Source: Sacculina carcini (lineage: Eukaryota > Arthropoda > Thecostraca > Sacculinidae). Taken from it: 64,000 nucleotides of DNA. Location of the stretch: the NCBI GenBank assembly GCA_916048095.2, contig OU696592.1:2751915-2815914 (forward strand). The letters are read 5' to 3'. How positions within the stretch are numbered: position 1 is the stretch's first letter; every line of letters starts with the position of its first letter. Position numbers and translations under genes: made by a program. Positions 1 to 64,000 of the stretch are shown here, one piece after another. The notes beneath the pieces are model-generated. The model was not told where the DNA came from. It made no database searches and saw only the letters and a list, made by a program, of their open reading frames with translations.

Positions 1-1433
1 GTATCATTTGTGGGTATAAATTATAACTTATCTTGTAGAACACAAAATTATCTACACAGTAGTATGTTCCTGTGTAATCGCAAGTGCGCATAATAGCTGT
101 AAAATTGGCAATATGTCCTATTGACTTTACACCGCCGTAACTTACTTCAGATATACTTTGGAAAATTACAAATTATACCGTATTGTATAAAAAAAATTTC
201 TAGCACGATAGTATAATTAATTTTTTTGTATAACAAATAGTTACTGAGCAATAGTAGAAATATGAATAAATTTTAGTCGCCCGGTGTTCAAGTGCAATTT
301 AGGATGTATTTCAGATTTTTGCCAATTTTACACGTTTTTTGTATCATTTGTGGGTATAAATTATATCTCTTCTTGTAGAACACAAGATTATCTACACAGT
401 AGTATATTCCTGTGTAATCGCAAGCGCGCATAATAGCTGTCAAATTGGCAATATGTCCTTTTGACTTTACACCGCCGTAACGTACTTCAGATATACTTTG
501 GAAAATTACAAATTATACCGTATTGTAGAAAACAAGATTTCTAGCACGATAGTATAATTTATTTTTATGTATAACAAATAGTTAGTGAGAAATGGTAGAA
601 AAATGAATAAATTTTAGTCGCCCGGTGTTCAAGTGCAATTTTGGATGTATTTGAGCATTTTGCCAATTTAACACGTTTTTTGTATCATTTGTGGGTATAA
701 AGTATATCTTTTCTTGTAGAACACAAAATTGTCTACACAATAGTATAATTTTTATAGCTTTAATTTTGCTGGTTTATGAAGAATAGATTGCGGAATATTG
801 ACCAAAATATTCACCTTTTTGTGTGCTAATTTTGCCTTTTTGACTTTGTCATTTTGACTTCACACCGCCGTAAATTTTTTGTAATACACTTTGGAAAATT
901 ACAAATTTTACCGTGCTGTAGACAACATAATTTTCAGCATGATGGTATAATGTATTTAGATGTGTGATATTTATTTGTTGAGAAATAAAGAAAAAAGTAA
1001 ATAAAATCGGTCGCCCTAAGTTAAAATGAAATTATGAATGTAGATTGTAATTTTGTCATTTTTACATAATTTATAGTTAATTTTAGAATTTGAATTATAA
1101 CCTAACATGTAGATAAAAAATTATCTACACAGTGGTATAATTTGTATAGCTGTACCATTTATGGTTTATAAGAAGTAGATGGCGGAATATTGACCAAAAT
1201 TTTTGCATTTTTCAGGGTTCATTTTGTGTTTTCACCGCTATAACGTTTTTTGATTTCATTTTAAAACATTTACAGTTAACTCATCGTGTAGAAAAGAAAA
1301 TTTCAACGTAATGGTGTAAATTGTTAGCGGGTACACTAAGTGGTTACCGAGTAGCAGCTTGCAGAAAATGGACCAAGGAGGGTGGGACAGACAAACAGAC
1401 ACACAGACAGAGGATCTCTTTTATATATATAGA
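1..1433 (-). repeat. R1 tandem array with Helitron-like TC end at 1433
   Basis: Tandem ~340-bp units: the motif GTATCATTTGTGGG recurs at 1, 341 and 682. Each unit carries ACACCGCCGTAAC and GGTATAATTTAT-like motifs. After 682 the units change to two diverged subtypes, one with GACCAAAATATTCACC and one with CGCTATAACG. The array then runs into GGACCAAGGAGGGTGGGAC, a CAGA/CACA tract and CTCTTTTATATATATAGA. On the minus strand that last stretch reads TCTATATATATAAAAGAG, the putative 5' terminus of a Helitron-like element. No coding capacity is visible. Confidence 0.8.
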
Positions 1434-1505
1434 TATATATATATATATATATATATGATAACTCTTATATATATACTGTTATATATATAAGATATATATA
1501 ACAGT
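1434..1505. repeat. TA-rich spacer with a 31-bp palindrome at the R1 inversion point
   Basis: A (TA)n run is followed by a near-perfect palindrome at 1475-1505, with arms ACTGTTATATATAT and its complement around AAG. R1 on the left has its terminus facing this point, and R1 on the right continues in the opposite orientation, so this is the symmetry point of an inverted R1 arrangement. Confidence 0.7.
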
Positions 1506-2480
1506 AACTTTGTTATACATAAAAATAAATTATACCATCGTGCTAGAAATCTGGTTTTCTACAATATGGTATAATTTGTAATTTTCCAAAGTGTATCTGA
1601 AGGAAGTTACGGCGGTGTAAAGTCAAAAGGACATATTGCCAATTTGACAGCTATTATGCGCACTTGCGATTACACATGAATATACACTGATTCAATTTCA
1701 CTGAAGACCAATCACAATTTACGCACTTGCGATTACACAGGAATATACTACTGTGTAGAGAATTTTGTGTTCTACAAGATAAGCTATAATTTATACCCGA
1801 AAATGATACAAAATACATGTAAAATTGTCAAAATTCTAAAATACCTCCAAAATTAAACTTGATCACCGGGCGACTAAAATTAATTCATTTTTCTACTATT
1901 TCTCAGTAACTATTTGTTACACATACAAAATAACTTATACCATCGTGCTAGAAATCTTGTTTTCTACAATACGGTATAATTTGTAATTTTCCAAAGTATA
2001 TCTGAAGTAAGTTACGGCGGTGTAAAGTCAATAGGACATACTGCCAATTTTACAGCTATTATGCGCACTTGCGATTACACAGGAATATAATACTGTGTAG
2101 ATAATTTTGTGTTCTACAAGATAAGTTATAATTTATACCCACAAATGATACAAATAACGTGTAAAATTGGCAAAATTCTCAAATACATCCAAAATTACAC
2201 TTAAACCGGGTGACTAAAATTATTTCATTTTTCTACTATTTCTCAGTAACTCTTTGTTATACATAAAAATAAATTATACCATCGTGCTAGAAATCTGGTT
2301 TTCTACAATATGGCATAATTTGTAATTTTCCAAAGTGTATCTGAAGGACGTTACGGCGGTGTAAAGTCAAAAAATTGTCAAATTGGACATATTGCTAATT
2401 TGACAGCTATTATGCGCACTTGCGATTACACAGGAATATACATCGATTAAATTTCACTGAAGCCCAATCACAATTAAAAT
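1506..2480 (+). repeat. R1 array, inverted orientation
   Basis: About three R1 units read as the reverse complement of the 1-1433 array: GTTACGGCGGTGTAAAG recurs near 1607, 2011 and 2350, and CCATCGTGCTAGAAATC near 1536, 1940 and 2280. The left edge is cut inside a unit, with no TC terminus. The right edge passes into the ~135-bp linker module (reverse complement of TATTGAGGACAATAAAGCC...) at about 2465-2585. Confidence 0.75.
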
Positions 2481-2585
2481 GCATCATATTAGCTCCAGGC
2501 ATGGATGGTGTGGTTTTATTGCGTACAGTTTAATTAATGCTACACTATACTGAATATATAGGCATTATTGTCCTCAATAACGTTC

Positions 2586-5511
2586 CGCACGACGGGCGGG
2601 TAAAATGCTACTGGGAACAAAGTAAACTACTGAATTTAACTGTGTAATTTAATTGGTTTAATTTCAAGTTGCATAAGCATACGTTGCATAAGGATATGGG
2701 TTGCAATATCATGTAATGCCAACTATCTGTATATGCTGTTTTAGCGGAAGCATTAACCTGGAATTATAGAGATGACAGAAAGTTGCATTGTTCTGACAGT
2801 GTTACACTTCTGAATTACTACACACGAAGGACGGGTGTGAATTTGAGCAGTGTTGAGCGAAAAAATTCGTCAATAATTAAAACAAGAGTTTACACATATA
2901 TATTTTTATATTGGATAAGCTTTTTGCTTTTTTATTCATTATATTTTATTAATAGTTCCGCACGACGGGCGGGTTTAAATACGAGGTTGTTCGAGGAAAA
3001 ATATTTTGCCACATCTAACATAAACACATTCATATTTAGACTTTTCTATTGGTGAAGACTTTTTATGGGTTTGCTTTTTTAATTTTTTAATTTGTATTAA
3101 TTTAATTTTATTAATTCAATATTTATTTTACTTTTTGTTCTAATTGTTCCGCTATACGGGATGGTTTCAATGCTAGATGATGTTAATTTATAAATATACT
3201 TTGGAAACATTATGATAAAAAACTTAGACAATTTTCATTTGTTCGTGTCTGAATTTTTCATTATTCCGCATGACGGGCAGGTTTAAATATGAAGCGGGTT
3301 GAGGGATAATATTCTGTCAAAATTAAAATAAAAACATCCATATTTGGACTTTGCTATTAGTTAGCATATTTACAGCTTTAATTTGTTTGCTTTTTAATTT
3401 GTATTCATTTTCTTTTATGGATTGAATATTAATAGATTTTATGAATTGTTCCGCACGATGGGCGACTTTAAATTTATATATATAAAATAAATCATCTGTG
3501 TGTGTGTATGCTTGGATACGAGGTGACATAACTGAGCGGGTTCAATGATATAGATCAGTGGTTTTAAACGTAAACGAAACGATGGATCATTTTTATGAAA
3601 TAAAAATGTCCCGCGGGTAGCAACCATAGACAATAGAACGTTCAATTTCACCGTGTATAAGGAATTCATATATAAAACTAACGGAGTTGACTTCAAGATC
3701 CAGAGCAAATCGTGTTCGAGTTTTGAATTATCCCGCACGACGGGTGGGTTTAAATATGAGGCGGGATGAGGGAAAATTTTGTCAAAATTAAACTGAAAAT
3801 CATCACATTTACACTTTTCAATTGATATCCTTTGTTTTATTAATTGTTTCGCACGACGGACGGGTATAACTGCTAGATGAGAACTTGAACTAAATAATAT
3901 ATAATTAAATCGCATTATACAATAGATGTGAATTAATCTGTCTTACAGTTTGGTTACTATATTATATTGGCGGGATTCGAGAACATTATTGGTGGGCCGC
4001 GTGTTTGATACTAAAAGGGGATGAGATGATATACGATAAGATGGGATGGTTGGGTTGTGTCAGGTTATATTGGGTTTAATATGAATGCGGAATATAATGT
4101 ATGTATATAAATGTATATGAATGTTTGTATATGAATTTTTTGGCAGTAAATATTATACTGGCAAAAGTATAAGAGTACTTGTGCAAATGATGTTGGGGAA
4201 TGATGTTGAGTTATGCATATATTTTGGAAACATCATGATGAAAATATTTCATTTTTCATCATTCCTCATTATTTCGTGTTTAAGTTCTGTATATTTCCGT
4301 ACGACGGGCAGACTTAAATATGACGCTATTTGAGGGAAATATTTTGTCCAAGTATATAAAAAAATATTCACCTACATACTTTTCTATTAGATAAGACTTT
4401 TAATGGGTTTACTTTTTTCTTTTTAATTTGTATCTTTTCTTTATAAATTGAATATTAGTTTTATTGTAGGAATTGCTCCTCATGACGGGCGGGTTTAATG
4501 CTATAATGGGTAAAACGTGTTCCAATGGTTTAAAATTTCCAAAGTGTTCCTAAAGGAAGTTACGGCGGTGTAACGTCAAAATGACATGTTGCCAATTTGA
4601 CAGCTATTATGCGCACTTGCGATTACACATGACTATACACTGATTTAATTTCACTGAAGCCAAATCACAATTAAGAATGCATCATATTAGCTCTAAGTAT
4701 TGATGGAGTGATTTTATTGCGTACAGTTAATTAATGCTACACTCTACTGAATAGAAAGGCTTTATTGTCCTCAATATTTACACATGAATTGTTCCGCACG
4801 ACGGGCGGGTAAAATGCTACTGGGAACAAAGTACACTACTGAATATTACTGTGTAATTTAATTGGTTTAATTTCAAGTTGCATAAGCATAAGTTACATAA
4901 GGATATGGGTTGTAATATCATGCAATGCCAACTATATTCATATGCTGTTTTAGCGGAAGCATAAATCTGGAATTATAGAGATGACAGGTTTCATTGTTTT
5001 GATAACATTGTTCACTAATGTAAATGTGACTTAAATGATGTATAATTATATCGCATTATGCAACAAATGTGAATTTAGCTGCCTTACAGTTTGGTTCCGA
5101 TACTATATTGGCGGGTTGAGAGAAAAGTATTGGTGGGCCGCGTGTTTGGGGCCCCTGGGGTAGATCAGCTCAGTCTTCTGATTACAAATTATGATCGAAT
5201 CAGTATATTTTGTGATCACAAACTAATGAGTTAAATCACCTCAGACTAGGCTGAGTGCGGTCAAGATTGGATGGTTGGGTTGGGTTGGGTAGTTTTGACT
5301 CAGGTTATATTGCGTTTTAATGATAGCGGGAAATATATAAATTTTAGCAATAAATATTATAGCGGTAAAATTAAAATAGTACTTAAGCATATGATGTTGG
5401 GGAATGATGTTAAGTAATAAATATAGTTTGGAAACATTCTGATGAAAAGATTTCATAATCTTAAATTGCTTGTTTCGTTTTGTGTTCTGAATTATACCAC
5501 ACGACGGACAG
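2586..5511 (+). repeat. R2 array (hairpin family), with an R1 scrap inside
   Basis: Diverged repeats, each marked by the core CCGCACGACGGGCGGG (2587, 2957, 3260, 3452, 3733, 3850, 4300, 4478, 4796) and separated by 100-350 bp of AT-rich sequence. An R1 scrap plus the linker module lies at about 4530-4800. The stretch at 3480-3560 resembles the internal CAGA-rich boundary seen in other R2 copies. Short open frames here are repeat-derived and not conserved as proteins. Confidence 0.75.
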
Positions 5512-5595
5512 ATATATATATATATATATATATAATATAATATTATATTATATATTTAATAATATAATATATTATTAAATATATTATATTATATA

Positions 5596-5653
<58 letters not shown>
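5512..5653. repeat. (TA)n and AT palindromic microsatellite
   Basis: A 142-bp tract made only of A and T. Pure TA runs at both ends flank a centre of TTAATAATATAATA-like inverted motifs. It interrupts an R2 unit between ACGGACAGA and CAGGCGGGTTGAGGG. Confidence 0.9.
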
Positions 5654-5656
<3 letters not shown>

Positions 5657-6233
5657 GCGGGTTGAGGGATAATATTTTTAAAAATAAGAATAAAAATATT
5701 CACATTTAGACTTTTCTATTGGTCAGGATATTTATAGCTGACATTTTCTGCTTTTCAATTTGTAATAATTATATTTTATGGATTTAATATAAATTTTATT
5801 GTGTGAATTGTTCCGCACGACGGGCGGGTATAAAAAAGTGCTTCCATTTTTTAGTTAATTTTTTCAAATGGTTCCTTTAAAAAAAAGATAATAAAAAAAA
5901 TGCTCCGCGGGCAGCTACTATAGACAATAGAACGTTCAATTTCCTCTGTAGAATTAATTCATACACAAAACCAATGGATTTGACTTCAAGATCCAGAACG
6001 GGTCGTGTTCGAGTTCTGAATTATTCAGCACGACAGGCGGATGTAAAAATTACTAAGGCGGACTTAGGGGAAATATTTTGTCGAAATAAAAATAATTGAA
6101 CTTGAAATTTTCAATTGATTAATATTTTTATGAGTGTACCCTATTTAATTTTTTATTTTCCATATTTTTTTATGAATTGAATATGAATTTCATGTTATTA
6201 ATTGCTCCGCACAACGGGTGGGTTTTAATGCTA

Positions 6234-6234
<1 letters not shown>
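5654..6234 (+). repeat. R2 array end with Helitron-like 3' terminus
   Basis: The last R2 units of the left block. The end reads CCGCACAACGGGTGGGTTTT then AATGCTAG, finishing at 6234 and followed by T. A hairpin (CCGC paired with a G-rich arm), a short AT spacer, CTAG and a following T fit a Helitron 3' end. Sequence past the adjoining TA run is no longer repetitive. Confidence 0.65.

Positions 6235-6300
<66 letters not shown>
6235..6300. repeat. (TA)33 microsatellite
   Basis: A pure 66-bp TA dinucleotide run directly after the CTAG terminus. The element may have inserted into a TA-rich target, since A/T sites are preferred by Helitrons. Confidence 0.95.
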
Positions 6301-6303
<3 letters not shown>

Positions 6304-6508
6304 TTAGTGTCGTGTATAATCACGTGAAATATGAATATGTCATGCGACATTCCCCTGTAAAACTTATTTGTCTTTGTTTGAACTCTTTGTATGCTGATAT
6401 TTAATATATCTTATCTAAATAGGCATTGGTCTTTGGAGGGCATTTATACCAAGAATTGCTCTAACTACTAAACGGCAACCATAGACATTTGGTACTGTTC
6501 TGTCCTAC
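6301..6508. other. Unclassified spacer
   Basis: Single-copy-looking sequence between the left repeat block and the retroelement island. I see no coding, RNA or repeat signature. Confidence 0.5.
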
Positions 6509-6605
6509 ATTTGCGACACGTGTTTGGATCTTGGTGGATAGTGGCGGAGTGGATCCCTTTGTAAGTAAATACTTTGGACTGATAATTCTAGGTCTCAGTC
6601 ATTGG
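6509..6605 (+). repeat. ~100-bp direct repeat, copy 1
   Basis: Begins TTGCGACACGTGTTTGGATC and ends near AGTCATTGGATT. A second copy in the same orientation lies at 9498-9596, so the pair brackets the LINE and BEL/Pao fragments. They may be remnants of LTR or untranslated sequence of the BEL element, but no full LTR can be defined. Confidence 0.6.
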
Positions 6606-6660
6606 ATTTAGACTTAAAGACTTCGAGAACCGGTCGAATTCTAAATGCGAGTTCACTTGT

Positions 6661-8878
6661 TTGGCGCTACCTCATTCCCTCATTGGTGATAGATACCGCC
6701 GCATAATGGGCCGTGTGCGTGTAATCCGACCCAAATGTGTGATCTCCGACCATGCTTTGATTGTTTGCACATTGAAGACACAGCTGTGGCGCCGGCACCA
6801 GCGGCCCAGTCCGATCGCAAGACCTGACTGGAGCGGTCTGTGGAAGTGCGGCACGCGGGGAAGGTTTGTTGCGACTGTGAACAATCGCATTGTCAGGAAT
6901 GGTGGCGACTTCGGTGATTTGACTACAGCATTCAGTTTCGCGGCCGACTGTACGATTCCAAAGCAGCGTAGAGGTCGACGATCGTCACTCTGGAACAACC
7001 CAGAAATCGCTGCCCTCCGGCGAGCAGCTCTGACGCATAATAGCGATGAGCAGTTACTGAAAGTCAACCGACTGTTGCAAGCACACACACTGCATCAAGA
7101 AAACACAGTGCGCCGCATGGCGGAGCAAATCATGCTTCATCTCAAGGCAGGCGGAAGTGCCTCCATGTGGCAGATGATCAACGATCTTAGCGGCAGAAAA
7201 CGAGCGGCTCCGATCATCACGTCAGCCGAGAGCATCGACGAACGCATAAATTCGACAATGCGTCACTTTTCGGAGCTTTTGAACCGACAGACTCAATCCG
7301 AAGAGTTACAGCAGCCTGCTTCACTACCAGATATGCCTGTCATGTCACATCACGAAGTATCGCTCTGCGAGCTGACTTCGGCTGTCAATTCTGCGGCGTG
7401 CGGTAAATCAGCAGGGTTCGACGGCATCCCAGTGGACGTTTGGAAAGTCGACGAGCTGACGCATCTGCTGCTGCCCTTTGTGAACAGCGTTGTAAACTAC
7501 GCATGCCCACCAGAAGAATGGCTCAGGTCAGTAATAATAACCATTCCGAAGAAATCTGGCAACATGGAGCTGCATAACCTCCGAGGAATCTCGCTGATGC
7601 CATCTGCCACCAAACTCTATAATCGAGTGATGTTAAATCGTTTACGCGAGCATATCGACAGCAATATTCTACCCGCACAGTCTGGTTTTCGTCCCAACAG
7701 AGGCACAACAGAACAAATTATCTGTCTCAAAATGTGCATGGAGGACGCCACTGTGAGGAAAAAGTCGTGTCGAGGAAAAAGTGTGAGGAAATGTGCGATT
7801 GCATTAGATTTCCAAAAAGCATTCGATAGCATCAACCGTTTTGCAATGAAACAGGTGCTCCAGTTTTACTGCCGCAACAGTGCCCTGGTCGACAGCATAA
7901 TGTGTTTGTATAATGGATCAACCGCCACTGTGCGCACAGCGCTCGGCGAGACAGCACCGTTTAACACCACTTCTGGGGTGTTACAGGGCGATACATTGGC
8001 GCCCTATCTTTTCGTGATATGCATTGACTACGTGCTCAGGAGCAGCCTGACCGAGGAAGACGGTTTCACAGTGCGTCGGCGCCTCTCATGACTACACCCA
8101 ATGGTCAAGATCACGACGCTGGCATACGCTGACGATGTTGTAATTCTTGCCGACACTCCCGCCGCTGCTCAGCGCCAGGTGCACCGCTTCGAGCGCGCAG
8201 CTGTTTCTGTCGGCCTGACTCTGAACGAGAAAAAATGCACGGTCTCGCTGATTGGATGCAGTGTATCAGGTAGCCCTGTTGTACACACAAGCTCGGGTGC
8301 GCCACTGCCGACAGTCTCCGAGTGTCGCTACCTGGGCAGTGATGTTCCCAACCGCAAGAGTGCATTCTACCACAGAAGTCAGCTGGCGTGGGTTGCAGCT
8401 CGAAAGTTAAGTGCAGCGTGGATCTGACATTTCAACGGCCTGCAAAGTGAAGCTTTTTCGCGCGTGTGTACAGACCGTACTGTTGTACGGCGGTGAAAGC
8501 TGGTCGCTGACGAAAACTCTGGAGGCAGAAGTCAACGCCGGACAGCGGGCACTGTTGAGGTATTGTATTAATGTGCGCTACCCACAAACTATCTCCAGTG
8601 CAGCCCTGTACGCCACCAGCAAGTTGTCGGCCGCCAGTGTTTTGTTGCGTCGGAGGCGACTCCAGTTGCTTGGGCATGTACTGCGCCGACCCGAGTCGCC
8701 GATGGCAATCGTTTTTATCAACGCACCAACAGAACCCCTGCGTAGAGGCAGAGCCAGTCGCCAAACCCTGCGTCAAGTGCTGGACGACGACCTCACAGAG
8801 ATAGGCATCACGACAGCAGAGGCGGCGACTCAGGCCAAAGACAGTGTCCGGTGGGCCAACCTCCTGAAAACGCTGTAA
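6661..8878 (+). pseudogene. RTE-like LINE: APE remnant, reverse transcriptase and C-terminal domain (broken)
   Basis: A 5'-truncated non-LTR retrotransposon. The frame opens in the last part of an APE-type endonuclease: VISDHALIV, with the SDH motif at residues 29-31. The reverse transcriptase core follows: IPKKSGNMELHNLRGISLM, AQSGFRPNRGTTEQI, motif A ALDFQKAFDSI (Asp codon 7807-7809), motif B SGVLQGDTLAPYLF and motif C YADDVVIL (8125-8148). Motif C lies beyond an in-frame TGA at 8089-8091 in the same frame. A second break (TGA 8425-8427) is bypassed by a +1 shift into a frame holding TVLLYGGESWSLTK and RRRLQLLGHVLRR, typical of the C-terminus of RTE-like LINEs. Catalytic residues survive, but the stop, frameshift and missing N-terminus make it inactive. 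The exact clade is inferred from motif style and was not searched. Confidence 0.85.
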
Positions 8879-8940
8879 CACGGCTGATCTGATTGTTGCT
8901 ACGGGCGAGATGTGTGCCTTTTTTGCATATGTCACTCTTC

Positions 8941-8957
8941 GCATCATCATCATCATT
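8941..8957 (+). repeat. (ATC)n 3' tail of the LINE
   Basis: GCATCATCATCATCATTCC follows the LINE stop codon by about 65 bp. Short trinucleotide tails are typical of RTE-type LINEs. The sequence switches to BEL/Pao coding immediately afterwards, so this marks the LINE 3' end. Confidence 0.7.
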
Positions 8958-9480
8958 CCCATATTCCTTTTATGTGGATGATGGATCACTATCAGCCGCT
9001 TCTGTTGAAGAAGCTATCCATTTGATTCGTGACAGCAAGACTATTTGTTCAAAGGCTGGTTTTACTTTGAATAAGTTCGCTTCAAATGATAAGACGTGCT
9101 TCATTGAACTCGACCAATCGGATTTAGCTGATATTGTAGGAAACATCTGAGTATTTCAGAATGTAATCAAGGTGGAGCGTAAACTTGGAGTAGAGTGGTG
9201 TGTGAAAATCGATTGTTTAGAATTTTCCATTCATCTGAAAAATTGTCCGTTGAATCGACGTGGTCTTTTGGCCACCGCATACTTATTGTTTGATCCAATT
9301 GAACTGATGACTTCGGTCGTGGCTGTGGTTAAACGTAGTTTGCACGATCTCTGTCGAAAGGGGTTGAAGTAAGACAATCCGCTACCAGATGATATACGTG
9401 CACGTTGGGCGCGCTGGAGATAATCTCTTGTATTGCTGGGCACACTAAAGGTTCCTCGCTGTTACAAGCCAGTTGGTTTC
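8957..9480 (+). pseudogene. BEL/Pao LTR-retrotransposon pol fragment (RT to RNase H linker)
   Basis: Translates through the second half of a BEL/Pao reverse transcriptase. The YVDD catalytic box lies in FYVDDGSLSAASVEEAIHL, followed by AGFTLNKFASN, then the family signatures LGVEWCV, PLNRRGLLATAYLLFDPI and VPRCYKPVGFG at about 9447-9480. The frame is broken by a stop at 9148-9150, by TAA at 9370-9372 and by TAA at 9421-9423. The upstream half of RT, protease and gag are not found next to it. The fragment starts exactly at the LINE 3' tail and ends at the direct-repeat copy at 9498. Confidence 0.8.
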
Positions 9481-9497
9481 GGGGTAGCTGCTCGTCG

Positions 9498-9596
9498 CTT
9501 GCGACACGTGTTTAGATCTTAGTGGATAGTGGCGGAGTGGATCATTATGGAAGTGAATATTGTGGACTGATAATTTTGGTTATCAATCATTGGATT
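9498..9596 (+). repeat. ~100-bp direct repeat, copy 2
   Basis: TTGCGACACGTGTTTAGATC to AATCATTGGATT matches 6509-6605 with scattered differences, including GTGGATAGTGGCGGAGTGGA in both. It directly follows the BEL/Pao fragment, with no recognisable gap sequence. Confidence 0.6.
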
Positions 9597-9773
9597 ATTC
9601 TGTACGGAATTGAAAGATATTAACTGTAATATAAAAGTTTATAGTCAGTCAAAATAATTTATTAATTCGTTAAGTGAGTTCAGTGATCCTTTTATTAATT
9701 GAGTATAATATTTAGTGAATCCTTTTGTTTTGCGAACTTTTAGTAAAATTTTTCACTCTAGCTAACGTGTAGA

Positions 9774-10073
9774 ATGTCTGCTATGGCAAAACGGACTCAC
9801 CCGTCGATCAGCGGCACTTCTTGTAGGATTTGGTGTGCGGTGCGCATGCGCAAGTCGGAGCCCGCATCCGGCGCGATTCGCAACGCCAGTGGCACGCCCA
9901 CGCCGACAGTAGCAGCCAAAGCCACAGCCATCACCGTACACGCGGCCCAACACACGCAGCCACATGTAACGGCCCCCACTGACAAAGCCCACACACACAT
10001 CAATTTAGCAAGGAATTTGTCTAGGAATTTGTCAATGAATTTAGCAGGGAATATAGCATGGAATTATCAATAA
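9774..10073 (+). CDS. Hypothetical 99-residue open frame, GC-rich, of unknown origin
   Basis: A GC-rich patch (9774-9995) in AT-rich surroundings encodes a Thr/Ala/His-rich segment that ends in a repetitive NLARNLSRNLSMNLAGN tail. The tail comes from a short tandem repeat of GGAATTTGTC-like units at about 10007-10060. No family is recognised. Its position about 180 bp after a possible LTR-derived repeat would allow the start of a BEL gag, but there is no zinc knuckle or other supporting motif. The reverse strand is also open, so coding is doubtful. Confidence 0.2.
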   Translation: MSAMAKRTHPSISGTSCRIWCAVRMRKSEPASGAIRNASGTPTPTVAAKATAITVHAAQHTQPHVTAPTDKAHTHINLARNLSRNLSMNLAGNIAWNYQ

Positions 10074-10312
10074 ATTGCCAAATATTGAGTTTGTTTTTAA
10101 TTGGATATATTTTATATTATTAGCATCGATTTGAACAATAATAGTATATCAGTCCAATATAGATGTTAACTTATGATATATGTTAGTTTTCAATATCATT
10201 AATATCATAATTGAACAAGTTATACAAATATAAAGTCTATTACCCATTACATCCCGGTGAACTCAAATGACATCATTTTATAATGACTATATTTTGTAGT
10301 TTCTTGTCTATA
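10074..10312. other. Unclassified AT-rich spacer
   Basis: No coding potential or repeat similarity to the rest of the window seen by eye. Confidence 0.5.
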
Positions 10313-10696
10313 TTAACCCATTATTGCCTGGTGTCCAGGAAATGGTACGCTAGAAAATACGTATAGTGACTTTATCTGGCAGTATGCTATGATGCTATGA
10401 TGTCATGCTATGATGAGGAGAGACCATGAACATCAGCATGTCTGCCATTTAACGGGCAGCGCAGCCAAACATATTTAGTACGTGTTGTGAACCGGTACAC
10501 TGCAGAGTTGCATCCGGGCGGCTGCACGGCATCGCTCCCTTGGAGTCATATTGTTGTAATTTGTTTACTACCTGTTTCTATTTGCATACAACTGCTTTAA
10601 CAAGTACATGCATGTTGTAGCTGTGAATTTAAATCATAAATAGATATCGCATTTGATATGGCTTTGAGTTATAACAATTAATTCATGGCTGTCCAT

Positions 10697-10714
10697 TTTT
10701 CTGGACGCTGGGCA
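10697..10714 (+). repeat. Inverted 18-mer inside the piggyBac-like element (left copy)
   Basis: TTTTCTGGACGCTGGGCA is the exact reverse complement of 11946-11963. A related direct motif, GCCTGGTGTCCAGGAAA, lies at the element's left end near 10327. They are possible transposase-binding sub-terminal repeats. Confidence 0.6.
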
Positions 10715-10886
10715 TTCATTACCAAGGTTCATTGCAAATAAGGATCTCTATATACACAGAGGCTCTTTTGATCATTACAAGTGTAGGTATTATAAAAATG
10801 AATAAAAACTATAAATTCCTTTCAATTCTTAATTAATTAAATTTTAACTCGTACCTATATTATAATGGTGCTGTATTTGTAATGAG

Positions 10887-11306
10887 CAGTGGCGGCGCTA
10901 AGGGGGGCTTGAGGGTGGCAGCTCCCCCAAAAATATGCCAAATTCCCTAAGCTCCCCCAAAAATCTTAACCATGGACAGCAAAATTTCTTACCACTGTAC
11001 ATTCTTACCACTGTACACTGTACATGTATATGAAGCTATACTGTCCTACATTGATTTTCCAGTAATTAAGTATTTATTATTGTTATGACGTTTGCGTTTG
11101 TGTCAATGTGCCAATATCTATCCTATGGTATTCACCTAATTTATTCCAATATGTCCTTCAATTGTGGTTCAAGTTCGAGGACTGAATCAGTGTGCCCCAG
11201 TTCCTTATTATAATATAATGTACTCTGCGTTTCGCCAGGCCCCCACCACTTATACCTTAACCTGCCCCCTCAGCCTCCCATCTGAAAAATTGTGACGCCG
11301 CTACTG
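10887..11306. mobile_element. hAT-like MITE, 420 bp, nested in the piggyBac-like element
   Basis: Left end CAGTGGCGGCGCTA; right end read inward is CAGTAGCGGCGTCAC. The CAGTGGCGG start followed by a G-rich run is common in hAT-type non-autonomous elements. The flanking 8-mers GTAATGAG (10879-10886) and ATAATGGG (11307-11314) match at 6 of 8 positions, consistent with an old hAT 8-bp target duplication. There is no open frame. Confidence 0.6.
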
Positions 11307-11945
11307 ATAATGGGGGTAGAAATGATTGCCTTCGGGGGTGGGCATAAGGCCTTGCATCGGCTCTGAGTCTTGGTATTTTGAAAATATATGTTGACTCAAA
11401 AACATGCTCGTATACAATGCTTTAATTTCTCCTCACTTGAATTATATTGGATAATAGACGTTTCCCGTGCATATAGGCTACACGTTCCAAAACAAGTCGT
11501 TTCGGCTTATACCTTACAATTATATTAAATTTTGTGTTTGTATTTGTGTTTGAACCCACGGCATAGCCACACGTACAACACAAACACAATACAATTATTA
11601 TTTAATGTAATAATAATATTACGTTAATTATAATATTATAATATAATATTACATGGTGTAAAATACCCTTAACGCACTCTGAAATGATTGAAAAATGATA
11701 TTGAAATGCTTTCCTGGAGAAATCTGTTGTAATATAGTTGTATTTCAATTGTAGTATTTCAATTGATGGAAATGATGGTCTCTACAAACTCAGATCACTC
11801 CTTGAGCATATAATGATGGAATGACTCACCTTTTGACTCCTTCTCGAATGTTGATATTGCGCAGGACCTAACACTCGTAATAAGACGGATCATATACGCT
11901 GAAAGTGCATTTATTCGCATATAATGGAATCATGTTACTGTTAGG

Positions 11946-11963
11946 TGCCCAGCGTCCAGAAAA
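11946..11963 (-). repeat. Inverted 18-mer inside the piggyBac-like element (right copy)
   Basis: TGCCCAGCGTCCAGAAAA is the exact reverse complement of 10697-10714, about 136 bp inside the right end of the element. Confidence 0.6.
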
Positions 11964-12156
11964 CTTGACAGCTCATATCATCAAAACTATTAAATATTTT
12001 TCTGTGAAAGTTACTACAAATGTTGATTGTGATATACATAGGCGCTCCTGTGAAAATCAGTCATCTACCTAGTTTGGTTAAGTTTGGGCATTAAATGGGT
12101 TAAAATATTATTTAACATTTGGCTATATTCATTAGGAGCATCTCTTTTATATTAAA

Positions 12157-12647
12157 CTAGCATATAAGCCCGCCCGTCGTGCGGAACAATTAATAAAGTA
12201 AAATAAATATTCAATTCATAGAATAAAACGAGTACAAATTTAAAAAGAAAAAGGTAAACCCATAAAAATATTAACTAATAGAAAAGCCTAAAGCCCGCCT
12301 AGCCTTAAAACCCGCCCGTTGTGCGGAACAATGAATAAAATGAAATTCATGTTAAATTAGTAAACTTATTGCAAATTAAAAAAGATTAAAGTAAAACCAT
12401 AGAAATCCTGATCAATTGAAAGGTCTAAATTTCATTATTTTTATTTACGATAAAATAAATTTTATATATATTTTATTGTACGTTTTATTGTCTATAGTTG
12501 CTGCCCGCGGGACATTTATAATTCATAAACATGACCCATCGCTTAGTTTACGTTTGAAGCCCCTGATCTATACCATTGATCCCGCGCAGTTAGGTTCAGT
12601 TAGGTTCCCTCATATTCAAGCGCACACACACAGACAGACAGATAATT

Positions 12648-12695
<48 letters not shown>

Positions 12696-13975
12696 TAGCA
12701 TTAAAACCCGCCCGTTGTGCGGAGGAATTCATAAAATGAAATTAATATTTATAAAAATTGATATTCATAAAAAATATTCCAAATAAAACAATATAATGAA
12801 AACTCATAAGTGTCTTACTCAATAGAAAAGTCCAAGTGTGATTATTTTTATTTTTATTTTGACATAATATTTTCTCTCAACTCGCCTCATATATAAACCC
12901 ACTCATTGTGCGGAATATTTCAGAACACAAACACGTAACAAACAATGAAAATTCTAGCATGTAAACCCGCCCGTCGTGCGGAACAATTCTTACTATCTAG
13001 TTTGTATTCAATTCATAAGAGAAAAGGAATATGAATTAAAAAAGAGTGGAGTAAACCCATAAAAAAGTATAAATTTCTATATTTTCATATTTATTTTCAC
13101 AAAATAGTTTGCCTAAACCGCCTCATACATAATTCAGAGCTCAGACACGAAACAATGAAAAATGACTGCACTTTTTCATCATAATGTTTCCAAAATATTT
13201 TTATAACTAAACATCACCGTCTAGCGTCATACCCGCCAGTTGTGCGGAGCCATTCATAAAATGAAATTCATATTGAATTCATAAACATATTGCAAATCAA
13301 AAATGAAAACAGATATACTCATTAATATCTTACTCATTTGAAAAGGCTAAACTTAAATATTTTTTTAATGACAACATATTTTCCTTCAACCCGTCTCATA
13401 TTTAAACCCGCCCGTCGTGCTGAACAATTCATAAAACAAAATGCATATTCAATCCATAAAATATACTGAATACAAATTAAAAAGCAAAAACTTAAACATT
13501 TTCCCTCGAAGAGCCTCATAATTAAACCCGCCCGTCGTGCGGAACAATTAATAAAATATATTGAATCAAAAAGCAAAAAGCTTATCCAATAGAAAAATCT
13601 AAATTTGTAAATTTGAGTTTTTTCCCTCAACACTGCTCAAATTTACACCCGTCCTTCGTGTGTAGTAATTGAGAAGTGTAACACTATCAAAACAATGAAG
13701 TGTCTAAGTGTCCTAAGTGTGACACTATCAAGTGTGACACTGTGACTAAGTGCGACACTATCAAAAAAACTTTCTGGCATCTCTATAATTGCAGGTTAAT
13801 GCTTCCGCTAAAACACCATATGCATTTAGTTGGCATTGCATGATATTACAACCCTTATCCTTATGCAACTTAAGCGTATGCAGCTTGAAATTAAACCAAT
13901 TAAATTACACAGTAAAATTCAGTAGTTTACTTTGTTCCCAGTAGCATTTTACCCGCCCATCGTGCGTAATGTGTG
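12157..13975 (-). repeat. R2 array
   Basis: Hairpin cores at about 12170, 12311, 12708, 12967, 13232, 13403, 13526 and 13950, with AT-rich spacers. One internal CAGA boundary with a (TA)n run lies at 12621-12694. Near the right end is the segment ACACCCGTCCTTCGTGTGTAG, which is repeated in every later R2 block next to the linker module. Confidence 0.75.
12651..12694. repeat. (TA)22 microsatellite
   Basis: A pure TA run between an internal CAGACAGACAGATAATTTAT boundary and CTAGCATTAAAACCC, the start of the next R2 unit. Confidence 0.9.
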
Positions 13976-14703
13976 AAATGTGTGTGTATTAATGTGTAAA
14001 TATTGAGGACAATAAAGCCTTTCTATTCAGTATAGTGTAGCATTAATTAAACTGTATGCAATAAAACCACACCATCCATGCTTGGAGCTAATATGATGCA
14101 TTCTTAATTGTGATTGGCCTTCAGTGAAATATAATCGGTGTATATTCCTGTGTAATCGCAAGTACGCATAATAGCTGTCAAATTGCCAATATGTCCTTTT
14201 GACTTTACACCGCCGTAACTTCCTTTAAGTAAACTTTGGAAAATTAAAAATTATACCGTATTGTAGAAAACAAAATTTCTAGCACGATGGTATAATATAT
14301 TTTGATGTATGACAAAGTTACTAAGCAATAAGGAGAAAAATGAATTAATTTTAGTCGCACGGTGCTCATGTAAAATTTTGACGTATATTTAGACTTTGCC
14401 AACTTTACACATTTTGAGTGAAACTTTTGGGTATGAATTATGGACTATCTTGCAGAGCACAAATTTTTTACACAATGCTATAACTTTTATAGCTGTACCG
14501 TTGTTGGTTTATGAGGACTATTGACCAAAATATTGACCAAAATATTCACGTTTTTCAGTGCTAATTTTGCTTTTTTGACTTTGTCATTTTGACTTAACAC
14601 CGCCTTAACTTATTTTTAATACACTTTGGAAAATTAAAAATTATACCGTGTTGTAGAAAACAAAATTCTCAGCATGATGGTATTATATATTTAGATGTGT
14701 GAT
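13976..14703 (-). repeat. Linker module and truncated R1
   Basis: The linker (TATTGAGGACAATAAAGCC ... ATGATGCATTCTTAATTGTG) leads into one R1 unit of the main subtype and part of the second subtype (CAAAATATTCACG). R1 stops at GTGTGATAATTAGCATTAAA, where it is fused directly to R2 without the usual terminus, so this is a truncated copy. Confidence 0.7.
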
Positions 14704-16048
14704 AATTAGCATTAAAACCCGCCCGTTGTGCGGAACAATTAATAAAAATACTGCTAATTAAAAAATATATAAGGCAAACTCATAAAAACCTTAATCAATT
14801 GAAAAGTCTAAATTTCATTATTTTTATTTATATTTTGACAAAATATTTTCACTCAGCCCGCCTCATATTTAAACCCGCCCGACGTGAGGAATAATTCAGA
14901 ACTCGAACACCTTCCGTTCTGGTTCTTGAAGTCAAATAAATTAGTTTTGTATATGAATTCATTCTACACGGTGAAATTGAACGTTTTATTGCTGCCCGCG
15001 GGACATTTTTATTTAATAAAAATGAGCCATCGCTTCGTTTGCGTTTGAAGCGCCTGATCTATACCATTGAACCAGCGCAATTATGCCACCTCATATTCAA
15101 GCATACATACACAGACAGACAGATAAATTCTTCTATATGTATATATATACTAGCATTAAAACCCACCCGTTGTGCGGAGCAATTCATAAATATATTGCAA
15201 ATTAAAAACAAATAAGGCAAACTCATGAAAACCTTAATCAATTAAAAGGTCTAAATTTCATTATTTTTAATTTCATTTTGACAAAATATTTTCACTCAAC
15301 CCGCCTCATATTTAAACCCGCCCGACGTGAGGAATAATTCAGAACTCGAACACCATCCGTTCTGGTTCTTGAAGTCAAATCCATTAGTTTTGTAAATGAA
15401 TTCATTCTATACGGTGAAATTGAACGTTTTATTGCTGCCCGCGGGACATTTTTATTTCATAAAAATGAGCCATCGCTTCGTTTGCGTTTGAAGCCCCTGA
15501 TCATTGAACCAGCGAACCATGAACCAGCGCAATTATGTCACCTCATATTCAAGCATACATACACAGACAGACAGATAATTTCTTCTTTATGTATATATAT
15601 ATAGCATTAAAACCCGCCCGTTGTGCGGAGCAATTCATAAAAATATTGCAAATTAAAAATAAATAAGGCAAACTCATGAAAACCTTAATCAATTAAAAGG
15701 TCTAAATTTCATTATTTTTAATTTTATTTTGACGAAATATTTTCACTCATCCCGCCTCATATTTAAACCCGCCCGACGTGAGGAATAATTCAGAACTCGA
15801 ACACCATCCGTTCTGGTTCTTGAAGTCAAATCCATTAGTTTTGTATATGAATTCATTCTATACGGTGAAATTGAACGTTTTATTGTTGCCCGCGGGACAT
15901 TTTTATTTCATAAAAATGAGCCATCGCTTCGTTTGCGTTTGAAGCCCCTGATCATTGAACCAGCGAACCATGAACCAGCGCAATTATGTCACCTCATATT
16001 CAAGCATACATACACAGACAGACAGATAATTTCTTCTTTATGTATATA
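14704..16048 (-). repeat. R2 array with ~450-bp monomers
   Basis: Each monomer runs from TAGCATTAAAACCCRCCCGT, through CAACCCGCCTCATATTTAAA, CCATCCGTTCTGGTTCTTGA and CTGCCCGCGGGACATT, to a CACAGACAGACAGATAATTT boundary and a TATA run. The Thr/Arg-rich open frames across these monomers are incidental, because the same DNA is conserved at all codon positions. Confidence 0.75.
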
Positions 16049-16948
16049 CTAGCATTAAAACCCACCCGTTGTGCGGAGCAATTCATAAATATATTGCAAA
16101 TTAAAAACAAATAAGGCAAACTCATGAAAACCTTAATCAATTAAAAGGTCTAAATTTCATTATTTTTAATTTCATTTTGACAAAATATTTTCACTCAACC
16201 CGCCTCATATTTAAACCCGCCCGACGTGAGGAATAATTCAGAACTCGAACACCATCCGTTCTGGTTCTTGAAGTCAAATCCATTAGTTTTGTAAATGAAT
16301 TCATTCTATACGGTGAAATTGAACGTTTTATTGCTGCCCGCGGGACATTTTTATTTCATAAAAATGAGCCATCGCTTCGTTTGCGTTTGAAGCCCCTGAT
16401 CATTGAACCAGCGAACCATGAACCAGCGCAATTATGTCTCCTCATATTCAAGCATACATACACAGACAGACAGATAATTTCTTCTTTATGTATATATATA
16501 TAGCATTAAAACCCGCCCGTTGTGCGGAGCAATTCATAAAAATATTGCAAATTAAAAATAAATAAGGCAAACTCATGAAAACCTTAATCAATTAAAAGGT
16601 CTAAATTTCATTATTTTTAATTTTATTTTGACGAAATATTTTCACTCATCCCGCCTCATATTTAAACCCGCCCGACGTGAGGAATAATTCAGAACTCGAA
16701 CACCATCCGTTCTGGTTCTTGAAGTCAAATCCATTAGTTTTGTATATGAATTCATTCTATACGGTGAAATTGAACGTTTTATTGTTGCCCGCGGGACATT
16801 TATATTTCATAAAAATGAGCCATCGCTTCGTTTGCGTTTGAAGCCCCTGATCATTGAACCAGCGAACCATGAACCAGCGCAATTATGTCACCTCATATTC
16901 AAGCATACATACACAGATAGACAGATAATTTCTTCTTTATGTATATAC
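15151..16948 (-). repeat. Higher-order repeat: two copies of an 899-bp dimer
   Basis: Monomer starts lie at 15151, 15602, 16050, 16501 and 16949, giving lengths of 451, 448, 451 and 448. Monomers 1 and 3 share variants absent from 2 and 4 (CCCACCC, AAAAACAAATAAGG, GTAAATGAATTC), and 2 and 4 share others (GACGAAATATTTTCACTCAT). The duplicated unit is therefore an 899-bp dimer. Confidence 0.8.
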
Positions 16949-17373
16949 TAGCATTAAAACCCGCCCGTTGTGCGGAGCAATTCATAACATGAATAACTGC
17001 CCGCGGGACATTTTTATTTCATAAAAATGAGCCATCGCTTCGTTTGCGTTTGAAGCCCCTGATCATTGAACCAGCGAACCATGAACCAGCGCAATTATGT
17101 CACCTCATATTCAAGCATACATACATAGACAGACAGATAATTTCTTCTTTATGAATATACTAGCATTAAAACCCGCCCGTTGTGCGGAGCAATTCATAAC
17201 ATGAATAACTGCCCGCGGGACATTTTTATTTCATAAAAATGAGCCATCGCTTCGTTTGCGTTTGAAGCCCCTGATCATTGAACCAGCGAACCATGAACCA
17301 GCGCAATTATGTCACCTCATATTCAAGCATACATACATAGACAGACAGATAATTTCTTCTTTATGAATATATA
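16949..17373 (-). repeat. Two short (212-213 bp) deleted R2 monomers
   Basis: Monomers at 16949 and 17161 join CAATTCATAACATGAATAAC directly to TGCCCGCGGGACATTT, so the middle ~235 bp of the ordinary 450-bp monomer is missing. The two copies are almost identical, so the deleted form was itself amplified. Confidence 0.75.
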
Positions 17374-20048
17374 TAGCATTAAAACCGCATTAAAACCCGC
17401 CCGTTGTGCGGAACAATTCATAAAAATATTGCAAACTAAAAATAAATAAGGCAAACTCATGAAGACCTTAATCAATTAAAAAGTCTAAATTTCATTATTT
17501 TTAATTTTATTTTGACAAAATATTTTCACTCAACCCGCCTCATATTTAAACCCGCCCGACGTGAGGAAAAATTCAGAACTCGAACACCATCCGTTCTGGT
17601 TCTTGAAGTCAAATCCATTAGTTTTGTATATGAATTCATTCTATACGGTGAAATTGAACGTTTTATTGCTGCCCGCGGGACATTTTTATTTCATAAAAAT
17701 GAGCCATCGATTCGTTTGCGTTTGAAGCCCCTGATCATTGAACCAGCGAACCATGAACCAGCGCAATTATGTCACCTCATATTCAAGCATACATACACAG
17801 ACAGACAGATAATTTCTTCTTTATGTATATATATAGCATTAAAACCCGCCCGTTGTGCGGAGCAATTCATAACAATTCATATTCAATTCATATTCAATTC
17901 ATAAAAAAATATGGAAAAATAAAAATGAAATAGGGTACACTCATAAAAATATTAATCAATTGAAAATTATAAGTTTAATTATTTTTATTTCGACAAAATA
18001 TTCCCCCTTAGTCCGCCTGAGTCATTTTTAAACCCGCCCGTCGTGCTGAATAATAATTCAGAACTCGAATAACTGAATAATTCAGAACTCGAACACGATC
18101 CGTTCTGGATCTTGAAGTCAAATCCATTGGTTTTGTGCATGGATTAATTCTACAGGGTAAATTTAACGTTCTATGGTCTATAGTTGCTGCCCGCGGAGCA
18201 TTTTTATTTTTTTTAAATACCTTTTTTTAAATGAACCATTTGAAAAAATGAACTAAAAAATGGAAACACTTTTTGTAAACCCGCCCGTCGTGCGGAACAA
18301 TTCATACAATACAATTCATATTTGAAGTCAAATCCATTGGTTTTGTGTATGGATTAATTCTACAGGGGAAATTGAACGTTCTATTGTCTATAGTTGCTGC
18401 CCGCGGAACATTTTTATTTATAAAAAAAACTTTTTTTAAATGAAACATTTGAAAAAATGATCTAAAAACACTTTTTTAAACCCACCCGTCGTGCGGAACA
18501 ATTCATACAATAAAATTCATATCAAATCCAGAAAATATAATGAATACAAATTGAAAACCAAAAAATGTAACCTATAAATATCTTAACCAATAGAAAAGTC
18601 TAAATGTGAATATTTTTGTTCTTATTTTGACAAATATTATTCCTCAACCCTCCTGATATATAAATCTGCCCGTCGTGTGGTATAATTCAGAACACAAACA
18701 CGAAACAAACAATGAAAGATGATGAAATCTTTTCATCAGAATGTTTCCAAACTATATTTATTACTTAACATCATTCCCCAATATCATTTGCTCAAGTACT
18801 ATTTCACTTTTACCGCTATAATATTTATTGTTAAAATTTATATATTTTCCGCTATCATTAAAATCCAATATAACCTGAGTCAAACCTACCCAACCCAACC
18901 CAACCATTCAATATTGACCGCTCTCAGCCTAGTCTGAGGTGATTTAACTTATTAGTTTGTGATCACAAAAAATACTGATGCGATCATAATTTGTAATCAG
19001 AAGACTGAGATTATCTACCCCAGGGGTCCCAAACACGCGGCCCACCAATACTTTTCTCTCAACCCGCCAATATAGTATCGGGACCAGACTGTAATGCAGC
19101 TAAATTCACATTTGTTGCATAATGCGATATAATTATACACCATTATCATATTATCTCATAATTCCCGGTTAATGCTTCCACTAATGCATCATATTCATAC
19201 AGTTGTTATTTTTTTGATTACACCGATATTACAGCCCTTGATATTACAGCCGATATTATATTATGCAATCTATATTCTGCTACGTATTATTCCTAATACA
19301 TATATCATCAGATCGCAAAATATATCTAAAGGTTCACATCACTCTCCAAAATCATTTGCTTAAGAGCTATTCTACTTTTATCGCTAGAATATTTACTGCT
19401 AGCAAAATATCATATACCTCGCTATCATTTAAACCCACTCTTTATAGATACATTTAATTCCCCCGTCGTGCGGAACAGTTCATAAAATATAATTAATATT
19501 GAATTCATAAAAATATTAGTGCAAATTGAAAAAGAAAAACAAACCCATAGGAACGTTTTAGCCAATATAAAAGTCTAAATGTGAAATTTATGCTTCAATT
19601 TAGAAAACATGTTTTTCCACAACCCGCCTCATATTTAAAGCTGCCCGTGGTGCGGAATAATTCAAACACGAAACAAACACAAAGAAAATTGATGAAAAAC
19701 GACCAACAGAAAAAGTCAAATTTGTAAATTCTTGTTTTAATTATTGACGATGTTTTTCCCTCAACACGGCTCAAATTCACACCCGTCCTTCGTGTGTAGT
19801 AACTCAGAAGTGTAACACTATCAAAACAATGAAACTTTCTGTCATCTCTATAATTCCAGATTTATGCGACCGCTAAAACAGCATATTCATATAGTTGGCA
19901 TTGCATGATATTACAACCCATATCCTTATGCAAGTTAAGCTTATGCAATTTGAAATTAAACCAATTAAATTATACAGTAAAATTCAGTAGTTAACTTTGT
20001 TCCCAGTAGTATTTTACCCGCCCGTCGGGCGGAACAATTCATGTGTAA
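17374..20048 (-). repeat. R2 array, complete complex form
   Basis: Holds the full series of R2 modules in the order repeated later at 24917-29340, 33553-36175 and 45642-47810: TAGCATTAAAACCC, AACACGATCCGTTCTGGATC, GATGATGAAATCTTTTCATC, CCCAACCCAACC, CCAGGGGTCCCAAACACGCG, ACTCTTTATAGATACATT, ACACCCGTCCTTCGTGTGTA and the linker. The many 60-130 residue open frames here recur only because the DNA recurs. Confidence 0.7.
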
Positions 20049-20180
20049 ATATTGAGGACAATAAAGCCTTTCTATTCAGTATAGTGTAGCATTTATTAAA
20101 CTGTACCCAATAAAACCACACGATCCATGCTTGGAGCTAATATGATGCATTCTTAATTGTGATTGGGCTTCAGTGAAATT
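20049..20180 (-). repeat. Linker module between R2 and R1 (representative copy)
   Basis: A ~135-bp segment containing GAGGACAATAAAGCCTTTCT, TAATATGATGCATTCTTAAT and GATTGGGCTTCAGTGAAATT. It lies at nearly every R2-to-R1 transition: about 13995, 22655, 29365, 32325, 36187, 38020, 47817 and 51195, and inverted near 2470, 4640 and 41500. It is the most conserved part of the arrays and may be a structural junction of the ancestral element. Confidence 0.7.
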
Positions 20181-23100
20181 TAATCGGTGTATATTCCTGT
20201 GTAATCACAAGTGCGCATAATAGCTGTCAAATTGGTAATATGTGCTTTTAACTTTACACCGCCGTAACTTCCTTCAGATACACTTTGGAAAATTACAAAT
20301 TATATCGTTTTGTAGAAAATAAGATTTCTAGCACTATGGTATAATTTATTTTTATGTGTTACAAATAGTTACTGAGAAATAGTACAAAAAAGAATTAATC
20401 TTAGTCGCCCGGTGTTCAAGTGTAATTTTGGATGTATTTGAGAATTTTGCCAATTTTCTACGTTTTTTGTAACATTTGTGGGTATAAATTATAGCTTATC
20501 TTGTAGAACACAAAATTCTCTACACAGTAGTATATTCCTGTGTAATCGCAAGTGCGTAAATTGTGATTGGACTTTAGTGAAATTAAATCAGTGTATATTC
20601 ATGTGTAATCGCAAGTACGCATAATAGCTGTCAAATTGGCAACATGACATTTTGACTTTACACCGCCGTAACTTCCTTCAGATACACTTTGGAAAATTAA
20701 AAATTATACCGTATTGTAGAAAACATAATTTCTAGCACGATGGTATAATTAATTTTAAGGTGTGACAAACAGTTCCTGAGAAATGGGTAGAAAAATGAAT
20801 AAATTTTAGTCACCCGGTGTTCAAGTGTAATTTTGGATGCATTTGAGAATTTTGCCAATTTTACACGTTTTTTGTATCATTTGTGGGTATAAATTATACC
20901 TTTTCTTGTAGAACAAAAAATTATCTACACAGTTGTATATTCCTGTGTAATCGCAAGTGCGCATAATAGCTGTCAAATTGGCAACATGTCCTTTTGACTT
21001 TACACCGCCGTAACTTCCTTCAGATACACTTTGGAAAACTAAAAATTATACCGCATTTTAAAAAATACAATTTCCAGCACGATGATATAATTTATTTTAA
21101 TGTGTGACAAATAGTTCCTGAGAAATAGGTAGAAAAATGAATTAATTTAGGCGCCCGGTGATCAAGTGTAATTTTGGATGTATTTGACAATTTTGCCAAT
21201 ATTACACATTTTTTGTATCATTTGTGGGTATAAATTATAACTTTTCTTGTAGAACACAAAATTATCTACACAATGGTATAATTTTTATAGCTGTACCATT
21301 GCTGGTTTATGAGGAATAGATAGCGGAATATTGACCAAAATATTCACGTTTTTGTGCGATAATTATGCCTTTTTGACTTTGTCATTTACACTTCACACCG
21401 CCGTAACTTTTTTTTAATACACTTTGGAAAATTAAAAATTATCCCTTGTTGTAGCAAACAAAATTCCCAGCATGATGGTATTATTTATTTAGATGTGTGA
21501 TAATTAGTTTTTGATAAATAGAGAAAAAAGTATAGAAAATCGGACGCGTGGAGTTTAAATATAATTTTGAATATAGATTGAAATTTTGTCATGTTTACAT
21601 CTTTTATGTTCTATTTTTGGATATGAATTATAACCTATCTTGTAGAACAGAAAATTCTCTACACAGTGGTATAATCTGTATTACTGTACCATTTCTGGTT
21701 TATGAGGAGTAGATGTAGGAATATTGACCAAAATTTTCGCATTTTTCAGGGTTCATTTTGTGTTTTTACCGCGATAACTTTTTTTGGTTTTATTTTTAAA
21801 ATTTAAAATTTATCCTATCGTGTAGACAAGAAAATTTCCAACGTAATGGTATAAATTGTTGGCGGGTACATTAAGTGGTTACCGAGTAGCAGTTTGCTGA
21901 AAATGGACCAAGGAGGGTGGGACAGACAAACACACAGACAGACAGACACACAGAGGATCTCTTTTATATATATAGATATAGCATTAAAACCCGCCCGATG
22001 TGCGGAGCAATTCATAACACTTCAGATACACTTTGGAAAATTCAGATACACTTTGGAAAATTAAGAATTATACCGTATTGTAGAAAACAAAATTTCTAGC
22101 ACGATGGTATAATTAATTTTAATGTATGACAGACAGTTCCTGAGAAATGGGTAGAAAAATGAATAAATTTTAGTCACCCGGTGTTCAAGTGTAATTTGGG
22201 ATGTATTTGAGAATTTTGCCAATTTTACACGTTTTTTGTATCATTTGTGGGTATAAATTATACCTTTTCTTGTAGAACACAAAATTCTCTACACAGTAGT
22301 ATATTCCTGTGTAATCGCAAGTGCGCATAATAGCTGTCAAATTGGCAATATGTCCTTTTGACTTTACACCGCCGTAACTTCCTTCAGATACCCTTTGGAA
22401 AATTACAAATTATACCGTATTGTAGAAATCAAAATTTCTAGCACGATGGTATAATTCATTTTAATGTGTCACAATTAGTTTTTGAGAAATAGGTAGAAAA
22501 AGGAATAAATTTTAGTCACCCGGTGTTCAAGTGTAATTTTGGATGTATTTGAGAATTTTGCCAATTTTACACGTTTTTTGTACCATTTGTGGGTATAAAT
22601 TATACCTTTTCTTGTAGAACACAAAATTTTCTACACAGTAGTATATTCCGTTATTGAGGACAATAAAGCCTTTCTATTCAGTATAGTGTAGCAATAATTA
22701 AACTGTACGCAATAAAACCACACCATCCATGCTTGGAGATAATATGATGCATTCTTAATTGTGATTGGGCTTCAGTGAAATTTAATCGGTGTATATTCCT
22801 GTGTAATTGCAAGTGCGCATAATAGCTGTCAAATTGGCAATATTTCCTATTGATTTTACACCGCCGTAACTTCCTTCGGATACACTTTGGAAAATTAAAA
22901 ATTATACCGTATTGTAGAAAACAAAATCTCTAGCACGATGGTATAATTTATTTTTATATATAAAAAATAATTACAGAGAAATAGTAGAAAAATGAATTAA
23001 TTTTAGTCACCCGGTGTTCAAGTGTAATTTCGGATGTATTTGAGAATTTTGCCAATTTTACACGTTTTTTGTATCATTTGTGGGAATAGATTATAACTTT

Positions 23101-24916
23101 TTTTGTGGAACACAAAATTATCTACACAGTATTATATTCCTGTGTAATCGCAAGTGCGCATAATAGCTGTCATATTGGCAATATGTCCTTTTGACTTTAC
23201 ACCGCCGTAACTTCCTTCAGATATACTTTGGAAAATTAAAAATTATACCGTATTGTAGAAAACAAGATTTCTAGCACGATGGTATAATTTATTTTAATGT
23301 GTAACAAATTTTTACTGAGAAATAGTGGAAAAATGAATTAATTTTAGTCACCCGGTGTTCAAGTGTAATTTTGGATGTATTTGAGAAATTTGCTAATTTT
23401 ATACGTTTTTTATGTCATTTGTGGGTATAAATTATAGCTTATCTTGTAGAACACAAATTTCTCTACACAGTAGTATATTCCTGTGTAATCGCAAGTGCGT
23501 AAATTGTGATTGGACTTCAGTGAAATTAAATCAGTGTATATTCATGTGTAATCGCCAGTGCGCATAATAGCTGTCAAATTGGCAACATGACATTTTGACT
23601 TTACACCGCCGTAACTTCCTTCAAATACACTTTGGAAAATTAAAAAATTATACCGTATTGTAGACAACAAGATTTCTAGCACGATGGTATAATTTATTTT
23701 TATGTTTAACAAATAGTTACTGAGAAATAGTAGAAAAATGAATTAATTTTAGTCGCCCGGTGTTCAAGTGTAATTTTGGATGTATTTGAGAATTTTGCCA
23801 ATTTTACACGTTTTTTGTATCATTTGTGGGTATAAATTATACCTTTTCTTGTAGAACACAAAATTCTCTACACAGTAGTATATTCCTGTGTAATCGCAAG
23901 TGCGCATAATAGCTGTCAAATTGGCAATATGTCCTTTTAACTTTACACCGCCGTAACTTCCTTCAGATACACTTTGGAAAATGAAGAATTATATCGTATT
24001 GTAGAAAACAAGATTTCTAGCACGATGGTATAATTAATTTTGATGTGTGACAAATAGTTATTGAGAAATAGTAGAAAAATGAATTAATTTTAGTCATCCG
24101 GTGTTCAAGTGTAATTTTGGATGTCTTTGAGAATTTTGCCAATTTTACACGTTTTTTGTATCATTTGTGGGTATAAATTAAAATATTTCTTGTAGAACAC
24201 AAAATTCTCTACACAATAGTCAAATTTTTATAGCTGTACCATTGCTGGTTTATGAGGAATAGATAGCGGAATATTTACCAAAATATTCACGGTTTCCAGT
24301 GCTAATTTTGTCTTTTTGATATTGTCATTTTGACTTCATACCGCCATAACATTTTTTTATTACACTCTGGAAAATTAAAATTTATACCGTGCTGTAGCAA
24401 ACAAAATTCCCAGCATGATGGTATTATTTATTTAGATGTGTCATAGTTAGTTGCTGAGAAATAGAGAAAAAAGTACAGAAAATCGGACGCGTCGAGCTTA
24501 AATATAATTTTTAATGTGGACTGAAATTTTGTCATTTTTACATATTTTATATTTAATTTTTGGATATGAATTATAGCCTATCGTGTAGAACATAATATTC
24601 TCTACACAGTGGTATAATCTGTTTGGCTGTACCATTTCTGGTTTATGAGGAGTAGATGGCAGAGCATTGACCACAATTTTCGCATTTTTCAGGGTTCATT
24701 TTGTGTTTTCACCGCGATAACTTTTCTTGGTTTTATTTTTAAAATTTGAAATTTATCCTATCGTGTAGAAAAGAAAATTTCCAGCGTAATGGTATAAATT
24801 GTTGGCGGGTACATTAAGTGGTTACCGAGTAGCAGCTTGCTAAAAATGTGACCAAGGAGGTTGGGACAGACAAACAGACAGACAGACAGACAGAGGATCT
24901 CTTTTATATATATAGA
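20181..24916 (-). repeat. R1 array with two terminal TC ends (21976 and 24916)
   Basis: Main-subtype R1 units of ~340 bp (some with a shorter variant containing GTAAATTGTGATTGG), then the second and third diverged subtypes, then the terminus at 21905-21976. A 40-bp R2 scrap with a hairpin (CCCGCCCGATGTGCGG) follows, after which R1 restarts, passes another linker at 22655 and ends with a second full terminus at 24848-24916. Confidence 0.75.
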
Positions 24917-27900
24917 TATAGTATTAATACCCTCCCGTTGTGCGGAGCAATTCATAACATGAAATTCATATTCAATTCATAAAAAAATATGGAAAATTGA
25001 AATGAAATAGTTTACACTCATCAAAATATTAATCAATTGAAAATTATAAGTTTAATTATTTTTATTTTGGCAACCTATTTCCCCTCAGTCCGCCTGAGTC
25101 ATTTTTAAACCCGCCCGTCGTGCTGAATAATTCAGAGCTCGAACACGATCCGTTCTGGATCTTGAAGTCAAATCCATTGGTTTTGTGTATGGATTAATTC
25201 TACAGGGGAAATTGAACGTTCTATTGTCTATAGTTGCTGCCCGCGGAGCATTTTTATTTTAAAAAAATTACATTTTTTCATATGAACCATTTGAGAAAAT
25301 GAACTAAAACACTTTTTTTAAACCCGCCCGTCGTGCGGAACAATTCATACAATATAATTCACATCAAATCCATGAAATATAATGAATACAAATTGAAAAC
25401 CAAAAAATGTAACCTATAAATATCTTGACCAATAGAAAAGTCTAAATGTGAATATTTAGTTTTTATTTTGACAAATATTATCCCTCAACCCGCCTGATAT
25501 ATAAATCTGCCCGTCGTGTGGTATAATTCAGAACACAAACACGAAACAAACAATGAAAGATGATGAAATCTTTTCATCAGAATGTTTCTAAACTATATTT
25601 ATTACTTAACATCATTCCCCAATATCATTTGCTTAAGTACTATTTTACTTTTACCGCTATAATACTTATTGCTAAACTGTATATATTTTCCGCTATCCTT
25701 AAAACCCAATATAACCTGAGTCAAACCTACCCAGCCCAACCAAACCTTCCAATCTTGACCGCACTCAGCCTAGTCTGAGGTGATTTAACTTATTAGTTTG
25801 TGATCACAAAATATACTGATGCGATCATAATTTGTTATCAGAAGACTGAGATTATCTACCCCAGGGGTCCCAAACACGCGGCCCACCAATACTTTTCTCT
25901 CAACCGCCAATATAGTATCGGAACCAAACTGTAAGGCAGCTAAATTCACATTTGTTGCATAATGCGATATAATTATACACCATTATCATATTATCTCATA
26001 ATTCCCGGTTAATGCTTCCACTAATGCATCATATTCATACAGTTGTTATTTTTTGGATTACACCGATGTTACAGCCCTTGGTATTACAGCCGATATTATA
26101 TTATGCAATCTATATTCTGCTACGTATTATTCCTAATACATATATCATCAGATGGCAAAATATATTTAAAGGTTCACATCATTCTCCAAATTCATCAATT
26201 CTCCAACTTGCTTAAGAGCTATTCTACTTTATCGCTAGAATATTTACTGCTAGCAAAATATCATATACCTCGCTATAATTTAAACCCACTCTTTATAGAT
26301 ACACTAGCATTAAAACCCGCCCGTTGTGCGGAGCAATTCATAAAAATATTGCAAATTAAAAATAAATATGGCAAACTCATGAAAACCTTAATCAATTAAA
26401 AGGTCTGAATTTCATTGTTTTTAATTTTATTTTGACAAAATATTTTCCCTCAACCCGCCTCATATTTAAACCCGCCCGACGTGAGGTATAATTCAGAACT
26501 CGAACACCATCCGTTCTGGTTCTTGAAGTCAAATCCATTAGTTTTGTATATGAATTCATTCTACACGGTGAAATTAAAGGTTTTATTGCTGCCCGCGGGA
26601 CATTTTTATTTTATAAAAATGAGCCATCCCTTCGTTTGCGTTTGAAGCCCCTGGTCTATACCATTGAATCCGCGCAATTATGTCACCTCATATTCAAGCA
26701 TACATACACAGACAGACAGATAATTTCTTCTTTATGTATAGATATACCATTGAACCTGCGTAATTATGTCACCTCATATTCAAGCATACATACACAGACA
26801 GACAGATAATTTCTTCTTTATGTATACATATAGCATTAAAACCCGCCCGTTGTGCGGAGCAATTCATAACATGAAATTCATATTCAATTCATAAAAAAAT
26901 ATGGAAAAATAAAAATGAATTAGGGTACACTCATAAAAATATTAATCAATTGAAAATTATAAGTTTAATTATTTTTATTTCGACAAAATATTTCCCCTCA
27001 GTCCGCCTGAGTCATTTTTAAACCCGCCCGTCGTGCTGAATAATTCAGAACTCGAACACGATCCGTTCTGAATCTTGAACTCAAATCCATTGGTTTTGTG
27101 TATGGATTAATTCCACAGGGTAAATTGAACGTTCTATTGTCTATAGTTGCTGCCCGCGGAGCATTTTGATTTTAAAAAAAATACCTTTTTTAAATGAACC
27201 ATTTGAAAAAATGAACTAAACAATGGAAACCCTTTTTTTAAACCCGCCCGTCGTGCGGAACAATTCATACAATAAAATTCATATTTGAAGTCAAATCCAT
27301 TGGTTTTGTGTATGGATTAATTCTACAGGGGAAATTGAACGTTATATTGTCTATAGTTGCTGCCCGCGGAACATTTTTATTTAAAAAAAAATTACCTTTC
27401 TTAAATGAACCATTTGAAAAATGATATAAAAACACTTTTTTAAACCCACCCGTCGTGCGGAACAATTCATACAATAAAATTCATATCAAATGCATAAAAT
27501 ATAATGAATACAAATTGAAAACCAAAAAATGTAACCTATAAATATCTTAGCCAATAGAAAAGTCTAAATTTGAATATTTTTGTTCTTATTTTGACAAATA
27601 TTATCCCTCAACCCGCCTGATATATAAATCTGCCCGTCGTGTGGTATAATTCAGAACACAAACACGAAACAAACAATGAAAGATGATGAAATCTTTTCAT
27701 CAGAATGCTTCCAAACTATATTTATTACTCAACATCATTCCCCGACATCATTCGCTTAAGTATTATTTTACTTTTACCGCTATAATATTTATTGCTAAAA
27801 TTTATATATTTTCCGCTATCATTAAAACCCAATATAACCTGAGTTAAACCTACCCAACCCAACCCAACCATCCAATCTTGACCGCACCCAGCCTAGTCTG

Positions 27901-29364
27901 AGGTGATTTAACTTATAAGTTTGTGATCACAAAATATACTGATTCGATCATAATTTGTAATCAGAAGACTGAGATTTCCTACCCCAGGGGTCCCAAACAC
28001 GCGGCCCACCAATACTTTTCTCTCAACCCGCCAATATAGTATCGGAACCAAATTGTTACAAACAGCTAAATTCACATTTGTTGCATAATGCGATATATTT
28101 ATACACCATTTAAGTCACATTTACATTAGTGAGTCTGGATCTTGAAGTCAAGCCCGTGAGTTTTGTATATGGATTCATTCCACATGGTAAAATTGAATGT
28201 TTGAATCCACCCGTCGTGCGGAACAATTAATAAAACAAAAGTAATACATATTTAAATGCAAACAGCCAGTCTAATAGAAAACTCTAAATTGAAAAATCTA
28301 TACCAATAGAAAATTCCTGTTCTGAATTTGCATATTCTTATTCTAATAATTGACGGCATATTATTCAGTCAACCCGCCTCATACTTAAGCCCGCCTGTCG
28401 TCAGGGATAATTTCGAAATGTAAACACAAAAAAACAATAAATTTTTTAGTATATATATGAACTTTTTTCCATAATATTATCTCATAATTCCCGGTTAATG
28501 CTTCCACTAATGCATCATATTCATACAGTTGTTATTTTTTGGATTACACCCATATTACAGCCGTTTAATATTACAGCCGATATTATATTATGCAATCTAT
28601 ATTCTGCTACGTATTATTCCTAATACATATATCATCAGATCGCAAAATTATTTGAAGGTTCACATCATTCTCCAAAATCATTTGCTCAAGAGCTATTCTA
28701 CTTTTAACGCTGGAATATTTACTGCTAGCAAAATATCATATACCTCGCTATCATTTAAACCCACTCTTTATAGATACATTCAAGCCCGCCCGTCGTGCGG
28801 AAAAGTTCATAAAATATAATTAATATTCAATTCATAGAAAATTAGTGCAAATTGAAAAAGAAAAACAAACCCATAGAAAAGATTTAGCCAATATAAAAGT
28901 CCAAATGTGAAATGTATGTTTCAATTTAGAAAGCACGTTTTTCCACAACCCGCCTCATATTTAAAGCTGCCCGTCGTGCGGAATAATTCAGAACTCAAAC
29001 ACGAAACAAACACAAAGAAAATTGATAAAAAACGACCAATAGAAAAAGTTAAATTTGTAAATTCTTGTTTTAATTATTGACGATGTTTTTTCCCTCAACA
29101 GTGCTCAAGTTCACACCCATCCTTCGTGTGTAGTAATTCAGAAGTGTAACACTATCAAAACAATGTAACTTTCTTTCATCTTTATAATTCCAGATTAATG
29201 CTTCCGCTAAAACAGCAGATGCATATAGCTGGCATTGCATGATGTTACAACCCGTATCCTTATGCAACTTGAAATTGAACCAATTAAATTACACAGTAAA
29301 ATTCAGTAGTTTACTTTGTTCCCAGTAGCATTTTACCCGCCCGTCGTGCGGAACGATTCATGTG
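24917..29364 (-). repeat. R2 array
   Basis: About one and a half complex R2 blocks: modules from TAGTATTAATACCCTCCCGT through the hAT-like motif (25860) to ACTCTTTATAGATACA at 26290. A 450-bp type monomer with its CAGA boundary (26305-26830) follows, then a second block to 29340 that contains extra CCCGCCTGTCGTCAGGGATA material at 28390. Confidence 0.7.
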
Positions 29365-31717
29365 TAAATATTACGGACAATAAAGCCTTTATATTCAGTA
29401 TAGTGTAGCATTAATTAAACTGTACGCAATAAAACCACACCATCCATGCTTGGAGCTAATATGATACATTCTTAATTGTGATTGGGCTTCAGTGAAATTT
29501 TATCGGTGTATATTCCTGTGAAATCGCAAGTGCGCATAATAGCTGTCAAATTGGCAATATGTCCCTTTGACTTTACACCGCCGTAACTTCCTTCAGATAC
29601 ACTTTGGAAAATTAAAAATTATACTGGATTGTAGAAAACAAAATTTCCAGCACTATGGTATAATTTATTTTTATGTGTAACAAATAGTCACTGGAAAATA
29701 GTAGAAAAATGAATTTATTTTAGTCGCCCGGTGATCAAGTGTAATTTTGGATGTATTTGATAATTTTGCCAATTTTACACGTTTTTTTGTATGATTTGTG
29801 GGTTTAAATTATAGCTTATCTTGTAGAACACAAAATTCTCTACACAGTAGTATATTCCTGTGTAATCGCAAGTGCGTAAATTGTGATTGGACTTCAGTGA
29901 AATTAAATCAGTGTATATTCATTTGTAATCGCAAGCGCGCATAATAGCTGTCAAATTGGCAACATGACATTTTGACTTTACACCGCCGTAACCTCCTTCA
30001 GATACACTTTGGAAAATTAAAAATTATACCGTATTGTAGAAAACAAGATTTCTAGCACGATGGTACAATTTATTTTTATGTGTAACAAATATTTACTGAG
30101 AAATAGTAGAAAAATGAATATATTTTAGTCGCCCGGTGTTCAAGTGTAATTTTGGATGTAATTGAGAATTTTGCCAATTTTACACGTTTTTGTATCATTT
30201 GTGGGTATAAATTATAACTTATATTGTAGAACACAAAATTCTCTACACAGTAGTATATTCTTGTGTAATCGCAAGTGCGTAAATTGTGATTGGACTTCAG
30301 TGAAATTAAATCAGTGTATATTCCTGTGTAATCGCAAGTGCGCATAATAGCTGTCAAATTGGCAACATGACATTTTGACTTTACACCGCCGTAACTTCCT
30401 TTAGATACATTTTGGAAAATTAAAAATTCAACCGTATTGTAGAAAACAAAATCTCTAGCACGATGGTATAATTCATTTTAATTTGTGACAATTAGTTTTT
30501 GAGAAATAGGTAGAAAAATGAATTAATTTTAGTCACCCGGTGTTCAAGTGTAATTTTGGATGTATTTGCGAATTTTGCCAATTTTACACGTGTTTTGTAT
30601 CATTTGTGGGTATAAATTATAACTCATCTTGTAGAACACAAAATTATCTACACAGTAGTATATTCCTGTGTAATCGCAAGTGCGCATAATAGCTGTCAAA
30701 TTGGCAATATGTCCTTTTGACTTTACACCGCCGTAACGTCCTTTAGATACACTTTGGAAAATTACAAATTATACCGTATTGTAGAAAACAAAATTTCTAG
30801 CACGATGGTATAATTTATTGTAATGTGTGACAAATAGTTCCTGAGAAATGGGTAGAAAAATAAATTAATTTTAATCACCCGGTGTTCAAGTGTAATTTTG
30901 GATGTATTTGAGAATTTTGCCAATTGTACACGTTTTTTGTATCATTTGTGGGTATAAAGTATAACTTTTCTTGTAGCACACAAAATGATCTACACAATAG
31001 TATAATTTTTATAGCTGTACCATTGCTGGTTTATGAGGAATAGATAGCGGAATATTGACCAAAATATTCACGTTTTTTGTGCTAATTTTGCCTTTTTGCT
31101 TTTTTGTCATTTACACTTCACACCGCCGTAACTTTTTTTTAATACACTTTGGAAAATTAAAATTTATACCGTGCTGTAGCAAACAAAATTTCCAGCATGA
31201 TGGTATTATTTATTTAGATGTGTCATAGTTAGTTGCTGAGAAATATAGAAAAAAGTATAGAAAATCGGACGCGTGGAGTTTAAATAAAATTTTGAATGTA
31301 GATTGATTTTTCTTCCATTTTACATGTTTTATATTTAATTTTTGGGTAGAAATTTTAATTCGTTGAGTAGAACAGACAATTTTATACACAGTGGTATAAT
31401 TTTTATAGTTGTACCATTGCTGGTTTAGGAAGAGTAGTCTTCAGAAAATTGACCAAAATTTTCGCATTTTTAAGGGTTCATTTTGTCTTTTCACCGCTAT
31501 AACTTTTTTGATTTCATTTTTGAAATTTAAAATTTAATCTGAAGTGTAGACAAGAAAATTTCCAACGTGATGGTATAAATTTTGAGCGGGTAGGCCAAGT
31601 GGTGGCCAAATAATAGCTGATAGAAAATGGACCAAGGAGGGTTGAACAGACACACAGACACACACACAGACACACACACACACACACAGAGGATCTCTTT
31701 CATATATACATTTTATG
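29365..31717 (-). repeat. Linker module and R1 array with terminus
   Basis: Several ~340-bp units followed by the second and third subtypes, then GGACCAAGGAGGGTTGAACA, a CACA-rich tract and CTCTTTCATATATACATTTT. This terminus is degenerate compared with the canonical CTCTTTTATATATATAGA. Confidence 0.75.
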
Positions 31718-32324
31718 TATAGATTTAAGCCCGCCCGTCGTGCGGAACAGTTCATAAAATATAATTAATATTCAATTCAGAAAAAAATTAGTGCAAATTG
31801 AAAAAGAAAAACCCGCCCATAGGAAAGTTTTAGCCAAAATAAAAGTCTAAATGTGAAACTCATTTTTCAATTTAGAAAACATGTTTTTCCACAACGCGCC
31901 TCATATTTAAAGCTGCCCGTCGTGCGGAAAAATTCATAACTCAAACACGAAACAAACACAAAAAAAATTGATGAAAAACGACCAATAGAAAAAGTCAAAT
32001 TTGTAAATTCTTGTTTCAATTATTGACGAAGTTTTTTCTCTCAACACTGCTCAAATTCACACCCGTCCTTCGTGTGTAGTAATTCAGAAGTGTAACACTA
32101 CCAAAACAATGAAACTTTCTGTAATCTCTATAATTCCAGATTAATGCTTACTCAAAAACAGCATATGCATATAGTTGGCATTGCATGATATTACAACCCA
32201 TATCCTTATGCAACTTAAACGTATGCAACTTGAAATAAAACCAATTAAATTACACAGTAAAATTCAGTAGTTTACTTTGCTCCCAGTAGCATTTTACCCG
32301 CCCGTCGTGCGAACAATTCATGTG
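31718..32324 (-). repeat. Short R2 array
   Basis: Three hairpin cores (31731, 31914, 32297) with the TTAGCCAAAATAAAAGTCTA and ACACCCGTCCTTCGTGTGTA modules. A near-identical copy lies at 37410-38010. Confidence 0.7.
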
Positions 32325-33552
32325 TAAATATTGAGGACAATAAAGCCTTTATATTCAGTATAGTGTAGCATTAATTAAACTGTACGCAATAAAACCACAC
32401 CATCCATGCTTGGAGCTAATATGATACATTCTTAATTGTGATTGGGCTTCGGTGAAATTTAATCGGTGTATATTCCTGTGAAATCGCAAGTGCGCATAAT
32501 AGCTGTCAAATTGGCAATATGTCCTTTTGAATTTACATCGCCGTAACTTCCTTCAGATACACTTTGGAAAATTAGAAATTATACTGCATTGTAGAAAACA
32601 AAATTTACAGTACGATGGTATAATTTATTTTTATGTGTAACAAATAGAGACTGGAAAATAGTAGAAAAATGAATATATTTTAGTCGCCCGGTGTTCAAGT
32701 GTAATTTTGGATGTATTTGAGAATTTTGTCAATTTTACACGTTTTGTGTATCATTTGTGGGTATAAATTATAACTTTTCTTGTAGAACACAAAATTATCT
32801 ACACAATAGTATAATATTTATAGCTGTACCATTGCTGGTTTATGAGGAATAGATAGCGGAATATTGACCAAAATATTCACGTTTTTTTGTGCTAATTTTG
32901 CCTTTTTGACTTTGTCATTTACACTTCACACCGCCGTAATTTTTTTAAATACAATTTGGAAAATTCAAAATTATACCGTGGTGTAGAAAACAAAATTCCC
33001 AGCATGATGGTATTATTTATTTAGATGTGTGATAATTAGTTTTTGATAAATAGAGAAAAATGTATAGAAAATCGGACGCGTTGAGTTTAAATAATATTTT
33101 GAATGTAGATTGAATTTTTTTTTTCATTTAACATGTTTTATATTCATTTTTGGGTATAAATTATAGTTTGTTGAGTAGAACAGAAAAGTTTCTACAGAGT
33201 GGTATAATTTTTATAGTTGTACCATTGCTGATTTAGGAAGAGTAGTCTTCAGAAAATTGACCAAAATTTTCGCATTTTTCAGGGTTCATTTTGTCTTTTC
33301 ACCGCTATAACTTTTTTTTGTTTTATTTTTAAAATTAAAATATTTACTTAAAGTGTAGACAAGAAAGTTTCCAACGTGATGGTAAAATTTTTACCTAAAG
33401 TGTAGACAAGAAAGTTTCCAACGTGATGGTATAAATTGTTAGCGGGTACGGTGAGTGATGGCCCAATAGGAGCTGATAGAAAATGGAGCAAGGAGGGTGG
33501 GACAGACAGACAGACACACACACACACAGACACACAGAGGATCTCTTTTATA
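32325..33552 (-). repeat. Linker and R1 array with TC terminus
   Basis: One main unit, then the second and third subtypes. The last segment AAGTGTAGACAAGAAAGTTT is doubled in tandem (33352 and 33400). The terminus carries CAGACACACACACACACAGA and ends TATATATACTAGCATT, fused to the next R2. Confidence 0.75.
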
Positions 33553-36186
33553 TATATACTAGCATTAAAACCCGCCCGTTGTGCGGAACAATTCATAAAA
33601 ATATTGCAAATTAAAAATAAATAAGGCAAACTCATGAAAACCTTAATCAATTAAAAAGTCTAAATTTCATTATTTTTAATTTTATTTTGACAAAATATTT
33701 TCACTCAACCCGCCTCATATTTAAACCCGCCCGACGTGAGGAATAATTCAGAACTCGAACACCATCCGTTCTGGTTCTTGAAGTCAAATCCATTAGTTTT
33801 GTATATGAATTCATTCTATACGGTGAAATTGAACCTTTTATTGCTGCCCGCGGGACATTTTTATTTCATAAAAATGAGCCATCGCTTCGTTTGCGTTTCA
33901 AGCCCCTGATCATTGAACCAGCGAACCATGAACCAGCGCAATTATGTCACCTCATATTCAAGCATACATACACAGACAGACAGATAATTTCTTCTTTATG
34001 TATATATATATAGCATTAAAACCCGCCCGTTGTGCGGAGCAATTCATAACATGAAATTCATATTCAATTCATAAAAAAATATGGAAAAATAAAAATGAAA
34101 TAGGGTACACTCATAAAAATATTAATCAATTGAAAATTATAAGTTTAATTATTTTTATTTCGACAAAATATTTCCCCTCAGTTGGCCTGAGTCATTTTTA
34201 AACCCGCCCGTCGTGCTGAATAATTCAGAACTCGAACACGATCCATTCTGCATCTTGAAGTCAAATCCATTGGTTTTGTGTATGGATTAATTCTACAGGG
34301 TAAATTGAACGTTCTATTGTCTATAGTTGCTGCCCGCGGAGCATTTTTATTTTAAAATATACCTTTTTTTAAATGAATATTTGAAAAAATGAACTAAACA
34401 ATGGAAACCCTTTTTTTAACCCCGCCCGTCGTGCGGAACAATTCATACAGTAAAATTCATATTTGAAGTCAAATCCATTGGTTTTGTGTATGGATTAATT
34501 CTACAGGGGAAATGGAACGTTCTATTGTCTATAGTTGCTGCCCGCGGAGCATTTTTATTTAAAAAAAAAACTTTTTTAAATGAACCATTTGAAAAAATGA
34601 ACTAAAACACTTTTTTTAAACCCGCCCGTCGTGCGGAACAATTCATACAATAAAATTCATATCAAATCCATAAAATATAATGAATACAAATTGAAAACCA
34701 AAAAATGTAACCTATAAATATCTTAACCAATAGAAAAGTCTAAATGTGAATATTTTTGTTCTTATTTTGACAAATATTATCCCTCAACCCGCCTGATATA
34801 TAAATCTGCCCGTCGTGTGGTATAATTTAGAACACAAACACGAAACAAACAATGAAAGATGATGAAATCTTTTCATCAGAATGTTTCCTAACTATATTTA
34901 TTACTTAACATCATTCCCCAATATCATTTGCTTAAGTACTATTTTACTTTTACCGCTATAATATTTATTGATAAAATTTATATATTTTCCGCTATCATTA
35001 AAACCCAATATAACCTGAGTCAAACCTACCCAACCCAACCCAACCATCCAATCTTGACCGCTCTCAGCCTAGTCTGAGGTGATTTAACTTATTAGTTTGT
35101 AATCACAAAATATACTGATGCGATCATAATTTGTAATCAGAAGACTGAGATTATCTACCCCAGGGGTCCCAAACACGCGGCCCACCAATACTTATCTCTC
35201 AACCCGTCAATATAGTATCGGAACCAAACTGTAAGGCAGCTAAATTCACATTTGTTGCATAATGCGATATAATTATACACCATTATCATATCATCTCATA
35301 ATTCCCGGTTAATGCTTCCACTAAAGCATCATATTCATACAGTTGTTATTTTTTGGATTACACCGATATTAAAGCCCTTGATATTACAGCCGATATTATA
35401 TTATGCAATCTATATTCTGCTACGTATTATTCCTAATACATATATCATCAGATCGCAAAATATATTTAAAGGTTCACATCATTCTCCAAAATCATTTGCT
35501 TAAGAGCTATTCTACTTTTATCGCTAGAATATTTACTGCTAGCAAAATATCATATACCTCGCTATCATTTAAACCCACTCTTTATAGATACATTTAATTC
35601 GCCCGTCGTGCGGAACAGTTCATAAAATATAATTAATATTCAATTCATAAAAAATTAGTGCAAATTGAAAAAGAAAAACAAACCCACAGGAAAGTTTTAG
35701 CTACTATAAAAGTCTAAATGTAAAATTTATGTTTCAATTTAGAAAACATGTTTTTGCACAACCCGCCTCATATTTAAAGCTGCCCGTCGTGCGGAATAAT
35801 TCAGAACTTAAACACGAAACAAACACAAAGAAAATTGACGAAAAACGACCAATAGAAAAGTCAAATTTGTAAATTCTTGTTTTAATTATTGACGATGTTT
35901 TTCCCTCAACACTACTCAAATTCACACCCGTCCTTCGTGTGTAGTAATTCAGAGGTGTAACACTATCAAAACAATGAAACATCTCTATAATTCCAGATTA
36001 ATGCTTCCTCTAAAACAGCATATGCATATACTTGGCATTGCATGATATTACAACCCGTATCCTTATGCAACTTAAGCGTATGCAACTTGAAATTAAACCA
36101 ATTAAATTACACAGTAAAATTCAGTAGCTTACTTTGTTCCAAGTAGCATTTTACCCGCCCGTCGTGCGGAACATTTAATGTGTAAA
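33553..36186 (-). repeat. R2 array around the unoccupied insertion site
   Basis: A 450-bp type monomer (33558-34011) ends in CTTCTTTATG followed by 12 bp of TA repeat and GCATTAAAACCC. This A/B junction at 33999-34012 is the uninterrupted counterpart of the site occupied by the 39696-45628 element. The complex R2 block follows to 36186. Confidence 0.75.
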
Positions 36187-36380
36187 TATTGAGGACAATA
36201 AAGACTTTCTATTCAGTATAGTGTAGCATTAATTAAACTGTACGCAAAAAAACCACACCATCCATGCTTGGAGATAATATGATGCATTCTTAATTGTGAT
36301 TGGGCTTCAGTGAAATTTAATCGGTGTATATTCCTGTGTAATCGCAAGTGCGCATAATAGCTGTCAAATTGGCAATATGT

Positions 36381-39300
36381 CCTATTGACTTTACACCGCC
36401 GTAACGTCCTTTAGATACACTTTGGAAAATTACAAATTATACCGTATTGTAGAAAACAAAATTTCTAGCACGATGGTATAATTTATTGTAATGTGTGACA
36501 AATAGTTCCTGAGAAATGGGTAGAAAAATAAATTAATTTTAATCACCCGGTGTTCAAGTGTAATTTTGGATGTATTTGAGAATTTTGCCAATTGTACACG
36601 TTTTTTGTATCATTTGTGGGTATAAAGTATAACTTTTCTTGTAGCACACAAAATTATCTACACAATAGTATAATTTTTATAGCTGTACCATTGCTGGTTT
36701 ATGAGGAATAGATAGCGGAATATTGACCAAAATATTCACGTTTTTTGTGCTAATTTTGCCTTTTTGCTTTTTTGTCATTTACACTTCACACCGCCGTAAC
36801 TTTTTTTTAATACACTTTGGAAAATTAAAATTTATACCGTGCTGTAGCAAACAAAATTTCCAGCATGATGGTATTATTTATTTAGATGTGTCATAGTTAG
36901 TTGCTGAGAAATATAGAAAAAAGTATAGAAAATCGGACGCGTGGAGTTTAAATAAAATTTTGAATGTAGATTGATTTTTCTTCCATTTTACATGTTTTAT
37001 ATTTAATTTTTGGGTAGAAATTTTAATTCGTTGAGTAGAACAGACAATTTTCTACACAGTGGTATAATTTTTATAGTTGTACCATTGCTGGTTTAGGAAG
37101 AGTAGTCTTCAGAAAATTGACCAAAATTTTCGCATTTTTAAGGGTTCATTTTGTCTTTTCACCGCTATAACTTTTTTGATTTCATTTTTGAAATTTAAAA
37201 TTTAATCTGAAGTGTAGACAAGAAAATTTCCAACGTGATGGTATAAATTTTGAGCGGGTAGGCCAAGTGGTGGCCAAATAATAGCTGATAGAAAATGGAC
37301 CAAGGAGGGTTGAACAGACACACAGACACACACACAGACACACACACACACACACACAGACACACACACACACACACACAGAGGATCTCTTTCATATATA
37401 CATTTTATGTATAGATTTAAGCCCGCCCGTCGTGCGGAACAGTTCATAAAATATAATTAATATTCAATTCAGAAAAAAATTAGTGCAAATTGAAAAAGAA
37501 AAACCCGCCCATAGGAAAGTTTTAGCCAAAATAAAAGTCTAAATGTGAAACTCATTTTTCAATTTAGAAAACATGTTTTTCCACAACGCGCCTCATATTT
37601 AAAGCTGCCCGTCGTGCGGAAAAATTCATAACTCAAACACGAAACAAACACAAAGAAAATTGATGAAAAACGACCAATAGAAAAAGTCAAATTTGTAAAT
37701 TCTTGTTTCAATTATTGACGAAGTTTTTTCTCTCAACACTTCTCAAATTCACACCCGTCCTTCGTGTGTAGTAATTCAGAAGTGTAACACTACCAAAACA
37801 ATGAAACTTTCTGTAATCTCTATAATTCCAGATTAATGCTTACTCAAAAACAGCATATGCATATAGTTGGCATTGCATGATATTACAACCCATATCCTTA
37901 TGCAACTTAAACGTATGCAACTTGAAATAAAACCAATTAAATTACACAGTAAAATTCAGTAGTTTACTTTGCTCCCAGTAGCATTTTACCCGCCCGTCGT
38001 GCGAACAATTCATGTGTAAATATTGAGGACAATAAAGCCTTTATATTCAGTATAGTGTAGCATTAATTAAACTGTACGCAATAAAACCACACCATCCATG
38101 CTTGGAGCTAATATGATACATTCTTAATTGTGATTGGGCTTCGGTGAAATTTAATCGGTGTATATTCCTGTGAAATCGCAAGTGCGCATAATAGCTGTCA
38201 AATTGGCAATATGTCCTTTTGAATTTACATCGCCGTAACTTCCTTCAGATACACTTTGGAAAATTAGAAATTATACTGCATTGTAGAAAACAAAATTTAC
38301 AGTACGATGGTATAATTTATTTTTATGTGTAACAAATAGAGACTGGAAAATAGTAGAAAAATGAATATATTTTAGTCGCCCGGTGTTCAAGTGTAATTTT
38401 GGATGTATTTGAGAATTTTGTCAATTTTACACGTTTTGTGTATCATTTGTGGGTATAAATTATAACTTTTCTTGTAGAACACAAAATTATCTACACAATA
38501 GTATAATATTTATAGCTGTACCATTGCTGGTTTATGAGGAATAGATAGCGGAATATTGACCAAAATATTCACGTTTTTTTGTGCTAATTTTGCCTTTTTG
38601 ACTTTGTCATTTACACTTCACACCGCCGTAATTTTTTTTAATACAATTTGGAAAATTCAAAATTATACCGTGGTGTAGAAAACAAAATTCCCAGCATGAT
38701 GGTATTATTTATTTAGATGTGTGATAATTAGTTTTTGATAAATAGAGAAAAATGTATAGAAAATCGGACGCGTTGAGTTTAAATAATATTTTGAATGTAG
38801 ATTGAATTTTTTTTTCATTTAACATGTTTTATATTCATTTTTGGGTATAAATTATAGTTTGTTGAGTAGAACAGAAAAGTTTCTACAGAGTGGTATAATT
38901 TTTATAGTTGTACCATTGCTGATTTAGGAAGAGTAGTCTTCAGAAAATTGACCAAAATTTTCGCATTTTTCAGGGTTCATTTTGTCTTTCCACCGCTATA
39001 ACTTTTTTTTGTTTTATTTTTAAAATTAAAATATTTACTTAAAGTGTAGACAAGAAAGTTTCCAACGTGATGGTAAATTTTTTACCTAAAGTGTAGACAA
39101 GAAAGTTTCCAACGTGATGGTATAAATTGTTAGCGGGTACGGTGAGTGATGGCCCAATAGGAGCTGATAGAAAATGGAGCAAGGAGGGTGGGACAGACAG
39201 ACAGACACACACACACACAGACACACAGAGGATCTCTTTTATATATATACTAGCATTAAAACCCGCCCGTTGTGCGGAACAATTCATAAAAATATTGCAA

Positions 39301-39695
39301 ATTAAAAATAAATAAGGCAAACTCATGAAAACCTTAATCAATTAATAAGTCTAAATTTCATTATTTTTAATTTTATTTTGACAAAATATTTTCACTCAAC
39401 CCGCCTCATATTTAAACCCGCCCGACGTGAGGAATAATTCAGAACTCGAACACCATCCGTTCTGGTTCTTGAAGTCAAATCCATTAGTTTTGTATATGAA
39501 TTCATTCTATACGGTGAAATTGAACCTTTTATTGCTGCCCGCGGGACATTTTTATTTCATAAAAATGAGCCATCGCTTCGTTTGCGTTTCAAGCCCCTGA
39601 TCATTGAACCAGCGAACCATGAACCAGCGCAATTATGTCACCTCATATTCAAGCATACATACACAGACAGACAGATAATTTCTTCTTTATGTATA
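36381..39695 (+). repeat. Segment A', second copy of part A
   Basis: Near-identical to 30711-34005, with one R1 array, a short R2 array, another R1 array and a 450-bp R2 monomer. The main difference is a longer CA/CAGA microsatellite at 37316-37380. The copy stops at GTATA (39691-39695), where the Helitron-like element begins. Confidence 0.8.
37316..37380 (+). repeat. CA/CAGA microsatellite in an R1 terminus
   Basis: ACAGACACACAGACACACAC-like tract, about 20 bp longer than the paired tract at 31646-31689. It is the only notable length change between the two A copies. Confidence 0.85.
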
Positions 39696-39723
39696 TCTAT
39701 ATATATAAAAGAGATCCTCTGTG

Positions 39724-39755
<32 letters not shown>

Positions 39756-42700
39756 CCACCCTCCTTGGTCACATTTTCAGCAAGCTGCTACTCGGTAACC
39801 ACTTAATGTACCCGCCAACAATTTATACCATTACGTTGGAAAATTTCTTGTCTACGCGATAGGATACATTTCAAATTTTAAAAATAAAACCAAAAAAAGT
39901 TATCGCGGTGAAAAGACAAAATGAACCCTGGAAAATGCGAAAATTTTGGTCAATATTCCTACATCTACTCATCATAAACCAGAAATGGTACAGCCAAACA
40001 GATTATACCACTGTGTAGAAAATATTCTGTTCTACACGATAGGCTATAATTAATATCCAAAAATTAAATATAAAATATGTAAAAATGACAAAATTTCAGT
40101 CTACATTCAAAATTATATTTAAGCTCGACGCGTCCGATTTTTTGTACTTTTTTCTCTATTTCTCAGCAACTAACTATGACACATCTAAATAAATATTACC
40201 ATCATGCTGGGAATTTTGTTTTCTACAGCACGGTATAATTTTTAATTTTCCAGAGTGTATTAAAAAAAAGTTACGGCGGTGTGAAGTCAAAATGACAAAG
40301 TCAAAAATTCAAAATTAGCACTGGAAACCGTGAATATTTTGGTAAATATTCCGCTATATATTCCTCATAAACCAGAAATGGTACAGCTATAAAAATTTAA
40401 CTATTGTGTAGAGAATTTTGTGTTCTACAAGAAATATTCTAATTTATACCCACAAATGATACAAAAAACGTGTAAAATTGGCAAAATTATCAAATACATC
40501 CAAAATTACACTTGAACACCGGGTGACTAAAATTAATTCATTTTTCTACTATTTCTCAGTAACTATTTGTCACACATCAAAATTAATTATACCATCGTGC
40601 TAGAAATTTTGTTTTCTACAATACGGTATAATTCTTCATTTTCCAAAGTATATCTGAAGGAAGTTACGGCGGTGTAAAGTTAAAAGGACATATTGCCAAT
40701 TTGACAGCTATTATGCGCAATTGCGATTACACAGGAATATACTACTGTGTAGAGAATTTTGTGTTCTACAAGAAAAGGTGTAATTTATACCCACAAATGA
40801 TACAAAAAACGTGTAAAATTGGCAAAATTCTCAAATGCATCCAAAATTACACTTGAACACCGGGTGACTAAAATTTATTCATTTTTCTACCCATTTCTCA
40901 GGAACTGTTTGTCACACCTTAAAATTAATTATACCATCGTGCTAGAAATTATGTTTTCTACAATACGGTATAATTTTTAATTTTCCAAAGTGTATCTGAA
41001 GGAAGTTACGGCGGTGTAAAGTCAAAATGTCATGTTGCCAATTTGACAGCTATTATGCGTACTTGCGATTACACATGAATATACACTGATTTAATTTCAC
41101 TAAAGTCCAATCACAATTTACGCACTTGCGATTACACAGGAATATACTACTGTGTAGAGAATTTTGTGTTCTACAAGATAAGCTATAATTTATACCCACA
41201 AATGTTACAAAAAACGTAGAAAATTGGCAAAATTCTCAAATACATCCAAAATTACACTTGAACACCGGGCGACTAAGATTAATTCTTTTTTGTACTATTT
41301 CTCAGTAACTATTTGTAACACATAAAAATAAATTATACCATAGTGCTAGAAATCTTATTTTCTACAAAACGATATAATTTGTAATTTTCCAAAGTGTATC
41401 TGAAGGAAGTTACGGCGGTGTAAAGTTAAAAGCACATATTACCAATTTGACAGCTATTATGCGCACTTGTGATTACACAGGAATATACACCGATTAAATT
41501 TCACTGAAGCCCAATCACAATTAAGAATGCATCATATTAGCTCCAAGCATGGATCGTGTGGTTTTATTGGGTACAGTTTAATAAATGCTACACTATACTG
41601 AATAGAAAGGCTTTATTGTCCTCAATATTTACACATGAATTGTTCCGCCCGACGGGCGGGTAAAATACTACTGGGAACAAAGTTAACTACTGAATTTTAC
41701 TGTATAATTTAATTGGTTTAATTTCAAATTGCATAAGCTTAACTTGCATAAGGATATGGGTTGTAATATCATGCAATGCCAACTATATGAATATGCTGTT
41801 TTAGCGGTCGCATAAATCTGGAATTATAGAGATGACAGAAAGTTTCATTGTTTTGATAGTGTTACACTTCTGAGTTACTACACACGAAGGACGGGTGTGA
41901 ATTTGAGCCGTGTTGAGGGAAAAACATCGTCAATAATTAAAACAAGAATTTACAAATTTGACTTTTTCTGTTGGTCGTTTTTCATCAATTTTCTTTGTGT
42001 TTGTTTCGTGTTTGAATTATTCCGCACCACGGGCAGCTTTAAATATGAGGCGGGTTGTGGAAAAACATGTTTTCTAAATTGAAGCATAAATTTCACATTT
42101 AGACTTTTATATTGGCTAAAACGTTCCTATGGGTTTGTTTTTCTTTTTCAATTTGCACTAATATTTTTATGAATTCAATATTAATTATATTTTATGAACT
42201 GTTCCGCACGACGGGGGAATTAAATGTATCTATAAAGAGTGGGTTTAAATGATAGCGAGGTATATGATATTTTGCTAGCAGTAAATATTCTAGCGATAAA
42301 AGTAGAATAGCTCTTAAGCAAATGATTTTGGAGAGTGATGTGAACCTTTAGATATATTTTGCGATCTGATGATATATGTATTAGGAATAATACGTAGCAG
42401 AATATAGATTGCATAATATAATATCGGCTGTAATATCAAGGGCTGTAATATCGGTGTAATCAAAAAAATAACAACTGTATGAATATGATGCATTAGTGGA
42501 AGCATTAACCGGGAATTATGAGATAATATGATAATGGTGTATAATTATATCGCATTATGCAACAAATGTGAATTTAGCTGCATTACAGTCTGGTCCCGAT
42601 ACTATATTGGCGGGTTGAGAGAAAAGTATTGGTGGGCCGCGTGTTTGGGACCCCTGGGGTAGATAATCTCAGTCTTCTGATTACAAATTATGATCGCATC

Positions 42701-45628
42701 AGTATTTTTTGTGATCACAAACTAATAAGTTAAATCACCTCAGACTAGGCTGAGAGCGGTCAATATTGAATGGTTGGGTTGGGTTGGGTAGGTTTGACTC
42801 AGGTTATATTGGAATTTAATGATAGCGGAAAATATATAAATTTTAACAATAAATATTATAGCGGTAAAAGTGAAATAGTACTTGAGCAAATGATATTGGG
42901 GAATGATGTTAAGTAATAAATATAGTTTGGAAACATTCTGATGAAAAGATTTCATCATCTTTCATTGTTTGTTTCGTGTTTGTGTTCTGAATTATACCAC
43001 ACGACGGGCAGATTTATATATCAGGAGGGTTGAGGAATAATATTTGTCAAAATAAGAACAAAAATATTCACATTTAGACTTTTCTATTGGTTAAGATATT
43101 TATAGGTTACATTTTTTGGTTTTCAATTTGTATTCATTATATTTTCTGGATTTGATATGAATTTTATTGTATGAATTGTTCCGCACGACGGGTGGGTTTA
43201 AAAAAGTGTTTTTAGATCATTTTTTCAAATGTTTCATTTAAAAAAAGTTTTTTTTATAAATAAAAATGTTCCGCGGGCAGCAACTATAGACAATAGAACG
43301 TTCAATTTCCCCTGTAGAATTAATCCATACACAAAACCAATGGATTTGACTTCAAATATGAATTGTATTGTATGAATTGTTCCGCACGACGGGCGGGTTT
43401 ACAAAAAGTGTTTCCATTTTTTAGTTCATTTTTTCAAATGGTTCATTTAAAAAAAGGTATTTAAAAAAAATAAAAATGCTCCGCGGGCAGCAACTATAGA
43501 CCATAGAACGTTAAATTTACCCTGTAGAATTAATCCATGCACAAAACCAATGGATTTGACTTCAAGATCCAGAACGGATCGTGTTCGAGTTCTGAATTAT
43601 TCAGTTATTCGAGTTCTGAATTATTATTCAGCACGACGGGCGGGTTTAAAAATGACTCAGGCGGACTAAGGGGGAATATTTTGTCGAAATAAAAATAATT
43701 AAACTTATAATTTTCAATTGATTAATATTTTTATGAGTGTACCCTATTTCATTTTTATTTTTCCATATTTTTTTATGAATTGAATATGAATTGAATATGA
43801 ATTGTTATGAATTGCTCCGCACAACGGGCGGGTTTTAATGCTATATATATACATAAAGAAGAAATTATCTGTCTGTCTGTGTATGTATGCTTGAATATGA
43901 GGTGACATAATTGCGCTGGTTCATGGTTCGCTGGTTCAATGATCAGGGGCTTCAAACGCAAACGAATCGATGGCTCATTTTTATGAAATAAAAATGTCCC
44001 GCGGGCAGCAATAAAACGTTCAATTTCACCGTATAGAATGAATTCATATACAAAACTAATGGATTTGACTTCAAGAACCAGAACGGATGGTGTTCGAGTT
44101 CTGAATTTTTCCTCACGTCGGGCGGGTTTAAATATGAGGCGGGTTGAGTGAAAATATTTTGTCAAAATAAAATTAAAAATAATGAAATTTAGACTTTTTA
44201 ATTGATTAAGGTCTTCATGAGTTTGCCTTATTTATTTTTAGTTTGCAATATTTTTATGAATTGTTCCGCACAACGGGCGGGTTTTAATGCGGTTTTAATG
44301 CTATATATATTCATAAAGAAGAAATTATCTGTCTGTCTATGTATGTATGCTTGAATATGAGGTGACATAATTGCGCTGGTTCATGGTTCGCTGGTTCAAT
44401 GATCAGGGGCTTCATACGCAAACGAAGCGATGGCTCATTTTTATGAAATAAAAATGTCCCGCGGGCAGTTATTCATGTTATGAATTGCTCCGCACAACGG
44501 GCGGGTTTTAATGCTAGTATATTCATAAAGAAGAAATTATCTGTCTGTCTATGTATGTATGCTTGAATATGAGGTGACATAATTGCGCTGGTTCATGGTT
44601 CGCTGGTTCAATGATCAGGGGCTTCAAACGCAAACGAAGCGATGGCTCATTTTTATGAAATAAAAATGTCCCGCGGGCAGTTATTCATGTTATGAATTGC
44701 TCCGCACAACGGGCGGGTTTTAATGCTAGTATATACATAAAGAAGAAATTATCTGTCTATCTGTGTATGTATGCTTGAATATGAGGTGACATAATTGCGC
44801 TGGTTCATGGTTCGCTGGTTCAATGATCAGGGGCTTCAAACGCAAACGAAGCGATGGCTCATTTTTATGAAATATAAATGTCCCGCGGGCAACAATAAAA
44901 CGTTCAATTTCACCGTATAGAATGAATTCATATACAAAACTAATGGATTTGACTTCAAGAACCAGAACGGATGGTGTTCGAGTTCTGAATTATTCCTCAC
45001 GTCGGGCGGGTTTAAATATGAGGCGGGATGAGTGAAAATATTTCGTCAAAATAAAATTAAAAATAATGAAATTTAGACCTTTTAATTGATTAAGGTTTTC
45101 ATGAGTTTGCCTTATTTATTTTTAATTTGCAATATTTTTATGAATTGCTCCGCACAACGGGCGGGTTTTAATGCTATATATATATACATAAAGAAGAAAT
45201 TATCTGTCTGTCTGTGTATGTATGCTTGAATATGAGGAGACATAATTGCGCTGGTTCATGGTTCGCTGGTTCAATGATCAGGGGCTTCAAACGCAAACGA
45301 AGCGATGGCTCATTTTTATGAAATAAAAATGTCCCGCGGGCAGCAATAAAACGTTCAATTTCACCGTATAGAATGAATTCATTTACAAAACTAATGGATT
45401 TGACTTCAAGAACCAGAACGGATGGTGTTCGAGTTCTGAATTATTCCTCACGTCGGGCGGGTTTAAATATGAGGCGGGTTGAGTGAAAATATTTTGTCAA
45501 AATGAAATTAAAAATAATGAAATTTAGACCTTTTAATTGATTAAGGTTTTCATGAGTTTGCCTTATTTGTTTTTAATTTGCAATATATTTATGAATTGCT
45601 CCGCACAACGGGTGGGTTTTAATGCTAG
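39696..45628 (+). mobile_element. Helitron-like non-autonomous element, 5933 bp, with precise insertion
   Basis: Starts TCTATATATATAAAAGAG at 39696, preceded by A. It ends with the hairpin CCGCACAACGGGTGGG, TTTTAATG and CTAG at 45625-45628, followed by T. The left flank is CTTCTTTATGTATA and the right flank is a TA run then GCATTAAAACCC. The sister locus at 33992-34012 has these flanks joined with only TA repeat between them, so the element is absent there. There is no target duplication. Inside, R1 (39696-41500) leads through the linker to R2 (41640-45628). There is no Rep, helicase or other coding frame; length and organisation resemble large non-autonomous Helitron-like repeats. Identity to 16049-20897 suggests recent transposition. 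Confidence 0.7.
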
Positions 45629-47816
45629 TATATATATATAGCATTAAAACCCGCCCGTTGTGCGGAGCAATTCATAACATGAAATTCATATTCAATTCAT
45701 AAAAAAATATGGAAAAATAAAAATGAAATAGGGTACACTCATAAAAATATTAATCAATTGAAAATTATAAGTTTAATTATTTTTATTTCGACAAAATATT
45801 TCCCCTCAGTTCGCCTGAGTCATTTTTAAACCCGCCCGTCGTGCTGAATAATTCAGAACTCGAACACGATCCATTCTGCATCTTGAAGTCAAATCCATTG
45901 GTTTTGTGTATGGATTAATTCTACAGGGTAAATTGAACGTTCTATTGTCTATAGTTGCTGCCCGCGGAGCATTTTTATTTTAAAATATACCTTTTTTTAA
46001 ATGAACCATTTGAAAAAATGAACTAAACAATGGAAACCCTTTTTTTAACCCCGCCCGTCGTGCGGAACAATTCATACAGTAAAATTCATATTTGAAGTCA
46101 AATCCATTGGTTTTGTGTATGGATTAATTCTACAGGGGAAATGGAACGTTCTATTGTCTATAGTTGCTGCCCGCGGAGCATTTTTATTTAAAAAAAATAC
46201 CTTTTTTAAATGAACCATTTGAAAAAATGAACTAAAACACTTTTTTTAAACCCGCCCGTCGTGCGGAACAATTCATACAATAAAATTCATATCAAATCCA
46301 TAAAATATAATGAATACAAATTGAAAACCAAAAAATGTAACCTATAAATATCTTAACCAATAGAAAAGTCTAAATGTGAATATTTTTGTTCTTATTTTGA
46401 CAAATATTATCCCTCAACCCGCCTGATATATAAATCTGCCCGTCGTGTGGTATAATTTAGAACACAAACACGAAACAAACAATGAAAGATGATGAAATCT
46501 TTTCATCAGAATGTTTCCTAACTATATTTATTACTTAACATCATTCCCCAATATCATTTGCTTAAGTACTATTTTACTTTTACCGCTATAATATTTATTG
46601 ATAAAATTTATATATTTTCCGCTATCATTAAAACCCAATATATCCTGAGTCAAACCTACCCAACCCAACCCAACCATCCAATCTTGACCGCTCTCAGCCT
46701 ATTCTGAGGTGATTTAACTTATTAGTTTGTAATCACAAAATATACTGATGCGATCATAATTTGTAATCAGAAGACTGAGGTTATCTACCCCAGGGGTCCC
46801 AAACACGCGGCCCACCAATACTTATCTCTCAACCCGTCAATATAGTATCGGAACCAAACTGTAAGGCAGCTAAATTCACATTTGTTGCATAATGCGATAT
46901 AATTATACACCATTATCATATCATCTCATAATTCCCGGTTAATGCTTCCACTAAAGCATCATATTCATACAGTTGTTATTTTTTGGATTACACCGATATT
47001 AAAGCCCTTGATATTACAGCCGATATTATATTATGCAATCTATATTCTGCTACGTATTATTCCTAATACATATATCATCAGATCGCAAAATATATTTAAA
47101 GGTTCACATCATTCTCCAAAATCATTTGCTTAAGAGCTATTCTACTTTTATCGCTAGAATATTTACTGCTAGCAAAATATCATATACCTCGCTATCATTT
47201 AAACCCACTCTTTATAGATACATTTAATTCGCCCGTCGTGCGGAACAGTTCATAAAATATAATTAATATTCAATTCATAAAAAATTAGTGCAAATTGAAA
47301 AAGAAAAACAAACCCACAGGAAAGTTTTAGCTACTATAAAAGTCTAAATGTAAAATTTATGTTTCAATTTAGAAAACATGTTTTTCCACAACCCGCCTCA
47401 TATTTAAAGCTGCCCGTCGTGCGGAATAATTCAGAACTTAAACACGAAACAAACACAAAGAAAATTGACGAAAAACGACCAATAGAAAAGTCAAATTTGT
47501 AAATTCTTGTTTTAATTATTGACGATGTTTTTCCCTCAACACTACTCAAATTCACACCCGTCCTTCGTGTGTAGTAATTCAGAGGTGTAACACTATCAAA
47601 ACAATGAAACATCTCTATAATTCCAGATTAATGCTTCCTCTAAAACAGCATATGCATATACTTGGCATTGCATGATATTACAACCCGTATCCTTATGCAA
47701 CTTAAGCGTATGCAACTTGAAATTAAACCAATTAAATTACACAGTAAAATTCAGTAGCTTACTTTGTTCCAAGTAGCATTTTACCCGCCCGTCGTGCGGA
47801 ACATTTGATGTGTAAA
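45629..47816 (-). repeat. R2 array, opening part of segment B'
   Basis: Same module order as 34012-36180 at a constant offset of 11630, with rare substitutions (for example TTGGCC at 34180 against TTCGCC at 45810, and AACATTTAATG at 36171 against AACATTTGATG at 47801). Confidence 0.8.
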
Positions 47817-48005
47817 TATTGAGGACAATAAAGACTTTCTATTCAGTATAGTGTAGCATTAATTAAACTGTACGCAAAAAAACCACACCATCCATGCTTG
47901 GAGATAATATGATGCATTCTTAATTGTGATTGGGCTTCAGTGAAATTTAATCGGTGTATATTCCTGTGTAATCGCAAGTGCGCATAATAGCTGTCAAATT
48001 GGCAA
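45642..48005 (+). repeat. Segment B', second copy of part B
   Basis: Pairs with 34012-36375. With A' it completes the second copy of the AB unit, split by the 5933-bp element. After about 48005 the two copies diverge inside R1. Confidence 0.8.
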
Positions 48006-50100
48006 TATGTCCTTTTGACTTTACACCGCCGTAACTTCCTTCAGATACCCTTTGGAAAATTACAAATTATACCGTATTGTATAAAACAAGATTTCTAGCA
48101 CGATGGTATAATTTATTTTTATGTGCAACAAATAGAGACTGAGAAATAGTAGAAAAATGAATAAATTTTAGTCGCCCGGTGTTCAAGTGTAATTTTGGAT
48201 GTATTTGAGAATTTTGCCAATTTTACACGTTTCTTGTATCATTTGTGGGTATAAATTATAGCTTATCTTGTAGAACACAAAATTATCTACACAGTAGTAT
48301 ATTCCTGTGTAATCGCAAGTGCGCATAATAGCTGTCAAATTGGCAACATGACATTTTGACTTTACATCGCCGTAACTTCCTTTAGATACACTTTGGAAAA
48401 TTAAAAATTATACCGTATTGTAGAAAACAAAATTTCTAGCACGATGGTATACTTTATTTTTTTGTATAACAAATAGTTACTGATAAATAGTAGAAAAATG
48501 AATTAATTTTAGTCGCCCGGTGTTCAAGTGTAATTTAGGATGTATTTGAGAATTTTGCCAATTTTACACGTTTTTGTATCATTTGTGGGTATAAATTATA
48601 ACTTTTCTTGTAGAACACAAAATTATCTACAGAGTAGTATATTCCTGTGTAATCGCAAGTGCGTAAATTGTGATTGGACTTCAGTGAAATTAAATCAGTG
48701 TATATTCATGTGTAATCGCAAGTGCGCATAATAGCTGTCAAATTGGCAACATGACATTTTGACTTTACACCGCCGTAACTTCCTTCAGATACCCTTTGGA
48801 AAATTACAAATTATACCGTATTGTAGAAAACAAGATTTCTAGCACGATGGTATAATTTATTTTTATGTATAACAAATAGTTACTGATAAATAGTAGAAAA
48901 ATGAATTAATTTTAGTCGCCCGGTGTTCAAGTGTAATTTTGGATGTATTTGAGAATTTTGCCAATTTTACACGTTTTTGTATCATTTGTGGGTATAAATT
49001 ATAGCTTATCTTGTAGAACACAAAATTATCTACACAGTAGTATATTCTGTGTGATCGCAAGTGCGCATAATAGCTGTCAAATTGGCAACATGACATTTTG
49101 ACTTTACATCGCCGTAACTTCCTTTAGATACACTTTGGAAAATTAAAAATTATACCGTATTGTAGAAAACAAAATTTCTAGCACGATGGTATAATTTATT
49201 TTTATGTATAACAAATAGTTACTGATAAATAGTAGAAAAATGAATTAATTTTAGTCGCCCGGTGTTCAAGTGTAATTTTGGATGTATTTGAGAATTTTGC
49301 CAATTTTACACGTTTTTGTATCATTTGTGGGTATAAATTATAAATTTTCTTGTAGAACAAAAAATTATCTACACAATAGTATAACTTTTATAGCTGTACC
49401 ATTGCTGGTTTATAAGGAATAGATAGCGAAATATTGACCAAAATATTCACGCTCTTGTGTGCTAATTTTGCCTTTTTGACTTTGTCATTTACACTTCACA
49501 CCGCCGTAACTTTTTTTAATACACTTTGTAAAATAAAAAATTATACTGTGTTGTAGAAAACAAAATTCCCAGCATGATGGTATTATTTATTTAAATGTGT
49601 GATAATTAGTTTTTGAGGAAGAGAGAAAAAAGTATAGAAAATCGGACGCGTGGAGTTTAAATAAAATTTTGAATGTAGATTGATTTTTTTTCAATTTTAC
49701 ATGTTTTATATTTAATTTTTGGGTATAAATTATAATTTGTTGAGTAGAAGAGAAAATTTTCTACACAATGGTATAATTTTTATAGTTGTACCATTGCTGT
49801 TTTAGGAGGAGTAGTCTTCAGAAAATTGACCAAAATTTTCTTATTTTTCAGGGTTCATTTTGTCTTTTCACCGCTATAACATTTTTTTATTTCATTTTTG
49901 AAATTTAAAATTTAATCTAAAGTGTAGACAAGAAAATTTCCAACGTGATGGTATATATTGTTAGCGGGTACGCCAAGTGGTGGCCGAGTATTAGCTGATA
50001 GAAAATGGACCAAGGATGGTGAGCACACACACACAGACACACACACAGACACACACACAGACACACAGAGGATCTCTTTTATATATATAGATAGATATAT
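47817..50100 (-). repeat. Linker and R1 array with TC terminus
   Basis: Four or more main-subtype units near 48010-49370, then the second and third subtypes. The terminus is GGACCAAGGATGGTGAGCAC with a CACAGACACACACACAGACA tract and CTCTTTTATATATATAGATA at 50075-50094. Confidence 0.75.
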
Positions 50101-51190
50101 ATATAAGCCCGCCCATCGTGCGGAACAATTCATAAAGTAAAATTCATACTCAATCCATAAAAGAGAATGAAGACAAATTAAAAAGCAAAAAAATTATCCT
50201 GTAAATATGTTTACCAATAAAAAAGTCTAAATGTTGATAGTTTCATTTTAATTTTGACAAAATAGTATTCCTCAACCCGCCTCATATTTAAACCTACCCT
50301 TCGTGCGGAATAATTCAGAACACAAACACGTACCAAACAATGAAAATTCTAGCATATATACCCGCCCGTCGTGCGGAACAATTCATACTTAGAAATTTGT
50401 GTATATTTCATAAGAGAAAAGGAATATGAATGAAAAAATGAAAACCCGTAAAAAGTCTAAATTTCCATCTTTTTATATTAATTTTGGCAAAATAGTTGTG
50501 CTACACCGCCTCATACCGCCTCAACCTGCCCGTCGTGCTGAATACACAATGAAAAATGACTATACTTTTTCATCATAATGTTTCCAAAATATAATTATAA
50601 ATTAACATCATCTAGCATTGAAACCCTCCCGTTTCGCGGAACAATTAATCAAGTAACATAAATATTGGATTCATAAAATAAAACGAATACAAATATGAAA
50701 AGAAAAAGTAAATCAATAAAAACTCTAAATATAAATGTGTATATTTTAGCTGTGGCGAAATATTTTCCCTCGAACAGAATCATATTTAAACCCGCCCGTC
50801 GTGCGGAACAATTTATAAAATATAATGAATCAAAAAGCAAAAAGATTATCCAATAGAAAAATATAAATTTGTAAATTCTTGTTTTAATTATTGACGATTT
50901 TTTTCCCTCAACACTGCTCAAATTCACAACCGTCCTTCGTGTGTAGTAATTCAGAAGTGTAACACTATCAAAACAATGAAACTTTCTGTCATCTCTATAA
51001 TTCCGGATTAATGCTTCCGCTAAAACAGCATATGCATATAGTTGGCATTGCATGATATTACAACCCATATCCTTATGCAATTTAAGCGTATGCAACTTGA
51101 AAATAAACCAATTAAATTACACAGTAAAATTCAGGATTTTAATTTGTTCCCAGTAGCATTTTACCCGCCCGTCGTGCGGAACAATTCATG
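50101..51190 (-). repeat. R2 array
   Basis: Hairpin cores at about 50107, 50359, 50629, 50790 and 51166, with the ACAACCGTCCTTCGTGTGTA module at 50925. The last R2 segment before the end of the block. Confidence 0.7.
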
Positions 51191-52603
<1,413 letters not shown>

Positions 52604-52662
52604 TTAACATTAAACATTTATTTTAAATTAATTGGTATATAAGGTATAAAATGTCAAAATTG

Positions 52663-53085
52663 TTAACTCAATGTAATTATGGGAGGTAATGGGTTAAAAC
52701 TATTGTGTCCACACTTGTAGCATAACACACCTGCTCCCGTGCTGGGCCGATGTTTGGTCGGAGCTGGCGATGCCTCTGCACCGCTGCGCCTCATCGTTAT
52801 TTTGGCCGTTTTCGGTGCAGCGGCGGCGCTAGGCGGAGGCGGTGGCGGTGGTGTGGGTGTCGCTAGACAATGCGGAGCCACAGTCCAACTGGAATGCTGG
52901 CAGGCAGCCAAGTTGAGCGACAATGGCGCTTCAACTGCAGGCGATACGTGAGCAGAAACTAGATCGCAGAGAGCGCCATCTAGTAGCGAGTTTGGAACGC
53001 ACACTGCGGAAAGTGTCGTGTTGGTGTGCAGCGTTTCGGCCGATCTGTGTCGACGATTGAGACATGACCGGATGGTAGGTGCCAC
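52663..53085 (-). CDS. Hypothetical 140-residue open frame in a GC-rich patch
   Basis: GC-rich DNA (52720-53100) directly beyond the large array. The minus-strand frame is Ala/Pro/Ser-rich, with a proline run at residues 75-82 and a single CYKCGHN Cys-x2-Cys motif near the C-terminus. The opposite strand is also open and Gly/Ala-rich. I recognise no family. It could be a low-complexity exon or a fragment of a retroelement ORF1. Evidence for real coding is weak. Confidence 0.2.
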   Translation of the reverse strand: MAPTIRSCLNRRHRSAETLHTNTTLSAVCVPNSLLDGALCDLVSAHVSPAVEAPLSLNLAACQHSSWTVAPHCLATPTPPPPPPPSAAAAPKTAKITMRRSGAEASPAPTKHRPSTGAGVLCYKCGHNSFNPLPPIITLS

Positions 53086-53160
53086 AATCCGCGAACCCTC
53101 GTGACTTTGTAGGGTCTGAAATATATGAATAAATATTAATTACGATCTGAGACGCCGTAG

Positions 53161-53553
53161 GTCCGGCCAATAAGTCCGCCTGTCCATTAAGCCCATGCCA
53201 ATTTTTAGTTCTGGTTTACTAGGTTTTTAGTAGCACGCTCCAATAAGCCCACCCAAAAATTTGAAATTTTCTCCGGTAGTATTTTTTAAATGCTCTGTCT
53301 GTTCTACGTATACAGTATGTTGAAAAATTCCGTCCAATTTCTATAATTTTCGTGTTCATTTACGTTTTCCATCAGGCTATTGCACATATGTGTACTTTAT
53401 TAGCATTGTTATAATTCATAAAGAACACAACTTGTCGATTCGGATAAATAATTGACAACTGAATTTTATGACACTGAAATATATCTGGCCATTACGCCCT
53501 TCTTGAAATATAGAGTAGAATTTTAGACTAAGATTTGGGCTTAATGGCCGGGA
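53161..53553. mobile_element. Candidate MITE with repeated CCATTAAGCCC motifs
   Basis: The left edge CCGGCCAATAAGTCCGCC and the inverted right edge CCCGGCCATTAAGCCCAAA match at most positions. The motif is also repeated inside (TCCATTAAGCCCATGCC at 53182, CCAATAAGCCCACCC at 53242, GGCCATTACGCCC at 53488). No clear target duplication was found, so the element limits are uncertain. Confidence 0.35.
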
Positions 53554-53914
53554 TAAACGGTCGTTTATTTTATGCACAATTGTAAAAACGGTATTGCCAA
53601 AGCGATTTGACGATGGGAAAAAAAAGAAATTGTTTTGTTGAAAAGGGAACAATGTGACTGTAGATGCGATTATACAATGTGCATATTTCTATATAATTTA
53701 TGGTTCAGTTTATATATAAATATATGTTGCAGTTGTTGCTGGTGAATTTCATAATTCAGAGTAGCGGTGAGTATGTAGGCAAGAGTTTGTGAGTGCAAGT
53801 GAGAGTCTGAGAGTATTGTATCAAATTGACAAGAAACAAAATATGCATTGAGAGACAAGCGTGGGGCATCGCTATCCCACGCACGCCTGTGGTTGTGTGT
53901 TGAGTCCACTGACA
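53554..53914. other. Unclassified spacer
   Basis: AT-rich. I see nothing recognisable in it. Confidence 0.5.
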
Positions 53915-54233
53915 ACTAGAGATGCAACCTAAAAAAATCGACGGTTTTTTATAAAAAAACGTTTTTTTGCCAAAAAAAACCGCGACCAAGAAAAACACGT
54001 TCTTTTTGTGTTTTTTTGAAGAATCATGTAAACAATTCAAATTATGGAAATTGTATATTTGGGATGTTAAATTAATTATTCTGTATCAACACATGAGTTA
54101 TTGGCATGACTCAAATTAAATTATCATTAAATATGCACAATATAATTTTTATAATGTGTCTGAAAGCCCTAATATCATTGCTTGCACAGTACTGTGCGGC
54201 AATTCTATATACAGTGAAGTTTTGCATTCAATT

Positions 54234-54610
54234 CGATTCAATTTGTGGACTCCGTGGTGTAGTTGTTAGCACACCCGCCTGACAAGCGGGAGGTCCGTGG
54301 TTCGAAACCCGGCGGAGCAGAATTTCATTGGGCGAATTCTACAATCCCACAGCCCCTGTCCACCCAGCAGAAAATGATGGTACCAGATATCAGTCATGAG
54401 TTGTGCCATGCATTCTGGGGAGGTGGCCCTCTCTAATACGTCTTGTGGCCTTTCCATTCGTCCTTGTGGCGCCAGAGAGGGTCGTGGAGTGGAGACCGTG
54501 GAGAGGGTCGGTTCTGCGGTGGCAGCGAGCTGCACGGGGCACACCTGTGTGTTCATAAGCTTCGGCTTCTTCCCGTGTAGCAGCTGTCACTTAACCTTTA
54601 TATTTTAATC
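54234..54610 (+). mobile_element. tRNA-derived SINE, full-length copy
   Basis: A tRNA-like head (54248-54320) is joined to a ~280-bp body (ACAATCCCACAGCCCCTGTC ... GCAGCTGTCACTTAACCTTT). The body is repeated inverted at 61801-62048 without the head. The flanking repeat E lacks this insertion in its second copy (63428/63429), which defines the extra segment as 377 bp. The tail is TAACCTTTATATTTT. A clean target duplication is not visible; ATTCAATT occurs twice on the 5' side. Confidence 0.75.
54248..54320 (+). tRNA. tRNA-Val(GAC)-like sequence forming the SINE head
   Basis: A 73-nt cloverleaf: acceptor GACTCCG pairs with CGGAGCA at 5 of 7 positions; D stem GTGT/GCAC; anticodon stem CCCGC/GCGGG with loop CTGACAA (anticodon GAC); T loop TTCGAAA in the B-box GGTTCGAAACC. 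The T stem has mismatches and the body continues into a repeated sequence, so this is a SINE promoter and not a functional tRNA gene. The A-box-like TGGTGTAGTTGTTAG and the B-box would serve as an internal Pol III promoter. Confidence 0.6.
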
Positions 54611-54942
54611 ATTGAGTTAATCATTGTGTAAGAAAGCAGGGTTTGAGAACCGTTTTTTATGCTAAAATCTGAAACTGTGTTAAAAAAACAACAGGTGGCA
54701 TAATTTTTTATTATTTTTTACATATTACTTTTTTCCTACCAGAAATGAACTACGTTGATTATAATAAGTTTCATCATTTCATTCAGCAGATCAATGATTT
54801 ACAAAAATAAAAGTACAAACACTGCAAATATTTACACAAGTACTACAAATATACACACAAACCCAGTGTCCCTAATGAGACTACGAATAAAAGCGGGAAT
54901 AGGAAAATAATAGATAATAGAAAATAATAGGAAAGAGGAATT

Positions 54943-55146
54943 TTATTCCAGCTCTGAGCGGAATTTTATCATGATACGATGTTCCTCTACCTTCAGTGAA
55001 TATATGGCACATTTCAAGCTTTCTAAGCGTTGGTATTCCGCATCTAATGCCATCTGCAGCCATTGTTTGCTATGTCTCTCGGTCAGTCGATCTGCTGCCA
55101 ACGACGGAAATGTACTTCGTAGAACATTTTTTGCTCTCAATCCCAT
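54943..55146 (-). CDS. 67-residue open frame, possible C-terminal exon of a transposon-type protein
   Basis: Encodes a compact, charged, probably helical segment (RLTERHSKQWLQMALDAEYQ, then HRIMIKFRSELE before TAA) with amino-acid composition unlike the repeat-derived frames. A helix of this kind occurs at the ends of Myb/SANT- or MADF-like proteins, but no diagnostic motif is present. The stop codon lies 2 bp from the end of repeat E, and AATAAA overlaps it. It may be the last exon of a DNA-transposon protein or of an unknown host gene. Confidence 0.35.
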   Translation of the reverse strand: MGLRAKNVLRSTFPSLAADRLTERHSKQWLQMALDAEYQRLESLKCAIYSLKVEEHRIMIKFRSELE

Positions 55147-55378
55147 CGGAATTAATTATTTTTACGACATAAACGTAAGAATTCAATGTTACTCCGACAT
55201 TGTTCCAGCTTTTTAGCTCTGAATAAGTTGATGTCACATAACTTCATGGTTGACGATGTATAGTATAATATTCAATTGACGATAAATACACCTATGCAAG
55301 TGCATAATATAGACATAATATACTGGGTGTGCGCCTGCTTGCTTACGCAGGTCACAATGAGTGCGCTGTATATATGTA
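55147..55378. other. Unclassified spacer
   Basis: No recognised feature. It would hold any intron or upstream exon of the 54943-55146 frame if that is real. Confidence 0.4.
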
Positions 55379-55503
55379 TATATGATGAAAAAAGTATACT
55401 TCATCGGGCACAGTTATTTCTGTATTAATACGACTTTTCGCCTCAACAAGGCTTCATCAAGTGATCACTTGATAAAGATGAAGTATACATTTTTCATCAT
55501 ATA
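55379..55503. mobile_element. 125-bp inverted-repeat element (MITE-like)
   Basis: The ends TATATGATGAAAAAAGTATA and TATACATTTTTCATCATATA are inverted copies (26 of 27 bp, arms 55379-55405 and 55477-55503). The interior has GCTTCATCAAGTGATCACTTG, itself partly palindromic. The whole could fold into a long hairpin. Confidence 0.55.
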
Positions 55504-55539
55504 ACATTACAGGGTGCGTGAGTGCAACTTCTTTATGCG

Positions 55540-55541
<2 letters not shown>

Positions 55542-55618
<77 letters not shown>
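55542..55618. repeat. (AT)n microsatellite, 77 bp
   Basis: A pure AT run between TTTATGCGGA and CGTACACGATG. Confidence 0.95.
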
Positions 55619-55619
<1 letters not shown>

Positions 55620-56113
55620 GTACACGATGATACTAGAGCGTTTCGGAGAGCCGCGAGGGGCTGCGACAACGCTAGCTTCATTGAATTATAGTGTCGTTGA
55701 TACGTGCACATACTTGTAGATGCATTTGCTGTTGGCGTGCACATATATACACATACATACACATTCACACATATGTGCACATCCTTACACACACACACAT
55801 ACATATACACGTACACATACACACACGTACACATACACACACGTACACACATACACACGCATACACATACATACATATACACTGTCACTGGTGAAGATCA
55901 AAGCATACACACACATTCAAACACACACTGACACACACACACACATGCATTCCTCTTACAGCGATGCTCGACATCTCTTTGTGCCTGAGATCATTTTTGT
56001 GCACACAAAGCTGTGTCTGTGTATGTATGTATGTGTGTGTGTGTGTTTGCGTGTGTGTATTTGTGTGTATGTTCTTAATAGTTGTTCTTACAAGTTGTCT
56101 TCGCCTGAATGAG
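55619..56113. repeat. CA/CATA- and TG-rich microsatellite region
   Basis: 55740-55955 is a compound ACACATAC/CACACGTACA tract and 56020-56070 is TG-rich. The tract nearest 56114 may be the simple-repeat tail of the minus-strand CR1-like LINE. The TH/HIHTYT-type open frames are artefacts. Confidence 0.85.
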
Positions 56114-57120
56114 TCAGAGGCTCGTGACCCCCACCTTCCAGTTGTCACATGTCTTCTTAAACAGTTGTGTCGTTGGCTGGTGCACGACGTCGCTTAGTAA
56201 CCTATTCAATCTTTCTATAACTCTGTTTGGGAAATTATGTTTTTGGATGTCTTTTTTAATACTGCGTTTTTAAACACCAACATTGTTATTCATACTAAAT
56301 TTTGTGAATTTATACAACTTCCGATTATATATTTTTTCTTTCCCCTTAAGACATCTATACACTCTGATAAAATCCCCTCTAACTCTCCTATCTTCTAGCG
56401 TTGTCAAACCTAACTTTTATAACCTGTTGAAATATGCCAAATATTTGATGCTTCCTAATATTTTTGTGGATGATTTCTTTACCTTCACCAATTGTTTAAT
56501 CTGTTTTTGCAAATGTGGATTCCAAACTATTTCTGCGTGTTCCAATGTGGGCCGAATGGTGGATGTACATGGAAATACATGTTTGTTTGTTTGTGTTTGT
56601 AATCAATTTCGCTAGTATCCCTTGACCAATGTACGAAAATGATGTTTTTATGTTAGATATCTTCTTATTCGCTTTACTTACTATATTAGAAATGTGACCT
56701 TCTGGGGAAAAGCTGCTATGAACTATTACTCCGGGGGCTTTCTCTTTGGAGACTTCCATTAACTCAGTATCGTTCAACTTGTACCCCCAGAAAACCGTTC
56801 GTGTCCTCTTCCAAAGCGTTTGACATGTCACTCGACATTAAATGGCATTTGCTATTTGGTACTGCAGTTTGAAAGTTTCTACAATCTTACAGTTCCTACA
56901 GTTCCGACAATATTCTATGCAGGATATATTTGTTTGTAGTTTAATATCATCTGCAAACAAGTTAATATACACGCCACTCGGAACGGTTTTCTCAATGTCA
57001 TTTAGGTGTATCATGAAGAAGATTGGTGCGAGCACAGTGCCCTGAGGCACACGTAATGAGTTGCCTAATATTTCGCTTGGCTCAGTCATACTTGACTTCA
57101 CAGTAAGATTATGTGCAGGC
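56114..57120 (-). pseudogene. CR1/Jockey-like LINE reverse transcriptase, 5'-truncated and frameshifted
   Basis: On the minus strand it enters the reverse transcriptase just before motif B (LRVPQGTVLAPIFFMIHLND). Motif C FADDIKLQTNIS follows, then, after a frameshift near 56835, the thumb region YKLNDTELMEVSKEKAPGVI with SKANKKISNIK. Past further frameshifts come KLGLTTLEDRRVRGDFIRVY (about 56350-56420) and the conserved C-terminus KDIQKHNFPNRVIERLNRLL, with the stop TGA at 56116-56114. These are CR1-type motifs. FADD is intact, but at least three frame breaks and loss of the endonuclease and fingers make it dead. An ACACA-rich tail follows the stop. Confidence 0.8.
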
Positions 57121-57238
57121 CGCATCGAGCCACTATGTATGTATGTGTATGTGCGTATTTAGTTGAGCGTTTATGTGTATATGTATGTGTGCGTGTCTAA
57201 GTGTGTTACGCTAGCAGCTATACATAACACTAAACTTT
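57121..57238 (-). repeat. ACAT/ACAC-rich 3' tail of the PHD-finger LINE
   Basis: Minus strand, directly after the stop of the nuclease-like domain: AGCTGCTAGCGTAACACACT, then CACACATACATATACACATA and CACATACACATACATACATA. It abuts the truncated start of the CR1-like LINE. Confidence 0.55.
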
Positions 57239-57962
57239 TTATGGAGGCAGCGTTACCACTAATGACAGCCCGGCTAATCCGCTGCCGAAGCCAGGCCGTG
57301 TCTCGCGGCCCCCCACACGTTCTATGATTTTTCCCTCACGAGTTTCATGAAATCCTCCAAGGACACCCCCATCACACCGCTGGTCTCGACAGGCAGCGGT
57401 AGGAAATGGTACCAATGCCCGGCGTAGCGCCGCTTCGTGCTTTCTTTTGCCCTGCGCTGCTGCCCTAGGAGTGAACACACCGTCTAGCAGATGTGTATTG
57501 CAGAAAATATTGACGCAGGCCACGTCATAGAGCAGCGACTTTCCGTGCTGCAGTGAGAACACGGTAATTCTGTCCGGTCGGCGGCCGTCGCCGCGGTCCA
57601 GGCCTCGTGGCTCCAGCATCGCTGTGCCTCCTTCCGACGCCAAACTGCGGTGAATGATGTCGTTCAGCGCTGTGTAGCGTAACTGGCGGTCTTCATTGCG
57701 ACAGCAGGAGAGGATATGGTGGCCCACCTGTTGGTTGTGGCTCCACAGCGATATCTGTGCCGTTCTTGCACTGCGGCGCCAAGTCACAACGCCACGCCGA
57801 CTCGGACAGCTTCGTCCGGCAGCAGCTGACCGAGGGTGGCGACAGGCAGCACTGATAACCAAGTGCCGCTGTGAGGAACGGCCGCGGCCAGGAGACGGGC
57901 TCGGTCCAACTAATTAGTGCTTCTGAGGAGGTGCTGCTGACGGACGGAGGACGATCGCTCAT
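57239..57962 (-). pseudogene. C-terminal zinc-knuckle and PD-(D/E)XK-like nuclease domain of the LINE
   Basis: Read in two frames: first CDLAPQCKNGTDIAV (57962-57693 frame), then a 207-codon frame with GHHILSC (residues 47-53), RYTALNDIIHRSL (62-74), LEPRGLDRGDGRRPDRIT (83-100) and LLYDVACV (110-117). The canonical family pattern has RPDG-x-WD; here PDG is PDR and WD is YD, so the presumed catalytic acidic residues remain but neighbours have changed. The last ~80 residues before TAA at 57241-57239 are Gly/Arg-rich and not recognisable. Nuclease function is inferred from pattern only. Confidence 0.6.
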
Positions 57963-58227
57963 CCAGATGATGCTGGTTCAGCGGCTCGCTAGTGGTGAAA
58001 TCTGGGCACATGGTTTCCACAAACTTCCGATTGCTGCAACCAGAGAGCAAGGTCTGTCATCGCTTGTGAGGTGGCTTATATGACTGACCAAGTCTCTGGT
58101 GGCTTCCAGCTATGCGATATGGGCAAGTAGTGACACGTCGCTCAGCCATATGGCTCCGACAATTCCGTGTCGGACCGGGAGAGACGCTTGCAGCAATTGT
58201 GCGTCTGACATGGTCAAATTGCAGCAG

Positions 58228-59138
58228 TCACTGATCGCCGATTACAACTGCTGGTCGATGGTGTTCATCTGCTCGCGACTCAGGTACACCGGTGCTGCTC
58301 TCAGCAAATACATTGTCCGCGGCACAGACGCGCACCGACTGAGAAAGAACAGTGCCGGGTGCAAGCCGATCATGGCTGAACGCTGAATCAGCAGGGACGT
58401 CTGGGCCTCGATTTTGTTCAGCGCATCTGTAATGCCGCCCGTTTGAATTGGTGCGCCAAGCAGATGGAGGTCGAAAGAGCGGCGTGATTGTGGCTGAAGC
58501 GAGGAGTGATATTGCGGCAGCGGTCGAGTGCTCGGTCTCTGCTGTTGGTTGTATGCCAGTGGCTGGACATAAACTGACAACATCACATTTTCCTGCGTTT
58601 ATCTCGAGGCCGATGCTGCCGAGGGCCTGGGATCGACTGAAGTCTGCGATTACCACTTCCCTCGGCCTGCCAGCTTGGCGTTGTCCAGATACCACACGTT
58701 CAAGGGCAACTGGAGTGATTGGGCCACTGGGACGACGGCGAGGGCGAACAAGACGGGCTAAAGCGGATCTCCTTCTTGTATGCCGCGACGGTATCAGATT
58801 TGCGGCGTGCCGTGGTACAGAGGGATGGACTGACTGTACGCCTGCTGGACGAGCGGCAGTGCTGCGGTGAAAGACCGTCCAACCTCGGAAATCGGCGCAT
58901 GCCGACTCACAGTGTTGAAGGCGGTGGGCACATCCAGCTTCAGCAGAATTTGACCATGCCGACCATCCGTCTCGCTTGTGAAGGCGCGCGTGGGGTGCAC
59001 GGGCGCTTCGCAGCCAAGGTCGCAGCCCACTCCGAGCTGAACGGGGCGCAACTGCTGTGCGACAGATCTCGACATCTTCCCGGCGACTAATTTGCTTAGT
59101 AGGCGCCGTTGAACGCTGCCAAAAGCTACTGGGCGCAA
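58228..59138 (-). pseudogene. Reverse transcriptase core of the PHD-finger LINE
   Basis: The 114-codon island at 59138-58794 opens RPVAFGSVQRRLLSKLVAGK, followed by LRPVQLGVGCDLGCEAPVHP and motif A LLKLDVPTAFNTVSR (Asp codon complement at 58932-58934), then VQQAYSQSIPLYHG. Motif C is read in another frame as VWYLDNAKLAG (58680-58685 holds Asp-Asn), so the second catalytic Asp of the usual YLDD is lost. IGLEINAGKCDVVSL follows at about 58620-58560, as expected after motif C. The frame shifts near 58660 and again around 58480. Confidence 0.75.
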
Positions 59139-59320
59139 TCCGCCGGATTTATTGCGCAGTGCGATCAGTCACGCGCTGTAGAAAGCGTCGGGCACAACAT
59201 CGGGAATGCGACCGTGTACGCAGCAGTTGCACAACTCCGTTAGAGCCCGCAAAAGCTAGATGCTAGCTTCAGCTGTTCATGGAGCGATTACCAAAGGGTG
59301 GTGCAGATGTCCAGTCCCAT

Positions 59321-60232
59321 CTAGTTCCCTAAAATAAAATTTGGAATCAAATTTATGACGATGCGGACTTCGTGCTCCTCGAATAACAGCTCTGCTCCAA
59401 CGGTGTGTGTCTGAAGCTGCTCGCCCAAAGCCGACGGGTGTTTACGCTCGAGCTCCTCTAGCACCGCGTCGTTGTATCCGGCCAGGTAGTCACTGGACGT
59501 CAACAGCTGGAGAGCCTCACCAATATCGCCATCGTCGCACTTTGCTCTGACTCAGCGAACTCAAGCCTTGTCCTTGTCCTGCTGTAACCACGGTCGTTTT
59601 GGCGTCCTTCGGTGTTTGGGTGCTGATGTTTCGGTGCTTATTGGGTGTGTTAAAGCATAATATAGCAGTTTCCACTAGGCCGAGAGGGAACGCTGCTCGA
59701 GAGCCGCCGTGATGTGCTGGGCGAGATCGATCGAAACCCGATGACGCAGCGCACGTGGGACGTGCTGACACACTCGGCGTTGCTGCCTGAGCTCAGCAAG
59801 CGAATCAGCCAGATCTACCGGAGTGGTGGTGTTGTTACCATCGACTGGCGGGTCCACGTTGTCATCAACACCGCTGCGGTGCAAGCAGGCCCCGCAATAC
59901 CACACCGAAAAAACGTCTGCCTGTGCCAGGGTGATTCTCATGCAAGTGAGATGGAAATACCGCTCACTTAGCGCACAGGAAATTGCTCTCCTTCTTCTGT
60001 TAGCGGTGCCGCAGTGATGGCAGGCCTGTGAACGATCGGATCCTTCGCCTACGCTCGGGGATCGCTCAAACCTGTACCACGACCGTTGGCAGCATGCGAG
60101 ACGACACGGCGCGGACGATCTGCAGTGTGAAGTGAGACGGCATCGTTCCAAGAAGACGCAGTTCATCATAATCTCGCTGCGTTCGCAAATGTTCGTGCTG
60201 ACCGACAGCTGTGTGGGCATTTCAAGACACAC
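59321..60232 (-). pseudogene. N-terminal part of the LINE with PHD-like zinc finger
   Basis: The 185-codon frame (60232-59675) contains a C-x2-C-x11-C-x2-S-x4-H-x2-C-x15-C-x2-C array: CHHCG, ISCALSERYFHLTC and WYCGAC. This is a PHD-type C4HC3 spacing with the fourth ligand Cys changed to Ser. Such fingers in LINE proteins are presumed to bind chromatin or nucleic acid. Downstream, in another frame, LTSSDYLAGYNDAVLEELER and KHPSALGEQL (59503-59400) match the linker that precedes the RT domain in this LINE family. An intact ATG-started protein cannot be read. Confidence 0.6.
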
Positions 60233-60723
60233 GACGCCAACAAATCATTGACTGTCAACCGGCACTTATTGGTGATCCTCGTCTTTGTCCGGCATTGTCG
60301 CCACGTAGCTGCAGGTAGATTGCGGTTTAGTGACATCTGGCGCTGGGTGAATGTCAAAAAATGCCTCGTTCACGCTCATTAACAATAACGAAAACAAGTA
60401 GTCACTCAATTTAATATAAAACCTAAGTTCCCTCAATTCTCTCAACACGGGTTTTCCTACATGATTTTCAACACAAACGAAGGCCAAATTTATCTAGTTT
60501 CACCTGGAAATTAATCAAAACTTTAGCAATTTTCACAGAGCGTCACGGTTCATAACACCCCTGATGCAGCATTGTAGCACGCGAGGTCACAATCCATGAC
60601 ATACCCTATACTCCCACTCAAACAACAACTATCAAAGACCTGATACCCTATCGAGATTTCACACAAAGCTTAGACCTCAACCAGACACTTCCACTCGCAA
60701 CAACGCTCAAACTCAAGCACTAA
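60233..60723. other. Possible 5' leader of the LINE, otherwise unclassified
   Basis: Composition shifts from GC-rich to AT-rich around 60350. No start site, promoter or repeat boundary could be recognised. Confidence 0.4.
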
Positions 60724-60809
60724 CTGTGTGTGAGTGTATATGTGTGTATGCGTGTGTGTCTGTGTGTATTTACCTCTGTCTTCGTGTGTTTGCGTGTGTA
60801 CTTGTGTCT

Positions 60810-60864
<55 letters not shown>

Positions 60865-61150
60865 TGTGTCTGTATGTGTGTGCTTGGGTGTGCGTGTGTG
60901 TCTGTATGTGTGATTGTGCGTGTGTGTGTGTGAGTGTGAGTATGTGTGTGTGTGTGCCTGTGTGTGTGTTTTTTGTGTATGTGTGTATGTATATGTGTAT
61001 ATCTGTCTATCTGTCTCTCTGCAAGTGTTGGTGTTTGCGCGTGCGTGTGTGTGTGTGTGTCTGTTCGTGTCTGTCTCTCTGTCCTTCTGTGTATGTCTGT
61101 CTCTCTGTCAGCGTCTGTGTATGTGTGTATGTATATGTGTGTTTGTGTGT
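60724..61150 (+). repeat. Compound (TG)n / TGTC microsatellite, ~430 bp
   Basis: TG-rich with CTGTCTCTCTG interludes; the purest stretch is (TG)n at 60817-60860. All frames are open and give Cys-Val or Thr-His repeats, which are not proteins. It ends with a tandem 16-bp GATTTTTATTAGTCAT (61151 and 61174). Confidence 0.95.
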
Positions 61151-61189
61151 GATTTTTATTAGTCATTAAGCATGATTTTTATTAGTCAT

Positions 61190-61359
61190 CTGATGGTTAG
61201 CGGATGAAGATTGAAGATTTGACTGGAGATAAAATCAAGGACACCTGTGCAAGCATGAAAAAAAGAAGTAATTTCATAGCGTCGTTTATACTCCGCTGTA
61301 TAATGTGTTTTACAAATATATTCATGTATTGACAGCGTGTGTAATGAGTTTGTTGTGAT
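61190..61359. other. Unclassified spacer
   Basis: Nothing recognisable. Confidence 0.4.
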
Positions 61360-61567
61360 CAGTGGCTGCACCAGTTTCCCATTTTCCCGTTGGCGATGTT
61401 GAATGTTGAATGGGGCTGATGAAAACGATGCAGGGGCTGGCGAAACATGAGAAACTACACTGGAAATGTTCATGTTCAGGATTTTTGGAGGACTCAGGGA
61501 GGATCGGTAACTTTTTGAAGGACATTCATCTCCTTCAGCCCCCCCCCCCCCCCTGGCGCCACCACTG
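61360..61567. mobile_element. hAT-like MITE, 208 bp
   Basis: Left end CAGTGGCTGCACCAG; right end read inward is CAGTGGTGGCGCCAG, preceded on the plus strand by a C17-like run. The flanking 8-mers GTTGTGAT (61352-61359) and GCTGTGAT (61568-61575) match at 7 of 8 positions, fitting a hAT 8-bp target duplication. Same CAGTGG start as 10887-11306. Non-coding. Confidence 0.65.
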
Positions 61568-61800
61568 GCTGTGATGTAATCGAGCGACGAGCACACATAT
61601 ATCTCACACTTATGATGCTTCTTGATATTTTCCCTTTGGATGTATTTGCTGTAGCAAAAATTTTCCAATTCAAATATTGACTGTTAATCGGGGATGCAAT
61701 AAGTCATACATAATATAAAAATACGATAATATAATATATTATAATATAAGGTGAATATATTCTAGATATCTAAAAAGAGGACACCTTTGTACGTGCTTTC

Positions 61801-62048
61801 AAAGGTTAAAGGTTAAATGCCTAAGTGGCAGCTGCTACACGGGAAGAAGCCAAAGCTTATGAACACACAGGCGTGCCCCGTGCAGCCCGCTGCCACCGCA
61901 GAACCGACCCTCTCCACGCTATGGCGCCACAAGGACGTAAGACGTATTAGAGAGGGCCACCTCCCCAGAATGCATGGCACAACTCATGACTGATATCTGG
62001 TACCATTTACTGCTGGGTTGACAGGGGCTGTGGGATTGTAGAATTCAC
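61801..62048 (-). mobile_element. SINE, 5'-truncated copy
   Basis: Reverse complement of the body of the SINE at 54234-54610, sharing TACACGGGAAGAAGCC, AGAGAGGGCCACCTCCCCAG and GGGGCTGTGGGATTGTAGAA. The tRNA-like head is missing; similarity stops near GAATTCACCCC at 62048. The 3' tail carries two AACCTTT units (minus strand). Confidence 0.8.
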
Positions 62049-63097
62049 CCCGAATAAGGTCAAAATAGACCTTCTAATTGAAAAATGCATGTTTATTGAA
62101 AAATTTACATTTTAGGCGCACACCAGTCCACACTCAACATTGCACACTCGCAGAGAGAACATATTTAATTGAACTATTCAAAACATATAGACCATACATT
62201 TGAAGGATTTTACAAAAAACCGGAAAGGATGGACAACACCAAAAAGAGGACATTTCCGAAGGAAAGAGAATGTAAGGTCACCCTAGTAAAACATACAATA
62301 TAATTAAATATGCCAGCCATATGACTTGATTGGTCTTCATGTCATGTTTGCTTATTGAATGTTGTATGAATGAGATATATCTTGTATTGCAGGCTGCTCA
62401 ATTTACGATTATGCTTATATGCGCGATCCATTGAAACCTCGTGGAATCGAAACACACACACAATTACGCGCAATTGGAAAGTACAAAATTACCATGCAAT
62501 TTGACAAATCGCGCTTCACATTTCGCCGCCGTTGCAAGTCCAAACGCCACCCTGGCTGATTGGCACAACTCTGCAAGCTCACACTGCAACTTTGCATAAT
62601 TTTGCAACAAGCCAAACGCGAATGGACACTGTGTTTTTGGCAATTTGATTGGCGCCGTTCTGCATTTGAGATAGGTTCGCAAATTTGGCGATTTGCATGT
62701 GTGATTTCGAGAATTACATATACAGTAGTGGTGATATATCTTGTATTATTATTATTGTTATTAATTTCGGGCAAGTGCAGAAACATGGGAAAGTGCAAGC
62801 ACTATAACCACCCTGCGGTGGCCCCATGTACTGCATGTACACCCATGTAGCGCATAAAAAATGTAAAGACAAATATAGTTCAAAAAGTAAATATAATAAA
62901 TAAACAGCAATAATTAATTCATCCAAAACACTCCATAATGTCACTCCGCCCATACTCCTCAATAATTAACAATATAATATATAGAAAATTCCAGGAAAAA
63001 GACTTAAAGTGTGACGATTGTCTCGACGCCACGGAGTTACACAAACACACAAGACGAGTATTCTGGACCGACTGTATATTGCGACATAGGACATATG
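62049..63097. other. Unclassified region with a 96-codon open frame (62560-62850, +)
   Basis: The frame has a hydrophobic run (YTVVVIYLVLLLLLLISG) and no known motif. The DNA at 62490-62700 contains several self-similar CAATTTGRC/GGCGATTTG stretches, suggesting an old repeat, not a gene. Overlapping frames are open on the other strand. I would not call a protein here. Confidence 0.3.
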
Positions 63098-63757
63098 ACT
63101 AGAGATGCGACCTCAAAGAAGAACCGACATTTTTAAAAAAAACAAACGTGTTTTTGCCGAAAAAAACCGCGACCAAAAAAACAAGTTATTTTTGTTTTTT
63201 TTAAGAGTCATGCAAAGAGTTCAAGTTATGGAAATGATATATTTGGGATATAAAATGAATTATTTTGTATAAAAACTTGAGTTATACATGCTATTAGTGA
63301 CCCTATCAAATTGAATTATCATTAAATATGCACAATATAATTGTTATAATGTGTCTGAAAGCCCTAATATCATTGCTTGCACAGTACTGTGCGGCACTTC
63401 TATGTACAGTACATTTTCGCATTCAATTATTGAGTTAATCATTGTGTAAGTAAGCGGGGTTTGAGAACCGTTTTTTATGCTAAAATCTGAAACTGTTTTA
63501 AGAAAACAACAGGTGGCATAATTTTTAATTATTTTTTACATATTACTTTTTTCCTACAGAGTTGAACCACGTTGATTATAATAAGTTTCATCATTTCATT
63601 CAGCAGATCAATTATTTGCAAAAATAAAAGTACAAACACTGCAAATATTTACACAAGTTCTACAAATATACACACAAACCTAGTGTCCCTAATGAGACTA
63701 CGAATAAAAGCGGGAATAGGAAAATAATAGTTAATAGAAAATAATAGGAAAGAGGAA
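63098..63757 (-). repeat. Repeat E copy 2 (empty at the SINE site)
   Basis: Begins ACTAGAGATGCGACCTC and parallels 53915-54940 without the SINE: GCATTCAATT is followed directly by ATTGAGTTAATC at 63429. It ends with GGAAAGAGGAA, after which the two loci differ, so the open frame found beside copy 1 is absent here. Confidence 0.75.
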
Positions 63758-64000
63758 ATATATATAATGTACAAAAAGGTATTTGAACACAAATTACTAC
63801 ATCAAAGAAACCATCATCCATAAAACCAGTTCTAAAACAGGTTACTAATAGAAAACCAATTAATTTGGTTCAACATTCCTTGATATGCCGCCAATTTTTT
63901 TCTATATCTCTACATCTACGAAAACCGTTTAAAAAAAAAATATTTTGAAGAAAACATGGTATAAAAAACAGTTTAAATCAAGTGGTTTAACCAGCCGCTT
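63758..64000. other. Unclassified end of window
   Basis: AT-rich sequence. CTCTACATCTACGAAAACCG at about 63907-63926 faintly resembles an inverted hAT-like end, but the match is too weak to call. Confidence 0.3.

Follow-up and report, generated by a model that had tools for sequence, protein, structure and literature searches.

Of the 64,000-nucleotide window of Sacculina carcini contig OU696592.1 analyzed here, 45.8 of 64 kb matches a single element copy, C2, itself included. C2 occupies positions 39696..45628 on the plus strand (5,933 bp) and is very probably a non-autonomous Helitron copy, a mosaic of two subfamilies. At its start, an A is followed by TCTATATATATAAAAG, and at its end AATG-CTAG is followed by T; the 5' terminus TCTATATATATAAAAGAGATCCTCTG (39696..39721, plus) is an exact 26-mer, and the 3' terminus CTAG (45625..45628, plus), followed by T, belongs to the 3' 27-mer. 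Its last part, at 43841..45628 on the plus strand, is a tail of repeated 3'-end units, most of which close with ...GGGTTTTAATGCTA(G); 3'-end motifs terminate at 43840, 44289, 44513, 44725, 45173, and 45624, with tandem periods of 451 and 212. The single open frame of at least 130 aa in C2 (43773-44231, minus strand, 152 aa) has no Pfam match, and none of the 150 scored genome matches to PF14214 (Helitron_like_N) falls inside the window, in agreement with the preliminary description of C2 as lacking recognizable coding sequence. A second full copy of the family, C1, lies inverted at 16049..21976 (minus strand, 5,928 bp) and was absent from that description. The Pfam scan took in ten open frames of the window, and identified a reverse transcriptase at 6592-8091 and a PHD finger at 59675-60244, along with a match to CATRA-C at 8411-8878 that stays below the cut-off (17.7 bits versus 24.6).

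The tail into which C2 is inserted belongs to another member of its own family. The host, unit X (39250..50091, minus strand, 4,909 bp without C2), has its 5' end, TC preceded by A, at 50091 and its CTAG at 39250, with no further minus-strand 5' end found between them. The CTAG of X directly adjoins the 5' end of the next head-to-tail unit, Y, at 39249 (Y, 33559..39249, minus strand, 5,691 bp), and the CTAG of Y at 33559 in turn adjoins a further unit, Z, at 33558. The sequence previously called AB is of the same Helitron family as C2, which had been missed, and what had been taken for a sister AB copy does carry the empty site but is by nature a neighboring Helitron unit of a head-to-tail array. 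Presumably, the array arose first and C2 entered the tail of X later. The empty site is at 33992..34012, in the tail of Y, where the two flanks of C2 are joined by a TA run. When 30658-36672 is aligned with the joined flanks of C2 (36326-39695 plus 45629-48301), 5,971 of 6,013 aligned bases are identical; four gaps measure 1 nt, the TA run at the join accounts for a further gap of 4 nt, and the remaining gap, of 24 nt, falls elsewhere. BLAST offsets between the flanks and the sister sequence rise from 5,668 to 5,691 on the left, across the 24-nt gap, and reach 11,628-11,629 on the right, an increase of 5,937-5,938 that fits 5,933 + 4. The start, end, flanks, and offsets of the insertion, as well as the contiguity of the empty site, are thus as they had been reported. 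Because the TA run at this site differs by 4 nt, the site by itself is compatible with a duplication of TA or TATA.

The ends of C2 recur throughout the genome. The exact 5' 26-mer occurs 2,075 times (its reversed control, 0 times), and is preceded by A in 1,646 cases, directly by CTAG in 404, and by neither in 25, such that, once the ends directly behind CTAG are set aside, A precedes TC at 1,646 of 1,671 exact 5' ends. The exact 3' 27-mer occurs 2,571 times, a count that takes in internal tail units besides true ends, and T comes next in 2,443. The family displays the canonical Helitron features of a 5' TC, a 3' CTRR (CTAG), insertion between A and T, and no target-site duplication, and the Helitron-type insertion proposed for this one site is supported by many copies genome-wide. 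We consider C2 very likely to be a canonical (Helitron1-type), non-autonomous rolling-circle transposon, moved by the Rep-helicase of an autonomous Helitron located elsewhere in this genome. Such an enzyme would nick at TC, one strand would be peeled off as far as the CTAG 3' end, and the peeled strand would be joined between the A and T of the target with no bases duplicated; we infer both the enzyme that moved C2 and the single-strand or circular intermediate.

The comparison of C2 with C1 bears on how the history of C2 is to be read. The two copies are identical at 5,837 of 5,927 aligned bases, and 95 of the 97 differences fall at C2 positions 29-1085, with only 2 after position 1085. The first ~1.08 kb of C2 (39696..40780, plus strand) comes from another subfamily than the remainder, the nearest other loci being 98.5% identical over positions 1-400, 99.5% over 400-800, and 100% over 800-1050. 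With its first kilobase from another subfamily and the rest close to C1, C2 is a mosaic, and this kilobase was exchanged with another family member either before or after insertion. It is possible, if on balance unlikely, that C2 and C1, as inverted copies, owe their near-identity to gene conversion or to a misassembly, in which case the age of C2 could not be read from divergence. The two copies are indeed inverted relative to each other in one window, and with 95 differing columns among the first 1,085 but 2 differences in the other ~4.85 kb the pattern is conversion-like; however, gene conversion alone leaves the precise TC and CTAG borders and the clean sister site unexplained.

The 3' end departs from the expected form in one respect. 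A terminal hairpin had been claimed, but the subterminal hairpin of C2 (45601..45611, plus strand) is weak, with a 3-bp stem of -2.3 kcal/mol, and 100 of 200 shuffled sequences fold equally well or better. Four commoner 3'-end variants form a 4-bp stem of -4.1 kcal/mol, matched by 24 to 58 of 200 shuffles, within a GC-rich 15-nt imperfect stem-loop 13 nt from the end, compared with the canonical palindrome of 16-20 nt about 11 nt from the 3' end. A strong 3' hairpin had been expected and is not borne out by these folds. This weak hairpin, together with the microsatellite behind the 5' end and internal tandem repeats that recall DINE-1-like elements as described in PMC4067079, would fit an assignment to the Helentron/Helitron2 type instead of the canonical Helitrons. 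We regard that assignment as very unlikely, as the ends are TC and CTAG and the target is A/T rather than T-rich. Neither terminal nor subterminal inverted repeats in the ends of C2 exceed shuffled sequence (the longest inverted string common to both ends is 5-7 nt, equaled in 56 to 159 of 200 shuffles), and the subterminal or asymmetric inverted repeats of Helentrons are accordingly lacking. Furthermore, two Rep-helicase proteins, which are not proven partners of C2, show neither an endonuclease nor an OTU domain in a Pfam scan at E 0.001.

These two frames (1,577 and 1,704 aa) are unbroken, and both contain Helitron_like_N, PIF1, and Pif1_2B; in total, 15 of the 150 scored Helitron_like_N matches lie within open frames of at least 1,332 aa. 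The 1,577-aa frame has a similar 5' end, TCTATAATAATAAAG preceded by A, some 1.2 kb upstream of it, and a broken Rep copy on genome sequence C12 (L060) starts with TCTATAATAATAAAAACG, likewise preceded by A. A related 5' end is present in 2 of 12 Rep-upstream stretches (L056 and L060), while the exact 5' end is absent from all 12 and from two 9-kb stretches with whole frames. Downstream of L056 and L060, the Rep frame breaks off and gives way to family modules, which keep the same direction on C36 and are inverted pieces on C12. Among 14 Rep loci, with the downstream sequence read in 4, no Rep-bearing copy with both family ends (TCTATATATATAAAAGAG and TTTTAATGCTAG) was found. The long Rep-helicase frames on genome sequences C36 and C1 were examined as candidate partners; their 9-kb stretches contain neither the family 5' end nor the 3' end, even with up to 3 and 4 differences, respectively, allowed, and no hairpin before CTRR and T was found downstream of them.

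Whether the empty site was never occupied or was vacated by precise excision of an earlier copy can also be weighed. Excision is highly improbable, as the uninterrupted tail junction recurs, with 15 filter-passing matches to the C2 join that have gaps in the TA run, and as Helitrons are modeled, in the account given in PMC4778049, as moving by strand copying. The join search involved 106 candidate pairs, most of which are not true partners. The joined flanks of C1 align gap-free with a tail junction in L017, but such gap-free empty-site matches carry little weight for C1 and L026, since the tail in question has further 3' partners that join just as well.

Other copies of the family exclude the TA or TATA duplication left open by the C2 site. 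The set of paired 5' and 3' ends comprised 14 pairs, from which L023 was dropped because the wrong TC had been picked; of the 13 left, 8 adjoin or lie within other family copies and were kept out of the duplication test, although one of these, L028:3809-8357, served for its empty site. No count draws on a further set of rows, in which TC was misplaced in L030, L034, L046, and one row of L039 and L048 yielded none. In the 5 full-length copies with flanks outside the family, defined as no family match in 300 bp on both sides, A precedes TC and T follows CTAG in every case, and 4 share no base string between their flanks, with 1 (L014) sharing TA. The nested insertion L028:3809-8357 does not lie in a TA run, and its empty sites, gap-free with 118 of 120 bases matching among the matches listed (L025, L022, and L017), show no duplication. 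The precise A/T insertion without duplication that had been claimed for C2 is thus borne out by many other copies, whereas the C2 site alone is ambiguous. A cut-and-paste DNA transposon with TA target duplication (Tc1/mariner-like), which the TA on both sides of C2, C1, and L014, and of L011 and L013 beside family copies, might suggest, is barely credible given that 4 of the 5 copies with non-family flanks (L010, L020, L021, and L025) have no right-hand TA, that L028 has an empty site without duplication, that no TA separates the copies at 404 CTAG-TC junctions, and that both hallmarks of that class, TA target duplication and terminal inverted repeats, are lacking.

Taken singly, the insertion of C2 is ordinary for a Helitron, and the kind of element is already known; the family is very large here, and its head-to-tail arrays are strikingly common, with 404 exact CTAG-TC junctions genome-wide. 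A speculative and rather doubtful extension is that the family builds itself into arrays, with its own 3'-end/TA-run tails and A-TC 5' sites as preferred targets, repeated end-bypass adding 3' terminators to the tail, and exchange between neighbors making mosaics, C2 among them, that transpose as new units, so that it would drift toward a satellite-like array by its own mechanism. The family provides a natural test bed for whether Helitron tandem arrays arise through rolling-circle multimers, repeated insertion at A-TC sites already present, or unequal exchange, as its thousands of defined ends, its hundreds of exact end-to-end junctions, and an empty site free of ambiguity lie in a single contiguous assembly together with unbroken Rep-helicase frames.

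Several features of the C2 family are shared with known systems. As in the non-coding DINE-1/HINE Helentrons described in PMC4067079, and likewise the oyster Helentron satellite carriers described in PMC7492417, C2 combines a lack of coding sequence with a microsatellite and internal tandem repeats; the T-rich insertion sites and subterminal inverted repeats that PMC4067079 reports for DINE-1/HINE Helentrons were not found in the C2 family. The bat element Helibat1/Helraiser, as presented in PMC4778049, has the same 5' TC, 3' CTAG, and A/T insertion, and the CTAG-TC joins resemble those in Helraiser circles. Unlike C2, which is without recognized coding sequence, Helraiser encodes its transposase, and it has a 19-bp palindrome 11 nt from its end where the C2 family has a 3-4-bp stem (PMC4778049). 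A parallel for the arrays is provided by the head-to-tail Helitrons of maize and Myotis, in which TC comes immediately after CTAG and the resulting G/T junction lacks the host A (PMC2267711); the cases given there are one in maize and several in Myotis, compared with the 404 exact junctions here.

The 5,933-bp copy C2 (window 39696-45628, plus strand) begins with TC at 39696 after an A and ends with CTAG at 45628 before a T, as read directly from the element, its flanks, and the empty site in an assembly of 264.4 Mb and 43 contigs. When joined, its flanks align with the sister sequence at 30658-36672, which holds the empty site (33992-34012), with 5,971 of 6,013 aligned bases identical and one 24-nt gap away from the join, where 4 nt of the TA run are the sole difference in the stretch printed. 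The insertion and empty site proposed in the preliminary description are thus confirmed. Its further claim of no target duplication draws its support from other copies, since the TA run at this join makes the C2 site alone compatible both with no duplication and with duplication of TA or TATA.

A search with the first kilobase of C2 gave 42 near-full-length matches including C2, from the best 40 of 4,856 candidates; of the other 41, 20 were taken at 9.5 kb and 21 around their 5' ends only (19 stretches of ~400 bp, one of 2.5 kb). Five full-length copies among the 20 long loci have no family match within 300 bp on either side (L010, 5,152 bp; L014, 4,350 bp; L020, 3,493 bp; L021, 4,328 bp; L025, 3,919 bp), and in all five A precedes TC and T follows CTAG. 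No string is common to both sides of the insertion in four of these; L014 has TA. Flanks from 106 candidate 5'/3' end pairs, many of them not true partners, were also sought joined elsewhere in the loci read. Those of C2 were matched with a 4-nt gap, and those of L028:3809-8357 without a gap at 98.3%, the TA run being absent from the join; here GGGCGAATTAAA runs straight into TGTATCTATAAAG in L025, L022, and L017, among 28 matches. The joins for the inverted copy C1 and for L026:1501-5191 were also gap-free (99.0% and 100%, respectively) and carry little weight, as both lie at tail junctions that fit other 3' partners too. The other copies settle the absence of target duplication that the C2 site leaves ambiguous, and genome-wide counts, which cover exact termini only, agree with them. 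Exact matches to the 26-nt 5' end number 2,075 (0 for the reversed control), with A before 1,646 of them, CTAG directly before 404, and neither before 25; the 27-nt 3' end has 2,571 exact matches (0 for its control), and T comes directly after 2,443, internal tail units included. The hairpin is the weakest of the defining features: C2 folds a stem of only 3 bp and the commoner variants one of 4 bp, 13 nt from the end, and none is clearly better than shuffles. Terminal or subterminal inverted repeats in C2 likewise did not exceed those of shuffled sequence.

Copy C1 (window 16049-21976, minus strand) is identical to C2 at 5,837 of 5,927 aligned bases, and 95 of the 97 differing alignment columns lie at C2 positions 29-1085, with 2 beyond, giving a sharp mosaic border. 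The first kilobase of C2 matches its nearest other loci at 98.5% (1-400), 99.5% (400-800), and 100% (800-1050). On contig C11, copy L009 matches C1 at 98.5-100% from its 5' end through 3.6 kb, and the same likeness continues in L029 to C1 position 4848, so C2, not C1, is the mosaic. The neighbor immediately preceding this C1-like copy on contig C11 is 98.2% like C2 in its first 1.4 kb, and exchange between such neighbors could give a mosaic such as C2. The alternative is gene conversion between C1 and C2 themselves, a possibility that leaves C2 undated by its divergence.

The preliminary description found no recognizable coding sequence, and this held: the single C2 frame of at least 130 aa has no Pfam match, and the window holds none of the 150 matches scored for Helitron_like_N (PF14214), the best of 179 candidates. 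To the extent examined, the family is non-coding. Other frames in the window include one with a reverse transcriptase domain (PF00078; 6592-8091, plus strand), flanked by C2-family stretches, and one carrying a PHD finger (59675-60244, minus strand). Outside the window, 15 of the 150 scored Helitron_like_N matches (179 candidates) sit in open frames of at least 1,332 aa, and both Rep-helicase frames read (1,577 and 1,704 aa) contain Helitron_like_N, PIF1, and Pif1 2B domains. About 1.2 kb upstream of the 1,577-aa frame lies A followed by TCTATAATAATAAAG, and the 60 bp immediately before this match the C2 interior at 82%. Broken Rep copies start with A and TCTATAATAATAAAAACG on contig C12 and with TCTATAATAATAAAAAGG on contig C36, where a second 5' end of Rep type, TCTATAATATAATAAAAACG, lies 524 bp farther upstream, directly behind a 3' end of C2-family type, GGGTTTAAATGCTAG. 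Between these two Rep-type ends (L056, minus strand, ~935-1456) is a stretch 76% like C2 64-274, the 5' subterminal region, and this element may possibly link autonomous and non-autonomous forms. No Rep copy with both C2-family ends was found among 14 Rep loci, 10 of them read on the upstream side only. Suitable enzymes exist in the genome, some with related 5' ends, and we infer that the family is mobilized in trans by Rep-helicase made elsewhere. Several Rep genes (contigs C1, C8, C11, and C19) break their Helitron_like_N match at profile position ~161-163 and resume it in a further piece that overlaps or adjoins the first, a shared break that fits a common frameshift or intron.

The most interesting side of the family is its self-nesting and its head-to-tail arrays. 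The anatomy around C2 proved richer than first described, with the inverted copy C1 and frequent head-to-tail junctions: C2-family sequence makes up 45.8 of the 64 kb, and 12158-52603 is ~40 kb of almost unbroken single-family sequence, tandem and nested. Miniature units of ~460 bp in L015 (~1028-1494, plus strand) and L027 (~1030-1496 of its minus strand) have full 5' and 3' ends and resemble the tail unit. The genome holds 404 exact junctions with CTAG directly before a 5' end, and among 100 places listed there are 21 neighboring same-strand pairs <8 kb apart. Spacing is equal in some (4,545, 4,544, and 4,544 on contig C4; 4,596 and 4,596 on contig C2) and unequal in most. Equal spacing suits multimers or duplications; where neighbors are unlike, as on contig C11, successive insertions into an A-TC site already present fit, the alternative discussed for maize Helitrons (PMC2267711). 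As targets the family may prefer the tails and 5' sites of its own copies. Tandem Helitrons have been recorded from bats and plants (PMC5876387, PMC5148889), with Drosophila added by one of these sources, and precise CTAG-TC joints were observed in Helraiser circles (PMC4778049). Hairpin aside, the family shows the sequence features testable for canonical Helitrons, and it was correctly recognized as such: it is a new and very numerous family, non-autonomous and of an already known kind.
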